This document shows positions 1 through 64,000 of a stretch of 64,000 bases of DNA, one piece after another. The stretch is taken from NCBI GenBank assembly GCA_003576695.1, contig QOZQ01000003.1, positions 248,001 through 312,000 on the forward strand, read 5' to 3'. The notes below the pieces were generated by a model. The model was not told the DNA's origin. It was given only the letters and a program-made list of their open reading frames with translations, and made no database searches. How positions within the stretch are numbered: the first letter of the stretch is position 1; every line of letters begins with the position of its first letter. The position numbers and the translations under genes are program-made. The DNA is from Taklimakanibacter lacteus. GTDB lineage: Bacteria; Pseudomonadota; Alphaproteobacteria; Rhizobiales; Aestuariivirgaceae.

Positions 1-144
1 AAGATCCCGCCGCCCATGTTCAACGACATATGGGCGATGGCGCATCCGCTGCACAAGCAACTGGTCATCGACGGCAACACGCTGCCCTTCTGGCAGAATC
101 TGCGCGCGTTGTCGCGCATGCTCTCGCTGATGAGACAGGTCTAG
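1..144 (+). CDS. C-terminal fragment of an unidentified protein
   Basis: An open frame enters from the left edge and gives 47 residues ending ...LSRMLSLMRQV before the stop at 142-144. I do not recognise a family in this tail. The next gene starts 13 bases later with its ribosome site AGGAG overlapping this stop, so the fragment is probably the upstream member of the same operon. It could belong to the missing part of the ABC system below, but nothing in the tail proves that. Confidence 0.55.
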   Translation, partial: KIPPPMFNDIWAMAHPLHKQLVIDGNTLPFWQNLRALSRMLSLMRQV

Positions 145-157
145 GAGATTTACGCTC

Positions 158-1114
158 ATGAACACCCACGATCCGATTGTCGGCCGGTATGTCTATGTCC
201 AGTGCGAAGGCAAGACCTACCGCACTTACTATGAAGAGCATGGCGATGGCATTCCGCTGGTCTGCCTGCATACCGCGGGCACCGACGGGCGCCAGTACCG
301 CCACCAGCTATGCGATCCCGATATCAGCCAGAACTATCGCGTCATCGCCTTCGACATGCCGTGGCACGGCAAGTCTATCCCGCCCTCCGACTTTTACCTG
401 ATGGAGGACGAGTACAAGCTGACGACCCGATTCTATTGCGAGTTCATCGTCGCCTTCTGCCGGGCGCTCGATCTCAAGAAGCCGGTGATCATGGGGCAGT
501 CGATGGGCGGCAATGTCTGCCTGGCGCTGGCGCTGAAATACGAGAACGAATTTTCCGCCCTGATCGCGCTCGAGGCCTGCGATTATTCCCCGGGCTGGTG
601 GATCGACCCGCTGCATCATCCGCATATCCATGGGGGCGAAGTGGTGGCGACTTCGGTTTTCGGCCTGATGTCGCCGGAATCGCCGGACGAATACCGTTGG
701 GAGACCTGGTGGTATTATGCGCAGGGCGGCCCCGGCATCTTCAAGGGCGACCTTTATTTCTACAGCGTCGATTCCGATCTGCGCGACCAGGTGCACAAGA
801 TTTCCGGCAAGGTGCCGATCTTCTTCCTGACCGGCGAATATGATTTTGCCTGCACGCCGGAGATGACGGAACGGACCGCCGAGAAGGTGAAGAACTCCGA
901 ATGTATCATTTTCAGCGGCGGCCATTTCCCGACCTCGGAGGACCCGGTCAAGTTCAAGGGTGTCATTGCGCCGGTGCTGAAGAAGATCCTCGGGCTCGAT
1001 CCGGAGCGCCGCGGCCAGGCTCCTGGCCTCGGCGCCCGGGCGGGCATCACGGATTCGCGCGCCATCGGCCGGAACGAGCGTCCGGGCGATGGCCGGCGGG
1101 TCATCGACCTTTGA
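158..1114 (+). CDS. Alpha/beta-fold hydrolase
   Basis: The 318-residue protein is a serine hydrolase of the alpha/beta superfamily; substrate unknown. Visible: oxyanion-loop region LHTAGTDGR (about 38-45), nucleophile elbow G-Q-S-M-G-G with Ser115, candidate acid Asp229 in LTGEYDF and His256 in SGGHFP, all in family order. No signal peptide, so probably cytoplasmic. The ATG has AGGAG about 10 bases upstream. After residue 285 there is a hydrophilic Arg/Gly-rich tail beyond the usual fold. It opens the cluster of membrane proteins and may process a substrate handled by the transporter, which is inference from position only. Confidence 0.85.
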   Translation: MNTHDPIVGRYVYVQCEGKTYRTYYEEHGDGIPLVCLHTAGTDGRQYRHQLCDPDISQNYRVIAFDMPWHGKSIPPSDFYLMEDEYKLTTRFYCEFIVAFCRALDLKKPVIMGQSMGGNVCLALALKYENEFSALIALEACDYSPGWWIDPLHHPHIHGGEVVATSVFGLMSPESPDEYRWETWWYYAQGGPGIFKGDLYFYSVDSDLRDQVHKISGKVPIFFLTGEYDFACTPEMTERTAEKVKNSECIIFSGGHFPTSEDPVKFKGVIAPVLKKILGLDPERRGQAPGLGARAGITDSRAIGRNERPGDGRRVIDL

Positions 1115-1175
1115 TGGGCTGGGCGGGCGGCAGCGCCCGTCCGCCTGCTTGCAAGGGAAGCCGTAGGGCCACCTG

Positions 1176-2543
1176 ATGTCGCAGTCGCGGGGTTCACAGA
1201 ACACCTACCTGCTGGTACCGATCCTGCTGATCGCCGTGCTGCTGAGCACCGCGGTGATCCGCGGGCCGAATCTCGTTTCGCTGTCGGGCTTCGGCAGCGC
1301 GATCATCGTTTCGGCGCCGCTCATCCTCGCGACCTACGCACTAATGGCACTGGCAGTCGCGGGACGTGGGACGGTCGATCTCGCCGTCGGTCCGCTGCTC
1401 GCCTTCATCAATGTTTCGGTGGTGAAACTGAACGGGCTCGGCGTCGTGACCTCACCGCTCGGCGTCTTCATCGTCGCCCTCGGCATCGGGGTTCTTTACC
1501 AGCTGCTGTTCGCGCTCATCATCATCGTCGTGAGAGTCCAGCCGATCATCGTCGCGCTGAGCGGTTTCCTGGCGCTGACCGGCATCAATCTGGTGATCCT
1601 TCCCCGGCCTGGTGGTGTGGCGCCGGACTGGATGTCATCCTGGGGACTCGGCAACACCATCTTCTCGCCGGTCCTATTGATGCTGGTCATCGCAACCGGC
1701 GGCTGGCTGCTGTTCACGCTCACATCCTTCTACGGCAATCTCAGGATGATGGGCTATGACGAGCGGGCGGCCTATACCAGCGGCGTCAGGATCAATATCG
1801 TGCGTATCGGCGCGCATGTGATTGCCGGATTGTTCGTAGGCCTCGCGGCGATCTGCTACACCGGGCTCATCGCATCGGGCGACCCGACGCAAGGCACGAC
1901 GATGACGCTGACCGCCGTCACCGCTTTGGTGCTCGGCGGCATCAGCCTGTCGGGCGGACGCGGCGGCGTGACCGGCGCGCTTCTCGGTGCGCTCAACCTC
2001 TTCCTCATCGGCTATGTGCTTGCCACGTTCAATTTCGGTGCCGTCCAGGCCTTCGTCACGCAGCTCTTCTATGGGCTGATCCTGGTCCTGTCGCTGCTTC
2101 TCACACTGCTCGTGCCGATCATCGGGCGCTATGTCTATTTCATCTCGCCTTTCGCCGCATTCATGGTCCTTGGCTCGATTGTCGCCGGCATCATGCTGCA
2201 GGTCAGCACCCAGACCACCTATGTTGCGACGAGCACGGCCCCGGTTGCAGTTCCCGCGGCCGATGTCCTGGGCCGCTACCTGCTACTGTTGCCGGGCGAT
2301 CCGACCGGTGCCGGCCTGCCGTCGTTCAGTCCGCTGCTGCAAGTGCTGTTCGTGCTGGCTGCGGTTCTCCTGGCGATCACCTTCACGATCCGGGTAACTG
2401 TCGCGGAGGCTCTGTCGCTTCGTCTCGGGGCTTTCCTCTATGCATTCGTCTCGGCTCTGATCCTGCTTCTCTTCTTCGTTGTGGCGGGCCAGAGTCAGCC
2501 GCTTCCGGGGGATCAGCCCGCTTCTCTGGGTGAGCAACGATGA
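1176..2543 (+). CDS. Ribose-type ABC transporter permease with C-terminal extension
   Basis: 455 residues, largely hydrophobic. The first about 310 residues resemble the BPD_transp_2 (RbsC/XylH-like) permease fold, including the G-rich loop near 250-270 (VLGGISLSGGRGGVTGALLG) expected to contact the ATPase. Residues about 320-440 add roughly three more membrane spans with a periplasmic-looking loop, which is longer than the usual 320-350 residues. The stop overlaps the next permease start by 4 bases, so the two are translationally coupled. No ATP-binding subunit or binding protein follows; they may lie left of the window. Substrate unknown. Confidence 0.8.
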   Translation: MSQSRGSQNTYLLVPILLIAVLLSTAVIRGPNLVSLSGFGSAIIVSAPLILATYALMALAVAGRGTVDLAVGPLLAFINVSVVKLNGLGVVTSPLGVFIVALGIGVLYQLLFALIIIVVRVQPIIVALSGFLALTGINLVILPRPGGVAPDWMSSWGLGNTIFSPVLLMLVIATGGWLLFTLTSFYGNLRMMGYDERAAYTSGVRINIVRIGAHVIAGLFVGLAAICYTGLIASGDPTQGTTMTLTAVTALVLGGISLSGGRGGVTGALLGALNLFLIGYVLATFNFGAVQAFVTQLFYGLILVLSLLLTLLVPIIGRYVYFISPFAAFMVLGSIVAGIMLQVSTQTTYVATSTAPVAVPAADVLGRYLLLLPGDPTGAGLPSFSPLLQVLFVLAAVLLAITFTIRVTVAEALSLRLGAFLYAFVSALILLLFFVVAGQSQPLPGDQPASLGEQR

Positions 2544-3958
2544 GCGATCTCTCCCCCAGGACCGATCGTCCGGCCATGGCCTTCATTCCAAGGTCGTCCT
2601 TCCTGGTCTGGCTCAACCTGGCCATCACGCTTCTGATCGGCGGCGCGGGCTTCGGCCTCGGCTTCGCCCAGGGCCTGAGCGCCCAGCTCGTCATTCTTTA
2701 TACGGTGATCTCCAGCGCGGTGCTGTTCTGGCTCATCAACTATGTCGCGGTCGTATTCGAATCCCGCCGCGCCGCGGTGCAGGAGAGCGAGACTGGAGAG
2801 GGGGCGAGATCCGCTTCGGGTGCCAAAGGCGTCTGGCAGGGCAATCGCGCCCTGATCATCGCCATGGGCCTGCTCCTCATCGCCTATCTGATCGTCACCG
2901 CGACCGTCCCGGCATTCCGCACGGTGCCGAACCTTCTCGGCTTTCTGCTGCTTGAGGCCATTCTGGTCTTTGCCTTCAAGGTCAGCGGCGTCTTCGTCCA
3001 TGGCCGTAGCGCCTTCATCGGTCTCATCGTCCTCCTGGCGCTGATCGTGATCAGCTCATTCACGATCCCCGGCTTCCTGTCGGGTCCCAACATCAAGGCA
3101 ATCCTGCTGTTCGCCGCCTTCCTCGGCATCGCCTGCGTCGGACAGACATTGGTGGCGCTGCTCGGCGGTCTCGATCTGTCGATCCCCTTCGTCATCGGCG
3201 CCTCCAATATCGGGCTGCTCTATCTGATCGGTCTCGGCGTTCCGTCCTGGCTTGCCTTCGCCATTGTGCTGACGGTCGGCGGCATCATCGGCCTCATCAA
3301 CGGCGTGCTGTCCTACCGATTGCAGGGCCAGGCTTTGATCCTCACGCTCGGCATGGGTTTCGCGGTCGCAGGATTCGTGCAGATTCTCACCAGCATCGGC
3401 TCGTCCTTCAGCGGCAATGTCTATGGCACGGTTCCCGGCTGGCTGCAGAACCTCGCCGCGATGAACGGCGTCACCTTCGGGCTCGCGGTGCCGCCGACGA
3501 TCCTGCTGTGGATCGTGCTCGCCGTCATCGTCATCATCGCGCTGCGCTATTCTGCCTATGGCCGTTATATCTATGCGCTCGGCGGCAATCGCCGCTCGGC
3601 CAAGCTCGTCGGCGTATCGGAGTTCAAATACTGGACTCTGGCCTATACGATCAGCGGCTGCTTCGCGGCTTTGACCGGGTCACTGCTGCTCGGCTGGAGC
3701 GGCGGCGGCTTCATCGGCGTCGGCGATCAATATCTCTTCACTACGCTTGCCGCAGTCGTCATCGGGGGAACATCCCTCATGGGCGGCTATGGCGGTTACG
3801 GTTTCACGGTGATCGGTGTCCTGGTCCTGCAGGTGCTCAGCGCCTTCCTGATCGGCATCGGTCTCAAATACGAGTGGCAGCAATTCATCTTCGGGCTCCT
3901 GATACTGCCGATGGTCGCGCTCTATGGGCGCATGCCTCACATCAGGTCGCAAGTCTAG
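2540..3958 (+). CDS. Ribose-type ABC transporter permease with N-terminal extension
   Basis: 472 residues. Residues about 160-465 form an RbsC-like permease core: GGLDLSIPFVIGASN, then YGRYIYALGGNRRSAKLVGV, then VVIGGTSLMGGYGGYGFTVIG. The first about 150 residues are an extra module with two early spans, a short charged stretch (about 75-95) and two further spans. Starts in an ATGA overlap with the preceding permease, so the pair is probably a heterodimeric channel. The lysine-less rhodopsin homologue follows after 9 bases. Substrate cannot be read from the sequence. Confidence 0.8.
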   Translation: MSDLSPRTDRPAMAFIPRSSFLVWLNLAITLLIGGAGFGLGFAQGLSAQLVILYTVISSAVLFWLINYVAVVFESRRAAVQESETGEGARSASGAKGVWQGNRALIIAMGLLLIAYLIVTATVPAFRTVPNLLGFLLLEAILVFAFKVSGVFVHGRSAFIGLIVLLALIVISSFTIPGFLSGPNIKAILLFAAFLGIACVGQTLVALLGGLDLSIPFVIGASNIGLLYLIGLGVPSWLAFAIVLTVGGIIGLINGVLSYRLQGQALILTLGMGFAVAGFVQILTSIGSSFSGNVYGTVPGWLQNLAAMNGVTFGLAVPPTILLWIVLAVIVIIALRYSAYGRYIYALGGNRRSAKLVGVSEFKYWTLAYTISGCFAALTGSLLLGWSGGGFIGVGDQYLFTTLAAVVIGGTSLMGGYGGYGFTVIGVLVLQVLSAFLIGIGLKYEWQQFIFGLLILPMVALYGRMPHIRSQV

Positions 3959-3967
3959 GGGAAGCAC

Positions 3968-4657
3968 ATGTTAGGCACACTGTTCCAATCCAGCGATCTG
4001 GTCAGCACATCCTTCGGGGTCGCGACGATCGCGACGCTCGCTTGCGCGGCGCTGATGCTGCTCGGCATGAGCTGGAGCGCCGAGCGGTGGCGGGTGCCGG
4101 TCGCGCTCGCCGGCGTGGCGCTGCTCGCTTCCGGCTTCCACTATCTCGAAACCACCCAGATCTGGTTGAGTTCGCAGCAGATGACGGCGGCACCGCGCTA
4201 TATCGGCTGGTTCGTCGTGCATCCGCTGCAGGTGGCGTCGGTCTATTTTTTCGCCCGCATCGTCGGTCCGGTGCCGGTCGGCGTGTTCTGGCGCATCACG
4301 GCGGCGGCGATCCTCATGGTGCTGAGCCGGTTTCTCGGTGATGCCCAGATCTTCAACCCGACGCTCGGCGTCTTGTTGTCGATAGCCTTCTGGCTCTACA
4401 TTCTGGGCGAAATGTATTTCGGTGCGATGAGCGATGCCGTGCGCAAATCGTCTCGCCACATCCGTCTCGGCTATTTCTGGATCCGCCTGATCCTTACCAT
4501 AGGCTGGGCGGTCTATCCGATACTGCACTTCGTCGATGTGGTGATCGGAACCGGCCATGTGCGCAGCATCATCGTACTCTACACGGTCGCCGATCTCGTC
4601 AATCTCATAACCGTCTCGCTGATCATCCTGGCCGTTGCCGGCAAGGAACGATTCTGA
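3968..4657 (+). CDS. Microbial-rhodopsin-fold protein lacking the retinal-binding lysine
   Basis: 229 residues with seven predicted membrane helices that align by eye to proteorhodopsin. Helix B has GFHYLETTQIWL with His58 (matching PR His75). Helix C has R77-Y-I-G-W-F-V-V-H-P-L against RYIDWLLTVPL, so the proton acceptor Asp97 is Gly80, Thr101 is Val84 and the donor Glu108 is Ser91. Helix F has TIGWAVYP (Trp180, Tyr183, Pro184). Helix G has YTVADLVNL against YNLADFVNK: Asp209 (PR Asp227) is kept but Schiff-base Lys231 is Leu213, encoded by CTC, which is at least two base changes from a Lys codon. The frame is intact. It cannot bind retinal covalently in the usual way and is unlikely to pump protons; a sensory, structural or ligand-binding role is open. 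Confidence 0.8.
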   Translation: MLGTLFQSSDLVSTSFGVATIATLACAALMLLGMSWSAERWRVPVALAGVALLASGFHYLETTQIWLSSQQMTAAPRYIGWFVVHPLQVASVYFFARIVGPVPVGVFWRITAAAILMVLSRFLGDAQIFNPTLGVLLSIAFWLYILGEMYFGAMSDAVRKSSRHIRLGYFWIRLILTIGWAVYPILHFVDVVIGTGHVRSIIVLYTVADLVNLITVSLIILAVAGKERF

Positions 4658-4717
4658 GGCGGAAAGAAACTCCATGCCGCCGGTGGCGGTCTCGAAGGAA
4701 AGCGGAGGACTTCCAAA

Positions 4718-6691
4718 ATGACAGGCGCAAACGCAATCGCAGTAGTCATCCTGCTGATCATACTCATCGCGATCGGCGTCTATCTGCTGCACTGGCTTTA
4801 CCGGCACTCGTCGAAGGACCAGTCCTTCGTGCGCACCGGTTTGCGCGGCGAACGCGTGGTCATGGGCGGTGGCGCGTTGGTGGTGCCGATCGTCCATAAC
4901 ATCACGCGCGTGAACATGAACGCCATTCCGCTCGAAATCCGGCGGCTCGGCGAGCAATCTTTGATCACCAGGAACAAGATGCGTGTCGATATCGTCTGCG
5001 AATTCTTCGTACGGGTCATGCCGACCAGGGAAGGCGTTTCGACCGCCGCCCGCACGCTCGGCGAGAGGACGCAAAGTGCTGCCGACCTCAAGGAGATCGT
5101 GCAGGGGCGCTTCATCGACGCCATGGCCGCTGTGGCGGCCACGATGACCATGGACGAGATCCATACCGGCCGTGGCCGCTATATGAGCGAAGTTGCCGCA
5201 CTTGCCACCAAGACGCTGGGTGCCAACGGGCTCGAGCTTGAGAACGCCTCGCTGACCAGCCTCAACCAGACCGACATTTCGATATTCAATCCGGCCAATG
5301 CCTTTGACGCCGAAGGCCTGACCCGGCTTACCGAGGAAATCGAGGAGCGCCGCAAGCTGCGCAACCAGATCGAGAATGCGGCACGCATCGAGATCAAGCT
5401 CAAGGATTACGAGACCGAGCAGCGCGCCATCGAGATCGATCGCGACCTCGAATATGCCCGCATTGGGCAGGCCCGCGATATCGAAACGAGGCGGGCGGCG
5501 CAGCTCGCCCAGATCGAGGAGGAGCGCTCGACCTCGGCAATCAGCATCCAGAATGCCAAGGTCCGGGCCGAGCAGGAAGCCGAGCGCATCCGTATTGCCA
5601 AGGACCGCCTGGTCGAGGCGGAACGGATCAATACGGCCAACGAGATCCGGGCGCTCGAGATCGAAAGGCAGAAGGAGACCGATCTCGTCGAGATCAATTC
5701 GCGCAGGGAGGTCCGGATAAACAGCGAGAATGCGGATGCCGAGGAAGAAAAGGCGCGCATCGCCAAGCGCTACAATGTCGACCTCGAGCGTCTGAAGAAG
5801 GACGAGGAGATCGTCCATCTCGAGATCGTCAAGAACCAGAAGATCAAGCTGGCGGAAACTTCGTCTTATCGCAAGACCGAGGATGCCCACATACTGGCGA
5901 ACCGCGAGCTCGATGAGCTGCGCATCGCGGCGCGCAAATATGTCGACAAGTACGAGATCGAGCAGCAGAAGGAAGTCGAGATCATCGACAAGGAGCGATT
6001 GATCGCTGTCATCAATAAGTCGATCGAGGAAGCCTATGCCAAGACCGACGCGGCGGAGGCCTGGAAGGTCCAGGCCAAGCTCGAGGAAGAAATCGTCAGC
6101 GCCAGGGAAGAAGAAGTCGCCGACCGGCTGAAGCGGGTCGAGCTGATCGCCGCATCCGCCAGGCACGAGCGCGAGGCGCAGCGGCTTGTTTCCGCCGCCA
6201 AGGCGGAGAAGGAGGCGACCGAGATGCGGGCGCTGGCCGAGATCGCCGAAGCCAATGCGGCGGAAGTGCGTTACGCCAAGGATGCGGAAGGACAGCGCCT
6301 GCTCAACGAATCGGAGAATTTGCGCTCCGATGCCAGCCGGCGCAGCGCCATCTATGAGAATCTGGTGCGCAACCTGCCCAATATCATCCGCGAGACCGTC
6401 AAGCCGATGGAGAACATCGACTCGATCAAGATCCTGCAGGTGGACGGCCTGCCCGGCCTCAACAGCCCCTCGGAAATGGCGGGAAGCGAAGGCGGTGGCG
6501 GGGGAGGCGGCAGCGGTAACATGACCGACCGGGTGGTCAATTCGGCAATGAAATACCGCACACAGGTCGCCTTCGTGGATGGGCTCATGAAGGATCTGGG
6601 ATTGCCGATCGAGAATCTCGGGAGTGCCGGCGGCATGTCGTTCCGCAACTTCCAGGGGCCCGATAAGCCGGCCAAGGACAGTGACGATTGA
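4718..6691 (+). CDS. Flotillin-like SPFH/band-7 protein (YqiK type)
   Basis: 657 residues. An N-terminal membrane helix (about 5-27) is followed by an SPFH domain (about 30-190; VRTGLRGERVVMGGGALVVPIV is typical of the YqiK/flotillin start). A very long Glu/Arg/Lys/Ala-rich coiled coil spans about 200-540. A conserved-looking segment NLPNIIRETVKPMENIDSIKIL (about 550-570) precedes a poly-glycine linker near 590 and a short C-terminal region. Flotillins scaffold membrane microdomains and oligomerise. Ribosome site GCGGAGGAC lies 8 bases before the ATG. Its position between a seven-helix protein and a transporter suggests it organises them in the membrane. Confidence 0.88.
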   Translation: MTGANAIAVVILLIILIAIGVYLLHWLYRHSSKDQSFVRTGLRGERVVMGGGALVVPIVHNITRVNMNAIPLEIRRLGEQSLITRNKMRVDIVCEFFVRVMPTREGVSTAARTLGERTQSAADLKEIVQGRFIDAMAAVAATMTMDEIHTGRGRYMSEVAALATKTLGANGLELENASLTSLNQTDISIFNPANAFDAEGLTRLTEEIEERRKLRNQIENAARIEIKLKDYETEQRAIEIDRDLEYARIGQARDIETRRAAQLAQIEEERSTSAISIQNAKVRAEQEAERIRIAKDRLVEAERINTANEIRALEIERQKETDLVEINSRREVRINSENADAEEEKARIAKRYNVDLERLKKDEEIVHLEIVKNQKIKLAETSSYRKTEDAHILANRELDELRIAARKYVDKYEIEQQKEVEIIDKERLIAVINKSIEEAYAKTDAAEAWKVQAKLEEEIVSAREEEVADRLKRVELIAASARHEREAQRLVSAAKAEKEATEMRALAEIAEANAAEVRYAKDAEGQRLLNESENLRSDASRRSAIYENLVRNLPNIIRETVKPMENIDSIKILQVDGLPGLNSPSEMAGSEGGGGGGGSGNMTDRVVNSAMKYRTQVAFVDGLMKDLGLPIENLGSAGGMSFRNFQGPDKPAKDSDD

Positions 6692-6725
6692 TTTGCGCCG
6701 CCGCGTCAAGTGAGGCAATCGCACC

Positions 6726-7190
6726 ATGCAGCCCCTGAACGAGACCGAGGCCCTGGACCGGCACGCGCTGGTCATGGCCATCTGGCTGGCGCTCGGCTTT
6801 ATCGCCGTCATATTGTTCGACTATGGCTTCGGAGCGGGAGGCATCGCGGCCATCGCCGCAGGCTTCATTGCGGTGCTCGCGGCCTTCGCCGGCCACGTGA
6901 TCACCAACGCCGTCTATGCCAGCGATTTCACAACGCGCGAAGTAGCGCTCGGCCTGGTGCTCTATGCGGCATCCCTTGTGACCCTGGCGCTCGCTGCCTT
7001 GCTGGCGCCGGATTTTGCTTCACGCAATTTCCTGCCGCTCAGCCTGGGCTTCGTTGCGATCGCTGCTGCCGTCATCATCTATATGATCATCCGCTTCGGA
7101 CTGCGTCGTTCATTCGATGCGTTCGACGTCATCAGCGACTTCCGGTCGCGGCGGACGCGGAATGATACGCCGGACGGAGGCATCAGGTGA
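6726..7190 (+). CDS. Small four-helix integral membrane protein
   Basis: 154 residues with four strongly hydrophobic segments (about 15-35, 37-58, 74-96, 104-124) and a basic Arg-rich tail (SDFRSRRTRND). No family recognised. The stop overlaps the GTG start of the downstream symporter (GTGA, 4 bases), which is the arrangement seen when a small accessory subunit is made with a larger carrier. It is longer than the small subunits of VC_2705-type symporters, so homology to those is not claimed. Confidence 0.75.
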   Translation: MQPLNETEALDRHALVMAIWLALGFIAVILFDYGFGAGGIAAIAAGFIAVLAAFAGHVITNAVYASDFTTREVALGLVLYAASLVTLALAALLAPDFASRNFLPLSLGFVAIAAAVIIYMIIRFGLRRSFDAFDVISDFRSRRTRNDTPDGGIR

Positions 7191-9094
7191 CGACGCTTCT
7201 TTCGACCGCTCTCGCCTTTCTCATCGCTTACGCGATCTATGTCGCCGCTCTGTCCCGCCATGTGGAAGGCCGGCCAGAAGACTTCCTCGATGCCGGGCGG
7301 TCCTTGCCGTCCTGGGCCTATATCTTCGCCGGCGCCGGCGTCGTTGCCGCCTCTCTCGGTCTTCACGATCATCTGCTGCTGACGGCGCGCTACGGCCTGC
7401 AAAGCAGTCATGTGGCCGTCGGCCTGATCGTTGTCGCATTGGCGAGCGTCCTGATCCAGAAGCGTCTGTGGCTGGCGGCGCGCATCACCGGCAGCCGCAC
7501 CGCCGGTGATCTCATGGGAATTTATTTCGACAGCATCGCCATTCGCCTCTGGCTGCTGGGCGTTCTCTTTCTCTTTTCCGTACCGGTCATCGCCTATCTG
7601 CTGGCCGAGACCGGCGGTCTCATGGCGACGGCAAGCGCCGAGGCGATGCCGGCCAGGCTGGTGATCTGGGTAGCGGCCTTCTTCCTCTTTCTCTTTTCGG
7701 CGGTCGGCGGTTGGCGCGCCGTGATCTATGTCACGGCGACCCTGTCGCTGTTGCTGCTCATCCTCATCGCATTTACCGGTACCTTTGCCGGCGTCACCTT
7801 CGAGAGCCTGGCCTTCGTGGCGCGCGGCATCGACGTCGGCGACGGCATTCTGGCCGACCAGATCCCCGGCGTGATCCAGTTCAGCCAGGGCATCGGCAAG
7901 GGATCGGCACATGGTGGCATTTGGACGACAATCGCCATCCTGTCTTTTTCGCTGTCGATGATCGGCGTGGTGCTCAGCCCCGGATTTGGTCTTCTCGGCA
8001 TCACGACATCGACGCGCAAGGCTTTCGCCTTCAACCAGGTCTGGGTCCTGGGCGGACTCCTGGCGGGCCTGCTGCTCATCGTCGTGCCAATCATCGCCGC
8101 CGAAATGAAGTCCGCTGCCGGGGCGGATTTTGCCGGAATCGTATCGCGGCTCGCCTCGTTGGATCAGTTCGCCGCCATCGGCTTCCTGCTTCTCGTGTTG
8201 TCGGCCTCGCTGATCGGCATCGCCTTCTTTGCCGCTTCCGGTGCCAGCATCGTCACCATCGAGGTGATGAAGCGCTTCATTTTGCCCGAGCTGACCGGCC
8301 GGGGCCAGAAGCTCGCCGCGCGCATTGCTCTCGCCGTCATCTATCTGGCGGCCGCGACAATAGCCAGCGTCACACCGCAAGGTGCCGCGATATTCTCTTC
8401 TCTGGCCCTCAGTTTGTCGGCGCAGCTGCTGCCGGCCTTTCTCGGCCTGTGCTGGCTGCCCTGGATCAGCCGCAGTGCTGTTCTGACGGGGTTGATCTTG
8501 GGCTCGATCGCCGTGCTGTTCACCGAACCTCTGGGCCTCATTTTTTTCGAAGGCCTGTTCGTCGACCTGCCCTGGGGACGCTGGCCGTTGACGATCCACT
8601 CGGCCGCCTGGGGCCTCGCCTTGAATCTCGGCGCCTGTTTCCTTGTCTCGATCTTCACCTATGGCGGTGCCGAGCGCGATCATCGGCAGCGGCTGCATGA
8701 CGTCCTTTCCCGGGACCATCGCATCGATTTCGGCGGTCCGGCGGCGCGCGGTGCGAAGTGGTCACTGACCCTGATCTGGGCGTTTCTCGCTTTGGGTCCC
8801 GGCGCCATATTGGGCAACGATTTCTTCAGCCAGCCGATGTTTACCGGCGGAAATGTGGCGCTCGGCGTTCCCTCCCTCCTGGTCTGGCAGATCATCTTCT
8901 GGTCACTGGGCGTCCTGATCGTCTGGTGGTTTGCCTATCAGAGCCGCATGTCCGTCATCGTGTCCGAGCCGCGCCACAGCCTGACATTGGAACCGGCTCT
9001 CAACAGGCTTGAGCGGCCGGCGACGCCACCCTGGATCGCCCGACTGCTCGGCCGGGTGGCGGGGCAATCGACCCAGATTGTCCGCCGCGATTGA
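7187..9094 (+). CDS. Sodium:solute symporter family transporter
   Basis: 635 residues, about 13-14 hydrophobic spans, with features of the SSS fold: ARITGSRTAGDLMG near 100, FSLSMIGVVLSPGFGLLGITTSTRKAF around 250-280, and a late segment WAFLALGPGAILGNDFFSQP (about 530-550) shared by a subgroup of SSS carriers. Expected role: Na+-coupled uptake of a small organic solute. GTG start overlaps the preceding gene. It closes the plus-strand membrane cluster. Substrate unknown; the late GPGAILGN motif argues against a classical proline or glucose symporter. Confidence 0.75.
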   Translation: MTTLLSTALAFLIAYAIYVAALSRHVEGRPEDFLDAGRSLPSWAYIFAGAGVVAASLGLHDHLLLTARYGLQSSHVAVGLIVVALASVLIQKRLWLAARITGSRTAGDLMGIYFDSIAIRLWLLGVLFLFSVPVIAYLLAETGGLMATASAEAMPARLVIWVAAFFLFLFSAVGGWRAVIYVTATLSLLLLILIAFTGTFAGVTFESLAFVARGIDVGDGILADQIPGVIQFSQGIGKGSAHGGIWTTIAILSFSLSMIGVVLSPGFGLLGITTSTRKAFAFNQVWVLGGLLAGLLLIVVPIIAAEMKSAAGADFAGIVSRLASLDQFAAIGFLLLVLSASLIGIAFFAASGASIVTIEVMKRFILPELTGRGQKLAARIALAVIYLAAATIASVTPQGAAIFSSLALSLSAQLLPAFLGLCWLPWISRSAVLTGLILGSIAVLFTEPLGLIFFEGLFVDLPWGRWPLTIHSAAWGLALNLGACFLVSIFTYGGAERDHRQRLHDVLSRDHRIDFGGPAARGAKWSLTLIWAFLALGPGAILGNDFFSQPMFTGGNVALGVPSLLVWQIIFWSLGVLIVWWFAYQSRMSVIVSEPRHSLTLEPALNRLERPATPPWIARLLGRVAGQSTQIVRRD

Positions 9095-9196
9095 ACCGGC
9101 ATGGCCTTAGCTAGACAGAAGCCCCCATCCGCACCTAAGCTCTATAACGGAGCGATATGGGTTATCGCGTCGCATCCCAAGCGCGAGGGCAGCCGG

Positions 9197-10159
9197 TTGG
9201 ATCTTCGGCAACTGAAATATTTCGCCAAGGTGGTGGAGAGCGGATCGTTTTCCAAGGCGGCCAACCAGCTGCATGTCGCCCAGCCGGCGCTCAGCCAGCA
9301 TGTGCGGCATATGGAGGAAGAGCTTGGAGTCGCGCTGCTGCATCGGGGAGCCCAGGGCGTCAGCCCGACGGAAGCGGGCGAGCGGCTGATGCGGCACGCC
9401 AAGCGAATCCTGGCCGAGTTTTCCGAGATCCATGACAGTGTCCGCGGCGAGGCCATTGCGCCCCGCGGCGAGGTCCGCTTCGGACTGCCCGCCACGGTCG
9501 GTGAATTGCTGGCGGTGCCGCTGATAGAGGCGGCCAAAAAGCGTTATCCCGATGTGCGCATCAGGGTCGTCGAGGCGATGAGCGGCTATGTCCTGGAATG
9601 GCTCAGGCAAGGCAAGATCGATCTCGCCATGCTCTATGCGACGGCGGATCCGCGCGGGCTCGCGGTGCATCATGGGCTTTCGGAAGAAATCTGCCTGTTC
9701 TCGAACGCGACCATGGAAGGGCTGGCGGATCTCCCCAAGTCCAAGGTAAAATTGAGCGCCGCCGCCAAGTTGCCATTGGTCGTTCCGGGACCGGGCCACG
9801 GTCTGCGCGAATTGATTGAAGACGCTGCAGTGGTGGCGCGGGTCTCGATCAATCCAGCGATTGAGATCGATTCCTATAGCCAGATCAAGAAGCTGGTGCA
9901 GCGCGGGCTGGGCTTCGGAATCCTGCCGCGCATGGCGGTGAACAAAGAGGCCGAAGCGGGCCGGTTCCGGATCTGGCGTTTCGAGGCGCCGGTGCTGACG
10001 CGCAAGGTCTATCTGGCCTATTCCACCGAGCGACCGCTCTTGACCGCGCCCAGGGCCGTAGGCCAGCTCTCCTGGGAGATTCTGCGCCAACTCGTCAAGG
10101 AACGCGTGTGGATCGCCGAACTGTCGGAGGAGAGTCAGCGGCCGGCGCTCTATGGTTAG
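9197..10159 (+). CDS. LysR-family transcriptional regulator of the itaconate cluster
   Basis: LTTR of 320 residues from a TTG start at 9197; a frame upstream to ATG 9101 adds 32 residues unlike any LTTR. The TTG gives the canonical opening xDLRQLKYFAKVVESGSFSKAA and has GAGGG 7 bases before it. The HTH lies at about 18-40 (AANQLHVAQPALSQHVRHMEEELG) and the effector domain follows from about 90. It precedes the ict-like operon in the same direction, with a palindrome in the 111-base gap. In Pseudomonas aeruginosa an LTTR gene adjoins the equivalent itaconate operon, so control by itaconate or a CoA ester is the likely role. Confidence 0.85.
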   Translation: MDLRQLKYFAKVVESGSFSKAANQLHVAQPALSQHVRHMEEELGVALLHRGAQGVSPTEAGERLMRHAKRILAEFSEIHDSVRGEAIAPRGEVRFGLPATVGELLAVPLIEAAKKRYPDVRIRVVEAMSGYVLEWLRQGKIDLAMLYATADPRGLAVHHGLSEEICLFSNATMEGLADLPKSKVKLSAAAKLPLVVPGPGHGLRELIEDAAVVARVSINPAIEIDSYSQIKKLVQRGLGFGILPRMAVNKEAEAGRFRIWRFEAPVLTRKVYLAYSTERPLLTAPRAVGQLSWEILRQLVKERVWIAELSEESQRPALYG

Positions 10160-10179
10160 CGCGGATGCCCCTATGTAGT

Positions 10180-10206
10180 ATTTCGCTATACCCCTCATTG
10201 CGAAAT
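10180..10206. promoter_or_regulatory. Inverted repeat, candidate LysR operator
   Basis: Perfect 7-base arms ATTTCGC (10180-10186) and GCGAAAT (10200-10206) separated by 13 bases lie in the gap between the LysR gene and the CoA-transferase gene. Dyads of this size are typical LysR sites. A TTGACT hexamer at 10212 could be the -35 element of the operon. Binding is inferred. Confidence 0.5.
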
Positions 10207-10270
10207 CCTATTTGACTTCAAGGGCATGTCGTCGTGTCCTCGGGGCGATGAAAATGGACAGGGATGCCTC

Positions 10271-11425
10271 ATGGCCGGCACGCTGGAGGGAATAACCGTT
10301 GTTGCGCTGGAACAGGCGGTTGCCGCCCCCCTGGCGACGTCCAGGCTTGCCGATGCCGGCGCGCGCGTCGTCAAGCTCGAGCGGCCGGAAGGCGATTTCG
10401 CCCGCGGCTACGACGATTACGTGCGCGGCCTGTCGAGCTATTTCATCTGGAACAATCGCGGCAAGGAATCCTGTGTCGTCGACCTGAAGACGCCGGAAGA
10501 TCTGGAACTGGTCGAAAACATGCTGGCCGGTGCCGATGTCTTTGTCCAGAATCTCGCGCCCGGCGCCACGGATCGCCTCGGCATCGGCAGCAAAGAGCTG
10601 CGCCAGCGTCATCCGAGGCTGGTCGTCTGTGACATTGGCGGTTTTGCCGACGGCACGCCGGACCACGGTCGCAAGGCCTATGATTTGCTGATCCAGGCCG
10701 AAGCGGGTCTTGCCAGTGTGACCGGTTCTGCGACTTCGGGTCCAAGCCGCGTCGGCATCTCCATTTGCGATATCGCGACCGGCCAGGCGGCCTATGCCGC
10801 CATCCTCGAGGCGTTGCTGGCGCGGACGCGCACAGGCAAAGGCGCCCATCTCCAGCTGTCGCTGTTCGACACAATGGCCGAATATATGAATGTGCCCTAT
10901 CTGACGCGACGCTATGGTGAGAAAGAACCGAAGCGGCTTGGCTTGGCGCATCCCTCGATCGCACCCTATGGCGTCTTCCGCACGAAGGATGGTGAAGTCG
11001 TCATCTCAATCCAGAACGACCGCGAATGGGCGGTCTTCTGCGCACGCGTCCTGCAGGATAACACGCTTGCCGACGATGCGCGGTTCAGCCGGAATACATC
11101 ACGCGTCAGCAACCGCGACGTGCTCGACGGTCTCATCCAGAATGTGCTGGGAAAATTCTCGTTGCATCAGGTCTCGGCATTGCTCGACGAGGTGAAGATC
11201 GCCTATGGCCGCATCTCGACAATGGCCGACCTGATCGATCATCAGGGCGCGACCACAATGTCGGTGGAAACGGTGCAAGGCCCGGTGGAGGTTCTGGCGC
11301 CGCCGGTTATCGTCGATGGCAGGAGGGCGGCGCTCGGCCGGGTGCCGGAGCTTGGTGAACACAGCGCCAGGCTGCGCCAGGAATATGGTGCGCCGGCCAG
11401 AGCATACAGAGGAACATCGGCATGA
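10271..11425 (+). CDS. ict: CaiB/BaiF (family III) CoA-transferase, probable itaconate CoA-transferase
   Basis: 384 residues from ATG 10271 (AGGGA upstream); an earlier in-frame start at 10226 adds residues outside the family. Typical opening LEGITVVALEQAVAAPLATSRLADAGARVVKLERPEGD and the conserved catalytic Asp (Asp167 in VGISICDIATGQAAYAAI). Family III enzymes form an acyl-CoA by transfer from a donor CoA ester, usually succinyl-CoA. With a MaoC/HTD2 hydratase and CitE-like lyase in the same operon the expected acceptor is itaconate, as for ict (PA0882) of P. aeruginosa. Mesaconate would be the main alternative. The stop overlaps the next start (ATGA). Confidence 0.82.
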   Translation: MAGTLEGITVVALEQAVAAPLATSRLADAGARVVKLERPEGDFARGYDDYVRGLSSYFIWNNRGKESCVVDLKTPEDLELVENMLAGADVFVQNLAPGATDRLGIGSKELRQRHPRLVVCDIGGFADGTPDHGRKAYDLLIQAEAGLASVTGSATSGPSRVGISICDIATGQAAYAAILEALLARTRTGKGAHLQLSLFDTMAEYMNVPYLTRRYGEKEPKRLGLAHPSIAPYGVFRTKDGEVVISIQNDREWAVFCARVLQDNTLADDARFSRNTSRVSNRDVLDGLIQNVLGKFSLHQVSALLDEVKIAYGRISTMADLIDHQGATTMSVETVQGPVEVLAPPVIVDGRRAALGRVPELGEHSARLRQEYGAPARAYRGTSA

Positions 11426-12747
11426 GCCTGACACGCGATCTCGTTCGTCTCATCCGCGCCAAACCCGTCACCGATGGTGACTTGCAATGGGCCGCCTTCT
11501 TCGTCCTCGATACGCTCGCTTGCGCGCTTGGCGCGCTGAAGAGCGAGCCGGCACGCATGCTGAAGGCGGTCGCGCCGCCCGACGCGAGCGATGTAGCGCG
11601 CCGCGCCTTCTATCTCGGCGGCCTTGCCCATATACTCGAGATGGATGATCTCCACCGCGACTCCGTCGTGCATCCGGGCAGTATCGTCATTCCGGCTGCC
11701 TGGGCCATGGCCGACGAGCGCGATCTCGGCGGTGTCGCCTTCCTGAAGGCGATTCTGGCTGGCTATGAGGCCTGCTGCCGGGTCGGCATGGCGGTCGGCA
11801 AGACGCATTATCGCATCTGGCACAATACCTCGACCTGCGGTCCATTCGGATCTGCCATGGCTGCAGCCGAGCTCATCGGTCTCTCCGAAGACCAATGCGT
11901 GTGGGCTCTGGGCAATGCGGGCACACAATCTTCAGGCCTTTGGGAATTCCTGGCTTCGGGCGCGATGAGCAAGCATCTGCATACTGCGCGTGGAGCGGAA
12001 TCAGGCGTGCTGGCGGCGCTCCTGGCGGCGCAAGGCTTCACTGGCCCCGATCGCATCCTCGAGGGCGACAAGGGCTTCTTTGCTGGCCTGTGCGCCGATC
12101 CAATCCCTGAGGCGATCCTGGCAGACCCTGCGCGACCTTGGGAGCTGACGCGAACGTCGATCAAGCCGTGGCCATGCTGCCGTCACACGCATCCGGCGAT
12201 CGATGCCGCCATTGAACTGCATGGCAAGCTCGCGGGCGCTGCGGTCAAGTCGGTCCATATCGGTGCCTATCGCGCTGCGCTCGACGTGTGCGATCGTCCG
12301 CGGCCCAATGATCCCTATAGTGCCAAGTTCTCGCTCCAGCATTGCGTCGCCATCGCTTTGTGGGATGGTCTGGTCGTGCAGGACAGCTTCAACGCCGACG
12401 GGCGCCAGCGTGCCGCGGCGGGGCGCGATAAAGTCGCGCTCGCTTTGTCGCCTGCTATCGATGAGGCCTATCCGGCAGCCTGGGGCGTCGAACTCGCCGT
12501 CGAGACCACGGATGGACGCAAGCTCACCGCTGCCCGCCGCGAGGCCAAGGGTGATCCCGAGAACCAGTTGTCAGCTGGCGAACTTTCGGCCAAAGCGCGT
12601 CAGCTGCTCGCTGACGGCGGCATGGCCGAGGCGGCTCTGGAAAGGCTTGTGTCGGACATCGGCGCGCTGGTTCACGACAGGCCGGTACGCTCTCTCGGTC
12701 TGTTCCGAAGCGAGCGCGAGACCGCCGGACTGGCGCGGAGGGCCTGA
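11422..12747 (+). CDS. MmgE/PrpD family protein
   Basis: 441 residues of the MmgE/PrpD fold, which includes 2-methylcitrate dehydratase, cis-aconitate decarboxylase and iminosuccinate-type enzymes. Seen: LEMDDLHRDSVVHPGSIVIPAAWAMAD (about 73-99), GYEACCRVGMAVG, then KPWPCCRHTHPAIDA (about 250-265). A PrpD-family gene is also found in the Pseudomonas itaconate operon, where its exact step is not settled. It could isomerise or hydrate a C5 dicarboxylate, or make itaconate from cis-aconitate; the sequence alone does not decide. Coupled on both sides: overlaps ict and directly abuts the next ATG. Confidence 0.85.
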   Translation: MSLTRDLVRLIRAKPVTDGDLQWAAFFVLDTLACALGALKSEPARMLKAVAPPDASDVARRAFYLGGLAHILEMDDLHRDSVVHPGSIVIPAAWAMADERDLGGVAFLKAILAGYEACCRVGMAVGKTHYRIWHNTSTCGPFGSAMAAAELIGLSEDQCVWALGNAGTQSSGLWEFLASGAMSKHLHTARGAESGVLAALLAAQGFTGPDRILEGDKGFFAGLCADPIPEAILADPARPWELTRTSIKPWPCCRHTHPAIDAAIELHGKLAGAAVKSVHIGAYRAALDVCDRPRPNDPYSAKFSLQHCVAIALWDGLVVQDSFNADGRQRAAAGRDKVALALSPAIDEAYPAAWGVELAVETTDGRKLTAARREAKGDPENQLSAGELSAKARQLLADGGMAEAALERLVSDIGALVHDRPVRSLGLFRSERETAGLARRA

Positions 12748-13905
12748 ATGTTCGACTCGGAAGATCACCGGGACATACGCGAGGCTGTCCGCAAGCTGTG
12801 CGAGCGCTTTCCGGGCGAGTATTGGCGCAAGCTCGATGCCGAGCGCGCCTATCCTGCCGACTTCGTCAATGCCCTGACCGCAGCCGGCTATCTCGCCACG
12901 CTGATCCCCGAGGAATATGGCGGCGCGGGTCTGACTTTATCGGCAGCGGCAGCGGTGCTCGAGGAAATTCAGCGGGCCGGCTGCAACGGGGCGGCGTGCC
13001 ACGCGCAGATGTATGTCATGGGTACGGTGCTCAGGCACGGCAACGCCGATCAGAAAGCGCGCTATCTGCCGAAGATCGCGTCGGGTGAATTGCGGCTGCA
13101 GGCCTTCGGCGTGACCGAGCCTTCGAGCGGAACGGACACGACATCACTGCGCACCTTTGCGCGCCGGGACGGCGACCATTATGTGGTGAACGGCCAGAAG
13201 ATCTGGACCAGCCGGGCGGAATATTCCGACCTCATGCTGCTCTTGGCCCGCACCACGCCGCGCGATGAGGTGACGAAGCGCACGGAAGGCCTGTCGGTCT
13301 TCATTCTCGACATGCGTGAAGCGCTCAAGAAGGGGCTCACCATCCGCCCGATCCGCACCATGATGAACCATTCCACCACGGAGGTGTTCTTCGACAATGT
13401 GCGCGTGCCGGCCGCGAATCTCATTGGCGAGGAGGGGCGGGGATTCCGCTATATCCTGTCAGGGATGAATGCCGAACGCATCCTGATTGCCGCCGAATGC
13501 GTCGGCGACGCCAAATGGCTGATCGAGAAGGCCGCGCGCTATGCGGGCGAACGCCATGTCTTCGGCCGGCCGATCGGAGCCAATCAGGGCATCCAGTTCC
13601 CGATTGCCCGCGCCTACGCCAATATGCGGGCTGCCGAACTGATGGTAAAGGAGGCTGCACGCCTCTATGAGGCGGGACGCGATTGCGGTGCCGAGGCCAA
13701 CATGGCCAAGATGCTGGCGGCGGACGCCTCCAACGAAGCGGCCAATGCCTGCATCCAGACCCATGGCGGGTTTGGCTTCGCCGAGGAGTACGACGTGGAG
13801 CGCAAGTTCCGCGAGACGCGGCTTTATCAGGTCGCTCCCATTTCGACCAATCTGATCCTGGCCTATCTGTCCGAGCATGTGCTCGGCATGCCGCGGTCCT
13901 ACTGA
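12748..13905 (+). CDS. Acyl-CoA dehydrogenase
   Basis: 385 residues, full-length FAD-dependent acyl-CoA dehydrogenase. N-terminal helical domain with FPGEYWRKLDAERAYPADFV, middle beta domain with FGVTEPSSGTDTTSLRT (about 117-134) and GQKIWTSRAEYSDLMLLLARTT, and C-terminal domain with TMMNHSTTEVFFDNVRVPA, RHVFGRPIGANQGIQFPIA and QTHGGFGFAEEYDVERKFRE. The ATG follows the PrpD stop with no gap. In an itaconate operon it may handle a saturated analogue such as methylsuccinyl-CoA, as a mesaconyl-CoA-forming enzyme; that is inference. Confidence 0.9.
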   Translation: MFDSEDHRDIREAVRKLCERFPGEYWRKLDAERAYPADFVNALTAAGYLATLIPEEYGGAGLTLSAAAAVLEEIQRAGCNGAACHAQMYVMGTVLRHGNADQKARYLPKIASGELRLQAFGVTEPSSGTDTTSLRTFARRDGDHYVVNGQKIWTSRAEYSDLMLLLARTTPRDEVTKRTEGLSVFILDMREALKKGLTIRPIRTMMNHSTTEVFFDNVRVPAANLIGEEGRGFRYILSGMNAERILIAAECVGDAKWLIEKAARYAGERHVFGRPIGANQGIQFPIARAYANMRAAELMVKEAARLYEAGRDCGAEANMAKMLAADASNEAANACIQTHGGFGFAEEYDVERKFRETRLYQVAPISTNLILAYLSEHVLGMPRSY

Positions 13906-13921
13906 TAGTCGCCGCGCGGTA

Positions 13922-14773
13922 ATGGAAGAGGCACCGAAACCCTTCTCCGAATGGATCGGCCGCAGAACCGAAAGCGTGGACCTGATCACCGACCGGCTGG
14001 CGCAGAGCTTTCGTGCCATCTTCGAACCCCATCTGGCGCCGCTTGCCGAGGGTGACGCTCCCCTCGGCATCCATTGGTGCCTGTCGCCCGCGATCGCGCC
14101 CATGGCGGCACTGGGCGAGGACGGGCATCCGGCCAAGAACCTGCATCTGCCACCGGTGCCGTCGCCGCGGCGCATGTGGGCGGGCGGGGCGATCGAGCAT
14201 CATGATGCGCTCCGTGTCGGCGACCAGACGCGCCGCGTTTCGACGATCGGCGATATCAACCGCAAGATCGGCAGGAGTGGCGAATTATGGTTCGTGACCG
14301 TCAATCACGACTATGAAACCCGTCGCGGCCTCGCCATTCGCGAGCGCCATGAGATCGTCTATCGGGAAGCGGCAAGACCGTCGTCGACGCCAGTTGTTGC
14401 GCACGACGCCCCGACCGATGCGCGGCCACGCGACAGGAGCTGGACGATCGCCATGCCGCCGACGCTGCTCTTCCGCTATTCCGCCGTCAGCTTCAACGGC
14501 CACCGAATTCATTACGATCACCCCTATGCAACAGGCGTCGAATTCTATGACGGTCTGGTCGTTCACGGGCCGCTGCAGGCGACGCTGCTGCTCAACCTGG
14601 CTTCCATCCAGCTCGGGGCTCCGCCGCGCCGCTTCAGCTGTCGCGGCCTTGTCGCCGCGATCGCGGGCAAAGCGCTCGAAGTCTGCGCCGCGGCGACCGG
14701 TGATGACATTTCGCTATGGACGCAAGGGCCAGGCGGAACGATCCATATGGAAGCAAAGGCATCCGGCGCATGA
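13922..14773 (+). CDS. ich: HTD2/MaoC-type hydratase, probable itaconyl-CoA hydratase
   Basis: 283 residues from ATG 13922. Two hot-dog halves: an FAS1-like dehydratase N-terminal half with LGEDGHPAKNLHLPPVPSPRRMWAGG (about 60-90), and a C-terminal half with the hydratase signature FRYSAVSFNGHRIHYDHPYA (about 182-202; His and Asp positions present). This layout is shared by mesaconyl-C4-CoA hydratase (Meh) of the 3-hydroxypropionate cycle and itaconyl-CoA hydratase (Ich). The neighbouring CoA-transferase and CitE-like lyase favour Ich, giving (S)-citramalyl-CoA. The start of the lyase overlaps its stop (ATGA). Confidence 0.8.
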   Translation: MEEAPKPFSEWIGRRTESVDLITDRLAQSFRAIFEPHLAPLAEGDAPLGIHWCLSPAIAPMAALGEDGHPAKNLHLPPVPSPRRMWAGGAIEHHDALRVGDQTRRVSTIGDINRKIGRSGELWFVTVNHDYETRRGLAIRERHEIVYREAARPSSTPVVAHDAPTDARPRDRSWTIAMPPTLLFRYSAVSFNGHRIHYDHPYATGVEFYDGLVVHGPLQATLLLNLASIQLGAPPRRFSCRGLVAAIAGKALEVCAAATGDDISLWTQGPGGTIHMEAKASGA

Positions 14774-15594
14774 TGATCGCCCCGCTTTTCGTTCCCGCGG
14801 ACCGGCCGGATCGCTTCGCCAAAGCGGCAGAATCGGGGGCTGATGCCATCATCGTCGATCTCGAGGATGCGGTGCCGCCTGCCCGCAAGGATGAGGCGCG
14901 CGGAAATCTGGGCATCCTGCAGTCCCTGCCGGTACCGGCATTCGTGCGCGTCAACGCCGAAGGCACGCTCTGGCATGAAGATGATCTCGCCGCGCTCGTG
15001 CGCTTGAATATCGGCATGGTCTGCGTCCCCAAGGTTGAATCTGCCGGCCATCTTGATGCCCTCTTGTCGCGATTGGGCGCGGGAGCCCGGCTTCTGGCGC
15101 AAATCGAAACGGCCGCCGGAGTGAGCCAAGTGCAAGCCATCGCCGGCCATCGCGCCGTCACCCAACTGGCTTTCGGCCCGGCCGACTTCTTTCTCGACCT
15201 GGGAATTGGCGCTTCCGCTGAAATGGCGAGCCATGTGCTGTGTATCCTGGCGCTGGCCAGCCGGACGGCTGGCATAGCCGCGCCGCTCGATGGCCCCTGC
15301 TTTTCGGTCAGCGACCAGGACCTGCTCGCCCGTGAATGCGCGAATGCCGCGTCCGCGGGCGCGAAGGGAAAATTATGTATCCATCCCGCGCAGATTTCGG
15401 GCGTCTTCAGCCATTTCCTGCCGTCCGATGAAGAACTCGATTGGGCACGCCGTGTCAGCGAGGCCGACCGCGACGGCGGTGTGTGTCTCATCGACGGGCG
15501 CATGATCGATGCGCCGATCGTCGCGCGCGCCAAAGCGATGCTGGAGACAAAAGCACGGCGACGCGGCGTCATGCCACTTCGCCAGGCGCCATAG
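14770..15594 (+). CDS. ccl: HpcH/HpaI (CitE-like) lyase, probable citramalyl-CoA lyase
   Basis: 274 residues from ATG 14770. CitE-type barrel motifs: FVPADRPDRFAKAAESGADAIIVDLEDAV, VRVNAEGT (substrate Arg), VPKVESAGHLDAL, and Mg2+ ligands Glu in LAQIETAAGV and Asp in LAFGPADFFLDLG; LCIHPAQI near the end is also conserved. Enzymes of this type cleave malyl-, methylmalyl- or citramalyl-CoA; with ict and ich the predicted products are acetyl-CoA and pyruvate. Overlaps ich by 4 bases and is followed after 9 bases by the aldehyde dehydrogenase. Confidence 0.83.
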   Translation: MMIAPLFVPADRPDRFAKAAESGADAIIVDLEDAVPPARKDEARGNLGILQSLPVPAFVRVNAEGTLWHEDDLAALVRLNIGMVCVPKVESAGHLDALLSRLGAGARLLAQIETAAGVSQVQAIAGHRAVTQLAFGPADFFLDLGIGASAEMASHVLCILALASRTAGIAAPLDGPCFSVSDQDLLARECANAASAGAKGKLCIHPAQISGVFSHFLPSDEELDWARRVSEADRDGGVCLIDGRMIDAPIVARAKAMLETKARRRGVMPLRQAP

Positions 15595-15603
15595 GAGACC
15601 GAT

Positions 15604-17085
15604 ATGCAAAACACGACCGCTGACCAGGCTTCCCTTCAAATCGCACCGGCCAAGGGCATTTTCATCGACAATGAGTGGCGTCCCGCCTCCTCAGGAGCGG
15701 CAATCGATGTCTATGCTCCGGCTGAGGGAACCGTCTTCGCCCGGATCGCCGCCGGAAATGTCGCCGATATCGATCGGGCGGTGGCTGCCGCGAGACAAGC
15801 CTTCGAGAGCGGCAACTGGGGCCGTCTGACGGGCGTCGAGCGTGGCCGGCTTCTGGCCAGGCTTGGCCAGCTTGTCCTCGACCATATCGACGAACTCACC
15901 CTGATCGAAGCGCGTGACACCAGCAAGCCGATGAAGCAGGCGCGCGCCGACATCCTCGCCTGTGCGCGCTACTTCGAATTCTATGGTGGTGCGGCCGATA
16001 AGTTTCACGGCGAGACCATCCCCTTCCTCAACGGCTATTTTGTCGCCACCGAGCGTGAGCCGCATGGCGTGACCGGCCACATCATACCCTGGAACTACCC
16101 GGCACAGATGTTCGGGCGCTCACTGGCGCCGGCGCTGGCGATGGGAAATGCAACCGTCATGAAGCCTGCCGAAGATGCCTGCCTGACGCCGCTTCGCCTC
16201 TGCGAGCTGGCGGCGGAGGCGGGCTTTCCGGAAGGCGCCATCAATGTCGTGCCGGGGCTGGGCACGGAGGCCGGTGCCGCCCTTATCGCGCATAAGGGCG
16301 TGGATTTCCTGTCCTTCACCGGGAGTCCGGAAGTCGGCGTCCTCGTCCAGAGCGAAGCGGCGAGGAACCATATCGGTTGCACGCTCGAGCTCGGCGGCAA
16401 ATCTCCGCAGATTGTCTTCGCCGATGTCGATCTCGACGCCGCCCTCCCGAGCCTCGTCAATGCGATCGTCCAGAATGCCGGCCAGACCTGCTCGGCGGGC
16501 GCGCGCTTACTGGTGGAGAAGGGCGGCTATGATCGCATCGTCACGGCGGTGGTCGAACGCTTCGCCAGGCTGAGGGCCGGCACACCCGAGATGGATCTCG
16601 ATCTCGGCGCCCTCATCAGTCGACGGCAGCATGAGCGGGTCGAGAGATTCACCACCCGTGCCGCGGCTGACGCGATTCCACTGCTGGCGGAAGGCGGCAT
16701 CGCAGAAGGTGTGCCCAGTGCCGGCTATTTTGTCACGCCCAAGCTGTTCGGCCCGGTGCCGCGATCGAATATCCTGGCGCGCGAGGAGGTGTTTGGCCCG
16801 GTTCTGTCGGTCATTCCCTTCGCGGATGAGGCTGATGCGATCGTCGCCGCGAATGGCACGGATTTCGGCCTAATTGCCGGTGTGTGGAGCCAGGATGGCA
16901 AGCGTGCCTTGCGTGTCGCCCGCAAGATCAAGGGCGGCCAAGTCTATATCAATGCCTATGGCGCCGGCGGCGGCATTGAATTGCCGTTTGGCGGTGTCAA
17001 AAAGTCTGGTCACGGCCGCGAAAAGGGCATGGCGGCACTGCATGATTTCACCACGCTGAAGACACTGGTTGTCAAACACGACTGA
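15604..17085 (+). CDS. NAD(P)-dependent aldehyde dehydrogenase
   Basis: 493 residues, the standard ALDH length. Asn164 in IIPWNYP, Glu262 in TLELGGKSPQI and catalytic Cys296 in NAGQTCSAGAR are all present; EEVFGPVLSVIPF and a typical C-terminus INAYGAGGGIELPFGGVKKSGHGREKG follow. It is the last gene of the itaconate-like operon (9-base gap; GGAGACCGAT before the ATG). ALDH is not part of the known Pseudomonas itaconate operon, so it suggests that an aldehyde precursor feeds this pathway here. Substrate unknown. Confidence 0.9.
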   Translation: MQNTTADQASLQIAPAKGIFIDNEWRPASSGAAIDVYAPAEGTVFARIAAGNVADIDRAVAAARQAFESGNWGRLTGVERGRLLARLGQLVLDHIDELTLIEARDTSKPMKQARADILACARYFEFYGGAADKFHGETIPFLNGYFVATEREPHGVTGHIIPWNYPAQMFGRSLAPALAMGNATVMKPAEDACLTPLRLCELAAEAGFPEGAINVVPGLGTEAGAALIAHKGVDFLSFTGSPEVGVLVQSEAARNHIGCTLELGGKSPQIVFADVDLDAALPSLVNAIVQNAGQTCSAGARLLVEKGGYDRIVTAVVERFARLRAGTPEMDLDLGALISRRQHERVERFTTRAAADAIPLLAEGGIAEGVPSAGYFVTPKLFGPVPRSNILAREEVFGPVLSVIPFADEADAIVAANGTDFGLIAGVWSQDGKRALRVARKIKGGQVYINAYGAGGGIELPFGGVKKSGHGREKGMAALHDFTTLKTLVVKHD

Positions 17086-17602
17086 AGGGTTAGCGGTAGG
17101 CTAACCTCCATCTGGCAAGGATTTTAGCCGGCAAGGCTAATGACTCCAGTTGTCGAGGGGCACGACAAGTCAAAGACATCAGCTACTTAAGACCTATCGT
17201 GTGCCCAAAATGGGCAGCAGGAGAGTGTGCTTTTCGTGAAGAGGAGTGAACTCGTACTTCGAGAGCCGCTAGTGTCCTGAACCAGAAATTTCGCAAAATT
17301 ATAGTGATTTCGCTTGGGTGTTATAGCGGCAGAGACTTCGCCCCAGAAAGATCCGTACCTGGGAGCACCAATCAAGCCAAACTTCAGATAAGATTTTCTC
17401 TTGCAATTGCGTACGTGTTCTGTATATGTTCTAGGTCAGGTCTGACTTAAGAGGAACACCATTTTCAACCACCGAATTTGAAATAACGAAACATCAACGA
17501 AGCGCTTCCCCTCGTTCTTTGACATCGTGAAACCTGCAAGTCCCGGAGAAATCACCCGAATTCCCCGCGACACGGCATGCCTGGAGCGTCCGGCCTTGCG
17601 GC
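17086..17602. other. 517-base intergenic region with three tandem hairpins and AT-richer filler
   Basis: No convincing gene. Three consecutive stem-loops follow the ALDH stop: GGTTAGC/GCTAACC (17088-17094, 17100-17106), TTAGCC/GGCTAA (17124-17129, 17135-17140) and TTGTCG/CGACAA (17150-17155, 17163-17168). None is followed by a T-run. Further right the base composition becomes more AT-rich than the neighbours. A promoter-like TTGCAA-N16-TATATG sits at 17401-17428 on the plus strand with no gene behind it. Small open frames here have no recognisable family. Confidence 0.6.
17088..17168 (+). terminator. Tandem stem-loops at operon end
   Basis: The first hairpin starts 3 bases after the aldehyde dehydrogenase stop; two more follow within 80 bases (arms as listed for the surrounding gap). 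Position suggests transcript-end processing or termination, perhaps Rho-assisted because U-tracts are missing. The first two share the word TTAGC/GCTAA. Confidence 0.4.
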
Positions 17603-19183
17603 TTACTTGAACCACCTCGGATCGCCCGGCCGCATCACCTCGCGCGGCAGCTTGATGTCGTGCCTGGCGCGGATGAGGTCGTCGATCGACTCCGGCATGT
17701 AGTCCGGATAATAGGTGGTGAGGATCTCCATCTTGCGCGCCGTGGCGCGCTCGACGATGTCGGGCCGGCCCGCCTCGTTCCATTCCTTGGGGCTCATGCG
17801 GTTGCCGAGCTGCGGATAGATATATTCCTTCTGCATGAGCGACAGCGTCTGGTCATGGCCCAGATAATGCCCCGGCCCCTCGATACAGACATTGGCGATG
17901 ACATCGAGCGACAGCGTCTCGTCATTCACCTCGATGCCGCGCACATTGCGGTTGATCGAGCCCAGCATGTCATTGTCGATGAGCAGGCTTTCCAGGCAGA
18001 AGCCGAGCAGCGAGGCATGCATGCCGGCACTTTCATAGAGAAGGTTGATGCCGGTCATGGCCGACAGCGAGGCGGTGACGCCTTTCTCATAGCCCGCCTG
18101 CACGTCGGGCAGCTTCGAATCGCACATGCCGGCGGCCGAGCCGACGGTGAGGCGGTAGAAATGCCCCATTTGCGCGCAGGCCGCGGTGATCAAGGCCTGC
18201 TCCCCCGATCCGCCCGACATGGCGCCGGTGCGAAGGTCGGAGACGAAGGGCCATGGCCCCCAGATGGCGATGGCGCCCGGCTTGATGGCATTCACATAGG
18301 CAAGGCCCGCGAGGCATTCGGCGACCGCCTGCGCGACCGTTCCGGCAAGGGCTGCCGGCGCGGTGGCGCCCGCCTGGCCGGCCGAGAGCAGGAGCACCGG
18401 CATGCCGCCCCTGACCGCCACTTCGAGGCAGCGGCAGGCATCCTCGGCGAATTTCATCGGCGGCACGACGAAGCAGTTCGATTGCGAGATGAAGGGACGC
18501 GCCCGCCATTTCTCCTCGCCGCCCGCCACATAATGGAGAATCTCGAGGCATTCGGCGACATGCTCCGGCGCCACCATGCTGGTGCCGACATGCTTGGTCG
18601 TGCCCGCCATGCAGGCATACATGGTGTTGATGTCGAGATCATGCCCGGTAAGCATGTCGCGCGCCGTGATCGGGCGCTGGTAGAAATGGATATGCTCGCA
18701 CTGGTCGACGATGCGGGCGCAGTCATAGAGATCGACGAGAACGGAATCGCGATAGGTCCGGGTCCCGACATCGACGACATGGACGGCGGCCCCCGCGGTG
18801 CCGAAATAGACCTTGTTGCCCCAGGGCTCCATGTCGTGCTTCGGGTCGCGGCCATGGAGCACGAAGTCGCGGGCACAGTTGGCCAGTGTGTCCTCGATGA
18901 GCGCCTTGGGCAGGCACAGCCTGCCATGCTCGTTCATGAAGGCGCCCTTGGCGGTCAGGACCTCGATGCAGGAGGGAATGGCCTGGCCGAGGCCGACCTT
19001 TTCGAGCAGCGTCAGTGCCGTCTCATGGATGCGCTCCATGTCGCGCTCGCGCAAAGGCCGGTACTGGCCGCCTTCCATGCCGGGGCGGACGGCCGCTTCC
19101 TCGCGCGGAATGGGGCGGGCTCTCAGCGCCTTGCGGGCCTCGCGTCCGCCGCGCCGCCGTGAAATGTCCTCGACTGCCGTCAT
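17603..19183 (-). CDS. MttB-family (trimethylamine methyltransferase superfamily) methyltransferase, non-pyrrolysine
   Basis: 526 residues from ATG 19181-19183 (AGGAG 7 bases upstream); longer in-frame extensions upstream lack family similarity. MttB barrel features: MERIHETALTLLEKVGLGQAIPSCIEVL, HDLDINTMYACMAGTTKHVGTSMV and GPWPFVSDLRTGAMSGGSGEQALITAACAQMGHFYRLTVG. The frame has no internal UAG, so no pyrrolysine, which suggests a substrate other than trimethylamine (glycine betaine, proline betaine or carnitine in characterised relatives). The N-terminus is Arg-rich (ISRRRGGREARKALRARP). Divergent from a LysR gene with two palindromes between. More distant from the other two MttB copies in this window than they are from each other. 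Confidence 0.88.
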   Translation of the reverse strand: MTAVEDISRRRGGREARKALRARPIPREEAAVRPGMEGGQYRPLRERDMERIHETALTLLEKVGLGQAIPSCIEVLTAKGAFMNEHGRLCLPKALIEDTLANCARDFVLHGRDPKHDMEPWGNKVYFGTAGAAVHVVDVGTRTYRDSVLVDLYDCARIVDQCEHIHFYQRPITARDMLTGHDLDINTMYACMAGTTKHVGTSMVAPEHVAECLEILHYVAGGEEKWRARPFISQSNCFVVPPMKFAEDACRCLEVAVRGGMPVLLLSAGQAGATAPAALAGTVAQAVAECLAGLAYVNAIKPGAIAIWGPWPFVSDLRTGAMSGGSGEQALITAACAQMGHFYRLTVGSAAGMCDSKLPDVQAGYEKGVTASLSAMTGINLLYESAGMHASLLGFCLESLLIDNDMLGSINRNVRGIEVNDETLSLDVIANVCIEGPGHYLGHDQTLSLMQKEYIYPQLGNRMSPKEWNEAGRPDIVERATARKMEILTTYYPDYMPESIDDLIRARHDIKLPREVMRPGDPRWFK

Positions 19184-19293
19184 CTGAAGCTCCTCGCGCC
19201 TGTCCCGGAAAACTGGATCACGCGCCAATTTCATTTCGGCGGAATGTGCTCCGTTCGCCCGGGAATCGTAAGCCTCAATCTTATCGGGCCACA

Positions 19294-19310
19294 GGTGAAA
19301 ACAATTCACC
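19294..19310. promoter_or_regulatory. 17-base palindrome in divergent MttB/LysR promoter region
   Basis: GGTGAA (19294-19299) and TTCACC (19305-19310) with a 5-base spacer form a perfect dyad between the divergent MttB and LysR genes. A further GGTGAA occurs near 19391. Candidate regulator site; which protein binds is unknown. Confidence 0.45.
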
Positions 19311-19342
19311 ACAATTCCGGCTTTGTTTCCGTTTGATCCACT

Positions 19343-19367
19343 TAACACCCATATTTTCAAGGTGTTA
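19343..19367. promoter_or_regulatory. TAACACC-N11-GGTGTTA dyad, candidate LysR operator
   Basis: Perfect 7-base arms at 19343-19349 and 19361-19367 separated by 11 bases, 35 bases before the LysR start and in the shared control region of the divergent MttB gene. Spacing and symmetry fit the LTTR T-N11-A rule (A/T flanks included), so autoregulation with control of the MttB gene is plausible. Confidence 0.55.
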
Positions 19368-19401
19368 TAGGAGCGGTCGCTGGATTTTCTGGTGAACTGA
19401 C

Positions 19402-20316
19402 TTGCCCCGTCGCGACCTTCCCCCTTTACGCGCCCTCACCGCCTTCGAGGCCGCCGCCAGGCTCGGCTCCTTCCGGCTGGCCGCCGCCGAGCTCGGCATC
19501 ACCCGTTCCGCCGTCAGCCACCAGGTCAAGGCGCTGGAGCAGCAGCTGGGCCTGCAGCTCTTCAAGCGCGATGCCAGGCGCGCCGAGCTCACCCAGGCCG
19601 GCCATGCCTATTTTCCCCCGGTGCGCGACGCCTTCGACCAGATCGAGGCGCAGACGCGCAATTTGCGTCCGATCGTCGCCGACAATGAGCTCACCATCCA
19701 GGTCTATGTGACGGTGGCGCTCAAATGGCTGATCCCGCGTTTGCATGATTTCGAGCGCCGCTATCCCGACATGAAAGTCAAATTGTCGACCGCCTATTTC
19801 GACTGGGATTTCGACGAGACCAATGTCGATTGCGGCATCGTGCTGGCGCGCAACCGGTCGCCCGGCCACAATTACCGCCCGCTCTTCCGCTCGCTCCTGA
19901 CGCCGGTCTGCGCGCCCGATCTCATGAAGGGCGCCAATGCGCTGAAGACGCCGGCCGATCTCAAGAAGCACAAGCTGCTTTATGTCTATACCGCCGAGGA
20001 GGACTGGCGCCTGTGGCTCGAAGGGGCAGGGGTGAAGAATATCGAGCTCTCCGACCGGCTGGCTTTCGACAGCTATATCCTGGCCCAGGAAGCCGCGATC
20101 GACGGCAGGGGGCTCGCCATGACCATCGGCCCCTTCGCCACCGATGAGATCCGCATGGGCCGGCTCGTCCAGCCCTTCCCGTTGCTGGTGCCGCACCGGC
20201 ACCGCTGGCAATTCGCCTGCAAGGCCGAGGACAAGCTCAAGCCCAAGATCAAGCGGTTCGAGGACTGGCTGGTCAAGCAGGTGGCGGCCGACCCCAATCT
20301 CGCGGCCTATCGCTGA
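19402..20316 (+). CDS. LysR-family regulator (GcvA-like)
   Basis: 304 residues from a TTG start. Opening PRRDLPPLRALTAFEAAARLGSFRLAAAELGITRSAVSHQVKALEQQLGLQLF is the HTH domain of the GcvA subgroup; a periplasmic-binding-like effector domain follows (about 95-295). It stands between a divergent MttB gene and, 22 bases downstream, a second MttB gene in its own direction, so it is the likely regulator of both. GcvA relatives sense amino-acid-like ligands; here a methylated amine or its demethylated product is a reasonable guess. Confidence 0.9.
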   Translation: MPRRDLPPLRALTAFEAAARLGSFRLAAAELGITRSAVSHQVKALEQQLGLQLFKRDARRAELTQAGHAYFPPVRDAFDQIEAQTRNLRPIVADNELTIQVYVTVALKWLIPRLHDFERRYPDMKVKLSTAYFDWDFDETNVDCGIVLARNRSPGHNYRPLFRSLLTPVCAPDLMKGANALKTPADLKKHKLLYVYTAEEDWRLWLEGAGVKNIELSDRLAFDSYILAQEAAIDGRGLAMTIGPFATDEIRMGRLVQPFPLLVPHRHRWQFACKAEDKLKPKIKRFEDWLVKQVAADPNLAAYR

Positions 20317-20338
20317 CATCACGACGGATCATCCGACC

Positions 20339-21904
20339 ATGGAAAGCTCGCTCGAAACCTCAAGCTCCCCGCAGCGCCGCCGCCGGGAAGGCCGCCGTGG
20401 TGGAGACTCCGCCGCCCATGCCAGGGGCATCGCGCAATTGCCGCGCCGCAAGAGCCGGCGCCGCTTTCCCGCCATGGAGATCATCTCGGCCGATGAGGTT
20501 GAGGCCATCCACAATGCCTCGCTCACCGTGCTCGAAGATATCGGCATGGACTTCACGCTGCCCGAGGCGCGCGACCTCCTCGCCAGGGCCGGCGCCAGGA
20601 TCGAGGGCGAGCGCGTGCGCTTCGACCGTCATATGGTCGAGGAGCTGATCGCCTCGGCGCCGCAGGACTTTATGTTCCACGCCCGCAACCCCGAGAACAG
20701 CTTCAAGGTGGGCGGGCGGGCCATGACCTTCGGCACCGTCGGCAGCCCGCCCAACAGCGCCGATCTCGACAATGGCAGGCGGGCCGGCAATCATGCCGAC
20801 TATCGCAATTTCCTGAAGCTCGCCCAGTATTTCAACTGCATCGGCTTCATCTCGGGCTATCCGGTCGAGCCGATCGACCTGCATGCGTCGATCCGCCATC
20901 TCGAAGCCCTGCGCGACATGGCGGTACTGACCGACAAGCCCTTCCATGCCTATTCGCTGGGCAAGGAGCGCATCTGCGACGGCATCGAGATCGCCCGCAT
21001 CGCGCGCGGCATCTCGCAGGAGCAGCTCGAGAAAGAGCCCTCGCTCTTCACCATCGTCAACACCAATTCGCCGCTCAAGCTCGATTCACCGATGTTGCGC
21101 GGCATCATGGAAATGTCGTCACGTAACCAGATCGTCTGCGTGACGCCCTTCACCCTCGCCGGCGCCATGGCGCCGGTCACCGTCGCGGGCGCGGTGGTCG
21201 AGCAGAATGCCGAGGCGCTGGCCGGAATGGCCTTCACCCAGCTGGTGCGCAAGGGCTCGCCTTTCATCTATGGCGGCTTCACCTCCAATGTCGACATGAA
21301 GTCGGGGGCGCCCGCTTTCGGCACGCCCGAATATATGAAAGCCTGCATTGTCGGCGGCCAGATGGCGCGCCGCTATAATGTGCCTTACCGCACCTCCAAT
21401 ACCTGTGCCGCCAATGCCGTCGACGCCCAGGCCGCCTATGAGAGCGTCTTCTCGCTCTGGGGCGTCACCATGGGCGGCGGCAATTTCATCATGCATGGCG
21501 CGGGGTGGCTGGAAGGCGGACTTGTCGCCAGCTTCGAGAAATTCGTCCTCGACTGCGACCTCATCCAGATGGTCATGGAGTTCCTCGAGCCGCTGGCGAC
21601 GGACGAGGACGCGCTCGGCATCGAGGCCATTCGCGAAGTGGGGCCGGGCGGCCATTTCTTCGGCGCCGCCCATACGCTGGCGCGTTATGAGACGGCCTTC
21701 TATGCGCCGATGATCTCCGACTGGCGCAACAACCAGCAATGGCTCGCCGCCGGCAAGCCCGAGGCCTGGCAGAAGGCGAACCAGCTCTACAAGCAGGCGC
21801 TCGCCGATTATCGCGAGCCCGCCATGGACCAGGCGATCCGTGCCGAGCTCGACGAATTCGTCGAGCGCCGCAAGCGCGAAGGCGGCGCGCCGACCGATTT
21901 TTAG
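20339..21904 (+). CDS. MttB-family methyltransferase, non-pyrrolysine (second copy)
   Basis: 521 residues from ATG 20339. The first 45 residues are unusually basic (RRRREGRRGG, then PRRKSRRRF). The barrel follows: EVEAIHNASLTVLEDIGMDFTLPEARDLLARAGARIEGERVRF, VTPFTLAGAMAPVTVAGAVVEQNAEALAG, IYGGFTSNVDMKSGAPAFGTPEYMKA and GPGGHFFGAAHTLARYETAFYAP. No in-frame UAG. Long identical stretches are shared with the copy at 24133, so these two are close paralogues. Predicted: cobalamin-dependent demethylation of a quaternary amine with transfer to a corrinoid protein. Confidence 0.88.
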   Translation: MESSLETSSSPQRRRREGRRGGDSAAHARGIAQLPRRKSRRRFPAMEIISADEVEAIHNASLTVLEDIGMDFTLPEARDLLARAGARIEGERVRFDRHMVEELIASAPQDFMFHARNPENSFKVGGRAMTFGTVGSPPNSADLDNGRRAGNHADYRNFLKLAQYFNCIGFISGYPVEPIDLHASIRHLEALRDMAVLTDKPFHAYSLGKERICDGIEIARIARGISQEQLEKEPSLFTIVNTNSPLKLDSPMLRGIMEMSSRNQIVCVTPFTLAGAMAPVTVAGAVVEQNAEALAGMAFTQLVRKGSPFIYGGFTSNVDMKSGAPAFGTPEYMKACIVGGQMARRYNVPYRTSNTCAANAVDAQAAYESVFSLWGVTMGGGNFIMHGAGWLEGGLVASFEKFVLDCDLIQMVMEFLEPLATDEDALGIEAIREVGPGGHFFGAAHTLARYETAFYAPMISDWRNNQQWLAAGKPEAWQKANQLYKQALADYREPAMDQAIRAELDEFVERRKREGGAPTDF

Positions 21905-21905
21905 T

Positions 21906-22012
21906 CCGTCATTCCGGCGAAAGTGACGACCATTGACCGTCATTCCGGCGGAAGCCGGGACCCAATGACTAGAATCAGCCGGGCGGTGGTCCCGGCTTTC
22001 GCCGGGATGACA
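21906..22012. repeat. REP-like palindromic intergenic repeat
   Basis: GTCATTCCGGCGGAAGCCGG (from 21939) pairs with CCGGCTTTCGCCGGGATGAC (ending 22011) to give a long imperfect hairpin of 25-base arms. A truncated extra copy (GTCATTCCGGCGAAAG) begins at 21908. This class of GTCATTCC...GGAATGAC-like element is widespread between genes of alphaproteobacteria. It lies between converging genes and may stop or stabilise transcripts. Confidence 0.75.
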
Positions 22013-22029
22013 GAGTGGAGTGTGGGGCT

Positions 22030-22632
22030 CTACGCGGCGGCCCGTGCGTCCTCGCTGCGCGCGGCCTTGGTGGCCCTGGCCCACCAGGCAAGCTCGTCCA
22101 GCATCGCCTTGGCCGAGGGGAGGATGGCCTCTTCGACGGCCGAAATGGGCTGGTTGCCCATCATCGGATGGATCTTGGCGAATTCCGAGCCGCCGATATG
22201 GACGCCCGAGCGCGTCGGCACCATCTGCAATTCGACATTGATGAGGCGCAGATGCTCGACCGCGCGGGCCGCCCCGACGCTGCCATAGCCGATATAGCCG
22301 GCGGGCTTGCGCATCCATTCCTTGTAGGCCTGGTCGAGGGCGTTCTTGAGCGCGCCGGTGATCGAGCGGTTATATTCGGCGACAACGAAGATATAGCCGT
22401 CGAAAGTGCCGATCTTGTTCTGCCAGGCGACCGCCCTCGGGTCCTTGCTCGGCATCCACAGATTTGACGCCGGCTCGTTGAAGAAGGGGAGATCGAAGCT
22501 CTTGAGATCGACAAGCTCGACATCGAGATCAGGATGCCCCTTGGCCAGATCGAATATCCATTCGGCGGGTTTGGGCCCCAGACGGGTGTCGCGCGTCGAG
22601 CCGATAATGACGGCAATCTTGGCCTTGGACAT
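22030..22632 (-). CDS. NADPH-dependent FMN reductase family protein
   Basis: 200 residues, flavodoxin-like fold. Phosphate-binding loop IGSTRDTRLGPKPAEW (about 10-25), YIFVVAEYNRSITGALKNALDQAYKEWMRKPAGYIGYGSVGAARAVEHL (about 80-128; the ExN motif binds the flavin). Reduces FMN, quinones or azo-type compounds with NAD(P)H. Transcribed away from an HxlR regulator, a pairing typical of redox- or electrophile-induced quinone reductases. It could also supply electrons to the neighbouring corrinoid system, which is speculative. Confidence 0.88.
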   Translation of the reverse strand: MSKAKIAVIIGSTRDTRLGPKPAEWIFDLAKGHPDLDVELVDLKSFDLPFFNEPASNLWMPSKDPRAVAWQNKIGTFDGYIFVVAEYNRSITGALKNALDQAYKEWMRKPAGYIGYGSVGAARAVEHLRLINVELQMVPTRSGVHIGGSEFAKIHPMMGNQPISAVEEAILPSAKAMLDELAWWARATKAARSEDARAAA

Positions 22633-22670
22633 AGACAGTCATCTCCATTTGTAATGATCTTGCGGTGCGG

Positions 22671-22690
22671 GAGCATGGACAATTGTGCTC
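22671..22690. promoter_or_regulatory. Palindrome in FMN-reductase/HxlR intergenic region
   Basis: GAGCA (22671-22675) and TGCTC (22686-22690) with a 10-base spacer lie between the divergent genes. A TATAGT hexamer at 22726-22731 directly precedes the HxlR ATG. Candidate HxlR operator and promoter; not proven. Confidence 0.4.
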
Positions 22691-22731
22691 TTGCAGCTAT
22701 CTTTCAAGTAGGAAGGATTTTCTTGTATAGT

Positions 22732-23136
22732 ATGGAAAACATGACTGACGAGCTCTGCAAGACGCATGCGAAGCTGCCCGAGCCGCCACCCGAGATCGAG
22801 GCGACGCTCGCGGTGCTGAGCGGCAAGTGGAAGATACTCATCCTGTGGCAGCTCATGCGCCGCGAATGCCGGTTCAACGAACTGCGCCGGGCGATCAGGG
22901 GCGTCAGCCAGCATATGCTGACCACGCAGTTGCGCGACCTTGAGCAGCACGGGATCATCAGCCGCACCGTCTTTCCGGAAGTGCCCCCCAGGGTCGAATA
23001 TGCGCTGACCGAGCATGGCGAAAGCCTGAAGAGCGTCATCCGCGTCCTTGCCGGCTGGGGCCATGAGCATCTCAAGCGGCAAGGCACATCGCGACCTCTC
23101 CGCCGGCCGAAAACCGGGCAGCTGACAAAGCTGTGA
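22732..23136 (+). CDS. HxlR-family winged-helix regulator
   Basis: 134 residues from ATG 22732; a second ATG at 22741 would give 131. HxlR signature IEATLAVLSGKWKILILWQLMRRECRFNELRRAIRGVSQHMLTTQLRDLEQHGIISRTVFPEVPPRVEYALTEHG runs through the body of the protein, quoted here only in parts. An N-terminal Cys (Cys9, DELCKTHAKL) sits where redox-sensing members keep their thiol. TATAGT immediately before ATG 22732 would place a transcript start near 22738, making ATG 22741 almost leaderless; the start is therefore uncertain. Likely represses the divergent FMN reductase until oxidised. Confidence 0.88.
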   Translation: MENMTDELCKTHAKLPEPPPEIEATLAVLSGKWKILILWQLMRRECRFNELRRAIRGVSQHMLTTQLRDLEQHGIISRTVFPEVPPRVEYALTEHGESLKSVIRVLAGWGHEHLKRQGTSRPLRRPKTGQLTKL

Positions 23137-23218
23137 AAGGCGGTCCTGAGTTGAATTGCCGTCACCCTTTTAGTTCAGGCCTGGGCATGATCTGCTCGGA
23201 CAATGGCATTGAGGTCGC

Positions 23219-24136
23219 ATGACTCAATTTCTCAACATCGCCCCCGAAGTTGTTGCAGCGATTCAAGAAAGACGGCCAGTGGTCGCGCTTGAATCGACCA
23301 TCATCGCGCATGGCATGGCGTTTCCCCAGAATGCCGAAACGGCCTTCGCGGTGGAGAGCATCATCCGCGAGGAGGGGGCAGTGCCGGCGACGATCGCCGT
23401 CCGGGCCGGCAAGCTGAAGGTCGGCCTGTCGCAGACCGAGATCGAGACGCTTGCCCGCAACGGTGCCTCGATCACCAAGCTCTCGACCAGGGACCTGCCG
23501 CATGCGGTGGCCATGGGTCGCGACGGCGCCACGACGGTCGCCTCGACCATGCGGATCGCGGCACTGGCCGGGATCCGGATATTCGCCACCGGCGGCATTG
23601 GCGGCGTCCATCGCGGCGCCGCCACGAGCTTCGACATCTCGGCCGATCTCGGCGAGATGGCGCTCAGCAATGTCGCCGTCGTGACCGCCGGCGCCAAGGC
23701 CATCCTCGATCTTGGGCTCACCATCGAACGGCTGGAGACGCTGGGCGTTCCGGTCGTGGGCTATGGCACCGATGAATTCCCGGCCTTCTATTCGCGCTCG
23801 AGCGGCCTCAAATGCCCGATGCGGGTGGACCGGCCGGAAGAGATGGCGGCCCTGATGCAGGCCAAGTGGGAAATGGGCCTCAGGGGCGGCATCGTTGTCG
23901 CCAATCCGATCCCGGCCGATTTCGAGATCCCGGCAAGCGAGATCACGCCCCTCATCGAGAAGGCGGTCGAGGAGGCGCAGGCCGAGAAGATCGAGGGCAA
24001 GGATGTGACGCCGTTCCTCCTCGCCAGGCTTGCCCGCGCCACGGCCGGACGCTCGCTCGCCGCCAATATCGAGCTCGTCAAGAACAACGCATCTGTCGCC
24101 GCCCGGATCGCCCGGGCCTATTGGGAGACGGTATGA
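23219..24136 (+). CDS. psuG: Pseudouridine-5'-phosphate glycosidase
   Basis: 305 residues, the normal PsuG length. VALESTIIAHGMAFPQN (Glu25) and VTAGAKAILD (Lys160) carry the residues used in catalysis; IFATGGIGGVHRGAATSFDISADL and VVGYGTDEFPAFYSRSSGL are family blocks. PsuG splits pseudouridine 5'-phosphate into uracil and ribose 5-phosphate. No pseudouridine kinase (PsuK) gene is adjacent. Instead its stop overlaps the start of an MttB-family gene by 4 bases, an unusual partner. Confidence 0.93.
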   Translation: MTQFLNIAPEVVAAIQERRPVVALESTIIAHGMAFPQNAETAFAVESIIREEGAVPATIAVRAGKLKVGLSQTEIETLARNGASITKLSTRDLPHAVAMGRDGATTVASTMRIAALAGIRIFATGGIGGVHRGAATSFDISADLGEMALSNVAVVTAGAKAILDLGLTIERLETLGVPVVGYGTDEFPAFYSRSSGLKCPMRVDRPEEMAALMQAKWEMGLRGGIVVANPIPADFEIPASEITPLIEKAVEEAQAEKIEGKDVTPFLLARLARATAGRSLAANIELVKNNASVAARIARAYWETV

Positions 24137-25683
24137 CCCTCATCGACAACGAAGCCCGCCATCATTCGCGCGGTCGCGGCCGCAGGCCCGATGCCAAGCA
24201 CGCGAAGATCCCGCAACTGCCCTTCGCCCAGCCGAAGCTGACGCTCGAGCCGTCGCGCATCCTCTCCGACGACCAGATCGAGACCATCCACAACCGCTCC
24301 CTCGATGTGCTCGAGGAAATCGGCATGGATGTGCTCAACAAGGAAGCGCGGGAGATCTATGGCAGGGCAGGGGCCAGGGTCGAGGGCGAGCGGGTGCGGA
24401 TCGGGCGCGACATCGTCGAAGAAGCGCTGAAGACGCCGCCTGCCGAATTCACCTTCTATGCACGCAATCCGGCGCACAATATCCAGATCGGCGGCAAATG
24501 GATCGCTTTTGCCCCCGTCGGCGGCCCGCCCAACTGCTCCGATATGGACCGCGGCAGGAGGCCTGGCACGCTCGAGGACAATGCCAATTTCATCCGCCTG
24601 TCGCAGTTCTTCAATTGCATCCACACGGCGGGCGGCGGCTCGGTCGATGCGCTCGATGTCCACGCCTCGGTGCGCCATCTCCATATCATGCGCAACAAGG
24701 TCAGGCTTTCGGACAAGATCCTCTATACGATCTCGACCGGCCGCGCCCGGCTGTTCGACGGCATGGAGATCGCCCGTATCGCGCGCGGGCTGACCCGCGA
24801 GCAGTTCCTGAAGGAACCGTCCTGCTACACGGTCATCAACACCAATTCGCCGCTCAAGCTCGACGACCCGATGGGCATGGGCATCATCGAGATGGCGCGC
24901 CACAACCAGATGGTCGTCTGCACGCCCTTCACGCTCGCGGGCGCCATGGCGCCGGTGACGATTGCCGGCGCCATTGTCGAGCAGAATGCCGAAGCTCTGG
25001 CCGGTCTGGCGCTCTCCCAGCTCGCCAATCCGGGAGCGCCCTTCGTCTATGGCGGCTTCACCTCCAATGTCGACATGAAGTCGGGAGCGCCGGCCTTCGG
25101 CACGCCTGAATACATGAAGGCCTGCATCATGGGCGGGCAACTGGCGCGCCGCTACAGACTGCCCTATCGGACCTCCAACACCAATGCGGCCAACATGGTC
25201 GATGCCCAGGCCGCCTATGAGAGCGTCTTCTCTTTGTGGGGCGCCATCATGGGCGGCGGCAATATCATCCAGCATGCGGCCGGCTGGATGGAAGGCGGTC
25301 TCGTCGCCTCCTACGAGAAATTCGCCCTCGATGCCGACCTCCTGCAGATGGTGATGGAATTCCTGAAGCCCCTCGATTTCTCCGAGGATGCGCTGGGTCT
25401 CGATGCCATGCGTGAAGTGGGGCCGGGCGGCCATTTCTTCGGCGCCCAGCACACGCTGGCCCGCTATTCGTCGGCCTTCTATTCGCCGATCATTTCCGAC
25501 TGGCGCAATTACAGCCAGTGGCAGGCTTCCGGCAGCCCGCAGGCCTGGCAGAGGGCCAATGAAGTGTGGAAGCGCGCGCTCGCCGAATATCAGCAGCCGC
25601 CGCTCGATCCCGCCATCGCCGAGGAGATCGACGCCTTCGTCGCCAAGCGCGAGCAGGAAGGCGGCGAGAAGACGGATTTCTAG
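24133..25683 (+). CDS. MttB-family methyltransferase, non-pyrrolysine (third copy)
   Basis: 516 residues from ATG 24133 (ATGA overlap with psuG). A basic N-terminus (HHSRGRGRRPDAKH) is followed by the MttB barrel: IETIHNRSLDVLEEIGMDVL, CTPFTLAGAMAPVTIAGAIVEQNAEALAGLAL, VYGGFTSNVDMKSGAPAFG and REVGPGGHFFGAQHTLARYSSAFYSP. Closely related to the copy at 20339. No in-frame UAG, so not pyrrolysine-dependent. Ends DFxxKREQEGGEKTDF-like, as its paralogue does (REGGAPTDF). Substrate unknown; translational coupling to psuG hints at a methylated nucleoside-derived or co-regulated substrate. Confidence 0.88.
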   Translation: MTLIDNEARHHSRGRGRRPDAKHAKIPQLPFAQPKLTLEPSRILSDDQIETIHNRSLDVLEEIGMDVLNKEAREIYGRAGARVEGERVRIGRDIVEEALKTPPAEFTFYARNPAHNIQIGGKWIAFAPVGGPPNCSDMDRGRRPGTLEDNANFIRLSQFFNCIHTAGGGSVDALDVHASVRHLHIMRNKVRLSDKILYTISTGRARLFDGMEIARIARGLTREQFLKEPSCYTVINTNSPLKLDDPMGMGIIEMARHNQMVVCTPFTLAGAMAPVTIAGAIVEQNAEALAGLALSQLANPGAPFVYGGFTSNVDMKSGAPAFGTPEYMKACIMGGQLARRYRLPYRTSNTNAANMVDAQAAYESVFSLWGAIMGGGNIIQHAAGWMEGGLVASYEKFALDADLLQMVMEFLKPLDFSEDALGLDAMREVGPGGHFFGAQHTLARYSSAFYSPIISDWRNYSQWQASGSPQAWQRANEVWKRALAEYQQPPLDPAIAEEIDAFVAKREQEGGEKTDF

Positions 25684-25688
25684 GAATT

Positions 25689-25711
25689 GTCAAATAACTC
25701 AAGTGTTTGAC
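25689..25711. promoter_or_regulatory. GTCAAA...TTTGAC inverted repeat after the third MttB gene
   Basis: Arms GTCAAA (25689-25694) and TTTGAC (25706-25711) with an 11-base spacer, 6 bases after the stop. No T-run follows. It could be a weak terminator or an operator for the lipoprotein gene at 25822. Confidence 0.3.
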
Positions 25712-25821
25712 GTGTGAAACCGCGACCGAAGCAGTGCCCGATGTCATTGTTGCAGTAATTATCTGATTGCGCTCACCCCAAGTATTGTGCTTACCTAAGG
25801 GAAGGTCTGGGGAGGCCTCCA

Positions 25822-26697
25822 ATGAAACAAGTTTCTATTCTGCTGATTATTGCAGCGTTTCTCGCTGCCTGTTCGTCATCTCCGACTCTCGAGCAGTCGG
25901 CCGAGTTCGGAAAATCAGCCAGCACGGTGGCGAACGCGTATGCCAGCGCGCAGCAGACTGAAGTCGATCTGATAAAAGTTGCAAACGTCGAGTCCGGAGC
26001 ATGCGATTATCTCAGGGATGCTCGGCTGATGTTTCCGGTTCGCCAGCCGGATAAGTCATCCGCGGCGATCAAGGAGCAGGTTCTCTTTCTCAAAGCGGTT
26101 GAGGAGTATGCAACGGCCCTTTCGCAGGCGGTGGATCCAGCGGGCGTGAAAAAGCTCGAGGCAGCAGGCGATGGCTTCGCGGTATCGGCGGCGGGCTTTG
26201 TTGAGAAGAGTGCAGCCTCGCAAGGGGGAGCAGTCTCGCCCGTTGTTGCGCCGGCGATCAAGACAACCACCTCCATTGGTATCAGGTTGTTTGACTATGG
26301 ATTGCGCCGTCGGGTGCGCGAAGTGGTCGAGAAAACAGACAACGTGCTCAAAGCCGGGGCGATCAAACTGATACAGGACGTAGAGAAGAATAAGAGCGCG
26401 CTGAACACGCGGTATGCCGCCTGGCTGGAGCGCAAGCAATGCACGCTGAACCGGCTGCGCGAGATGCCGACGACTGGTGCAGAGCTTTATCACGAATATG
26501 TGGATGCGAATGGAGCCGCGGAGCAATTTCAAAGCCGGATAAAGGTACTTGACCGGACAGGAGAGATCCTGGGTAAGCTGCTCGACGCTCACTACGCCCT
26601 TCTCTCTGACGATATCGATCTGAAAGCCACTCTTGCGGAATTTCGCAAGCTAGCCGGCGAACTCGATCTACTTCGCACCGCTATTGCCAAAGCATGA
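25822..26697 (+). CDS. Putative outer-membrane lipoprotein, function unknown
   Basis: 291 residues. Signal peptide with lipobox L-A-A-C (Cys17) followed by Ser-Ser, so sorting to the outer membrane is expected. The mature part looks helical, rich in Ala/Lys/Glu, with a short neutral segment around 130-150 (SPVVAPAIKTTTSIGIRLFDYGLRRRVREVVEK). No family recognised. Ribosome site GGAGG about 8 bases upstream within a GGAGGCCTCC palindrome. Followed by a small gene in the same direction. Codon use looks less GC-biased than in the neighbours, so a horizontally acquired pair is possible. Confidence 0.8.
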   Translation: MKQVSILLIIAAFLAACSSSPTLEQSAEFGKSASTVANAYASAQQTEVDLIKVANVESGACDYLRDARLMFPVRQPDKSSAAIKEQVLFLKAVEEYATALSQAVDPAGVKKLEAAGDGFAVSAAGFVEKSAASQGGAVSPVVAPAIKTTTSIGIRLFDYGLRRRVREVVEKTDNVLKAGAIKLIQDVEKNKSALNTRYAAWLERKQCTLNRLREMPTTGAELYHEYVDANGAAEQFQSRIKVLDRTGEILGKLLDAHYALLSDDIDLKATLAEFRKLAGELDLLRTAIAKA

Positions 26698-26715
26698 GCA
26701 ATTTGGAGGAAGACC

Positions 26716-27027
26716 ATGGCCACTCGCAGTGAGGCCGCCAACAAAATACATAAAGCCATCGTCAAGCTTCTGCTTGCCTACGACAAGGCAAAAAGCAGTG
26801 ACAAAACCAACATTTCGAAGAGTCTAACGGGACTCTATGCTGAGCACGCGAAAATTACCGGACAGCCGAATTTGCTGGGGGAGTCCTATGCTGCATTGAC
26901 GGCTCAATTCAAGGCATCTGCAGGTGCGCTCAACCGCGTCAAGGAACGGAGAGAGCAAATTGCAAATGCTCTCGTGACGGCAGATGAGATCTTTAAGGCT
27001 CTCTCGGCGGTCTTGGTTTTTCTCTGA
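26716..27027 (+). CDS. Small helical protein of unknown function
   Basis: 103 residues, mostly helical and charged, no signal peptide or membrane span. GGAGGAAG about 6 bases before the ATG supports the start. It lies 18 bases after the lipoprotein gene, so the two form an operon; the lipoprotein has a similar Ala/Lys-rich helical character. No family recognised. Confidence 0.65.
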   Translation: MATRSEAANKIHKAIVKLLLAYDKAKSSDKTNISKSLTGLYAEHAKITGQPNLLGESYAALTAQFKASAGALNRVKERREQIANALVTADEIFKALSAVLVFL

Positions 27028-27279
27028 ACTGAAACTCGCCTCGATCTCTGGGTATGGGAGATAGACGGCCCGATCCGCCTCCGTTTGTTACTCGACTGCT
27101 CGGGATCTAGGGCGTCCGGCCGTCTGTGCCAATGACGCACGGAAGCGGACTTAGGCCCAATATCGGGGGTCCCATCGCTGCTCTTGACGATGGAATGTGG
27201 CATTTCGCACAGAATGCCGGACCTCGCATCGGTTATGAATCCAATGACTGCTGAAAGTTACGAGTCCCCACCAAGCGGA

Positions 27280-27298
27280 TGTGTCTCAAAAAGACACA
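27280..27298. terminator. Short perfect stem-loop TGTGTCT-CAAAA-AGACACA
   Basis: Seven-base perfect arms with a 5-base loop in the gap after the small helical protein gene. No U-tract follows, so termination is uncertain; an operator for the cytochrome operon is the alternative. Confidence 0.35.
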
Positions 27299-27369
27299 GA
27301 TGAGTGTGGGCGCTTTGCAACAATTGGCATATTCAAACCGCGTGAGCGCCTCAGGATGATGGCCTGCGA

Positions 27370-27397
27370 TTGCAAGTTTCCGCGTCTCGGTTATAGT
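27370..27397 (+). promoter_or_regulatory. Candidate promoter of the cytochrome c cluster
   Basis: TTGCAA (27370-27375) and TATAGT (27392-27397) with a 16-base spacer, about 75 bases upstream of the first cytochrome gene. Close to sigma-70 consensus; not tested. Confidence 0.4.
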
Positions 27398-27470
27398 TCG
27401 TGACGAGGGCCAAGAAACTATCCTGAGGAAGACCGAGAGCGTTCATCGGTTCAACCCGTTGGAGCGTTTC

Positions 27471-29933
27471 GTGCCTCGTTCGTCTGTCAATCGCCGCTAT
27501 CGGCTGCAAGGATTTATCGGCCCCATACTCGCCAGCATGGCGGTGTGGATCGCCTGCCTGCTGCTGATGACGCTCGCCGCCCATGCGCAATCTTCCTTGA
27601 GCGAAGGCTACGCCAAGGAAGTGGCGCCCCTGTCATCCTCAGAGCGTGCCGGCAGCGAGATCTGGTTCAACGCCACGGCCTTCAACGACCGCTTCTTCAC
27701 CTATGGCTTCCAGCAGCGCCTCGGCGGCGCCATCGACTGGTACGGTATTCTGGCGGCTGAGAAGAAGCGCGATATCTTCCAGGCCTGGGGCGGCATTCCC
27801 GATCCCGATTGCTGCATTCCGGGCGATGCCAATTGCCCGGCCAAGTCACTCGCCGAAACTTATGGCTTCCAATATTGCCCGGGCGATGCGGCACTCCTGT
27901 CCTTCATCGGCAAGACCGGCTATCGCGACCCCGCCTGCGACCTGAAGGACGCCCCCGTCGCCGACAAGGACCAGCGCCAGAATGCGTGCGACCTGCATTT
28001 CGGCACCTCGACCGGCATATTAGGCCTGCGCAAATTTCCCAATCCGCGCTTCAAGAAGGAAGCATGGCTCAAGCTCAATGGCAGTCTCGAATCCTGGGAG
28101 GGTTATCGCGCCGCCCTCGATATCTATCCCGGTGACAAGCAAACGAAACCGAACCGGCTGCTCGACGGCTCGGTCGAGCCGCCCTTCCGCATTGGCATGG
28201 CCTGCGGTGGCTGTCATATCGGCTACAAGCCGGGCAAGCCGCCGCTCGACGCGAACAAGCCCGCCTGGGAGAATATCGACGGCCTGGTCGGCAACCAGTA
28301 CAGCCGGGTGTCCAATCTCTTGGGCTCCGGCTTCGGCAAGCATGCGCTCGAATGGCAATTGATCGCGCGGGCGCGGCCCGGCATCGTCGATACCTCGGCG
28401 CTGCCGATGGACTATGTCTCCAATCCCGGCACCATGAATGCGATCATCAATTTCGCCCGCCGCCCGCTGCATGAGCATGACATATTGAAGTGGCGCAAGG
28501 CGGATGCATGCGCCGCCGGCACATCGGTCGATGACTGCTGGTGCGAGCCGGGCAAGCCCGGAAAATGCTGGCAGCGCTCGCGCAAGAAGGAGCTGGTGCC
28601 CAACATCCTCAAAGGCGGCGAGGATTCGATCGGTACCGAGGAGGCGATCCAGCGCGTCTATTTCAACATCGGCTCATGCTCTGAGCAATGCTGGCTCAAC
28701 CACATACCTGACCTGCGCGCCGCCGATCCGAAGCAGCGCAATTACGGCCAGACGCCCTTCGACATCGGTCAATGCCGGCGCGACTGCGCCAGCTTCCGCG
28801 CCATCGAGGACCGCCTGCCGGACCTGAAGGCGTTCTTCCTGTCGGCGCGCCCGAGCGATCTGTGGCAGGCGCGGGGCCTTGCCTCGCCCGCGGCCCTCGA
28901 GGCCGAGCTCGATGGAACGTTCTTCCCCGGCGCCGTGAAGCGCGGGCGCGATATCTATGCGCAGCAATGCGCGAGCTGCCATTCGAGCGGCAAGCCGCCC
29001 TTCGACAACACCGATTTCCTGGCGACCGTGCCGGGCGATCCGACCTTGCGTGCCGACTGGCTGGGCAATGATGCAGTGGAGCCGGCGAGCGAGGTCGGTA
29101 CCTATGCCGGCCGCGCGATGCATTCGAACCACATGCCGTCGCGCGTCTGGGAGCAATATGCCGCGATCGACCTGCGCGAGCGGCCGCGCGATCCGGCGCG
29201 CCCGGAAGTCATGGCCGGTTCCGGCCGCGGCTATGACCGCAATGTCTCGCTGCTCTCCGCCTGGGCGCATGCGCCTTTCATGCACAATAATGCCATCGGG
29301 CCTGAAATCTGCGGCAAGCCCGCGGACAAGGCGGTCGATTTCTACGATCAGCCCTATGTGGACGCGGCCGGTAAGCCACTCGCCAACCCACCGGCCTGCA
29401 CGCCCTATGATACGAGCGTCGCCGGACGCTTCGCGCTCTATGTCGCCTCGATGCGCGACATGCTCAATCCGCAAAGCCGCATCGACAAGATGCATCTGCT
29501 CTCCGATGACATCATCATCCCGATCGCGCCCAAATTGCAGAATCCGGAGCTGAACGAGCGTCTCGGCATCGAGATCAGCCTGCGCGTCCCCAAGGGCTAT
29601 CCGGCCCTTGCCATCAACAGCCTGCGCTTCAAGGACCTCATCCAGGATGCGGTGCTCCAGCGCACCAATGAGAAGAAGCTGGATGAAAAATATGCCGGCA
29701 TCCTCGACGCTGCGCGGCTCGCCGAGCTCAAGAGCGGATTGCGGCGTTTCATTCTCGACGCGATTGTCGAAGACCGGCCGACCGTCCTCGATCTGGTCGC
29801 CGATCGCGACAAATTCGTGCAAAGCTTCTATTCCAACATCCTCGACCGCGTCGAGAACCGCGGGCATCGCTTCGGTGAAACCCTGTCTGATCAGGACAAG
29901 GATGCCCTCATCGCTTTCGTGGCCACGCTATGA
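27471..29933 (+). CDS. Exported Cys-rich di-haem c-type cytochrome
   Basis: 820 residues from GTG 27471 (GGAG 6 bases upstream; a TTG 12 bases earlier is the alternative). N-terminal signal helix ends ...AAHAQ near 41. Two CXXCH haem sites: MACGGCH (Cys245, Cys248, His249) and QQCASCH (Cys500, Cys503, His504). Between and before them are many paired cysteines (DCCIPGDANC, CAAGTSVDDCWCEPGKPGKC, CSEQC, CRRDC) that suggest disulfides in the periplasm. HAPFMHNNAIGPE near 605 resembles the HNG segment of RoxA/MauG-like di-haem proteins. Overlaps the next gene by 4 bases. Function unknown; an oxygenase or peroxidase-like role is possible. Confidence 0.8.
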   Translation: MPRSSVNRRYRLQGFIGPILASMAVWIACLLLMTLAAHAQSSLSEGYAKEVAPLSSSERAGSEIWFNATAFNDRFFTYGFQQRLGGAIDWYGILAAEKKRDIFQAWGGIPDPDCCIPGDANCPAKSLAETYGFQYCPGDAALLSFIGKTGYRDPACDLKDAPVADKDQRQNACDLHFGTSTGILGLRKFPNPRFKKEAWLKLNGSLESWEGYRAALDIYPGDKQTKPNRLLDGSVEPPFRIGMACGGCHIGYKPGKPPLDANKPAWENIDGLVGNQYSRVSNLLGSGFGKHALEWQLIARARPGIVDTSALPMDYVSNPGTMNAIINFARRPLHEHDILKWRKADACAAGTSVDDCWCEPGKPGKCWQRSRKKELVPNILKGGEDSIGTEEAIQRVYFNIGSCSEQCWLNHIPDLRAADPKQRNYGQTPFDIGQCRRDCASFRAIEDRLPDLKAFFLSARPSDLWQARGLASPAALEAELDGTFFPGAVKRGRDIYAQQCASCHSSGKPPFDNTDFLATVPGDPTLRADWLGNDAVEPASEVGTYAGRAMHSNHMPSRVWEQYAAIDLRERPRDPARPEVMAGSGRGYDRNVSLLSAWAHAPFMHNNAIGPEICGKPADKAVDFYDQPYVDAAGKPLANPPACTPYDTSVAGRFALYVASMRDMLNPQSRIDKMHLLSDDIIIPIAPKLQNPELNERLGIEISLRVPKGYPALAINSLRFKDLIQDAVLQRTNEKKLDEKYAGILDAARLAELKSGLRRFILDAIVEDRPTVLDLVADRDKFVQSFYSNILDRVENRGHRFGETLSDQDKDALIAFVATL

Positions 29934-30892
29934 GGCTCATCTCCACCATGCGCAAGATCCTGCTCGGCGGTGGCGTGCTGCTCATCGCCGCCGCTGCCGC
30001 TTTCTATTATTTCGGCTTGCGCAAGGAGCCGCTGCCTCCGCGACCGGATATTCCCTTTGCGGCGCTGGAAGATACGTCCCTGAAGGATCCCGACAACCCG
30101 TCACGGGTTTTCCGCGTCGACTTCGCCCGGGTCGAGCATGACGTGCCGCTGAGCCACGCCGATCTGGCCAAGCTCACGCCTGCCAATCTCAAGGCTATGA
30201 GCCAGGAAGAGATCGACCAGATTTATGCGCGGCTGAAAGCCGGGCCCATTCCGGATGGCGTGCTTCGCGGCGATCTGTTCTTCGAGCGGGGCGAAGACGG
30301 CTTGCGCACGCGTCTGGCCGAGATTCTGGGCGGCGGGCTTGGGAAGGGCGCCGATGCCAAGATTGCCGGTCTCGAAAAGCTCGGCAAGGGGCTGTGGAAG
30401 GGCAAGCGCTTCTATCGCGACGAGCGCGTGCTGCGCAATGTCATCGAGGACTTTGCGCCATTGAAGGCGCTGATCGACGATGAGAGCAGGATCGAGAAGA
30501 TAGAGATCGCGCGCACGGGCCTCCTGTCGTGGATCAGCCCGCGCACCACCGCATGGCTCCTGTTCCCCGCCAAGCTCTATTGCGGCCAGAGCCTGCTCGA
30601 TGGAAGGCGTGAATCGATCATCATCGACTATGCCTATTCGCATGATCTTCCGGGCTACATGGACAGGCCCGATGCGCTGGCGGGGCGCGGCGGCCTCGCC
30701 ATCCGCGATGAGATCCGCATGGTGCGTCCCGGCTTCTATCTGGGCCGCGCCTATGCCAACCGAATTTTCCTGCTGAATTTCACGGTCTACGATCCGGAGA
30801 AAATGAGCGATGGCCTGCAGGCTTTCTTGGACGGCAGGGCCGTTGAAGAAGATTGCTGGGCTGGCGAACCGAGCGAAGTTGCGGCTCAGTAG
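29930..30892 (+). CDS. Membrane-anchored periplasmic protein of the cytochrome cluster
   Basis: 320 residues with one N-terminal anchor (about 9-27) and a soluble remainder. No haem motif and no family I can name. It contains a helix-rich part with LTPANLKAMSQEEIDQIYARLKAGPIPDG and a later part PAKLYCGQSLLDGRRESIIIDYAYSHDLPGY. A two-cysteine pair (Cys in LYCGQ and EDCWAG) may form a disulfide. ATGA overlap with the preceding cytochrome and overlap with the next haem protein show one translational unit, so a partner in the same periplasmic complex is likely. Confidence 0.75.
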   Translation: MRLISTMRKILLGGGVLLIAAAAAFYYFGLRKEPLPPRPDIPFAALEDTSLKDPDNPSRVFRVDFARVEHDVPLSHADLAKLTPANLKAMSQEEIDQIYARLKAGPIPDGVLRGDLFFERGEDGLRTRLAEILGGGLGKGADAKIAGLEKLGKGLWKGKRFYRDERVLRNVIEDFAPLKALIDDESRIEKIEIARTGLLSWISPRTTAWLLFPAKLYCGQSLLDGRRESIIIDYAYSHDLPGYMDRPDALAGRGGLAIRDEIRMVRPGFYLGRAYANRIFLLNFTVYDPEKMSDGLQAFLDGRAVEEDCWAGEPSEVAAQ

Positions 30893-31790
30893 GGCGCCGG
30901 GCCTTGCAGCATTGACGCTGGCCTTGGCGGTCAACCCGGCCATCGCGGCGACGGTCTTCGACCAGCTTTATCCGGCCGGGAATGGCGAGCCGTCTCTGCC
31001 TTACCCGATCTCGGCGTTGGTCGATGACCTTGCCTCGCGCACCGGCGCCCGGCTGCAGACGGGCTTCATACCGCTCGGCCGGTCATTGCAGCGCTTCGCG
31101 GCCGATCCCGATTATTTCACATCGCCGCGCATCGTCCTGGCGGTTAGCCGGGACGGCAAGGCCGGGATCAGGCTGCGCGACCGTCTATTCATCGGCTATC
31201 AGCCTGCCGTGGCCGCGCTGGAGATTATCGCCTTCGATGAAGCAGCGGGAGAATTCCGCTTCCTCCAGGTCGAGAACTATCGCGACGGAGGGCAACAGAG
31301 CTTCACCGCGATCGATGAGGCCACCTGTCACGCCTGCCACCAGTCGCGCGGGCCGATCTTCTCGGCCGCCCCCTGGGATGAGAGCAACGCCAATCCGCGC
31401 GTCGCGGCCAGGCTTCCAGGTAAGGTGGAGGGTCTGGTCATACGCCAGGATTTCGACGGCATCGACCAGTTTGCCCGCTCGGTGCAGCGCGCCAACCGGA
31501 TCGCCGCCGCAAGCCGGCTGAAACATGTGGCAGCGAGCAAGCCGTCATCGCAGCCGATGATCGACGCCCTGACGGCGGCCTTTCCTGACGGGCTGTCGAT
31601 CACCGATCCGAAGATCCCCAACCGCGATCCGGCTTCATTGGTGGAAGCTGGCATGGCGCCGATGGATGCCATGGAGACCAAGGGTGCTTTCGATCCGGAA
31701 ACGCCGCGCCGGTCCATTCCGGTGTGGAAGTCGGGTCTGACCGCCGAAGCGGATGCCATGCAGTTGATCGAGGAGGCAGACAGCCCATGA
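30843..31790 (+). CDS. Exported mono-haem c-type protein
   Basis: 315 residues from a TTG start at 30843 (GCAGGG upstream), giving a good signal peptide (KKIAGLANRAKLRLSRAPGLAALTLALAVNPAIAA); an ATG at 30810 adds 11 residues that do not fit a signal. One CXXCH in ATCHACHQSRGPIF (about 167-171). No other domain recognised. The gene overlaps the preceding one by 50 bases and the next by 4, so it belongs to the same operon. Confidence 0.72.
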   Translation: MKKIAGLANRAKLRLSRAPGLAALTLALAVNPAIAATVFDQLYPAGNGEPSLPYPISALVDDLASRTGARLQTGFIPLGRSLQRFAADPDYFTSPRIVLAVSRDGKAGIRLRDRLFIGYQPAVAALEIIAFDEAAGEFRFLQVENYRDGGQQSFTAIDEATCHACHQSRGPIFSAAPWDESNANPRVAARLPGKVEGLVIRQDFDGIDQFARSVQRANRIAAASRLKHVAASKPSSQPMIDALTAAFPDGLSITDPKIPNRDPASLVEAGMAPMDAMETKGAFDPETPRRSIPVWKSGLTAEADAMQLIEEADSP

Positions 31791-33364
31791 ACCTGGCAGT
31801 GCTTCCCTGGCGGCGAATCATCAAGGTCCTGTTGGCGTTTCTCATCATCACCGGACTCTATTTCGGCTGGCGCCTCAGCCGCGACGAACCGGAAATCTTC
31901 GCGGATAATCCCGCGCTGCAGTTCAAATATGGCTCGACGGGTGGCGACAAGAATTTCGGCATTCCCTTTGCCGTCTGGCAGGTCTTACCCGTGCTCTTCA
32001 GAGACAAGCTCCCCAGGGGCCGCGAGGCGGAAGGCTGGGGCGCCTTCGGCTTCATCACCGAAGAATTCGCCGATGGCGCGCCACGCCCGCGCCACCAGCG
32101 CCCGGTCGGCACGACCATGCGCAATTTCATGGGGCTCGAGCGCATCTTCCTCAATTGCGCGGTCTGCCATGCGGGCGTGATCCGGAAATCGGACAAGGAC
32201 AAGCCTGAGATCGTGCTCGGCATGCCGGCCAACACGGTCGATCTCGAAGGTTTCCAGAACTTCCTGACGACGATCGCTCAGGACCCGCGTTTCACGGCGG
32301 ATGATATTCTGAAGGCGATCGACGATCAGAAGGTGGATCTCGATTTCATCAACCGCATGGCGTTGCGCTTCATCGGCGTCAAGCAGATGAAGCAGCTCAT
32401 CGAGAATATCAGCGAGCGCTTCGAGTTCACGCTCGACGAGCCGGCCTTCGGTCCCGGCCGCTTCGACACATTCTCGCCCGCCAAGGCCCTGATGAACTGG
32501 CCGCGCCAGAACATCCCGCCGCAAGAGCGTATCGGCGTCGTCGACTTCCCCTCCATCTGGCTGCAGGAACAGAAGCGCCATATGTGGCTGCATTGGGACG
32601 GCAACAACAACAAGCTCGAGGAACGGAACCGTTCGGCAGCCTTCGGCACCGGCGCCAATTTTCCCATTCTCGACCGCGAATCCGTTGGCCTGATGGAGAA
32701 ATGGGTACTGACCGCCAAGCCGCCGAGCTTCGCTTCCTACTTCCCGGTCGACAAGGGGCTCGCAGCCCAGGGCCAGCCGGTCTACCAGGCGCGTTGCGCC
32801 AAATGCCATGGCGTCTCAGGCACCGATTTCAGCGGCGAATGGGTGGGGCAGACGACGAAGATCGCGGAGATCGGCACCGACCGCTACCGCTTCGACAATT
32901 ACAGCTACGATCTGATGCTGAATCAGAGCGCGCTCTATGTCGGTGATGCCGAGGAGCGCTTTCAGAATTTTCGAAAGAGTGACGGCTACGCCAATATGCC
33001 GCTCGACGGGCTGTGGCTGAGAGCGCCCTATCTTCACAATGGGTCGGTGCCGTCGCTGCGCGACCTCCTCAAGCCGCCGGGCGAGCGTCCAGCCGCCTTC
33101 TATCGCGGCTTCACCGTCTATGATCCGGACGACATGGGTTTCGTCTCGCGGCCCGGCCAGATCTCCGAAGGAACGAAGCCCTATCTCTTCTGCTACGCCA
33201 CCAAGGCTGAAGGCCTGGCGCAATGCGGCGCCACCGCGCCCGACAACCGTGGCACCTGTGACGCCGAGATCTGCAAGGGCAATGGCAGTTTCGGCCATGA
33301 TTATGGAACTGACCTTGCCGATGCCGAAAAGAATGCGCTGATCGAATATCTCAAGACCTTCTGA
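31787..33364 (+). CDS. RoxA-like membrane-anchored di-haem cytochrome c
   Basis: 525 residues. N-terminal anchor at about 11-28. Haem sites NCAVCHAG (Cys124, Cys127, His128) and RCAKCHGV (Cys337, Cys340, His341). The block LWLRAPYLHNGSVPSLRDLL (about 409-428, His417) is characteristic of RoxA/MauG-related di-haem enzymes, which activate O2 or peroxide at one haem. Starts in an ATGA overlap. Similar in length and architecture to the next gene, so the two probably arose by duplication and may work together. Confidence 0.82.
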   Translation: MNLAVLPWRRIIKVLLAFLIITGLYFGWRLSRDEPEIFADNPALQFKYGSTGGDKNFGIPFAVWQVLPVLFRDKLPRGREAEGWGAFGFITEEFADGAPRPRHQRPVGTTMRNFMGLERIFLNCAVCHAGVIRKSDKDKPEIVLGMPANTVDLEGFQNFLTTIAQDPRFTADDILKAIDDQKVDLDFINRMALRFIGVKQMKQLIENISERFEFTLDEPAFGPGRFDTFSPAKALMNWPRQNIPPQERIGVVDFPSIWLQEQKRHMWLHWDGNNNKLEERNRSAAFGTGANFPILDRESVGLMEKWVLTAKPPSFASYFPVDKGLAAQGQPVYQARCAKCHGVSGTDFSGEWVGQTTKIAEIGTDRYRFDNYSYDLMLNQSALYVGDAEERFQNFRKSDGYANMPLDGLWLRAPYLHNGSVPSLRDLLKPPGERPAAFYRGFTVYDPDDMGFVSRPGQISEGTKPYLFCYATKAEGLAQCGATAPDNRGTCDAEICKGNGSFGHDYGTDLADAEKNALIEYLKTF

Positions 33365-33374
33365 GAGGCCGAAC

Positions 33375-34898
33375 ATGCCGATTTACGAGACCATACGCAG
33401 AAGCGTCATCAGGTTCCTGAGCGGCCCGTTGCTGTTGCTTCTTCTCGGCGTCTGCGTCGTTTTCTATTCCAACTACAAGTTCTTCTATGTCGAGCCGCAG
33501 GATGTCTGCGCCGATGTCGAGAAGGCGCATCAGGAGGGCTGCCGCGCGAATATCGCCGAAGAGCAGTTCAAATACGGCTCGATGAATGCCGAGAACGATC
33601 GTGGCATTCCCTATCCGATCTTCTATGTCCTGCCGCGCGTCTTTCCCCATTGCCTGCCCGGCAACAAGCTTGGTGGCTATCGCGCCTTCGGCCTGCCCTG
33701 GGAGGAGGGGCGCGAGCTGCCGGTGGGCTTCTCCAAGCGCCGACTGGGCTTCGACCGCATCACCCAGACCTGCGCCATCTGCCACACGGCGAGCTACCGC
33801 ATGAGCGTGGCCGACAAGCCGATCATCGTGCCGACAGGGCCATCGCATACGACGCAATCACAGGAATTCCTGCGCTTCCTGCGCTGCGCCGCCAATGACG
33901 AGAAGTTCAGCTTCAAGGGAATGTGGGAGGAGATCAAGCGCAACTTCAAGATGGGGCTGGATGACTGGGCGATCTATCACGCCCTGATCCCGGTCGTGCG
34001 CGCGAGGATACTCGAGCAGGTCGATGGCTTCGCCTGGATGGACCAGGATGATTTCCGCCCCGGCATGAAGCGGCCCGACTGGGGCCCCGGCCGGGACGAC
34101 CCGATGAATCTCACCAAGTTCTTCCTGCTCGATGCCGACCGCCACACCGACCAGACGACCGGCAATGCCGATTTCCCGGCAATCTGGAATCTCTCGGCGC
34201 GCGAGGGCCAGTCGATGAATTGGGCCGGCGAGACGTTGGATCCCCTTGCGGTGATCATGGATTCCGCCCTGGGTCTTGGCGCACCACCCGGTCCCCATTT
34301 CGAGAAACAGATGCGCGACATCCGCGCCTATCTGCAGCGCGTGAAACCGCCGAAATATCCGCTTGCGCCGCCTGTGGACGACCCGGCGGTTCGGGCGGGC
34401 AGGGTGCTCTACCAGGCGAACTGCGCCGACTGCCATGAGACCGGTGGCAAATATTTCGGCAAGGTGGTTCCGATCGAGGATATCGGCACCGACCGCGAAC
34501 GCTATGACACCTGGCGGCAGGAAGATGCCGACGGCGCCAACAAGGTGGCGTTGGAGATGGGCGTGCGGCGCGCCAATATGGTCAAGAGCAAGGGCTATAT
34601 GGCGGGACCGATATCGGGCCTCTGGTTGACTGCACCCTATCTGCACAATGGCGCCGTGGCCAATCTCAAGGAGTTGTTGACGCGGCCGCAGCAGCGCCGC
34701 CTCACCTTCTATCGCGGCTGCGATGTCTATGATCCGGTGAATATGGGCTTCGTTTCCGATCGCGAGGAGCCATCCTGCCCGAGCAATTTTCTGTTCGACA
34801 CGGAGCTGCCGGGCAATGGCCGGCTCGGCCATGCCTATGGCACCGAGCTGACGGACGTCGAGAAACAGCAGCTCATCGAATATCTGAAAACCCTGTAA
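33375..34898 (+). CDS. RoxA-like membrane-anchored di-haem cytochrome c (paralogue)
   Basis: 507 residues, N-terminal anchor at about 12-32. Haem sites TCAICHTA (Cys133, Cys136, His137) and NCADCHET (Cys350, Cys353, His354). LWLTAPYLHNGAVANLKELL matches the HNGSVP block of the preceding protein. Both proteins end in the same pattern GHxYGTxLxDxEKxxLIEYLKT, confirming a common ancestor. Lies 10 bases after its paralogue and 16 before the patatin gene. Confidence 0.82.
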   Translation: MPIYETIRRSVIRFLSGPLLLLLLGVCVVFYSNYKFFYVEPQDVCADVEKAHQEGCRANIAEEQFKYGSMNAENDRGIPYPIFYVLPRVFPHCLPGNKLGGYRAFGLPWEEGRELPVGFSKRRLGFDRITQTCAICHTASYRMSVADKPIIVPTGPSHTTQSQEFLRFLRCAANDEKFSFKGMWEEIKRNFKMGLDDWAIYHALIPVVRARILEQVDGFAWMDQDDFRPGMKRPDWGPGRDDPMNLTKFFLLDADRHTDQTTGNADFPAIWNLSAREGQSMNWAGETLDPLAVIMDSALGLGAPPGPHFEKQMRDIRAYLQRVKPPKYPLAPPVDDPAVRAGRVLYQANCADCHETGGKYFGKVVPIEDIGTDRERYDTWRQEDADGANKVALEMGVRRANMVKSKGYMAGPISGLWLTAPYLHNGAVANLKELLTRPQQRRLTFYRGCDVYDPVNMGFVSDREEPSCPSNFLFDTELPGNGRLGHAYGTELTDVEKQQLIEYLKTL

Positions 34899-34914
34899 GC
34901 GGAGAAGCGGGATA

Positions 34915-37791
34915 ATGGGCAACTCGGACAAGCAAATGCTGCTGGAAGAGCTTGCGACCGTGGGCGAGCGGCGCGATGCGCCAAGGAAGCTCTTGCAGAA
35001 CCTGCAGCGCGCGGCACCGCGCGAGGGGCCTTACACGATTGGCCTCGCCTTTTCCGGTGGCGGCATAAGATCCGCCACCGTCTCGCTCGGCATCATGCAG
35101 AAGCTCGCCGGCGCTGGCCTTTTGAAGCATGTGGACTATCTCTCGACCGTGTCGGGCGGCGGTTATATAGGCTCGGCGCTCACCTGGTGGCTGCGCGGCA
35201 ACGCGCCCGGCGAACCCGATTATGAAAGCCGCTACGACACGGGAGGTAACCTTCCTTTCGGCATACGCGATCCACGCCTGCCGGAGCCCGAGCCGGCGCC
35301 GGATCCGGTTGACGGCAAAAAGCGGCTTACGCCGCTGCAATATCTGCGCGTCCAGGGAAATTATCTGGCGCCGGGCAATGGTCTCACCCTTTGGTCCGGC
35401 CTTGCCGTGGTGGCGCGCGCCATCCTGCTCAATCTGGTGATCTGGGTACCGGTTACGGCGCTGGTGATGGGGCTGATCTATGCGGCAGGACGGTTGCCTT
35501 TCCTCAAGGGCCTGCCTTTCGCCGTGCGCATGGTGGCTCCGGGCACGCTCGAAACGGCTGCCGAGGCGGTGGGGTCGAACGGCCAACTGGAATTGAACCA
35601 GACGATTCCGCCGGCCTTTCTCCTGATGCTCATCCTGGCGCTGGCGCTCTTGGGGCTGTTCATTCTCGGCAGTCTCAATCACTCTCTGCTGTCATGGACG
35701 AGCCTGACAGAGGCGGATGAGGACCAGAAATCGGCCGATGCGGCGGTGCCGGCCGAAGCGAGAACGAAGTGGTACAGCTGGCTGCTGGTCGCGCTCGCGA
35801 TCCTGTCCGGCTTCATGCTGCTTGCGGTCATGGCCTTCTGGATGCTCCCTGCGATCAAGGCGCTCTTCGCGCCTGGCGGATCAGAGGCCATTGCGGCGTT
35901 GCCGCCGCCGACGACCGCCGTCATCCTCTGGCTCATCGTCCTCGTCGTCTCGGTATTGGCAGTCGCCTACATCACCCGGCAAAGTCCTCTGCAGGGACTG
36001 AAAGGCGTGGAACAGAAAACGAGCGGCATGGCCTTGCTCGGCCTGCTGCTGATCCTGGGCTCGTGCTACCTTGCCGATTACCTCATTCCGGACAAAGGCT
36101 GGTCGATTCTCGGGAGGCTTCCGGAAGCCCTCCTCTTCGTCTATGGCATCGCCTTCATCGGCTTCGCCGGCTTTGTCGTCGCCTTGCTCACGCGGCACAT
36201 GCTCCGCGGGCAGGCGGTCGGGGACTCAAATGCGGAGATTCAAAGCCCGACGCCGGCGCTCATCCAATACAGCTCCCGGCGCGTCTTCGAATGGTTCTTC
36301 GGCCATGTCTTCGTCTACATCATTGCCTTTCTCGTCATCGGCAGCCTGCCGCTGGTGAGCCACTATATCAACTATGGCCTGGGCGGCGTCTGGGCGGCTT
36401 TGGGGCTCGGCATCACCTTCGCCGGCAATATGCTGAACCGGGTGCGCGGCAATACGAGGCTCACCCAGATCACCATCATCGTCGGCGCGGCACTGTTCGC
36501 CTATGGCATCCTGCTGCTGGGCCATCGGCTGGCTCTGACCTTCATGGAAGGCGAGTTGCTGCCCCGCGCCTTGATCGGCGCCGCCGTCATCGCAGCACTT
36601 CTGGGCGGCTGGTTCGTCAACACCAACCATATCGGCTTGCACCGCTTCTATCGTGACCGCCTGATGGAAGCCTTCCTGCCGGACGCCTTGACCCTGAAGG
36701 GCGACAGCAACGCCGCGGCAACCGCCGCCAATGAGTGGCGTCTGGCCAATTGCTGGAGCAAGGTCTGGTCCAAGGGCCCGTATCAGATCATCAACGCCAA
36801 TGTGGTGTTGACCAATTCGAGCGAACGGAAATATCGCCAGCGCGGCGGCGACAATTTCATCCTGACGCCGGAATTCATCGGATCATCCGCCACCGGCTGG
36901 CACAAGACCGGGAAATCCTCGACCAAGGACATGACGCTGGCCTCGGCGATGGCCATCTCGGGTGCTGCCGCCAATCCGCGCGGCGCCGCCGGCGGTCGCG
37001 GCCTTACCCGCAGTACTTTTGTGTCCCTGGCCATGAGCCTGCTCAATGTCAGGCTGGGCTATTGGATTCCCAATCCGCGGCTTGGCGTACCGAGATTTCT
37101 GCCGCTGCGCCCCAATCATTTCTGGCCCGGCGGCTTCTATGCGCTGGTGCGCCGCGGTTACCGGGAAGACTCGAAATGGCTGGAGATCGCCGATGGCGGC
37201 CATTTCGAGAATCTCGCGGTTTACGAACTGGTGCGCCGGCGCTGCGGCCTGATGATTGTCTGCGACGGCGGGCAGGACAATGCTTCCTCCTACAGCGATC
37301 TGGTCACGGCGGTGCAGCGGGTGGCTCAGGATTTCGGCGCAACGGTGCATTTCGACATGCAGGTCAAGAAGACGGGCGAACGCGGATTCGAAGACTCGAG
37401 CCCGGCGCGGATGATCGCCAGCGCCCAGTTGACCGACTATCCGAAAGGCGCCGAATTCGCCGAGAAGGGCTATTGCGTCGGCCGGATCGACTATGGCGAG
37501 CGCGGCGGCAAGGGCTGGCCCAGGATGGGCATCATCATCTATTTGAAGTCGGCCCTGATCATGAGGCTGGCGATCGGCGCCAAGGGCTATCGCGGCGCGC
37601 ATCATGATTTCCCCAATGAGTCGACCGGCGATCAGTTCTTCGATGAGGAGCAGTTCGAAGCCTATCGCGAAGTGGGCTATCGGATCTGCGAGCAGATGAT
37701 CGATGAGCTCGATCTCGCCGCCCTGTTTGCCGGCGGGCGGCCCTCCTTGGCGAATCTGCGCAGCAACCGGCGCTTCAGGATGAAAACTTAG
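34915..37791 (+). CDS. Patatin-like phospholipase with embedded membrane spans
   Basis: 958 residues. Patatin start: oxyanion loop FSGGGIRSA (47-54) and nucleophile elbow S-T-V-S-G-G-G with Ser80. Catalytic dyad Asp760 in EIADGGHFENLAVYELVRRR. Between the two halves (about 165-590) lie some ten to twelve hydrophobic spans, so the active site is built from segments separated by a large membrane insert. Expected activity: hydrolysis of membrane lipid esters. It ends the haem-protein operon (16-base gap), linking phospholipid cleavage with periplasmic redox chemistry. Confidence 0.85.
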   Translation: MGNSDKQMLLEELATVGERRDAPRKLLQNLQRAAPREGPYTIGLAFSGGGIRSATVSLGIMQKLAGAGLLKHVDYLSTVSGGGYIGSALTWWLRGNAPGEPDYESRYDTGGNLPFGIRDPRLPEPEPAPDPVDGKKRLTPLQYLRVQGNYLAPGNGLTLWSGLAVVARAILLNLVIWVPVTALVMGLIYAAGRLPFLKGLPFAVRMVAPGTLETAAEAVGSNGQLELNQTIPPAFLLMLILALALLGLFILGSLNHSLLSWTSLTEADEDQKSADAAVPAEARTKWYSWLLVALAILSGFMLLAVMAFWMLPAIKALFAPGGSEAIAALPPPTTAVILWLIVLVVSVLAVAYITRQSPLQGLKGVEQKTSGMALLGLLLILGSCYLADYLIPDKGWSILGRLPEALLFVYGIAFIGFAGFVVALLTRHMLRGQAVGDSNAEIQSPTPALIQYSSRRVFEWFFGHVFVYIIAFLVIGSLPLVSHYINYGLGGVWAALGLGITFAGNMLNRVRGNTRLTQITIIVGAALFAYGILLLGHRLALTFMEGELLPRALIGAAVIAALLGGWFVNTNHIGLHRFYRDRLMEAFLPDALTLKGDSNAAATAANEWRLANCWSKVWSKGPYQIINANVVLTNSSERKYRQRGGDNFILTPEFIGSSATGWHKTGKSSTKDMTLASAMAISGAAANPRGAAGGRGLTRSTFVSLAMSLLNVRLGYWIPNPRLGVPRFLPLRPNHFWPGGFYALVRRGYREDSKWLEIADGGHFENLAVYELVRRRCGLMIVCDGGQDNASSYSDLVTAVQRVAQDFGATVHFDMQVKKTGERGFEDSSPARMIASAQLTDYPKGAEFAEKGYCVGRIDYGERGGKGWPRMGIIIYLKSALIMRLAIGAKGYRGAHHDFPNESTGDQFFDEEQFEAYREVGYRICEQMIDELDLAALFAGGRPSLANLRSNRRFRMKT

Positions 37792-37797
37792 GCGGGG

Positions 37798-38520
37798 TTA
37801 CTCGAAGTTCGCGAGAAACGCTTCGGTCGCCTTCCAGTATTCGTCCGACTTGCCTTGCGGCTGGAGCAGCGCGCTCGATCCATGCACGCCGGTGCTGTCG
37901 GGGATGAACTGCGTCTTGTCCTTGGAGGCGAGCGCCTCGAGGATCAGCCTGGCGATGACCTTCTCCTTGTCGCCACGCGAAGTGATGAAGACCGGTACCG
38001 TGACCTCTTTCGCCGCCGCCCGCACTGACGGCTTGCCGTCGAAATACTCGCCGGGCGAGAAGGCGAGCACGCCCGCGACATCCTTGTGCTTCGAGGCCAG
38101 GATGATGGCGAGCGAGGCCGAATAGCTTGAGCCCCAGGCGATGATCCTGCTCTTGGGGTGTTTCTCGCGCGCCCGGTTGAGTGCCGCCTCGAGATCGGGC
38201 AGGGCATCGGTAAAGACCCAGAAGCCTTTCGCTTCCTTCGCGGTGCGGTTCTCCACCTCGCCATAGTTGCCGCCCGAGCGCTGGTCGATGGCGAGGACCG
38301 AAAAGCCATCTTTCACGAGGCGCGGCGCGATCTCGCGATATTCGAGACGGTTGAAGCCGGCCTGGTGGAAGGCGAGGATCACCGGTCCCTCAGCCCTGGG
38401 GCCGGCATAGTAGTCGCCATAGACGGTGATGCCGTCGGATGTGGTGAAGGAGACAGGCTCCTGCGCCTTGGCCGGAACTGCGCCAATGGCAAGCAGGACG
38501 AGCAGAGCGAGCAATCTCAT
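37798..38520 (-). CDS. Exported dienelactone-hydrolase-like alpha/beta hydrolase
   Basis: 240 residues from ATG 38518-38520, with signal peptide MRLLALLVLLAIGAVPAKAQ cleaved near residue 20. Nucleophile motif G-S-S-Y-S (Ser132, with Ser in place of the last Gly), candidate acid Asp in TSRGDKEK and His in TGVHGSS near the end. Periplasmic or secreted hydrolase; substrate unknown. Stop converges with the patatin gene 6 bases away. Confidence 0.82.
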   Translation of the reverse strand: MRLLALLVLLAIGAVPAKAQEPVSFTTSDGITVYGDYYAGPRAEGPVILAFHQAGFNRLEYREIAPRLVKDGFSVLAIDQRSGGNYGEVENRTAKEAKGFWVFTDALPDLEAALNRAREKHPKSRIIAWGSSYSASLAIILASKHKDVAGVLAFSPGEYFDGKPSVRAAAKEVTVPVFITSRGDKEKVIARLILEALASKDKTQFIPDSTGVHGSSALLQPQGKSDEYWKATEAFLANFE

Positions 38521-38670
38521 GGTGGCCCCCGGAGCGGAAGAGGCTCCAGTAGAGGCGCCCTTTCCGCCCACTTTATGGCAGGAGCCGGAGCATCGAAGCG
38601 GTTTCGGCTGATCCGATGCGCAAATCAAAGAGATAGGGCGTCGGGAGATTCAATTGGAACGTCCGGCGCT

Positions 38671-39471
38671 CTATTGCCGCCAGATCACCGGAAACCAGTC
38701 TTCGCGCAGCCGCTGGCCGTCCTTCATGTCATGGCCGGGATAGGGCGGCGAGGTGCGGCCGGGCCGCGTGACATAATGCGCGTCATCGCCCACCCAGCGC
38801 ATCGAGAAAGCACGCCGACGCCGGTCCGAATTGTTGCCGCGAGCGCCATGCACGGTCTTGTAGTGGAAGGCCACGGCATCGCCGGGCTCCATCTGCCACT
38901 CGACCACCTTGTGCTTGCCGGGCTCGGCATCGGGATCGGGCACCGGGAGATAGTCGTGCTCGCCGGCATAGAAATTCTGCTCCGACAGCCAGCGCACCGG
39001 CAGCACCATCTTGGGCCATTTATGCGAACCCGCGATGCAGCGCAAAGTCGCCTCCTTCACCGGCTCGACCGGCACCCAGAAGCTCACCGTCTGCGCGCCA
39101 TCGACGAAATAATAGGGCGCGTCCTGATGCCAGGGCGTGGGCTTCGAGGTGCCCGGCTCCTTGACCAGCACATGGTCATGGAAGATCTGAGCCGATGTCG
39201 ACTGCATGAGCTCGGCCGCGGCCTGGGCGGCTGGCGACTTGCGGATGAGCTCAGTGAACTCCGGAATACGCTCCCAGTTGCAGTAATCGTCGAAGAAGCG
39301 CCCGCCTTCGCCGGCCTTCAGATTCTCGGCCGCATACTGGCTGGGCTCGCGCATATTGCGCTCGATCCCCTCGCTGATCTGGGGCACCCAGTCCTTGAAC
39401 AGCCCCTTGATGCAGACGACGCCGTCGCGCTCATAATCCGCGATCTCTTCGGCGCTCACATATTTGCCCAT
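38671..39471 (-). CDS. Phytanoyl-CoA dioxygenase (PhyH) family protein
   Basis: 266 residues from ATG 39469-39471, with AGGAGGG 6 bases upstream. Fe(II)/2-oxoglutarate oxygenase features: facial triad His115-x-Asp117 in PWHQDAPYY and distal His208 in KTVHGARGNN, with an Arg shortly after (about 217-220) to hold 2-oxoglutarate. FHDHVLVKEPGT and VEPVKEATLRCIAGSH are typical of PhyH. Hydroxylates a small substrate that cannot be predicted. Divergent from a LysR gene 57 bases away. Confidence 0.88.
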   Translation of the reverse strand: MGKYVSAEEIADYERDGVVCIKGLFKDWVPQISEGIERNMREPSQYAAENLKAGEGGRFFDDYCNWERIPEFTELIRKSPAAQAAAELMQSTSAQIFHDHVLVKEPGTSKPTPWHQDAPYYFVDGAQTVSFWVPVEPVKEATLRCIAGSHKWPKMVLPVRWLSEQNFYAGEHDYLPVPDPDAEPGKHKVVEWQMEPGDAVAFHYKTVHGARGNNSDRRRRAFSMRWVGDDAHYVTRPGRTSPPYPGHDMKDGQRLREDWFPVIWRQ

Positions 39472-39511
39472 GCATGCCCTCCTGTGCTGTCCAGCACTGT
39501 TGCATGGCGCC

Positions 39512-39553
39512 AAACATCAAGTAAAATAATGTTTGATAATATGAAACATCAAG
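39512..39553. promoter_or_regulatory. Repeated AAACATCAAG / ATGTTT sites over the LysR start
   Basis: AAACATCAAG occurs at 39512-39521 and again at 39544-39553, 32 bases apart (three helical turns). Between them ATGTTT (39529-39534) makes dyads with both: N11 to the left copy and N9 to the right one. The cluster covers the candidate LysR starts at 39529 and 39541 and the divergent PhyH promoter, as expected for LTTR autoregulation. Confidence 0.5.
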
Positions 39554-40449
39554 ATTTCCTATCACTGACCCTCAAGCAGCTGCGCTATGCGGTGGCGGCG
39601 GCCGATACCGGCAATGTGACCAAGGCGGCGGAGGGGCTTCATGTGTCGCAGCCCTCCATCTCGGTCGCCATCGCCCAGATCGAAGCGCATTACGGCCGCA
39701 AGCTGTTCGTGCGCCGCAAGGGCGAAGGCGTCTCGCCGACCGCTTTCGGCAACAGTTTCATTCGCGCGGCGCGCAAGCTTCTCGAAGATGCGGGCCAGCT
39801 CAATGCGCTGGCCCATGCAGGTGGAGTCTTGGGTGAGGTGACGCTCGGCTGCTTCACCGATCTCGCCCCTTATCTGGGGCCGCGTCTTCTCGGCGCCTTC
39901 CGCAAGGCGGAGCCTGAGGTCACGGTCGACTTCCGCGATGCCGGCTTCGATGAGTTGGCCAGGGGGCTCGGCAAGGGATCGATCGACCTGGCGCTGACCT
40001 ATGATCTGGGCCTCGGGCCCGACATTGCGCGCCACACGCTGGTTGAGCTTGCGCCCTATGCCATGCTGCCCGCCCGTCATGCCCTGGCGCGCCGGTCATC
40101 GGTGGCGCTTGCCGATCTGGCGAGGCACCCGCTGATCCTCACCGACCAGGCGCTGAGCTGGCAGCATGTGGTGGGGCTGTTCAACGGCCAGGGCCTCGAG
40201 GTCGATGTGGCGGCGCGCGCGTCCTCTTTCGAGCTCCAGCGCAGCATGGTGGCGAACGGGCTCGGCATCGCTGTCGCCTATACGCGGCCCAAGGGTGACC
40301 AGAGCTATGACGGCGCCAGGCTCGCGATCCGGCCGATCTCCGACCGATTGCCGGCCCAGCGCATCCTGCTCGCCTGGGCGAAAGCTGAGGCGCCGACACC
40401 GGCGGCGCTTGCCTTGCGCGCGTTCATCAAGAGCCGCTTTGCGGCGTGA
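39529..40449 (+). CDS. LysR-family transcriptional regulator
   Basis: 306 residues from ATG 39529 (302 from ATG 39541; no strong ribosome site decides). HTH part LTLKQLRYAVAAADTGNVTKAAEGLHVSQPSISVAIAQIEAHYGRKLFVRR, then a two-lobed effector domain (LGEVTLGCFTDLAPYLGPRLL, DLALTYDLGLGPDIARHTL). Divergent to the PhyH dioxygenase gene with operator-like repeats between, so it probably controls that gene. Confidence 0.88.
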   Translation: MFDNMKHQDFLSLTLKQLRYAVAAADTGNVTKAAEGLHVSQPSISVAIAQIEAHYGRKLFVRRKGEGVSPTAFGNSFIRAARKLLEDAGQLNALAHAGGVLGEVTLGCFTDLAPYLGPRLLGAFRKAEPEVTVDFRDAGFDELARGLGKGSIDLALTYDLGLGPDIARHTLVELAPYAMLPARHALARRSSVALADLARHPLILTDQALSWQHVVGLFNGQGLEVDVAARASSFELQRSMVANGLGIAVAYTRPKGDQSYDGARLAIRPISDRLPAQRILLAWAKAEAPTPAALALRAFIKSRFAA

Positions 40450-40516
40450 GCTTGGCGTGCAGCAAGGAGACACCGTGACCGCCGCAGGCAAGAGGTCGGC
40501 ACATGATGTGACGATG

Positions 40517-41332
40517 TCAGACCGGCAGCCCGTTCTGCTTTCGCAGGCTCTTGTCAAAAGCGGATTCCGGGACGAAGCGGCGCAGGAAGCTGACCTGGCG
40601 CGCCATTTTCCCCGCCGCATAACGCCTCCGGGGAACGGAAGCGGTCGCTGCCTTCAAGACCGTCTCTGCGACAACCTCGGGAGCATCGCCTGTCTCCATC
40701 GCTTTCCGAAGGATCATATTCATGCCGGCACGGGCGCGGCCATAGATATCAAGCAACTGATCAGGTCTGGCGAGATTTTCTTCAAAGGAGGTCCGGGTAT
40801 AGGCCGGCTCGACCAACACAACGCGAATTCCGAATGGGCGCAGTTCGTGGTCGAGCGATTCGGAATAGCCTTCGATGGCATGCTTGGTCGACGCATAGAG
40901 CGCGGAATAGGGAGCTGGAATCAGGCCCAGCACCGAACTCAAATTGACGATTCTGCCCTTCGCCTGATGCCGCATCGTCGGCAACACCGCATTGGTGATG
41001 CGAAGGACGCCGAAGACGTTTACGTCGAACAGCGCCTGCGCCTGGGCAACCGAGGATTCCTCCGCGCCGCCCAGCAGGCCAATGCCGGCATTGTTGACAA
41101 GCAGGTCAATGCGGCCGGCCTTGGCCAGCACCTCATCGACCAGCTTGGCCACGGATGTATCATCCGTCACGTCGCAGGACAGCATGGTTACGCCATCGGA
41201 TCGTTCGGCGGCCGCGCGACGGCTGGTCCCGAATACACGAAAGCCCGCATTCTGCAGGGTTTTGGCCGTGGCGTGCCCGATGCCGGTGGATGCCCCCGTC
41301 ACCAGGGCGACGCCGTGATTGGTCTTGCTCAT
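40517..41332 (-). CDS. Short-chain dehydrogenase/reductase
   Basis: 271 residues from ATG 41330-41332. Classical SDR: TGASTGIG (12-19), NNAG (80-83), Ser132/133 and Y146-x-x-x-K150 (LYASTKHA). NAD(P)-dependent oxidoreductase of unknown substrate. It follows a TetR gene on the same strand (63-base gap), and that TetR gene is divergent from an RND pump, so the SDR may detoxify the compound the pump exports. Confidence 0.9.
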   Translation of the reverse strand: MSKTNHGVALVTGASTGIGHATAKTLQNAGFRVFGTSRRAAAERSDGVTMLSCDVTDDTSVAKLVDEVLAKAGRIDLLVNNAGIGLLGGAEESSVAQAQALFDVNVFGVLRITNAVLPTMRHQAKGRIVNLSSVLGLIPAPYSALYASTKHAIEGYSESLDHELRPFGIRVVLVEPAYTRTSFEENLARPDQLLDIYGRARAGMNMILRKAMETGDAPEVVAETVLKAATASVPRRRYAAGKMARQVSFLRRFVPESAFDKSLRKQNGLPV

Positions 41333-41395
41333 GAAATTCACTTCTTCTTTATTTAGATTGGGGGGTGAGAGAAGCACCAAGAAGCGCGGACATCC

Positions 41396-42001
41396 TCATC
41401 GGCGTGTCGCCGGCTGGGCGTCGCCTTTGGACAACGCCGCCCGCACGCCCAGGGCGCCTGCTTGCAGGAATTGCTTTGACAATTGCTCGTCATTGACAGC
41501 GCGCGAGAGGAGCACCGCGCCGACCATTGTCGAGAGGACGGCCATGGCCTTGGCGCGCGATCTCCTGCTTTTGGCCGGGTCGATCCATGGGCCAAGCATC
41601 TCGAGATATTGCCTGGTCCCCGTTTCGAACGAAGCCTTCACATTGGCGCTCTGCCTGGCGGCATCCGAGCCGAGCGCCACGACCGGGCAGCCGTCCCTCC
41701 TTTCCTCGCGATGCTCCATGCTGAGATAGAAAGCGATCACCGCGCCGAGCGGGTCTTCAGGATTGGCTGCAGCCGCGGCTGACCACCGGCGGGAAGCGCT
41801 CTCCAGCGCCCGCTCGGCAGCCTGCGCCGCCAGGTCGTCCTTTGACTCGAACTGCTTGTAAAACGCGCCCTGGGTCAGCCCGGCATTTTCCATCAGGTCC
41901 TTAAGGCCGATGCCGTCAAAACCGTGTTCCCGGAAAAGGCGGCTAGCCACATCGATAACCCTCTGGCGGTTTTCCTCAGCCTGGATGCGGCTCGTGCGCA
42001 T
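41396..42001 (-). CDS. TetR-family repressor
   Basis: 201 residues from ATG 41999-42001 (AGAGGTC upstream). HTH RQRVIDVASRLFREHGFDGIGLKDLMENAGLTQGAFYKQFESKDDL is standard for TetR; the C-terminal ligand domain contains GCPVVALGSDAARQS, a block seen in the AcrR/LmrA-YxaF-like group. Transcribed divergently from the RND adaptor; a 47-base palindrome in between is the likely operator. Confidence 0.9.
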   Translation of the reverse strand: MRTSRIQAEENRQRVIDVASRLFREHGFDGIGLKDLMENAGLTQGAFYKQFESKDDLAAQAAERALESASRRWSAAAAANPEDPLGAVIAFYLSMEHREERRDGCPVVALGSDAARQSANVKASFETGTRQYLEMLGPWIDPAKSRRSRAKAMAVLSTMVGAVLLSRAVNDEQLSKQFLQAGALGVRAALSKGDAQPATRR

Positions 42002-42017
42002 GGTTGACCTCTTTTTT

Positions 42018-42064
42018 AGATTGCGTTCGACATCTATATAGGATATAGAGTGTGAATGCAATCT
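42018..42064. promoter_or_regulatory. 47-base imperfect palindrome, candidate TetR operator
   Basis: Outer arms AGATTGCGTTC (42018-42028) and GAATGCAATCT (42054-42064) differ at one position. Inner arms TCTATAT and ATATAGA flank the centre. By eye 17 of 23 positions are symmetric. It lies between the divergent TetR and RND genes and likely overlaps both promoters. Confidence 0.6.
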
Positions 42065-42084
42065 ATTTTTATGAGGCGAATGTC

Positions 42085-43194
42085 ATGAAAAAAAGACCGG
42101 TCATCGTCCTGGGGGGCATCCTGATCGCAGTGTCAGGGGCGGTCGCATTCGCCACATTATCCATTCGCCCGCAGGAGGCATCTGCCGTCGGCGACCCGAG
42201 GCAGGAACCACCGATCGTCAGATTGGTGACGGCAGCGTCGGTGACCGGATCCGAGCGCGGCTTCACGGGCCTCATAGCGGCGAAAGTGCAGAGCAATCTT
42301 GGTTTTCGCGTCGCCGGCAAGATCGTGGAACGGCTTGTGGATACGGGTGAGCAGGTCAAGGCCGGTCAACCGCTGATGCGGATCGACGAGACCGACCTCA
42401 GCCTAGCGCTCACCGCGAAGAACAACGCCGTTGCCGCAGCGCGCGCATCTGTCGTTCAGACGACGGCCGATGAACGGCGATATGCCAGCCTGGCCAGGAA
42501 AGGGTGGGTCTCCCAGCAGCGCTACGAGCAGGCGAAGGCAGCGTCGGATACGGCGGAGGCGCAACTCGCCGCCGCCGAAGCCGAAGCGCGAGTCGCCCGG
42601 AATGAGGCGGCTTACTCAGTGCTGGTGGCGGACGCCGATGGAACAGTGGTCGAAACGCTGGGCGAGCCGGGGCAGGTCGTCTCTGCAGGCCAGACCGTGG
42701 TCCGGATCGCAAAAGCCGGTCCCCGCGAAGCGGTGGTGGCGCTCCCCGAAACGCTCCGGCCGGCAATCGGCTCTTTGGCCGAGGCCAGCATATATGGAGG
42801 CGATGGACACCGTTACAAGGCGCATCTGCGCCAGCTATCGGACTCCGCCGATCCCCAGACCCGTACCTATGAGGCTCGTTATGTGCTCGACGGCGAGGCT
42901 GCGACAGCCCCGCTTGGTGCGACGGTCACCCTTCGGCTGGCCAGCCAGGCGAGTGAGTCTGAAATCGAGGTGCCGCTGGGAGCCGTGCTCGATGACGGCC
43001 AGAAGACCGGCGTTTGGGCTCTGGACAGGAGCACCTCGACGGTGCGTTTTCGGCCCGTCAAGCTTGTTCGGGTGAGCGGCGAAGCCGCTGTGATCTCCGG
43101 ACTGAGCTCTGATGATCCGATTGTTTCGCTCGGCGCTCATCTTCTGCGGGAAGGCGCTCGTGTCAGGACTGAGTCCGAAGGCGGAGGCAGCTGA
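42085..43194 (+). CDS. RND efflux periplasmic adaptor subunit
   Basis: 369 residues from ATG 42085 (GAGGCG upstream). One N-terminal anchor without a lipobox, then the membrane-fusion-protein order: lipoyl half (LGFRVAGKIVERLVDTGEQVKAGQPLMRID), a helical hairpin (about 115-180), second lipoyl half (DGTVVETLGEPGQVVSAGQTVVRIA) and beta-barrel/proximal domains. Links the inner-membrane pump to an outer-membrane channel, which is not encoded here. The stop overlaps the pump ATG by one base. Confidence 0.9.
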   Translation: MKKRPVIVLGGILIAVSGAVAFATLSIRPQEASAVGDPRQEPPIVRLVTAASVTGSERGFTGLIAAKVQSNLGFRVAGKIVERLVDTGEQVKAGQPLMRIDETDLSLALTAKNNAVAAARASVVQTTADERRYASLARKGWVSQQRYEQAKAASDTAEAQLAAAEAEARVARNEAAYSVLVADADGTVVETLGEPGQVVSAGQTVVRIAKAGPREAVVALPETLRPAIGSLAEASIYGGDGHRYKAHLRQLSDSADPQTRTYEARYVLDGEAATAPLGATVTLRLASQASESEIEVPLGAVLDDGQKTGVWALDRSTSTVRFRPVKLVRVSGEAAVISGLSSDDPIVSLGAHLLREGARVRTESEGGGS

Positions 43195-46100
43195 TGAGCC
43201 TCAACCTTTCCGCGATCGCGGTCCGCGAACGGGCCGTCACCCTGTTCTTCATCCTCCTGCTGGCGGCCGCGGGCGCCTACGCCTTCTTCATGCTCGGCCG
43301 GGCGGAGGACCCCAACTTCACCATCAAGACTCTGACGGTGACGACGGCATGGCCGGGCGCTACCGCGCGCGAGATGCAGGATCTCGTCGCAGAACCGTTG
43401 GAGAAACGGATCCAGGAGCTGACCTGGTACGATCGGGTGGAGACGACCACACGGCCAGGTTATGCATATATGACGGTTACGCTGAAGGACAGCACGCCGC
43501 CATCTGTCGTGCAGGAAGAGTTCTACCAGGCGCGCAAGAAGCTTGGCGATGAAGCCCGCAACCTGCCGTCCGGCGTCTACGGGCCCTTCGTCAACGATGA
43601 ATATTCCGATGTCAGCTTCGCCCTGTACGCCCTCAAGGCGAAGGGCATGCCGATGCGGGATCTCGCAAGGCAAGCCGAGACCATTCGCCAGGACTTGCTG
43701 CATGTGCCCGGCGTCAAGAAGATCAACATCCTCGGTGAACGTCCCGAGCAGATATTCGTCGAGTTTTCCTATGCCAAACTGGCAACCCTCGGTGTATCGG
43801 CACAGGATATCGTTGCCGCCTTGCAGCGACAGAACACCGTCACACCCGCAGGCTCGATCGACACCAAAGGGCCGCAGGTCTTCATACGGATCGACGGCGC
43901 TTATGACAGTACCCAGGCGATCGCCGACACGCCGATCGTCGCCGGGGGGCGGACACTGAAGCTTTCCGACATTGCCGAGGTTCGCCGCGGCTATGAGGAT
44001 CCTCCGACCTATATCATCCGACATCAGGGGGAGCCGACCATCGAACTCGCGGTGGTCATGCAAGAAGGCTGGGATGGTCTGGCGCTTGGCAAGGCGCTGG
44101 AGGACAGGACGGCGGCCATTGCACAGACGCTGCCGCTCGGGATGACGCTCGACAAGGTGACAGACCAGGCCGTCAACATCACTTCGGCGGTCGATGAATT
44201 CATGATGAAGTTCGCGATGGCGCTCGGCGTGGTGCTGTTGGTGAGCCTCCTTAGCCTCGGCTGGCGTGTCGGCATCGTCGTGGCAGCTGCCGTCCCCCTG
44301 ACGCTTGCCGTCGTGTTCCTCATCATGCTGGAGACCGGCCGGTTCTTCGACCGCATCACGCTCGGCGCTCTCATCCTGGCGCTCGGTCTTCTCGTGGACG
44401 ACGCCATCATCGCCATCGAGGTGATGGTGGTGAAAATGGAGGAAGGCATGGACCGCATCAAGGCTGCGGCCTATGCATGGAGCCACACTGCGGCGCCGAT
44501 GCTGTCCGGAACGCTCGTGACGGTCGCCGGATTCCTTCCCGTAGGCTTCGCGCCTTCGACGGCCGGCGAATATGCCGGCAACATCTTCTGGATCGTGGGC
44601 TTCGCGCTGATCGTCTCCTGGATCGTCGCAGTGGCCTTCACGCCCTATCTGGGCGTGAAGATGCTGCCCGCGATCAAACCGGTCGAAGGCGGTCATCACG
44701 CGATCTACGACACCCCGAACTATCGCCGCCTGCGGCGGCTCATCACTTTTGCGGTCCGCCACAAATTCCTGACCAGCGGCATCGTAGCCATCGCCTTCGC
44801 TCTTTCGGTCGTCGGCATGGGCGCGGTCAAGCAGCAATTCTTCCCGACATCCGATCGCCCCGAAGTGCTGGTGGAGGTTCGCCTGCCGGAAGGCACCAGC
44901 ATCGAGACGACGACAGAAGCGGTCGAGAAGCTCGAGCACTGGCTCGCCAAGCAGCCCGAGGCCAAGATCGTCACGAGCTATGTCGGCCAGGGCGCGCCGA
45001 GATTCTTCCTGGCGCTGTCGCCGGAGCTGCCTGATCCTGCCTTCGCCAAGATCGTCGTGCTGACACCGGACGCAGAAACGCGCGAGGTCCTGAAGCATAG
45101 GCTCCGTGAGGCGGTGGTCCAGGGGTTGGCACCTGAGGCTTATGTGCGCGTCACACAGTTCGTCTTCGGTCCCCCCTCAGTCTTCCCGGTCGAGTTCCGG
45201 ATCATGGGACCCGATCCCACGCAACTCTACGCCATTTCCGAAAAGGCGCTCGACATCATGCGGGGCGTCCCTGATGTGCGGGAGGCCAACCGCGACTGGG
45301 GCAACCGTACGCCTGTGCTGCGCTTCGTGCCCGATCAGGATCGGCTGAATCTCATTGGCCTGTCACCGGCGGAGGTGGGCCAGCAGCTGCAGTTCCTCCT
45401 CACCGGAATTCCCGTCACGCAAGTCCGTGAGGACATCCGCAACGTCCCCATCGTGGCACGCAGTGCCGGGGCTGGGAGGCTGGACCCGGCGCGCCTGGCG
45501 GATTTCTCGCTGATGAGCCGGGATGGCCGGCAGATACCACTCGACCAGATCGGCCATTCGGAAGTCCGTCTGGAGGAGCCGATCCTGAAGCGCCGCGACC
45601 GCACGCCCGTCATCACGGTCCGCTCGGACATCAATGAGGCTACGCAGCCTCCGGAGGTTTCCAAGCAGGTCATGACCGCGCTTCAGCCGCTGATCGCATC
45701 CCTTCCGGCCGGCTACCGCATCGAAATGGGCGGATCGATCGAGGAGGCCACCAAGGCCAACGACGCGTTGGGCAAGATCTTCCCGGCCATGATCGCGGCC
45801 ACGCTCATCATCATCATGCTGCAGGTGCGGTCCTTCTCGATGATGGCCATGGTGCTGCTGACGGCGCCGCTCGGCCTTGTCGGCGTCGTGCCTGCGCTGC
45901 TCATCTTCAACCAGCCCTTCGGGTTCAATGCCATTCTCGGGCTCATCGGACTGGCTGGCATCCTGATGCGCAACACGCTGATCCTGACCGAGCAGATCAA
46001 GGAGAATCGTGCTGGCGGCCTTGACGATTATCACGCCGTCATCGAGGCCACGGTGCAACGAACGAGGCCCGTGATCCTGACCGCTCTTGCTGCCGTGCTC

Positions 46101-46304
46101 GCCTTCATCCCGCTCACGCATTCCGTCTTCTGGGGATCGATGGCCTATACGCTGATCGGCGGGACGGCGGTCGGGACGGTGTTGATCCTGCTCTTCCTTC
46201 CCGCGCTTTATGCCGCGTGGTTCCGGATCAAGCCGATTGCAGACGAGATACATGAGGAATCGTTGGAGGAGCCGGAACTGCGTACGGCAATGGCCGCCGA
46301 GTAG
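43194..46304 (+). CDS. RND multidrug efflux permease
   Basis: 1036 residues, full-length AcrB-type pump with twelve spans and two large periplasmic loops. Central helix segment ALILALGLLVDDAIIAIEVMVVKMEEG carries the Asp pair used for proton relay; PFGFNAILGLIGLAGILMRNTLIL and RPVILTALAAVLAFIPL are typical of the second half. Operon with the adaptor and divergent from the TetR gene; substrates unknown. Sequence is closer to AcrB-like pumps of the short-N-terminus type than to heavy-metal CzcA. Confidence 0.92.
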   Translation: MSLNLSAIAVRERAVTLFFILLLAAAGAYAFFMLGRAEDPNFTIKTLTVTTAWPGATAREMQDLVAEPLEKRIQELTWYDRVETTTRPGYAYMTVTLKDSTPPSVVQEEFYQARKKLGDEARNLPSGVYGPFVNDEYSDVSFALYALKAKGMPMRDLARQAETIRQDLLHVPGVKKINILGERPEQIFVEFSYAKLATLGVSAQDIVAALQRQNTVTPAGSIDTKGPQVFIRIDGAYDSTQAIADTPIVAGGRTLKLSDIAEVRRGYEDPPTYIIRHQGEPTIELAVVMQEGWDGLALGKALEDRTAAIAQTLPLGMTLDKVTDQAVNITSAVDEFMMKFAMALGVVLLVSLLSLGWRVGIVVAAAVPLTLAVVFLIMLETGRFFDRITLGALILALGLLVDDAIIAIEVMVVKMEEGMDRIKAAAYAWSHTAAPMLSGTLVTVAGFLPVGFAPSTAGEYAGNIFWIVGFALIVSWIVAVAFTPYLGVKMLPAIKPVEGGHHAIYDTPNYRRLRRLITFAVRHKFLTSGIVAIAFALSVVGMGAVKQQFFPTSDRPEVLVEVRLPEGTSIETTTEAVEKLEHWLAKQPEAKIVTSYVGQGAPRFFLALSPELPDPAFAKIVVLTPDAETREVLKHRLREAVVQGLAPEAYVRVTQFVFGPPSVFPVEFRIMGPDPTQLYAISEKALDIMRGVPDVREANRDWGNRTPVLRFVPDQDRLNLIGLSPAEVGQQLQFLLTGIPVTQVREDIRNVPIVARSAGAGRLDPARLADFSLMSRDGRQIPLDQIGHSEVRLEEPILKRRDRTPVITVRSDINEATQPPEVSKQVMTALQPLIASLPAGYRIEMGGSIEEATKANDALGKIFPAMIAATLIIIMLQVRSFSMMAMVLLTAPLGLVGVVPALLIFNQPFGFNAILGLIGLAGILMRNTLILTEQIKENRAGGLDDYHAVIEATVQRTRPVILTALAAVLAFIPLTHSVFWGSMAYTLIGGTAVGTVLILLFLPALYAAWFRIKPIADEIHEESLEEPELRTAMAAE

Positions 46305-46320
46305 GGCTCTGTTGCGGGAG

Positions 46321-46343
46321 CAGGGCAGGCGGCAGCGGCCCTG
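46321..46343. terminator. Stem-loop between converging RND and CHAT genes
   Basis: CAGGGC (46321-46326) and GCCCTG (46338-46343) with an 11-base loop sit in the 64-base gap between converging genes. No T-run, so it is only a candidate bidirectional terminator. Confidence 0.3.
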
Positions 46344-46368
46344 AAGCGCCGACATCGGCCGCCCTGAA

Positions 46369-48426
46369 TTAGGGTTCGCCGAGCAGCGAGAAGGGCGCCC
46401 AGTAGGAAGGCCGCGCGGCCTCGGGGCTCGTCTGCATGACATCGAGCAGCGCCTGGCGGAAGGCTAGCGCGAAATCCCGTCCGGGGCGGCGGCTGGTCCA
46501 GTGCCGCATGGTGGCCGTCGTGATCGCGACGGCCGCGTCCGAGTTCACCGGCCAGTGCGAGACAAGGACCGATCGCGCCCCGGCGCTCAGGAAGGCCGAG
46601 GCGAGACCCGAATAGGCTTCCGAATCGATCGGGCTGTCGGCGCCGGTGTTGCAGGCGGACAGAACGACGATGCTGGCCTTGAGCCTGAGCTGTGGGATCT
46701 CGGACGTGGTCAGTAACCCGTCGGCGACGACCATGAGGCCCGTGGCCGAGGGAACGAGCGACTGGCGCGACTCCTTTTCCGACGGCGTCAGAGCGAGAGC
46801 CGCCTCGAAGAGGCCATCGATCTCGCCTGGCAGCAGGCCGTGGGTGGCGAACATCAGCACGCTGTAGCGCGCCAGTGCACCACTCTCCGACAAGGCGAGA
46901 AGGTTCTTCTCGGACGCATTTTGGCCGAACAGCATGTCTTGTGCCGTCGCCCCGAGCCCCGCGGCGATCCGGCGGATCTCGCCCTCGGACTCAGGCAAGG
47001 GCTTGAGCCTTGCCATGGCCTCGACGGCGCGGATGACGCCGGGCTTGCCGGCCATCAGGGCATAATCGGGATTGCCGATGCCCAGGAATCCTTGCGTCGC
47101 ATCGGCGCCCGCCGGCGCCGGCTGCTCGCGCGCGGTGAGGGTGGAAAGCAAGGGAAGCACGGTCACGGCATGTTCGCGCACCAGCCACGGCAGTTTGCGG
47201 AAATCAGCCGCGCCTTGCGGGGGCGCCTGCGTCAGCAGGGCTTCAAAGGGCAGTTTCGCCAGCGTGCCGTCGGCGACGACCATGAGATGGCTCTTGCCGG
47301 CAAGCTCTCGACTGAACGGGCCGAGCAGGTCGCGATAGAGCTGCCATGCCGGCATCAGGGCATTGCTATCATCGGCAAGCTGGTCGGCCGTGGCGAGGAC
47401 GCTGGCACTGCGGCCGAGCGGGGCGCCGATGGCGCCGCGGAACCGCGCCGCCAGCGCGTCGATATCGAGGATCCTGACCGGAACCTCGCTCCAGCGGACG
47501 GCGTCGTGCGTGACGACGAAGGCATGGACCTCGGCCATGTTGCCTTCGACGAAAAGGACAAGCGCCTCGTCCGGCGCCAGCAGGCGGGCGACCTCATCCA
47601 CGCCGAGCGGACGCGGCAGCAGAATGCCGGCAATGTCGATCTTCTCCTTGGCGATGAGGGCGACCGCATCCCGCAGCAGCTTCCCCTGGTTCGCCTGCAA
47701 AGCTTCCTTCTGCAGGCGATAGGGACTGCCAGGCTCGCCATGCAGCCCCGCGGCAATCTCGCGTTCGGTCTGCGCATAAGGCCCGAGCGCATCGGCCATC
47801 ATATGGACGAACTTCACTTCATCGCTCTGCCGCCCCTCGCTGGCGGCGCGCCTTGCCTGGTGACGCAAGACCGCGAAGCCGGCCCGTGTCATATGCGCAA
47901 GTTGCGCGGCCCGGAAGGCTTCGTCCGTCACCTGCCGGGACAGCGCCGCATCGGCGCCTTCCATGAGCGTGCTCGCCGTCGAGAGGAAGTCGCGGAAGGG
48001 CTCGGTCTGCTCGAAGACCGGCATGGCGATGGCCGTGTCGCGATAGAACAGGTAGCTTGCCGCGAGATTGCGCCCCAGCGCGATGGCCCGCCGCCCATGC
48101 GCCAGAGCCGCCTCGCTGTTGCCGGCAATGGCATAATCGGACGCCGCTTCCTGATGCAGCGCGGTCATGTGGCGGCCGGACGCGCCCTTCTGCTTGTCGA
48201 TGAGCGCCGCCGCCTCGCCGATGGCCTTCCCGATGGCGGCATTGTCGCCCTCTGCTGCCGCTTCGAGCGCCGCATCGAGCAGCGCCTTGACGGCGGGATC
48301 GCTGCGGACCAAGACGCTGCCCTCGGGCTTGAGGAGGATGGCGGGGGTTTCTTCTGCCGGCGCCGGCTCGATCAGAGCGATGGCGATCATGACTATCGCG
48401 AGCAGACGCGAGCAGACAAAGATCAT
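46369..48426 (-). CDS. Exported CHAT-domain caspase-like protein
   Basis: 685 residues from ATG 48424-48426, which gives a signal peptide (SRLLAIVMIAIALIEPAPAEE); a longer frame to 48540 has no support. Residues about 40-270 are alpha-helical and resemble degenerate TPR-type repeats. The C-terminal CHAT domain (about 340-685) has both catalytic residues: His529 in LMFATHGLLPGE and Cys592 in VVLSACNTG. Some CHAT proteins are site-specific peptidases. A secreted form beside metabolic genes is unusual; target unknown. Last gene of the minus-strand cluster, 119 bases after RACo. Confidence 0.85.
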   Translation of the reverse strand: MIFVCSRLLAIVMIAIALIEPAPAEETPAILLKPEGSVLVRSDPAVKALLDAALEAAAEGDNAAIGKAIGEAAALIDKQKGASGRHMTALHQEAASDYAIAGNSEAALAHGRRAIALGRNLAASYLFYRDTAIAMPVFEQTEPFRDFLSTASTLMEGADAALSRQVTDEAFRAAQLAHMTRAGFAVLRHQARRAASEGRQSDEVKFVHMMADALGPYAQTEREIAAGLHGEPGSPYRLQKEALQANQGKLLRDAVALIAKEKIDIAGILLPRPLGVDEVARLLAPDEALVLFVEGNMAEVHAFVVTHDAVRWSEVPVRILDIDALAARFRGAIGAPLGRSASVLATADQLADDSNALMPAWQLYRDLLGPFSRELAGKSHLMVVADGTLAKLPFEALLTQAPPQGAADFRKLPWLVREHAVTVLPLLSTLTAREQPAPAGADATQGFLGIGNPDYALMAGKPGVIRAVEAMARLKPLPESEGEIRRIAAGLGATAQDMLFGQNASEKNLLALSESGALARYSVLMFATHGLLPGEIDGLFEAALALTPSEKESRQSLVPSATGLMVVADGLLTTSEIPQLRLKASIVVLSACNTGADSPIDSEAYSGLASAFLSAGARSVLVSHWPVNSDAAVAITTATMRHWTSRRPGRDFALAFRQALLDVMQTSPEAARPSYWAPFSLLGEP

Positions 48427-48545
48427 GGCGGGGGACGGACCTTCGCGGGCGTTTTCCAGTTCCGAGCGGAACCTAGCCAATTCGTCGCCGGGAATCGAGG
48501 CGGATTCATGTTTGGCCGGACAGCCACCGGCCGTGACCACGCAGA

Positions 48546-50579
48546 TCAGCCTCGCCGGCGCCTTCGCCGCTCGCCGCCATCCGAATCGGGCGGGGACATG
48601 GTCTTGGGCTCGGGGAATTTCACTTCCCTGGCCAGATTGGCGAATACCGCCGTCTTGTGCGGGATGGCCATCGCTTCGACGAAATGCTGCTGGAACAGGG
48701 GTTCGACCGCGGTCTCGATCTTCTCGATGCGGCGCACGACATGCTCGATCTCATCGCGCGCCTTCGCATTGAGGAGCGCGATGCGGGCACCCGTGCCGGC
48801 CGCATTGCCGGCCGACTGCACCTTGTCGAGCGGGCAATCGGGGATGAGGCCCAGGATCATCGCGAATTTCACATCGATATGGCTGCCGAAGGCGCCGGCG
48901 AGACGGATACGGTCGACGCGGTCGATGCCGAGCTTGTCCATGAGAAGACGTGTGCCGGCATAGAGCGCCGCCTTGGCAAGCTGGATGGCGCGCACATCAT
49001 TCTGGGTGATGGCGATGAAGGGCTCACCCTCGCGCACGACATAGTTGAAGGTGCGCTTGTGCGCACGGATGCGGGGGGACTTCTCCGCCATCGCGCCATC
49101 GACGAGGCCATCCTGGTTGATGATGCCGGCGAGATACATTTCGGCGATCACCTCGATGATGCCGGAGCCGCAAATGCCGGTGACGCCGGTCGAGGCGACC
49201 GCCTCTTCGAAGCCCGGCTCGTCCGACCACAGATCGGAGCCGATCACGCGGTAGCGCGGCTCGAGTGTCTCAGGGTCGATGCGGATGCGCTCGATGGCGC
49301 CCGGCGCGGCGCGCTGGCCGCAGGTGATCTGGGCGCCCTCGAAGGCAGGACCCGTCGGCGAGGAGCAGGCCAGCAGCCGGCTCTTCGAGCCAAGCACGAT
49401 CTCGGCATTGGTGCCGACATCGACGATGAGCATGTTGTCTTCGGAATATTGCGGCGATTCGGACAGCACCACGCCCGCCGTGTCGGCACCGACATGGCCC
49501 GCGATGCAGGGCAGCACATAGACTTGCGAGCCGGGATTGAGGTCGAGATCGAGCTCGTGCGCCGGCCGCGTCACCGCCAGCCCGGTAGCGAGCGCGAAGG
49601 GGGCGCCACCGAGCTCGGTCGGGTCGATCCCGAGGAAGAGATGGTGCATGACCGGATTGCCGACCAGCACGGCTTCCAGGATATCGGTCTTGTCGATCTG
49701 GGCCTCTTGCGCGACCTGCGTTGCGAGCGTGTTCAAGGCCTCGCGCACGGCCGCCGTCATTTCCTTCTCTCCACCCGGATTCATCATCACATAGGAGACG
49801 CGGCTCATCAGATCCTCGCCGAAGCGGATCTGCGGGTTCATCAGACCGGAGGAGGCGACGACATCGCCGGTCGAGAGATTGCACAGATGTGCCGCAATGG
49901 TGGTCGAGCCGACATCGATTGCCAAGCCGAAGGCCCTGTCATGGAAGCCGGGCCACATTGCGGTGAGGACGTTGCCGCCGCCGGCAGGCCTGGAGAACAC
50001 GGCGACTGTGATCTTCCACTCGCCCTGGCGCAGCACCTTCTGCAGGTTCTGCATGATGGCGAGATTGCACGACACATGCTTCACGTCCCACTGCTCCTCG
50101 AGAGCGCGATAGACGCGCTCGAGGTCGGAGGAGGGCTTATGCATGTCTGGCTCCTCCACCTCGATGAAAAAGAGGCGGGTCGCCGGGTTCATTTCAATGT
50201 CGCGCGCTTCGGCGCGCTTGCGCACCACTTGCTTGTGCACCTGGCTCTCGGGTGGCACGTCGATGACGGCATCGCCCAAGAGCTTGGTCTGGCAGGAGAG
50301 CCGGCGCCCTGAGAGAAGCCCGCGCTTGTCGTCATAGCGCTTCTCGACGGCGGAGTACTCCGAGAGATGGGCGGCGGTCGAACGGATACCGTGCTTGGCG
50401 AATTCGCCCTCGCCGATGGTGATCTGGCAGCGCCCGCATATTGCGCGCCCGCCGCAGACCGAATCGATATCGACGCCGAGCGAACGGGCCGCCTGCAGCA
50501 CGGGCGTGCCGATCGGGAACCGCCCGCGCTTGCCGGAGGGCGTGAAGACGATGAGAGCGTCGCTAGGCGTCTCGGCCAT
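48546..50579 (-). CDS. Reductive activase of corrinoid proteins (RACo-like, 2Fe-2S plus ASKHA)
   Basis: 677 residues from ATG 50577-50579. N-terminal plant-type ferredoxin with Cys42, Cys48, Cys51 and Cys96 for one 2Fe-2S cluster. A linker (about 110-215) leads to an ASKHA ATPase domain (AIDVGSTTIAAHLCNL, LIVDVGTNAEIVLG, GICGSGIIEVIAEM). RACo proteins use ATP to re-reduce cob(II)alamin to cob(I)alamin in methyltransferase systems. Located 6 bases after an MtgA-like gene. The C-terminus is GGERRRRRRG, an Arg tail shared with MtgA. Confidence 0.9.
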   Translation of the reverse strand: MAETPSDALIVFTPSGKRGRFPIGTPVLQAARSLGVDIDSVCGGRAICGRCQITIGEGEFAKHGIRSTAAHLSEYSAVEKRYDDKRGLLSGRRLSCQTKLLGDAVIDVPPESQVHKQVVRKRAEARDIEMNPATRLFFIEVEEPDMHKPSSDLERVYRALEEQWDVKHVSCNLAIMQNLQKVLRQGEWKITVAVFSRPAGGGNVLTAMWPGFHDRAFGLAIDVGSTTIAAHLCNLSTGDVVASSGLMNPQIRFGEDLMSRVSYVMMNPGGEKEMTAAVREALNTLATQVAQEAQIDKTDILEAVLVGNPVMHHLFLGIDPTELGGAPFALATGLAVTRPAHELDLDLNPGSQVYVLPCIAGHVGADTAGVVLSESPQYSEDNMLIVDVGTNAEIVLGSKSRLLACSSPTGPAFEGAQITCGQRAAPGAIERIRIDPETLEPRYRVIGSDLWSDEPGFEEAVASTGVTGICGSGIIEVIAEMYLAGIINQDGLVDGAMAEKSPRIRAHKRTFNYVVREGEPFIAITQNDVRAIQLAKAALYAGTRLLMDKLGIDRVDRIRLAGAFGSHIDVKFAMILGLIPDCPLDKVQSAGNAAGTGARIALLNAKARDEIEHVVRRIEKIETAVEPLFQQHFVEAMAIPHKTAVFANLAREVKFPEPKTMSPPDSDGGERRRRRRG

Positions 50580-50585
50580 ATTCAA

Positions 50586-51554
50586 TTATCCGCGCCGGCG
50601 CCGGCGCTCCTCGCGCGCCCGGCGGCGGGCTTCGACATCTTCACCGGAAGCACCGGGCAGTCCAGCGCCGACGGCTTGCGATACCGCGGCCGGCGCCGAC
50701 ATCTCGCGGAACTTATTGGTCCACACCTTGCAGTTCCGGTCGGTGCCGTTGAGCACATTGGCGGCAAGAATAGCATGCATGTCCTCGTCATGGAGCGGAT
50801 TCATGATCGCCGACGTCATGCCATGCGAAGCCGCCATGGCAAGGAAATAGCCGGTCAGCACGCGCCGGTTAGGCATGCCGAAGGAGATGTTGGAGGCGCC
50901 GCAGGTCGTGTTCACCTTGAGCTCCTCGCGCAGGCGCCGCACCAGGCGGAACACCTGCTGTCCGGCCGTGCCCATGGCGCCGATCGGCATGACGAGAGGA
51001 TCGACGACGACGTCTTCGGGCTTGATGCCGAAATCGGCGGCGCGCTGGACGATCTTCTTGGCCACTTCGAAGCGCACATCGGGATCTTCCGAGATGCCGG
51101 TCTCGTCATTGGAGATGGCGACCACCGGCACATTATATTTGGCGACGAGGGGCAGGATGGCCTCGAGCTTCTCTTCCTCGCCCGTCACCGAATTGACCAG
51201 CGGGCGGCCCTTGGCAGTCTCGAGGCCGACCTTGAGCGCCGCCGTCACCGAGGAGTCGATGCAGAGCGGCAGGTCGGTGACCGACTGCACGATCTCGATC
51301 GTCTGCTTGAGGAGCGGCGGCTCGGTCTCATTAGGGTTGACGGCGGTGACACCGGCGTTGACGTCAAGGACATTGGCCCCGGCCTCGGTCTGGGCCAGCG
51401 CGTCCTTGATCACCGTCTCGAAATTGCCGGCCTGCATCTCGGCCGCCAGCTTCTTGCGGCCGGTGGGATTGATACGCTCGCCGATGACGCAGAAGGGCCG
51501 GTCGAAGCCGATCAGGAACTGCTTTTTCTCTGAAGCGATAAGGGTCTGGGTCAT
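50586..51554 (-). CDS. Methyltetrahydrofolate:corrinoid methyltransferase (MtgA-like)
   Basis: 322 residues. Pterin-binding barrel: IGERINPTGRKKLAAEM (about 24-40), ANVLDVNAGV, PLCIDSSVTAALKVGLE, RPLVNSVTGEE, VAISNDETGI and CGASNISFGMPNR. Such enzymes move methyl between a corrinoid protein and tetrahydrofolate, and partner with MttB-family proteins such as MtgB. Next to RACo and a PF13769 gene, a common neighbourhood in alphaproteobacteria. It ends AREERRRRRG, matching the RACo tail. Confidence 0.9.
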   Translation of the reverse strand: MTQTLIASEKKQFLIGFDRPFCVIGERINPTGRKKLAAEMQAGNFETVIKDALAQTEAGANVLDVNAGVTAVNPNETEPPLLKQTIEIVQSVTDLPLCIDSSVTAALKVGLETAKGRPLVNSVTGEEEKLEAILPLVAKYNVPVVAISNDETGISEDPDVRFEVAKKIVQRAADFGIKPEDVVVDPLVMPIGAMGTAGQQVFRLVRRLREELKVNTTCGASNISFGMPNRRVLTGYFLAMAASHGMTSAIMNPLHDEDMHAILAANVLNGTDRNCKVWTNKFREMSAPAAVSQAVGAGLPGASGEDVEARRRAREERRRRRG

Positions 51555-51577
51555 CTTCGTCCTCGAAAGGTGGAAAT

Positions 51578-51880
51578 TCAGGATTTTGCCGCGCCGCCAT
51601 TGGCGATCAGCGTCTTGAGCCGGTCCTTGTCAAAAGCAGCCTCCAGGTCGGACTTTGCCTTGTCCGCCTCGGCGGCGAGATCATCGCCGACCGCAATCGG
51701 TTCGGCGCGCCGCCAGTCGGCCAGATAGGCGTCGGTATCGGAGGCGCCGCCCCGCATGGCGGCCATGTCGATGGCCTCCTGGAAGCGCTCGGAAAGCATG
51801 CGCTTCTCCTCCTTGCGCCCGGCCTTGACCGAGACGACTGAGGGGATGTCGCGCCAATAGGTGATCACGAGATTTGCCAT
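51578..51880 (-). CDS. PF13769 ('virulence factor') family small protein
   Basis: 100 residues from ATG 51878-51880. Family pattern MANLVITYWRDIPSVVSVKAG, ERFQEAIDMAAMRGG, DAYLADWRRAEPIAVGDDL. The virulence name is historical; such genes are commonly found beside MtgA-like methyltransferases, so a role in the corrinoid/folate methyl pathway is more likely. 23 bases before MtgA. The ribosome site is weak, so the start could lie a few codons away. Confidence 0.8.
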   Translation of the reverse strand: MANLVITYWRDIPSVVSVKAGRKEEKRMLSERFQEAIDMAAMRGGASDTDAYLADWRRAEPIAVGDDLAAEADKAKSDLEAAFDKDRLKTLIANGGAAKS

Positions 51881-51931
51881 GGGGAGTTCTATGACCTGTC
51901 CTTGCTGTCCGAGTCCGTCCGAAAGCGACAT

Positions 51932-53155
51932 TTACCCGATGGAGGCCGAATCCCGAAGCCTGGCAACCTCTTCCGACGTAAGTCCGAGCACGCGGCGGAG
52001 CACCTCTTCGGTGGCGTTGCCGAGCGCCGGCGGCGCCTTGGAATAGGCGACGGGCGTCGCCGAGAAGCGTACCGGATTGGCGACGCCCGGCGTCACCGTC
52101 CCGTCCTCCCGCTGGAGCGCGAGCCTGAGCCCGCGGGCCGCGACCTGAGGATCGGCGAAAACCTGGTCGATCATGTTGATCGGCCCGCAGGGGACAGCGA
52201 CAGCCTCCAGGACCTCGACCCATTGGGCGGTCGTGCGCTGCTGCATGGGGCCCTTGAGCAGGGGAATGAGAATCTCGCGGTTCTCGACGCGGCCGCGATT
52301 GGTCTGGAAGCGCGGATCGTCCGCGAATTCCGGAACCCCGGCGATCCTGGTGAATTCGCGGAACTGCCGGTCATTGCCGACTGCGATGATGATGAAGCCG
52401 TCGGCAGTGGCGAAGGTCTGGTAGGGCACGATGTTGTTGTGGGCGTTGCCGACCCGCTTCGGCGGAACGCCGCTGACGAGATAATAGAGCGCCTGGTTGG
52501 CCAAGACCGAGACCTGCGTGTCGAGAAGCGCCAGGTCGAGATACTGGCCTTCGCCGCTGCGCTCGCGGTGATAGAGGGCGCCCAGCACGCCGATCGTTGC
52601 ATAAAGCCCGGTGAATACATCGGCATAGGCGACCCCGGCCTTGATCGGCTCCGCACCCGGCGCGCCGTCGGGCTGGCCGGTGACCGACATTATGCCGCCC
52701 ATGCCCTGGATCATGAAGTCATAGCCGGCGCGCTGCGCATAGGGGCCGGTCTGGCCGAAGCCGGTGATCGAGCAGTAGATGAGCCTGGGATTGATCGCCT
52801 TCAGGCTTTCATAGTCGAGCCCGTATTTCTTCAGGCCGCCGACCTTGAAATTCTCGATGAGAACATCGGATTGCCTGGCAAGCTCGCGCAGGAGCCTCTG
52901 GCCCTCGGGTTTGGCCATGTCGATGGCGACCGATTTCTTGCCGCGGTTGGCGGAGAGGTAATAGGCAGCATCGCCGCGCGTGCCGTCCGGATTGGTGAGG
53001 AAGGGCGGCCCCCAGCCGCGCGTATCGTCACCCTCGCCGGGCTTCTCGACCTTGATCACCTCGGCACCGAAATCGGCGAGAATCTGGGTCGCCCACGGGC
53101 CGGCCAGAACCCGGGTGAGGTCGAGGACGCGGATATTCTGCAAGGGGCCGGGCAT
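51932..53155 (-). CDS. CaiB/BaiF (family III) CoA-transferase
   Basis: 407 residues from ATG 53153-53155, with GGAGAG upstream; longer frames lack support. Opening LQNIRVLDLTRVLAGPWATQILADFGAEVIKVEKPGEGDDTR and catalytic Asp179 in VAYADVFTGLYATIG. Transfers CoA to a carboxylate. It lies 51 bases upstream of the PF13769/MtgA/RACo genes. Family III includes carnitine- and gamma-butyrobetaine-CoA transferases, which would fit a quaternary-amine locus, but no specificity can be read from sequence. Confidence 0.87.
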   Translation of the reverse strand: MPGPLQNIRVLDLTRVLAGPWATQILADFGAEVIKVEKPGEGDDTRGWGPPFLTNPDGTRGDAAYYLSANRGKKSVAIDMAKPEGQRLLRELARQSDVLIENFKVGGLKKYGLDYESLKAINPRLIYCSITGFGQTGPYAQRAGYDFMIQGMGGIMSVTGQPDGAPGAEPIKAGVAYADVFTGLYATIGVLGALYHRERSGEGQYLDLALLDTQVSVLANQALYYLVSGVPPKRVGNAHNNIVPYQTFATADGFIIIAVGNDRQFREFTRIAGVPEFADDPRFQTNRGRVENREILIPLLKGPMQQRTTAQWVEVLEAVAVPCGPINMIDQVFADPQVAARGLRLALQREDGTVTPGVANPVRFSATPVAYSKAPPALGNATEEVLRRVLGLTSEEVARLRDSASIG

Positions 53156-53312
53156 GAGTCTCTCCAAAGGGGGGAGCATGCTTCTAGCCTCACTCCTGAC
53201 GGCCTGCAAATTTTGTGGGGCGCGCCGCTCCGGGTCAGCGGTTTGCCCAGCTTGCCGGTGAGAGCGTGATGATTTTCCCGGAAACGCCATATCCACTTTT
53301 CCGGATCATGCT

Positions 53313-54230
53313 TTATCGCACCAGAGGCCAAGGCTTGATGTCGAGCCCGTAGGTTCCGATACGCGGCGAATAGAAGGTTTTCAGATGGGACCGGCTGACG
53401 GGGCGTAGATCGTGGTTGCTGTTGAGGAGGAAATCCAGCTGGTCCGGACGTGCGTCCCATTTCTGCAGCGCGGTCCGGTAGAAGCGGTAGCGGGGGTCAT
53501 CCACCGGCAGCAGGTCCATGTCGGGTATGGCGGTTTGATGGAAGAGACCGGCCACCGGGAAGTAAATTGTCCGGGCTGTCTCCGAGAGCCAGGTGGCGAG
53601 CCATGAGAAGGTTCCGATCGCCGGAACGACATGGGTCGCGCTCCTGACGAAATGAAAATCGCGCATGCGGTCCTGCGTCAGGAACCGCGCCGTCGGGAAT
53701 CGGCGTTGGAGCGTTTCGCTGTAGATGTCGGTACCGATCTCGCCCACGAAGACCGGCTCGAGGCCGGTTCGCTGGATGAGCTCGTCATACCAGGAGATGG
53801 GAAGCGGCATGTAGGATCTGTTGCTTCCGGTGAGGGCGTCGCCGAGGCGGATATGGATGACAAGATTGTCGGGCTTTGGGGCCTCGGTATATTCCGGGAC
53901 CTTGGGATCGCGGAACAGCGCGCGGAAGTGGTCGAGCAGCGTGCGGAAATAGGCATAGCGCAGCGTCACTGACATGATCTTGATATCGATATAGTCCACC
54001 GCGTTGGCGAACTCGATCACCTGCTCGATGGGCACGACCGAGGCGCGCACCGTGACGCTCAGCGCATTCTCCATGGGCGGCTTTTCACCGACCAGGTTCC
54101 ATTCGGGCAGCGAGTGCCCGACTATTTTCGCGCCCTTGATCGACCGGCGAAGCCTTTCAGCCATCATCAGCTGAAACATCTGATTGGCCAATCGGCCGTA
54201 AGGGACAATGCGGATGATACGCTCGGCCAT
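53313..54230 (-). CDS. GT11-like (alpha-1,2-fucosyltransferase-type) glycosyltransferase
   Basis: 305 residues. GRLANQMFQLMMAERL (12-27) at the N-terminus and H126-I-R-L-G-D131 (in VIHIRLGDAL) are the donor-binding blocks of the GT11/O-fucosyltransferase group; FHFVRSATHVVPAIGTFSWLATWLSE near 200 is also typical. No signal or membrane span. Probably adds a sugar to a surface polysaccharide or small molecule. Lies 6 bases after the next gene upstream, so the two are co-transcribed. Confidence 0.78.
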   Translation of the reverse strand: MAERIIRIVPYGRLANQMFQLMMAERLRRSIKGAKIVGHSLPEWNLVGEKPPMENALSVTVRASVVPIEQVIEFANAVDYIDIKIMSVTLRYAYFRTLLDHFRALFRDPKVPEYTEAPKPDNLVIHIRLGDALTGSNRSYMPLPISWYDELIQRTGLEPVFVGEIGTDIYSETLQRRFPTARFLTQDRMRDFHFVRSATHVVPAIGTFSWLATWLSETARTIYFPVAGLFHQTAIPDMDLLPVDDPRYRFYRTALQKWDARPDQLDFLLNSNHDLRPVSRSHLKTFYSPRIGTYGLDIKPWPLVR

Positions 54231-54236
54231 GCGGGC

Positions 54237-54815
54237 TCAGGCAACCCGTGCCCGGCGCCAAAGCGACTCGGCGACGGCAACGCCATCCCGCCGCGCCAAG
54301 GCGAGCTTTTCCTCAAAGGGATTCCTCGTCCGCTCGCCACCCAGCGCGAAGGCCGGATCGACCGGGCAGCCGATACCGATATTGGCGGTGACCGAGAAGG
54401 GGACGAGATAGAGCCCGTGCCGGACATTGCGCAGGAAGAGCCGGCCCTGCTGCTCCACCAGGCGCATGATGCGCGGCGCCAGGAACACGCAGGAGGCATT
54501 GCCGAGATCGAGGCCGAGTGAATCGGGCACGAGGTCGGGGTGACGCGCGTCCGGCGGGGTCGTGTCGAGGGCTTCGAACAACAGCGCAAGACCCGGATAG
54601 GAACAGGCCTCGAGGAAGGCGCAGGCCTTGCCGCACGCCTCGGCCAAGCTCGAAAGGCCGTCAGCCGTCAGCAGCCGGTCGGCTGCGGCGGCGAGATCAT
54701 CATAGGACACCGTCACTGTCGGGCCGGTGGCAGGAGGCGAGGATGCGAAGGCATTCTGCATGGTGCAATCGATTGTACCTGTCCGGAGGCTGAGGTCCAG
54801 CCGGCCGGCTGACAT
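54237..54815 (-). CDS. Protein of unknown function paired with GT11-like gene
   Basis: 192 residues, soluble, no signal peptide; an alternative start at 54761 gives 174. Has AAADRLLTADGLSSLAEACGKACAFLEACSYPGLALLFEAL and SLGLDLGNASCVFLAPRIMRLVEQQG. No family recognised with confidence. Co-directional with the glycosyltransferase at a 6-base gap. Confidence 0.6.
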   Translation of the reverse strand: MSAGRLDLSLRTGTIDCTMQNAFASSPPATGPTVTVSYDDLAAAADRLLTADGLSSLAEACGKACAFLEACSYPGLALLFEALDTTPPDARHPDLVPDSLGLDLGNASCVFLAPRIMRLVEQQGRLFLRNVRHGLYLVPFSVTANIGIGCPVDPAFALGGERTRNPFEEKLALARRDGVAVAESLWRRARVA

Positions 54816-54964
54816 GGAGCCAGGACGCCATACCCCATTGCCCGGCGTTCATCTGCCCGTCATACTACACTGAAATCAAGGAAGAAGCCGGGCTTGCCGG
54901 CCAATGGATTATGGGCGTTTACTGGTGCCGGTGGAATGGTCCGGTGGCACCTCGGAGGAGACAG

Positions 54965-56134
54965 ATGACGAAATACGATCCCAAAAAGGCGACTTTGGAT
55001 CTGGTGCGTGCCGCCCAGATGAGCCGCCGCAGCCTGCTCAAGGCGAGCATCGCCGCAGGCGCCGTGGGCTTCACGAGCCCGCTCTACCTCAAGCGCGCCT
55101 GGTCTTCGTCGGGCGAGCTCTCGATCCTCAACTGGTCGGATGAATTCCCCGATCCGGTGATTCCGGATTTCGAGAAGGTAACCGGCATCAAGGTCTCGAC
55201 CACGCCGTTCTCGCAGAATGAGGAGCAGATCAACAAGCTCCAGGCGACCGGCGGCGAGGGCTTCGACCTGTGCTCACCCACGATGAACCGGGCGCCGCAA
55301 TACAAGGACCTTGCCGTTCTCGCGCCCTATGACACCAACAAGCTGAAGAACATCGGCAATATCATTCCCTCGATGCTGGGCAGCGCCAAGGAGCTATGGG
55401 AATGGGACAGCGGTCTCAACTGGCTTCCGCATGTCTGGGGATCGGAAGCGATCTCCTACCGCACCGATCTCTACAAGGGCGATCCGGCGCAGCTGTCCTT
55501 TGGCTCGCTGTGGGACGAAGGCGTCAAGGGCCATGTGCAGGGCCGTCCGCATTCCTATCTCCTGAGCATCGGCCTGTGGTGGGATGCGAGCGGCAAGATG
55601 CCGTCCAACCGCATGAAGGATGGCTACAAGGACGAGGAATCCTTCAAGAAGCTGTGGGATCCGATCCTGGCCTTCGCCATCGAGCACAAGGCCTGGGTCA
55701 AGCAGTTCTGGGATTCGGCCGACAACACCAAATCGGGCCTGATGGAGAACGACGTGTGGATCGGCCTGACCTGGGACGGACCGCCGATCTCCCTCAAGAA
55801 GGAGGGCAAGCCCGTCAACTACACGGCGCCGAAGGAAGGCGCCATTGCCTGGGTCGACGGTCTGTCGCTGATGAAGTCGGCCAAGAATATCGATCAGGCC
55901 TATGAGTTCCTGAACTTCCTGGCAACTCCTGAATCGTCCGCCCATCTGGCCGAAGGCTCGGGCTACAACCCGGTGGTGACCGGCGCCGACGCCCTGCTGT
56001 CGGATCAGGCCAAGAAGATCTTCCAGGAAGCGTTCCCGGGTGATGCGTTGAAGAATCTCTGGCCCTGGCCGGTCGAGCCGACCTGGTATGCCGAGATCCG
56101 CAGCCAGTATGCGGACAAGTTCAAGGCCGCCTGA
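54965..56134 (+). CDS. ABC transporter substrate-binding protein (PotD type), Tat-exported
   Basis: 389 residues from ATG 54965 (GGAGGAG 4 bases upstream). Tat-like signal S-R-R-S-L-L-K at 20-26 followed by a hydrophobic stretch, so folded export is likely. Mature part follows the spermidine/putrescine-binding fold: LNWSDEFPDPVIPDFEKVTGIKVSTTPF, EAISYRTDLYK, IAWVDGLSLMKSAKNIDQAYEFLNFL. Ligand not predictable; polyamine, or a quaternary amine given the demethylation genes nearby. A strong hairpin lies between this gene and the ATPase gene. Confidence 0.88.
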   Translation: MTKYDPKKATLDLVRAAQMSRRSLLKASIAAGAVGFTSPLYLKRAWSSSGELSILNWSDEFPDPVIPDFEKVTGIKVSTTPFSQNEEQINKLQATGGEGFDLCSPTMNRAPQYKDLAVLAPYDTNKLKNIGNIIPSMLGSAKELWEWDSGLNWLPHVWGSEAISYRTDLYKGDPAQLSFGSLWDEGVKGHVQGRPHSYLLSIGLWWDASGKMPSNRMKDGYKDEESFKKLWDPILAFAIEHKAWVKQFWDSADNTKSGLMENDVWIGLTWDGPPISLKKEGKPVNYTAPKEGAIAWVDGLSLMKSAKNIDQAYEFLNFLATPESSAHLAEGSGYNPVVTGADALLSDQAKKIFQEAFPGDALKNLWPWPVEPTWYAEIRSQYADKFKAA

Positions 56135-56157
56135 TCGGCCTGACGCGAATGATGCAC

Positions 56158-56190
56158 AAGCCGGTCCCGGCGCTATCGTCGGGGCCGGTT
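56158..56190 (+). terminator. Strong hairpin after the binding-protein gene
   Basis: AAGCCGGTCCCGGCG pairs with CGTCGGGGCCGGTT (ending 56190), with G-U pairs and a 4-base loop, then a CTGTTTCC tract. It probably attenuates read-through or protects the binding-protein mRNA, so that this subunit is made in excess of the ATPase and permeases. Confidence 0.5.
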
Positions 56191-56318
56191 CTGTTTCCAT
56201 CGATCCGCTGGTCCAGATTACGAATTGTTCTGGACCGTTGCGCCGGAACAGTTTTTACTGATGCCCAACAAGACTTCGAATGAAGCTGCGGGTAGGGCTT
56301 GCAGGGATAGGGCAGGGG

Positions 56319-57404
56319 ATGAGCGCCGACGTCGAACTGGATCGCGTTACCGTCAGATTTGGTCAATTCACCGCCGTGAAGGAGGCTTCGCTCAAGATCG
56401 CGGGCGGGGAGTTCTTCTCGTTTCTGGGGCCGTCGGGCTGCGGCAAGACGACCATCCTCCGCACCGTCTCGGGTTTCCTCGATCCGTCCGAGGGTGTGGT
56501 GCGCATCGCCGGCCAGGACATGATCGGGATCGGCGCCAACAAGCGCCCGACCGCCCTCATCTTCCAGAACCTGGCGCTGTTCCCGCTGATGACAGTGGCC
56601 GAGAACATCACCTACGGCCTGCGTGTGCGCGGCGTCTCCAGGTCTGAGCGCATGAAGAAGGCCGACGAGCTCCTCAGCCTGATTGCCTTGCCGGGTCAGG
56701 GCAACAAGCTGGTCAGCGAGCTCTCGGGTGGGCAGAAGCAGCGTGTCGCCATTGCGCGCGCGCTCGCCGTCGAGCCCAAGGTGCTGCTGCTCGATGAGCC
56801 ACTGTCGGCGCTCGACCTCAAATTGCGCCAGCACATGCGCAACGAGCTCAGGGCAATCCAGCAGCGCGTAGGCATCACCTTCATCTATATCACCCATGAC
56901 CAGGGCGAAGCGCTCACCATGTCGGACCGCATCGCGGTCATGAACAATGGTGTGATCGAGCAGGTGGGCGACGGCAAGGCCGTCTATGACATGCCAACGA
57001 CCTCATTCGTCGCCTCCTTCGTGGGCGAGAACAATCCCTTTGCCGGGCGCGTTGCCAAGGCGGACAAATCCGGCGCCGTCGTCGAAACACCTTTCGGCGC
57101 CTTGCGCGGGCGCAATCCATTGGGAGTCAAGAAAGGCGATAAGGCCATTCTGTTCGTCAGGCCCGAGGCGCTGCGTCTCGGCAAGGGCGAGAAGGACGCG
57201 ACCATCACTTCGACGGTTCTCAATGTCGCCTTCGAAGGCAATGCCACGCATATCTTCCTGAAGGGTGCCGAAAAGAAGGACATCACCTTGACGGTCGGGC
57301 GCCTCGAGAGCGTGAAGATCCCCGAGCAAGGGGTAGAGGCATCCGTCGCCTATGATCCCGACCTGGGATTGGTGCTTCCGGAAGGAAGGTTGGCCAGTGA
57401 GTAG
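56319..57404 (+). CDS. ABC transporter ATP-binding protein (PotA type)
   Basis: 361 residues from ATG 56319 (GGCAGGGG upstream); a start 39 bases earlier is less likely. Walker A GPSGCGKTT (37-45), Q-loop QNLALFP, signature LSGGQKQR (135-142), Walker B LLLDEPLSALD with Glu160, switch His193. The C-terminal about 120 residues form the TOBE domain usual for PotA/MalK. Overlaps the next permease by 8 bases. Confidence 0.92.
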   Translation: MSADVELDRVTVRFGQFTAVKEASLKIAGGEFFSFLGPSGCGKTTILRTVSGFLDPSEGVVRIAGQDMIGIGANKRPTALIFQNLALFPLMTVAENITYGLRVRGVSRSERMKKADELLSLIALPGQGNKLVSELSGGQKQRVAIARALAVEPKVLLLDEPLSALDLKLRQHMRNELRAIQQRVGITFIYITHDQGEALTMSDRIAVMNNGVIEQVGDGKAVYDMPTTSFVASFVGENNPFAGRVAKADKSGAVVETPFGALRGRNPLGVKKGDKAILFVRPEALRLGKGEKDATITSTVLNVAFEGNATHIFLKGAEKKDITLTVGRLESVKIPEQGVEASVAYDPDLGLVLPEGRLASE

Positions 57405-58398
57405 GCTGCTCGTCTATCTGATCCCGTTTCTCGTCATTGCCGTCTTCGTGGCGATGGCGCGCTACGAGCGGCGCTTCGCCCATGATCCGACCCACAAGGG
57501 CTTCTTCGAGCGCAATGGCACGACGCTCGGCATCGTCTTCATCGCGCTCGTCGCCTTCTGGACGCTCTTCCTGGTCGTGCTGCCCTATCTCTACATGGTG
57601 CAGGAGAGCTTTCATCCGAAGCTCGTCGCCGCCGATCGTGGCGGACCCAAGGATATCCTGACGACCGAGCAGTATCGCTCCTTCTTCGTCCAGCCGACCG
57701 ATGGCGAGATCAACACCACCCATATGGGGGCGTTCATCTTCACCCTCGTTATCTCGGCCATCGTGACGGTGCTCAATTTCGCGATCTGCTATCCTCTCGC
57801 CTATTACATGGCGCAGGCCGGCAGCGTTCAGAAGGTACGCCTCCTGATGCTGGCGCTGATCGTGCCCTATTGGGTGAACGAGATCCTGCGTGCCTTCTCG
57901 CTGCGCCTGCTGCTGGCCAGCAAGGGGCTGATCAACCAGGCTTTGATGGGGCTGGGCCTCACCGACGCGCCGATCGATTTCCTCGGCAGCAATGTCGGCC
58001 TCTATGTCGGCCTCTCCTACGCCTATCTGCTGGTGATGATGTTCCCGCTCTACAATGCGGTGGAAAGCCTCGACAAAAACCAGATCGAAGCTGCGCGTGA
58101 TCTCGGTGCCCCGTGGTGGCGTATCCACAAGGACGTGGTCATTCCCTATGCCAAGCCTGGCATCGCGTCCGGCTGCACCATGGTCTTCATGCTGTCGGCG
58201 GGCTCGCTCGCAGCGCCCCAGTTCCTCGGCGGACCAAAGACCCTGTGGTTCACCTCGATCGTCTATGATTTCTTCTTCCAGGCCTTCAACTGGCCGCGAG
58301 GCGCGGCTTACGCCTTCCTGCTGCTGGCCGGCTGTATCGCTCTGGTGATGCTGATGCTGCGCCTCTTCAAGGTCAGCCTCGGGGAGACGATAAAATGA
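57397..58398 (+). CDS. ABC transporter permease (PotB type)
   Basis: 333 residues from GTG 57397 (GGAAGGAAGG upstream), six to seven spans. EAA-like coupling helix NQIEAARDLGAPWWRIHKDVVIPYAKPGI (about 228-256) in the usual place. N-terminal charged segment (ARYERRFAHDPTHKGF) between the first two spans is longer than in E. coli PotB. ATGA overlap with the next permease. Confidence 0.9.
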   Translation: MSRLLVYLIPFLVIAVFVAMARYERRFAHDPTHKGFFERNGTTLGIVFIALVAFWTLFLVVLPYLYMVQESFHPKLVAADRGGPKDILTTEQYRSFFVQPTDGEINTTHMGAFIFTLVISAIVTVLNFAICYPLAYYMAQAGSVQKVRLLMLALIVPYWVNEILRAFSLRLLLASKGLINQALMGLGLTDAPIDFLGSNVGLYVGLSYAYLLVMMFPLYNAVESLDKNQIEAARDLGAPWWRIHKDVVIPYAKPGIASGCTMVFMLSAGSLAAPQFLGGPKTLWFTSIVYDFFFQAFNWPRGAAYAFLLLAGCIALVMLMLRLFKVSLGETIK

Positions 58399-59273
58399 GC
58401 TCGCAGACAATCATCAAGGTGATGATCGGCTTCTATGTCGCTCTGTTCTTCGCCTATCTCTTCGGGCCGCTTGCGGTCATGAGCGTCACCGCCTTCAACA
58501 CGCCGAGTTATCCGAGCGCCTACCCGCTGGAGGGCTTCACCCTCGACTGGTTCGTCAAATTGTGGAACCACCGCGCCATGATGGAGGGGCTCAGGAACTC
58601 GATCATCATTGGCATCGGCGTCATCTGCGTGTCGGTGCCGGTCGGACTCGCCGCCGCCGTCGTGATGAACCAGATCTATCACCGCGCCCGCTCCCTCTAT
58701 TATCTGGTGACGGTCTCGCCGGTGCTGACGCCCGGCGTCATCATCGGCATCTCGACCGTGATCTTCTGGCGCGATTTCTCCGAGATGACTGGAACCCGCG
58801 GATTCTTCTACAAAGGCATCATGCTGTCGATATTCGGCCAGTCGAGCTTCATCGCCGCCTATTGCCTGCTGATCATCATGGCGCGCCTGCAGCGCTTCGA
58901 CCGCGCCCAGGAGGAGGCCGCTCTCGACCTCGGCGCCAGCTATCCGCAGGTCTTCTGGCACATCCTGCTGCCGTTTCTCAGGCCGGCGCTGGTTTCCGCC
59001 TCCGTCATCGCCTTCCTGTCCTCCTTCGAGAACTACAATACGACGACCTTCGCCATCCTCGCCGACAAGACGCTGGTGACCGTTCTCGCGGGCGAGGTCC
59101 GGCAAGGCACGACGCCTGCTCTATCGGCGCTCGCCGTCATCATCATCGCGCTCTCGCTTCTCGGCGCCATCGCCTATGAAGTCGTGAAGCGGCGGGAGGA
59201 ACGCCGGAGCGCCAGGATCGCCGAGCGTGCCAAGCTTGCCGAGCGTGGCGATCTCGCGGCGGCTGTAGCCTGA
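58395..59273 (+). CDS. ABC transporter permease (PotC type)
   Basis: 292 residues, six spans. Coupling helix EEAALDLGASYPQVFWHILLPFLRPALVSA (about 174-203) and a charged Arg/Lys-rich C-terminal tail beyond the last span. Last gene of the SBP-ATPase-permease-permease operon. Confidence 0.9.
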   Translation: MSSQTIIKVMIGFYVALFFAYLFGPLAVMSVTAFNTPSYPSAYPLEGFTLDWFVKLWNHRAMMEGLRNSIIIGIGVICVSVPVGLAAAVVMNQIYHRARSLYYLVTVSPVLTPGVIIGISTVIFWRDFSEMTGTRGFFYKGIMLSIFGQSSFIAAYCLLIIMARLQRFDRAQEEAALDLGASYPQVFWHILLPFLRPALVSASVIAFLSSFENYNTTTFAILADKTLVTVLAGEVRQGTTPALSALAVIIIALSLLGAIAYEVVKRREERRSARIAERAKLAERGDLAAAVA

Positions 59274-59297
59274 CCTCAGGCGTCGCCCGGTCTTAAC

Positions 59298-59313
59298 GAT
59301 ATTCGTAAATATC
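59298..59313. promoter_or_regulatory. GATATT-CGTA-AATATC palindrome
   Basis: A perfect 6-base dyad with a 4-base loop lies between the ABC operon and the Tad genes. No T-run. Could be a weak terminator or an operator for the pseudopilin genes. Confidence 0.35.
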
Positions 59314-59439
59314 CCGTCGCGTAAACAGGTCTGCAGCCGCTATTCGCTAAGATTGTAGAGGTTCGTGCAACACCGGCTTCAACAATCCCTGTCAGGGTTC
59401 GGAAACTATTCATGCAGAAAAGTCTCTGACGGCGACAAA

Positions 59440-60666
59440 ATGATAAGATTTTCCGGCTGGCTGAAGGACCTTCTACGGGACGAACGGGGAAGTACGGCGG
59501 TTGCCTTTGCGGCGTCCATGCCTTTGGTGGTGGCTGGCGCCGCTTTCGGCGTCGAGACCTCTTACTGGTACTACAAGGACTTGCAACTGCAGGCTGCCGC
59601 CGATGCGGCAGCCTATGCGGGTGCCCTGGAAAAGCGCGCCGGCTCCAAATACGACGACGTCCTGACCGCCGCGAAGGCGGTCGCCGTGACCAATGGATTC
59701 GACTCATCGATCGGCTCGGCGGAGCTCAATTCGCCGCCGCATTCGGGAACCCATATCAACTCCAAGGCGGTCGAGGTCGTGCTCGAGGAAGGTGCCGAGC
59801 GGTTTTTCTCGTCGCTCTTCACCCAGGCCCCGGTCACCGTCAGGGCGCGCGCCGTCGCAACCTATGAGGATGCCGGCAGCGCCTGCGTCCTGGCGCTCGA
59901 CAAGTCCGCCTCCAAGGCGGCGCTGTTTTCCGGCAGCTCGATCAGCAAGTTCAAGAAGTGCAGCGTCATGGCCAATTCTCTGGCCAGTGACGCGGTGACG
60001 GTACAGGGGTCGGGCAAGCTCCAGACCAGCTGCATCTATTCGGTCGGCGGCGCCAGCCTGCTGGCCACCACGATTCTGGACGATTGCAAATCCGCCCAAG
60101 TCGGCGTTTCGCCGGTCGCCGATCCCTATGGCGAAGTGGCGGCGCCGGCCGTCGACGGCACCTGCGCGGATGCCAGTGGCCCGACGCTGAGCGCCGGCAC
60201 CTATTGCGGCGGTCTGACGCTGAAAGATACGATGACGCTGAATCCGGGCGTCTATGTCGTGTCGGGCGGCGACCTGAAGGTCAATGCCAATGCCGATATA
60301 TCCGGCTCGGGCGTCATGTTCTATCTGACCAATGGCGCGCGCGTCAGCATGAACGGCACGGCCACCGTGAATCTGAGCGCGGCGACCACGGGCACCTATG
60401 CGGGGATACTGTTCTTCGGCGACCGCGCCGATACCGGCGCGACCAAGAACAGCTTCAACGGCACTGCCGATTCGCAGTTGACCGGCGCCATCTATTTCGC
60501 CAGCCAGGCCATTCAGTTCCTCGGTGATTTTTCCGGCGCCGACGGCTGCACCCAGGTGGTGGGGTTGACGGTCGAATGGTCGGGCAATGCCGAGATCAGC
60601 AAGGACTGCAGCGCTCACGGCATGACCGCCATCCCGGCGGCGGAACTGGTGAAGCTCGTCGAGTAA
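59440..60666 (+). CDS. TadG-like pilus/surface assembly protein
   Basis: 408 residues from ATG 59440. TadE/TadG-type N-terminus LLRDERGSTAVAFAASMPLVVAGAAFGVETSYWYY: a short basic leader, a Glu-less class III-like hydrophobic helix, then a periplasmic domain. The rest is Ala/Gly/Ser/Thr-rich with beta-type repeats (GTYCGGLTLKDTMTLNPGVYVVSGGDLKVNANADISGSG) and several Cys. Expected to assist Flp/Tad pilus assembly or form a surface structure. First of three co-directional Tad-type genes. Confidence 0.82.
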   Translation: MIRFSGWLKDLLRDERGSTAVAFAASMPLVVAGAAFGVETSYWYYKDLQLQAAADAAAYAGALEKRAGSKYDDVLTAAKAVAVTNGFDSSIGSAELNSPPHSGTHINSKAVEVVLEEGAERFFSSLFTQAPVTVRARAVATYEDAGSACVLALDKSASKAALFSGSSISKFKKCSVMANSLASDAVTVQGSGKLQTSCIYSVGGASLLATTILDDCKSAQVGVSPVADPYGEVAAPAVDGTCADASGPTLSAGTYCGGLTLKDTMTLNPGVYVVSGGDLKVNANADISGSGVMFYLTNGARVSMNGTATVNLSAATTGTYAGILFFGDRADTGATKNSFNGTADSQLTGAIYFASQAIQFLGDFSGADGCTQVVGLTVEWSGNAEISKDCSAHGMTAIPAAELVKLVE

Positions 60667-60672
60667 CGCATC

Positions 60673-61113
60673 ATGACAGCTTTTCGCCGGTTCATGTATC
60701 ACAGCGGAGGGGTTTCCGCCGTAGAGTTCGCCATAGCGGCCCCGGTCCTCATCATGATGCTGGCCGGCATAGTAACCGGATGGACTTACGCGACGCAGAG
60801 CCTGCAGATGCGCAGCGCGGTGAAGACCGGCGCCAACTATATCCTGCAAGGCGGTGCCGATATCGCTGCCGCGAAGAACGCCGTGCTGCTGTCGTGGACG
60901 AACAAGCCCGGGGACGCGGATGTTCAGGTCGTGCGGCAATGCTCATGCGCCGGCACGACGAGCGCATGCACGTCCGTCTGCACGGGAACCGGCGCCATCC
61001 CCAACATGTCGGTGATCATTACCGCGAGCGGATCGATCGATACGCCTCTCCATAACCTGTTCGCGACGGCCAAGATGCAGACGAGCCGCGAGGAAGTCAT
61101 TCGTGTGCGCTGA
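60673..61113 (+). CDS. TadE-family pseudopilin-like protein
   Basis: 146 residues. TadE helix SGGVSAVEFAIAAPVLIMMLAGIVTGWTYA with the A-x-E-F pattern at about 15-20, then a short periplasmic domain with Cys-rich CSCAGTTSACTSVC. Lies 6 bases after the TadG-like gene and overlaps the next. Confidence 0.82.
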   Translation: MTAFRRFMYHSGGVSAVEFAIAAPVLIMMLAGIVTGWTYATQSLQMRSAVKTGANYILQGGADIAAAKNAVLLSWTNKPGDADVQVVRQCSCAGTTSACTSVCTGTGAIPNMSVIITASGSIDTPLHNLFATAKMQTSREEVIRVR

Positions 61114-61537
61114 GACGGCCTCGCCCCGGCCGGCACGTCGTTTCAGGGACCTGTTGCGCTGCAGCTCCGGGACGGCCGCCGTCGAATTCGCCTTTGTATT
61201 CCCGCTGTTGACTCTTCTGGTGCTCGGCATCTTCGCCGTCGGCGCCGTCATGCATTCCGTCTCGAATGTCCACTTCGCGCTCGCCGAGACGGCGAGAAAG
61301 CTGCAGATGAATCCAACCCTGACGCAAAGCGAGCTGCAAGCGGATCTCGACAAGAAGCTCATGGTCTATGGCGAGGAAGCGGTCACCCTGACGATGACGG
61401 TCGAGACCGACAGCTACGGCTCGAGCATTGCCCGTCTCACGGCGCGCTACCCCTATACGATCGCCGTTCCCTTCATTCCCAAATACGAGGGAGCCTATCA
61501 GCAGACCGCCGAAGTGTTCCTGGTGATCAATCCCTAG
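61103..61537 (+). CDS. TadE-family pseudopilin-like protein (second)
   Basis: 144 residues from GTG 61103, which overlaps the preceding gene by 11 bases. Helix SSGTAAVEFAFVFPLLTLLVLGIFAVGAVMHS with the V-E-F motif, then a short beta-rich domain ending RYPYTIAVPFIP. The rest of a Tad operon (CpaF ATPase, TadB/C, CpaC secretin, flp pilin) is not here. Confidence 0.8.
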   Translation: MCAETASPRPARRFRDLLRCSSGTAAVEFAFVFPLLTLLVLGIFAVGAVMHSVSNVHFALAETARKLQMNPTLTQSELQADLDKKLMVYGEEAVTLTMTVETDSYGSSIARLTARYPYTIAVPFIPKYEGAYQQTAEVFLVINP

Positions 61538-61596
61538 CGTGCCTCCCGGCGAAGCGGAATCGCGCCAGATCAATATGTTGAAGCAAATCCCTGTCG

Positions 61597-61620
61597 CCTG
61601 AACCCCGGATCGGGTTCGGG
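61597..61620. terminator. Stem-loop between converging Tad and phosphoesterase genes
   Basis: CCTGAACCC (61597-61605) and GGGTTCGGG (61612-61620) form a 9-base stem with one G-U pair and a 6-base loop, in the gap between converging genes. No T-run. Candidate bidirectional terminator. Confidence 0.45.
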
Positions 61621-61636
61621 CAGGCCCTTGGCGGGG

Positions 61637-62443
61637 CTAATACCAGTCTCCGCGCTCGGCCTCCGGATCCATGTCCGCCGGCGCCCTGTTGAGATAGGCG
61701 TCCATATGGACGAGCACCTTGTCGGGGGTGGCATGGACGACGGCATACATCGCCGGCTCGTCGCTGTAGACCGTCGCCACCGAACCCGAGACCAGCGGCA
61801 GTTGGTGAACGAGGCTGGGCGGCGCCGAGAAGCTCAAGCCGCGGAACTGGCCGCTGATCGGGCGATGCGCATGGCCGAAGAAGATGTGCCTGATCGCATG
61901 GCCGTGCAGCAGGTCGAGAAACTCATCTGCATCGTCGAGCATGATCAGGTCCATGAGGTCATGCGCGATGGAAAAGGGCGGATGGTGCATGAAGAGATAG
62001 ACGGGACGCTTGCCCGCCTTGGCGAGCTCCGCCTTGAGCCAGGCCTTGCGCTGGGGGCAATAGAGCCCGGCCGAGGAGGGCGGACCTTTCAGCGTGTCGA
62101 GCAGCAGGAAGACGGCGTCGTCGCGCACGAAGGCATGTTGAACGAAGCTCGCCTCATCGCGCGGCGCGTTCGGAAAGGCCGACAGGAAATGTCCGCGATC
62201 GTCGTGATTGCCGAGCATCAGATGCGTCTCGATCGGGAAATCGGCGAGCCGCGCGCCGAGCTGCCGATAGGCCAGCACCTCGCCCTTCTCGGTGAGGTCG
62301 CCGCTGACCACCACGAAGGCGGCATCGCCGTGGAACTTGACGATGTCGTCGAGGCAGGCCTCGAAGCGGGCGAACGGATCGAGCCCCCATAATTTGTCTC
62401 CTTTGGGAACCAGATGCAGGTCGCTGACATGGATGAACTTCAT
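61637..62443 (-). CDS. Class III cyclic-nucleotide/metallo-phosphodiesterase (CpdA/GpdQ-like)
   Basis: 268 residues. Binuclear metal motifs in order: D8-x-H10 (VSDLHL), VVVSGDLTE, LMLGNHDDRGHF, FMHHPPFSI and FFGHAHRP. Matches the class III phosphodiesterase fold that hydrolyses cAMP or glycerophosphodiesters. It starts inside the stop of the Na/Pi-cotransporter-like gene (ATGA, 4 bases), so the two are translationally coupled; that partner hints at phosphate scavenging from phosphodiesters. Confidence 0.87.
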   Translation of the reverse strand: MKFIHVSDLHLVPKGDKLWGLDPFARFEACLDDIVKFHGDAAFVVVSGDLTEKGEVLAYRQLGARLADFPIETHLMLGNHDDRGHFLSAFPNAPRDEASFVQHAFVRDDAVFLLLDTLKGPPSSAGLYCPQRKAWLKAELAKAGKRPVYLFMHHPPFSIAHDLMDLIMLDDADEFLDLLHGHAIRHIFFGHAHRPISGQFRGLSFSAPPSLVHQLPLVSGSVATVYSDEPAMYAVVHATPDKVLVHMDAYLNRAPADMDPEAERGDWY

Positions 62444-64000
62444 TTCGTCTTCTTCTCCGGCCGGATGCGGGAATCGCGCAGGAGTCCGGCGGCCTCGATG
62501 ATCGGGTAGCCGGCCGACACGATATGCGAGTTGACCCTGTGCAGGTCACGGATCATGTCGACATAAAGCGCGCTCTTGCGCAAAGAGGCGCCACGCGCCT
62601 TGCCGCTCTCACGGAAGTGCTCGTCGATGATCTTGTTCTCGAGCGCGCGGAAAGTGTTCTTCTGGGCGATCAGCCGCTTGGCACCCTCTATGTCGTTGGA
62701 GGTGAGGACGCCGGTGGCGAGCCTGAGCGAATGGCTGATGATGAGGCAGAGGTCGTCGAGCGAGGCGTGCTGCTCGACCGAGAAGCTGATGCTCTGCTTC
62801 GCCTTGGCCTTGATCCGGTCGGCCAGGTTGAGATGGATGACATCGCCCGCATGCTCGAGATTGCTGGCATAGAGCATGATTTCGAGCGCCCGCTTGGTGT
62901 CGCTCTTCTCGAGCTCCGACTGGGTGAGGTCCGAGAGATAGCCATGCACCGAGGTCTGGTAGCGGTTGAGCCGCTCATCGAGGGTCTTGAGTTCCTTCAG
63001 CTTCTCGAGGCTGCCGCTCCGCAAGGCGACGATGGCGGTATCGAACATGCGGTCAAGCAGCTCGCTCATGCGCACCGTCTCGAGCGCCGCATTGGAGAGC
63101 GCGACGCTTGGGGTGGCCAGCGCCATCTGGTCGAGATAGCGCGGCTGGCTCAGATTGTCGGGTGCTGCCTGGAGATCAGGCACGATCCGCCGCATGAGCC
63201 GCGACACCTGCCGGGTGAGAGGAAGATAGGCCAGGGCGGCGAGCAGGTTGAAGCCGGCATGGAAGACGACCGCCTGCTCGATCGGACCGACGGGCAGCGC
63301 CGTCACATAGGGCGCAATCCAGCCGACGAAAAAGAGAAGGGCGATCGACACCGTGCCGCGGCAGAACAGATTGGCAAGCGGCAGGCGGCGCGCTTCCGGC
63401 GACAGGTTGAAGGTTGCCGTGACCGAGGGCAGGCCGCCGCCGCAATTGATGCCGAGGATGAAGCTCAATGCGCCGGGAACATCGAGGCTGCCATTGGCGA
63501 GGAAGGAAGCGATGAGCAGGATGACGGCGAGCGTTGAGTGGCAGAGCCAGGCGAGCACCGCACCGGTCAGGAAGGCCAGGACCGGTTCGCGCCCGATGGC
63601 CGAGAGCGCCTCGTGGAAGAGGCTCGCCTCGCGCAAGGGGGCGGTGGCACCGACGATAAGCCTGAGCGACAGCAGCATCAGCCCGAAGCCGATGAGGATG
63701 CGCCCGAAATTATGCGGCCGGAACTCGTTCGAAGTCGAGAAAGTCACATAGCCCGCAAACAGCAGGAGCGGCGACAGCCAGAGCGCGTATGAGCTCGACG
63801 AGGCGAAAAGCGCCGAGACGAGGGCCGAGCCCACATCGGCGCCGAGCAGCACGGCAAGGCCGACCGAGGTGCCGATGGCGCCGCTGGCCGCGAGCCCGGC
63901 GACGATGAGCGCCATGGCGGTGGCGCTGCCGAGTGCTGCCGTCGCCATGCCGCCGGCGGCAAAGGCCGAGACATTGTTGCCGAGGCGCTGCTGGATGAAC
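62440..64000 (-). CDS. Na/Pi-cotransporter-like protein with PhoU-like tail (partial, start beyond the window)
   Basis: 519 residues visible; the frame is open to the right edge (FIQQRLGNNVSAFAAGGMATAALGSATAM...), so the true start lies outside. Two inverted Na_Pi_cotrans repeats of several spans (about 1-330), then a helical PhoU-like domain (about 290-510). In the usual family each repeat has a QSSSAT-type motif; here the places read ALGSATAM and LCHSTLAV, so the ion or phosphate site has changed. Likely transports an anion. Overlaps the phosphoesterase gene by 4 bases. Confidence 0.82.
   Translation of the reverse strand, partial: FIQQRLGNNVSAFAAGGMATAALGSATAMALIVAGLAASGAIGTSVGLAVLLGADVGSALVSALFASSSSYALWLSPLLLFAGYVTFSTSNEFRPHNFGRILIGFGLMLLSLRLIVGATAPLREASLFHEALSAIGREPVLAFLTGAVLAWLCHSTLAVILLIASFLANGSLDVPGALSFILGINCGGGLPSVTATFNLSPEARRLPLANLFCRGTVSIALLFFVGWIAPYVTALPVGPIEQAVVFHAGFNLLAALAYLPLTRQVSRLMRRIVPDLQAAPDNLSQPRYLDQMALATPSVALSNAALETVRMSELLDRMFDTAIVALRSGSLEKLKELKTLDERLNRYQTSVHGYLSDLTQSELEKSDTKRALEIMLYASNLEHAGDVIHLNLADRIKAKAKQSISFSVEQHASLDDLCLIISHSLRLATGVLTSNDIEGAKRLIAQKNTFRALENKIIDEHFRESGKARGASLRKSALYVDMIRDLHRVNSHIVSAGYPIIEAAGLLRDSRIRPEKKTK

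What the first reader, a model, noticed from the sequence alone, without database searches (positions are those of the whole stretch)
3968..4657. Microbial rhodopsin homologue without the retinal-binding lysine
The sequence matches proteorhodopsin along helices B, C, F and G (His58, R77-Y-I-x-W81, G-W180-A-V-Y-P184, A-D209-x-V-N), yet Lys231 is Leu213 and the proton acceptor and donor positions are Gly80 and Ser91. The frame is intact and sits 9 bases after the permease gene, so it looks selected rather than decayed. Lysine-less rhodopsin homologues are known to exist and their function is unresolved. This one is encoded among transporters and a flotillin-like protein.
Basis: partly seen in the sequence, partly recalled or inferred. 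Interest (0 to 1): 0.93.

Follow-up and report, generated by a model that had tools for sequence, protein, structure and literature searches.

The report
Blind rhodopsin in a nutrient importer
This gene encodes a rhodopsin-shaped membrane protein that lacks the lysine needed to hold the light-absorbing pigment, in a genome where searches found no other rhodopsin and no known pigment-making gene, and it likely works instead as a light-independent part of a bacterial nutrient importer.

Summary
Confirmed, and part of something larger. Window 3968-4657 (229 aa) is a full-length PF01036 protein (2.3e-12). Its closest solved relative is the flotillin-associated rhodopsin PsFAR (9r21; 1.4e-33; model TM 0.91). 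The Schiff-base lysine is Leu213. In the 141 rows examined that site is Leu in 140 and Val in 1; the acceptor Asp is gone; Arg77 and Asp209 are invariant. Close pairs give dN/dS 0.014-0.051. Lysine-less FArhodopsins (FAR) are already published, from freshwater metagenomes without genome context. What I add:

(1) In 36 of 37 genomes with a lysine-less FAR, searches found neither a second rhodopsin nor the BCD retinal synthase. This argues against a helper of a proton pump.

(2) FAR sits in one conserved operon: binding protein, ATPase, ORF147, hydrolase, permease 1, permease 2, FAR, flotillin, 154-aa membrane protein, symporter-like protein. The importer core is shared with lysine-bearing FAR clusters.

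(3) Permease 2 carries an extra N-terminal membrane segment in 38 of 38 FAR operons and in 0 of 8 related operons where no FAR was found.

Best reading: a retinal-free seven-helix subunit of an ABC importer in a flotillin patch. Family and operon are shown; docking and function are inferred.

The parts
3968..4657 (+). Lysine-less flotillin-associated rhodopsin homologue (FAR), 229 aa, seven helices
   Evidence: PF01036, PDB 9r21, AF2 model
4604..4606 (+). Leu213 codon at the Schiff-base lysine site
   Evidence: Leu 140, Val 1 of 141 rows; codon
4196..4198 (+). Arg77 codon (proteorhodopsin Arg94 site), kept
   Evidence: 141 of 141 rows
4592..4594 (+). Asp209 codon (proteorhodopsin Asp227 site), kept
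   Evidence: 141 of 141 rows
4205..4207 (+). Gly80 codon at the proton-acceptor (Asp97) site
   Evidence: G 88, A 49, S 2, T 2 of 141 rows
4328..4330 (+). Arg121 codon, column of PsFAR Glu120; predicted to intrude on the former retinal pocket
   Evidence: Arg in 262 of 262 rows of the two lysine-less clades, 0 of 118 rows of the Lys-query set
4718..6691 (+). Flotillin (SPFH domain plus flotillin C-terminal domain), 657 aa
   Evidence: PF15975 3.2e-31, PF01145 3.6e-12; next to FAR in 20 of 20 relatives
2540..3958 (+). ABC permease 2 (BPD_transp_2), 472 aa
   Evidence: PF02653 1.9e-26
2540..3001 (+). N-terminal extension of permease 2 (residues 1-154), with three predicted membrane segments inside it and one at its edge; candidate docking part for FAR
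   Evidence: in 38 of 38 FAR operons that hold permease 2, 0 of 8 operons without a FAR found; segments
1176..2543 (+). ABC permease 1 (BPD_transp_2), 455 aa, with a C-terminal extension
   Evidence: PF02653 1.1e-8; lengths
158..1114 (+). Alpha/beta hydrolase of the operon
   Evidence: PF00561 1.5e-22; conserved place
1..144 (+). 3' end of ORF147 (begins 299 bases before the window, L022:11701-12144); unknown family
   Evidence: conserved in 18 of 18 complete operons, no Pfam match
6726..7190 (+). 154-aa membrane protein of the operon ('DUF154' is my working label), four predicted membrane segments
   Evidence: no significant Pfam or NCBIfam match; segments; conserved place
7187..9094 (+). 635-aa multi-helix membrane protein, called symporter-like after the published FAR cluster
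   Evidence: no Pfam or NCBIfam match; 14 predicted membrane segments; conserved place

Best explanation
Window 3968-4657 encodes a lysine-less flotillin-associated rhodopsin homologue that likely works as a retinal-free seven-helix subunit of a CUT2-like ABC importer, predicted to dock on extra membrane helices of the permeases inside a flotillin-organised membrane patch. Shown: family membership; the Lys site fixed as Leu; loss of the acceptor and donor residues; Arg77 and Asp209 kept; one operon with importer and flotillin; no other rhodopsin, BCD or RPE65 gene found in the host genome. Inferred: Arg121 fills the former ionone end of the pocket; the Arg-Asp pair is now a structural lock or relay; FAR touches the permease extensions; flotillin gathers the complex; the result is assembly or gating of uptake without light. 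The substrate is unknown: the binding protein resembles CUT2 sugar or polyol types, and varying sets of acyl-CoA catabolic genes lie nearby.
For: Operon order SBP, ATPase, ORF147, hydrolase, permease 1, permease 2, FAR, flotillin, 154-aa protein, symporter-like protein on one strand in 17 of the 18 relatives whose contig covers it. The same importer accompanies Lys-bearing FAR (G185, G279, G259) and Arg-bearing FAR (G349), its parts 51-66% identical to the window's while FAR is 32-41%. Permease 2 N-extension in 38 of 38 FAR operons and 0 of 8 without a FAR found; in Rhizobiaceae-type genomes the 20 long permease 2 genes are all followed by FAR and flotillin, the 7 short ones by neither; G544 has one of each. 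Neither a second rhodopsin nor BCD found in 36 of 37 lysine-less FAR genomes; RPE65 in 0 of 21 L-type genomes. Arg121 in 262 of 262 lysine-less rows. dN/dS 0.014-0.051 in close pairs.
Against: No direct evidence of contact or of a role in transport; only single chains could be modelled. The permease extension may mark a single evolutionary event, so 38 against 8 is not 46 independent trials; one of the 8 (L086) is cut by a contig end, and three of the 8 (L109-L111) look like near copies. In the Lys-type clusters some genes are rearranged and the 154-aa protein was not found. Permease 1 C-extensions are not recognisably alike between Lys-, Arg- and Leu-type operons. The retained aromatic pocket residues (Trp142, Trp180, Pro184 invariant in 141 rows) could equally mean a ligand site. 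One L-type genome, the MAG G301, has a proteorhodopsin and BCD.
Confidence: 0.5

Rival explanations
1. A chemoreceptor: the former retinal pocket binds a lipophilic molecule without a covalent bond (fatty acid, isoprenoid or the imported substrate) and the protein passes this on to the importer or flotillin.
For: Pocket aromatics kept in 141 of 141 rows: Trp142, Trp180, Pro184. Retinal-free proteoopsin was found with decanoate in the pocket (PMC11322631, passages; entry 8cnk is the fourth Foldseek hit).
Against: In that structure decanoate is held by the lysine that is missing here. Arg121 sits in a pocket column in all 262 lysine-less rows. No transducer or kinase gene was identified among the operon genes.
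Confidence: 0.22
2. A microdomain organiser that works with flotillin on membrane lipids; the importer is only a passenger of the same operon.
For: Flotillin follows FAR in 20 of 20 relatives; PMC10308929 proposes a microdomain role (sections read).
Against: The binding protein and permeases are more conserved between FAR types than FAR and flotillin themselves, and the permease 2 extension tracks FAR.
Confidence: 0.17
3. A light-related helper: it pairs with a proteorhodopsin pump, as proposed for marine FARs, or binds retinal without the lysine.
For: Marine FAR genomes were reported always to have a proteorhodopsin too (PMC10308929); G259 and G301 here have both.
Against: 36 of 37 lysine-less FAR genomes have neither a second rhodopsin nor BCD found; RPE65 in 0 of 21 L-type genomes; even Lys-type FAR is the only PF01036 match in 6 genomes. 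Limit: the Pfam model missed the known FAR in G300 and G306, and scavenged retinal cannot be excluded.
Confidence: 0.04
4. A decaying relic carried along in a useful operon.
For: Lys, acceptor and donor are lost; window-locus pairs give omega up to 0.356 (L006) and 0.419 (L019).
Against: Intact frame in 20 of 20 relatives; 42 invariant columns in 60 sequences; dN/dS 0.014-0.051 in the three closest pairs. The higher values come from distant pairs, where the simple method underestimates dS in GC-rich genes.
Confidence: 0.02

Closest known systems
Flotillin-associated rhodopsins (FArhodopsins; PMC10308929); solved member PsFAR, 9r21
   Same: Rhodopsin fold and sequence (1.4e-33; TM 0.91); flotillin right behind; cluster with a membrane translocator and a sodium symporter; lysine-less members with Leu or Arg reported from freshwater.
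   Different: Larger genomes of soil, waste-water and marine alphaproteobacteria, seven of the 20 loci from records not labelled MAG; no second rhodopsin or BCD found in 36 of 37 genomes; acceptor Asp lost too; importer resolved as a whole ABC system with extended permeases.
Lysine-less Rh-noK of betaproteobacteria (Yamauchi et al. 2019; known to me only as cited in PMC10308929)
   Same: Lysine replaced; gene conserved.
   Different: Rh-noK stands in tandem with a functional rhodopsin gene and pumps once the lysine is put back; here no partner rhodopsin was found and the acceptor Asp is lost as well.
Haloarchaeal opsin-related proteins (Becker et al. 2016, PMC4915679; passages)
   Same: Type 1 opsins without the retinal lysine; two purified ones showed no absorption peak.
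   Different: Close to sensory opsins and in other gene contexts; flotillin is not mentioned in that text.
Proteorhodopsin (7b03, 4kly)
   Different: Lys231, Asp97 and Glu108 are Leu, Gly and Ser here.
CUT2-type sugar ABC importers (RbsABC, YtfQRT-yjfF)
   Same: Binding protein PF13407, double ATPase, BPD_transp_2 permeases.
   Different: All NCBIfam equivalog scores are far below cut-off; ATPase fused to a PEBP domain; both permeases extended.

Membership tests
FArhodopsin family | Proteorhodopsin-type fold and sequence, closest to known FARs | tested here: met
   9r21 first by sequence and by Foldseek; VIA-align ties it with proteorhodopsin
FArhodopsin family | Flotillin gene next to it on the same strand | tested here: met
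   window 4718-6691; 20 of 20 relatives
FArhodopsin family | Shared cluster genes with Lys-bearing FAR clusters | tested here: met
   SBP, ATPase, permeases, ORF147, hydrolase, symporter-like gene in G185, G279, G259, G349
FArhodopsin family | Falls in one clade with FARs apart from proton pumps | tested here: inconclusive
   Tree separates 21 pump-type rows from 382 others (support 94, not starred); midpoint root, quick method, long branches meet
Retinylidene (photoactive) microbial rhodopsin | Schiff-base lysine on helix G | tested here: not met
   Leu213; 0 of 141 rows with Lys
Light-driven proton pump (proteorhodopsin) | Asp97 acceptor and Glu108 donor | tested here: not met
   Gly80 and Ser91; no Asp or Glu at either site in 141 rows
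Retinylidene (photoactive) microbial rhodopsin | Binds retinal and absorbs visible light | not testable with these tools
   Needs expression with retinal
Subunit of a CUT2-like ABC importer (works like) | Encoded within the importer operon across relatives | tested here: met
   17 of 18 complete operons in the same order; perm2-FAR gap 9 bases in 13 of 19
Subunit of a CUT2-like ABC importer (works like) | Importer part that tracks FAR presence | tested here: met
   permease 2 extension 38 of 38 against 0 of 8
Subunit of a CUT2-like ABC importer (works like) | Physical complex with the permeases | not testable with these tools
   Only single chains can be predicted here

The most novel reading that the evidence does not exclude
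The rhodopsin fold has been recruited as a standing, light-independent subunit of an ABC importer. The whole FAR family, Lys-bearing marine members included, would be transporter subunits docked on custom helices of the permeases, and the retinal lysine would be a vestige that has been lost many times.
Probability: 0.4. Interest if true: 0.9.

Novelty: new variant of a known kind. Interest (0 to 1): 0.72.

Why it matters
Lysine-less rhodopsins are an open puzzle, and the published lysine-less FARs came from short metagenome contigs. Here is a large lysine-less clade in cultivable alphaproteobacteria (for example Mesorhizobium denitrificans LA-28, Ruegeria sediminis CAU 1488, Defluviimonas sp. 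WL0075) whose genomes showed no second rhodopsin and no BCD or RPE65 gene, tied to a definable importer. That makes the question of what a blind rhodopsin does testable by deletion and co-purification. If the subunit reading holds, it is a new job for the rhodopsin fold and a new kind of ABC importer accessory, and it would recast the marine FARs as well.

Tried and rejected
Rejected: chance mutation or sequencing error; decay; helper of a proteorhodopsin in the same genome.

Led nowhere: naming the substrate. The binding protein is nearest by sequence to CUT2 proteins such as 4rs3 (7.8e-26), and the NCBIfam hits are far below their cut-offs. No PDB chain matches permease 2 by sequence at 0.001. 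No open paper on PsFAR was found (0 hits). G247 (L086) has the importer genes, but its contig ends just past permease 2, and its genome has one sub-cut-off PF01036 hit elsewhere (7.4e-4), so it is no clean FAR-less case. Coupled change at positions 209 and 213 within the R-clade is weak: 5 rows Ala+Leu (one clade) and 1 row Gly+Gln agree; 2 rows Asp+Val (one clade) and 1 row Glu+Cys do not. The promoter scan of 3800-4800 gave 0 promoter-like sites and 1 terminator-like site inside FAR, no more than shuffles give. I considered and did not try a read-through fusion to imitate a complex prediction.

Dropped rows and limits: tables use the 120 best listed of 404, 1863 and 4096 hits. One search keeps proteins of 200-290 aa (118 of 120) and leaves out L052 and L069 (repeats of L004 and L014) and L043. 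Rows are not independent: L002, L003, L006 and L014 are 94-99% identical to a listed protein. In one search at most 5 candidates per genome were scored. In one search I printed the 25 lowest-dS pairs of 210 and all window pairs. In one search permease 1 gave 4 of 278 genomes at 1e-30: the window's, G185 and G259 (both with FAR), and G247. Two L086 frames sent were picked by length alone and not used. Completeness is told only for G handles in the window's class (G000 99.72%), not for genomes reached through named loci.

Full report

A clade, not a mutant. The 120 best listed of 404 homologues, the window protein and 20 genome loci give 141 rows: Lys site Leu 140, Val 1; Arg94 and Asp227 equivalents kept in 141 of 141; acceptor site G 88, A 49, S 2, T 2; donor site A 95, S 42, T 2, M 1, G 1. 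The three closest locus pairs have dN/dS 0.051, 0.035 and 0.014. Distant pairs give more (window against L006 0.356, against L019 0.419), where the simple method underestimates dS.

Known family. Haro-Moreno et al. (PMC10308929; abstract and sections 13, 14, 15, 17, 18 read) report that marine FARs keep the Lys, that most novel freshwater ones have Q, T, L or R there, that freshwater contigs long enough always had a flotillin next to the gene, and that a second rhodopsin could not be looked for in the freshwater hosts. So the gene is a FAR, and the missing lysine alone is not new.

Addition 1, no light partner found. In 21 genomes with an L-type FAR (G000 and the 20) PF01036 is found once in 18, twice in G301 and not at all in G300 and G306, where the model misses the known FAR; that miss limits the test, although pump-type proteins score far better (4.5e-42 in G301). 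BCD is found only in G301, the MAG of L014. In 15 R-type genomes of the family of G290 and in G349, PF01036 is found once each and BCD in 0 of 16. Together 36 of 37 show neither a second rhodopsin nor BCD. The same BCD search rings in the proteorhodopsin genomes G109 and G213 and in G259, which has a proteorhodopsin and a Lys-type FAR. RPE65 is in 0 of 21 L-type genomes and in two of three Lys-type FAR genomes tested, G185 and G279; whether those enzymes make retinal is unknown, and R-type genomes were not tested for it. In the family of G185, 6 of 11 genomes have a PF01036 match, one each; all six are Lys-bearing FARs beside a flotillin. So FAR can be the only rhodopsin found even when it keeps the lysine.

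Addition 2, one importer operon. Upstream of the window (L022) lie a binding protein (PF13407 8.4e-38) and an ATPase fused to a phosphatidylethanolamine-binding domain (PF01161 1.5e-28). The order SBP, ATPase, ORF147, hydrolase, permease 1, permease 2, FAR, flotillin, 154-aa protein, symporter-like protein is kept on one strand in 17 of the 18 relatives whose contig covers it; in L018 the SBP is inverted, about 1.7 kb upstream; L013 lacks only the PEBP part; L004 and L012 are cut by contig ends. The gap between permease 2 and FAR is 9 bases in 13 of 19, 10-12 in 5 and 61 in L006. The Lys-bearing clusters of G185, G279 and G259 and the Arg-bearing one of G349 hold the same binding protein, ATPase, permeases, ORF147, hydrolase, flotillin and symporter-like gene, with some rearrangement; the 154-aa protein was found only in G349. 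The four importer parts are 51-66% identical to the window's, FAR 32-41%, flotillin 37-54%. The importer link therefore does not depend on the loss of the lysine. 'Symporter-like' is a label after the published cluster: the protein has no Pfam or NCBIfam match.

Addition 3, permeases with extra membrane parts. Of 297 genomes of the family of G290, 26 have permease 2 homologues at E up to 1e-70, 27 matches in all. The 20 long ones are all followed by FAR and flotillin (5 L-type, 15 R-type). The 7 that lack about the first 145-160 residues have neither in the 1.5 kb on each side, and the 6 genomes with only a short one have no PF01036 match at all. G544 has one of each. Counted by distinct loci, the N-extension is found in 38 of 38 FAR operons that hold permease 2 (19 L-type, 16 R-type, 3 Lys-type) and in 0 of 8 where no FAR was found; L086 among the 8 is cut by a contig end, and L109-L111 look like near copies. 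Permease 1 is 323-330 aa in those 8, 445-482 aa in the 21 L- and R-type operons measured and 757-796 aa in the 3 Lys-type ones (frames taken to the farthest start, so upper bounds); its extra part is not recognisably alike between types. This may be one evolutionary event, but it gives FAR an obvious place to dock.

Addition 4, rewired charges. At (77, 80, 121, 209, 213) the L-clade reads R-G/A-R-D-L, the R-clade mostly H-G-R-D/E-R, Lys-type rows R-D-A/E/G-D-K. Arg121 is in 262 of 262 rows of the two lysine-less clades and in 0 of 118 rows of the Lys-query set. It is the column of PsFAR Glu120 (alignment), one of the two residues changed in the deposited mutant 9r23 (title); by my recall it is Gly122 of bacteriorhodopsin, beside the ionone ring. 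Exactly one of positions 77 and 213 is Arg in 252 of 262 rows, both in 1, neither in 9. A buried Arg-Asp pair is an inference. In the tree (403 rows) the L- and R-clades join with support 99, but the program warns that long branches meet; on starred branches the label R needs at least 8 changes and K at least 6, which suggests repeated loss of the lysine. In the Lys-query set itself 14 of 118 rows lack it (R 9, V 4, P 1).

Host. Of 60 relatives searched, none of the 4 other genomes of the genus and 1 of 31 others of the family (28% identity, Lys kept) has a match, while G349 of the same order has an R-type FAR. The spread is patchy, which suggests horizontal transfer.

Mechanism. I commit to a retinal-free seven-helix accessory subunit of the importer, docked on the permease extensions in a flotillin patch, acting on assembly or gating. 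Shown: family, site pattern, operon, absence of partner genes in the searches. Inferred: contact, pocket closure, role in uptake. The main rival is a receptor for a lipophilic ligand: retinal-free proteoopsin held decanoate in the pocket, but through the lysine that is missing here (PMC11322631, passages).

In print or not. Searches for the family name, FArhodopsin, PsFAR, lysine-less rhodopsins, and rhodopsin with flotillin, ABC transporter or Mesorhizobium turned up PMC10308929 as the only paper about these proteins; PMC10308909 names them once (listing only), and one search gave one optogenetics paper. I saw no account of the whole ABC system with extended permeases; the supplementary tables of PMC10308929 were not readable here, and the library lacks most subscription journals and preprints.

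Noticed in passing
L022:9515-11701 (upstream of the window, same contig): ABC ATPase fused to a C-terminal phosphatidylethanolamine-binding (PEBP) domain; found in 17 of 18 complete L-type operons and not in the Lys- and Arg-type clusters L070-L072 and L080.
   Followed up: partly
L022:11701-12144 (window -299 to 144): ORF147, a conserved small protein without Pfam match, present in L-, R- and Lys-type FAR clusters at different places; possibly the sterol-carrier-like gene of the published cluster (my guess).
   Followed up: partly
window 9101-17085: LysR regulator, CoA-transferase III, MmgE/PrpD, acyl-CoA dehydrogenase-like, FAS1-dehydratase-like and aldehyde dehydrogenase-like genes follow; relatives carry varying sets of these.
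   Followed up: partly
G000 relatives: The operon's FAR is absent from 4 of 4 other genomes of the genus searched: patchy, likely horizontally acquired.
   Followed up: partly
L077 / L081 (G352:C362): A Lys-type FAR beside a flotillin fragment in a genome of the window's order; the matched frame is reported with one TAG stop.
   Followed up: no
L013 (10001-10687): The FAR there has Leu in place of the otherwise nearly invariant Trp81.
   Followed up: no
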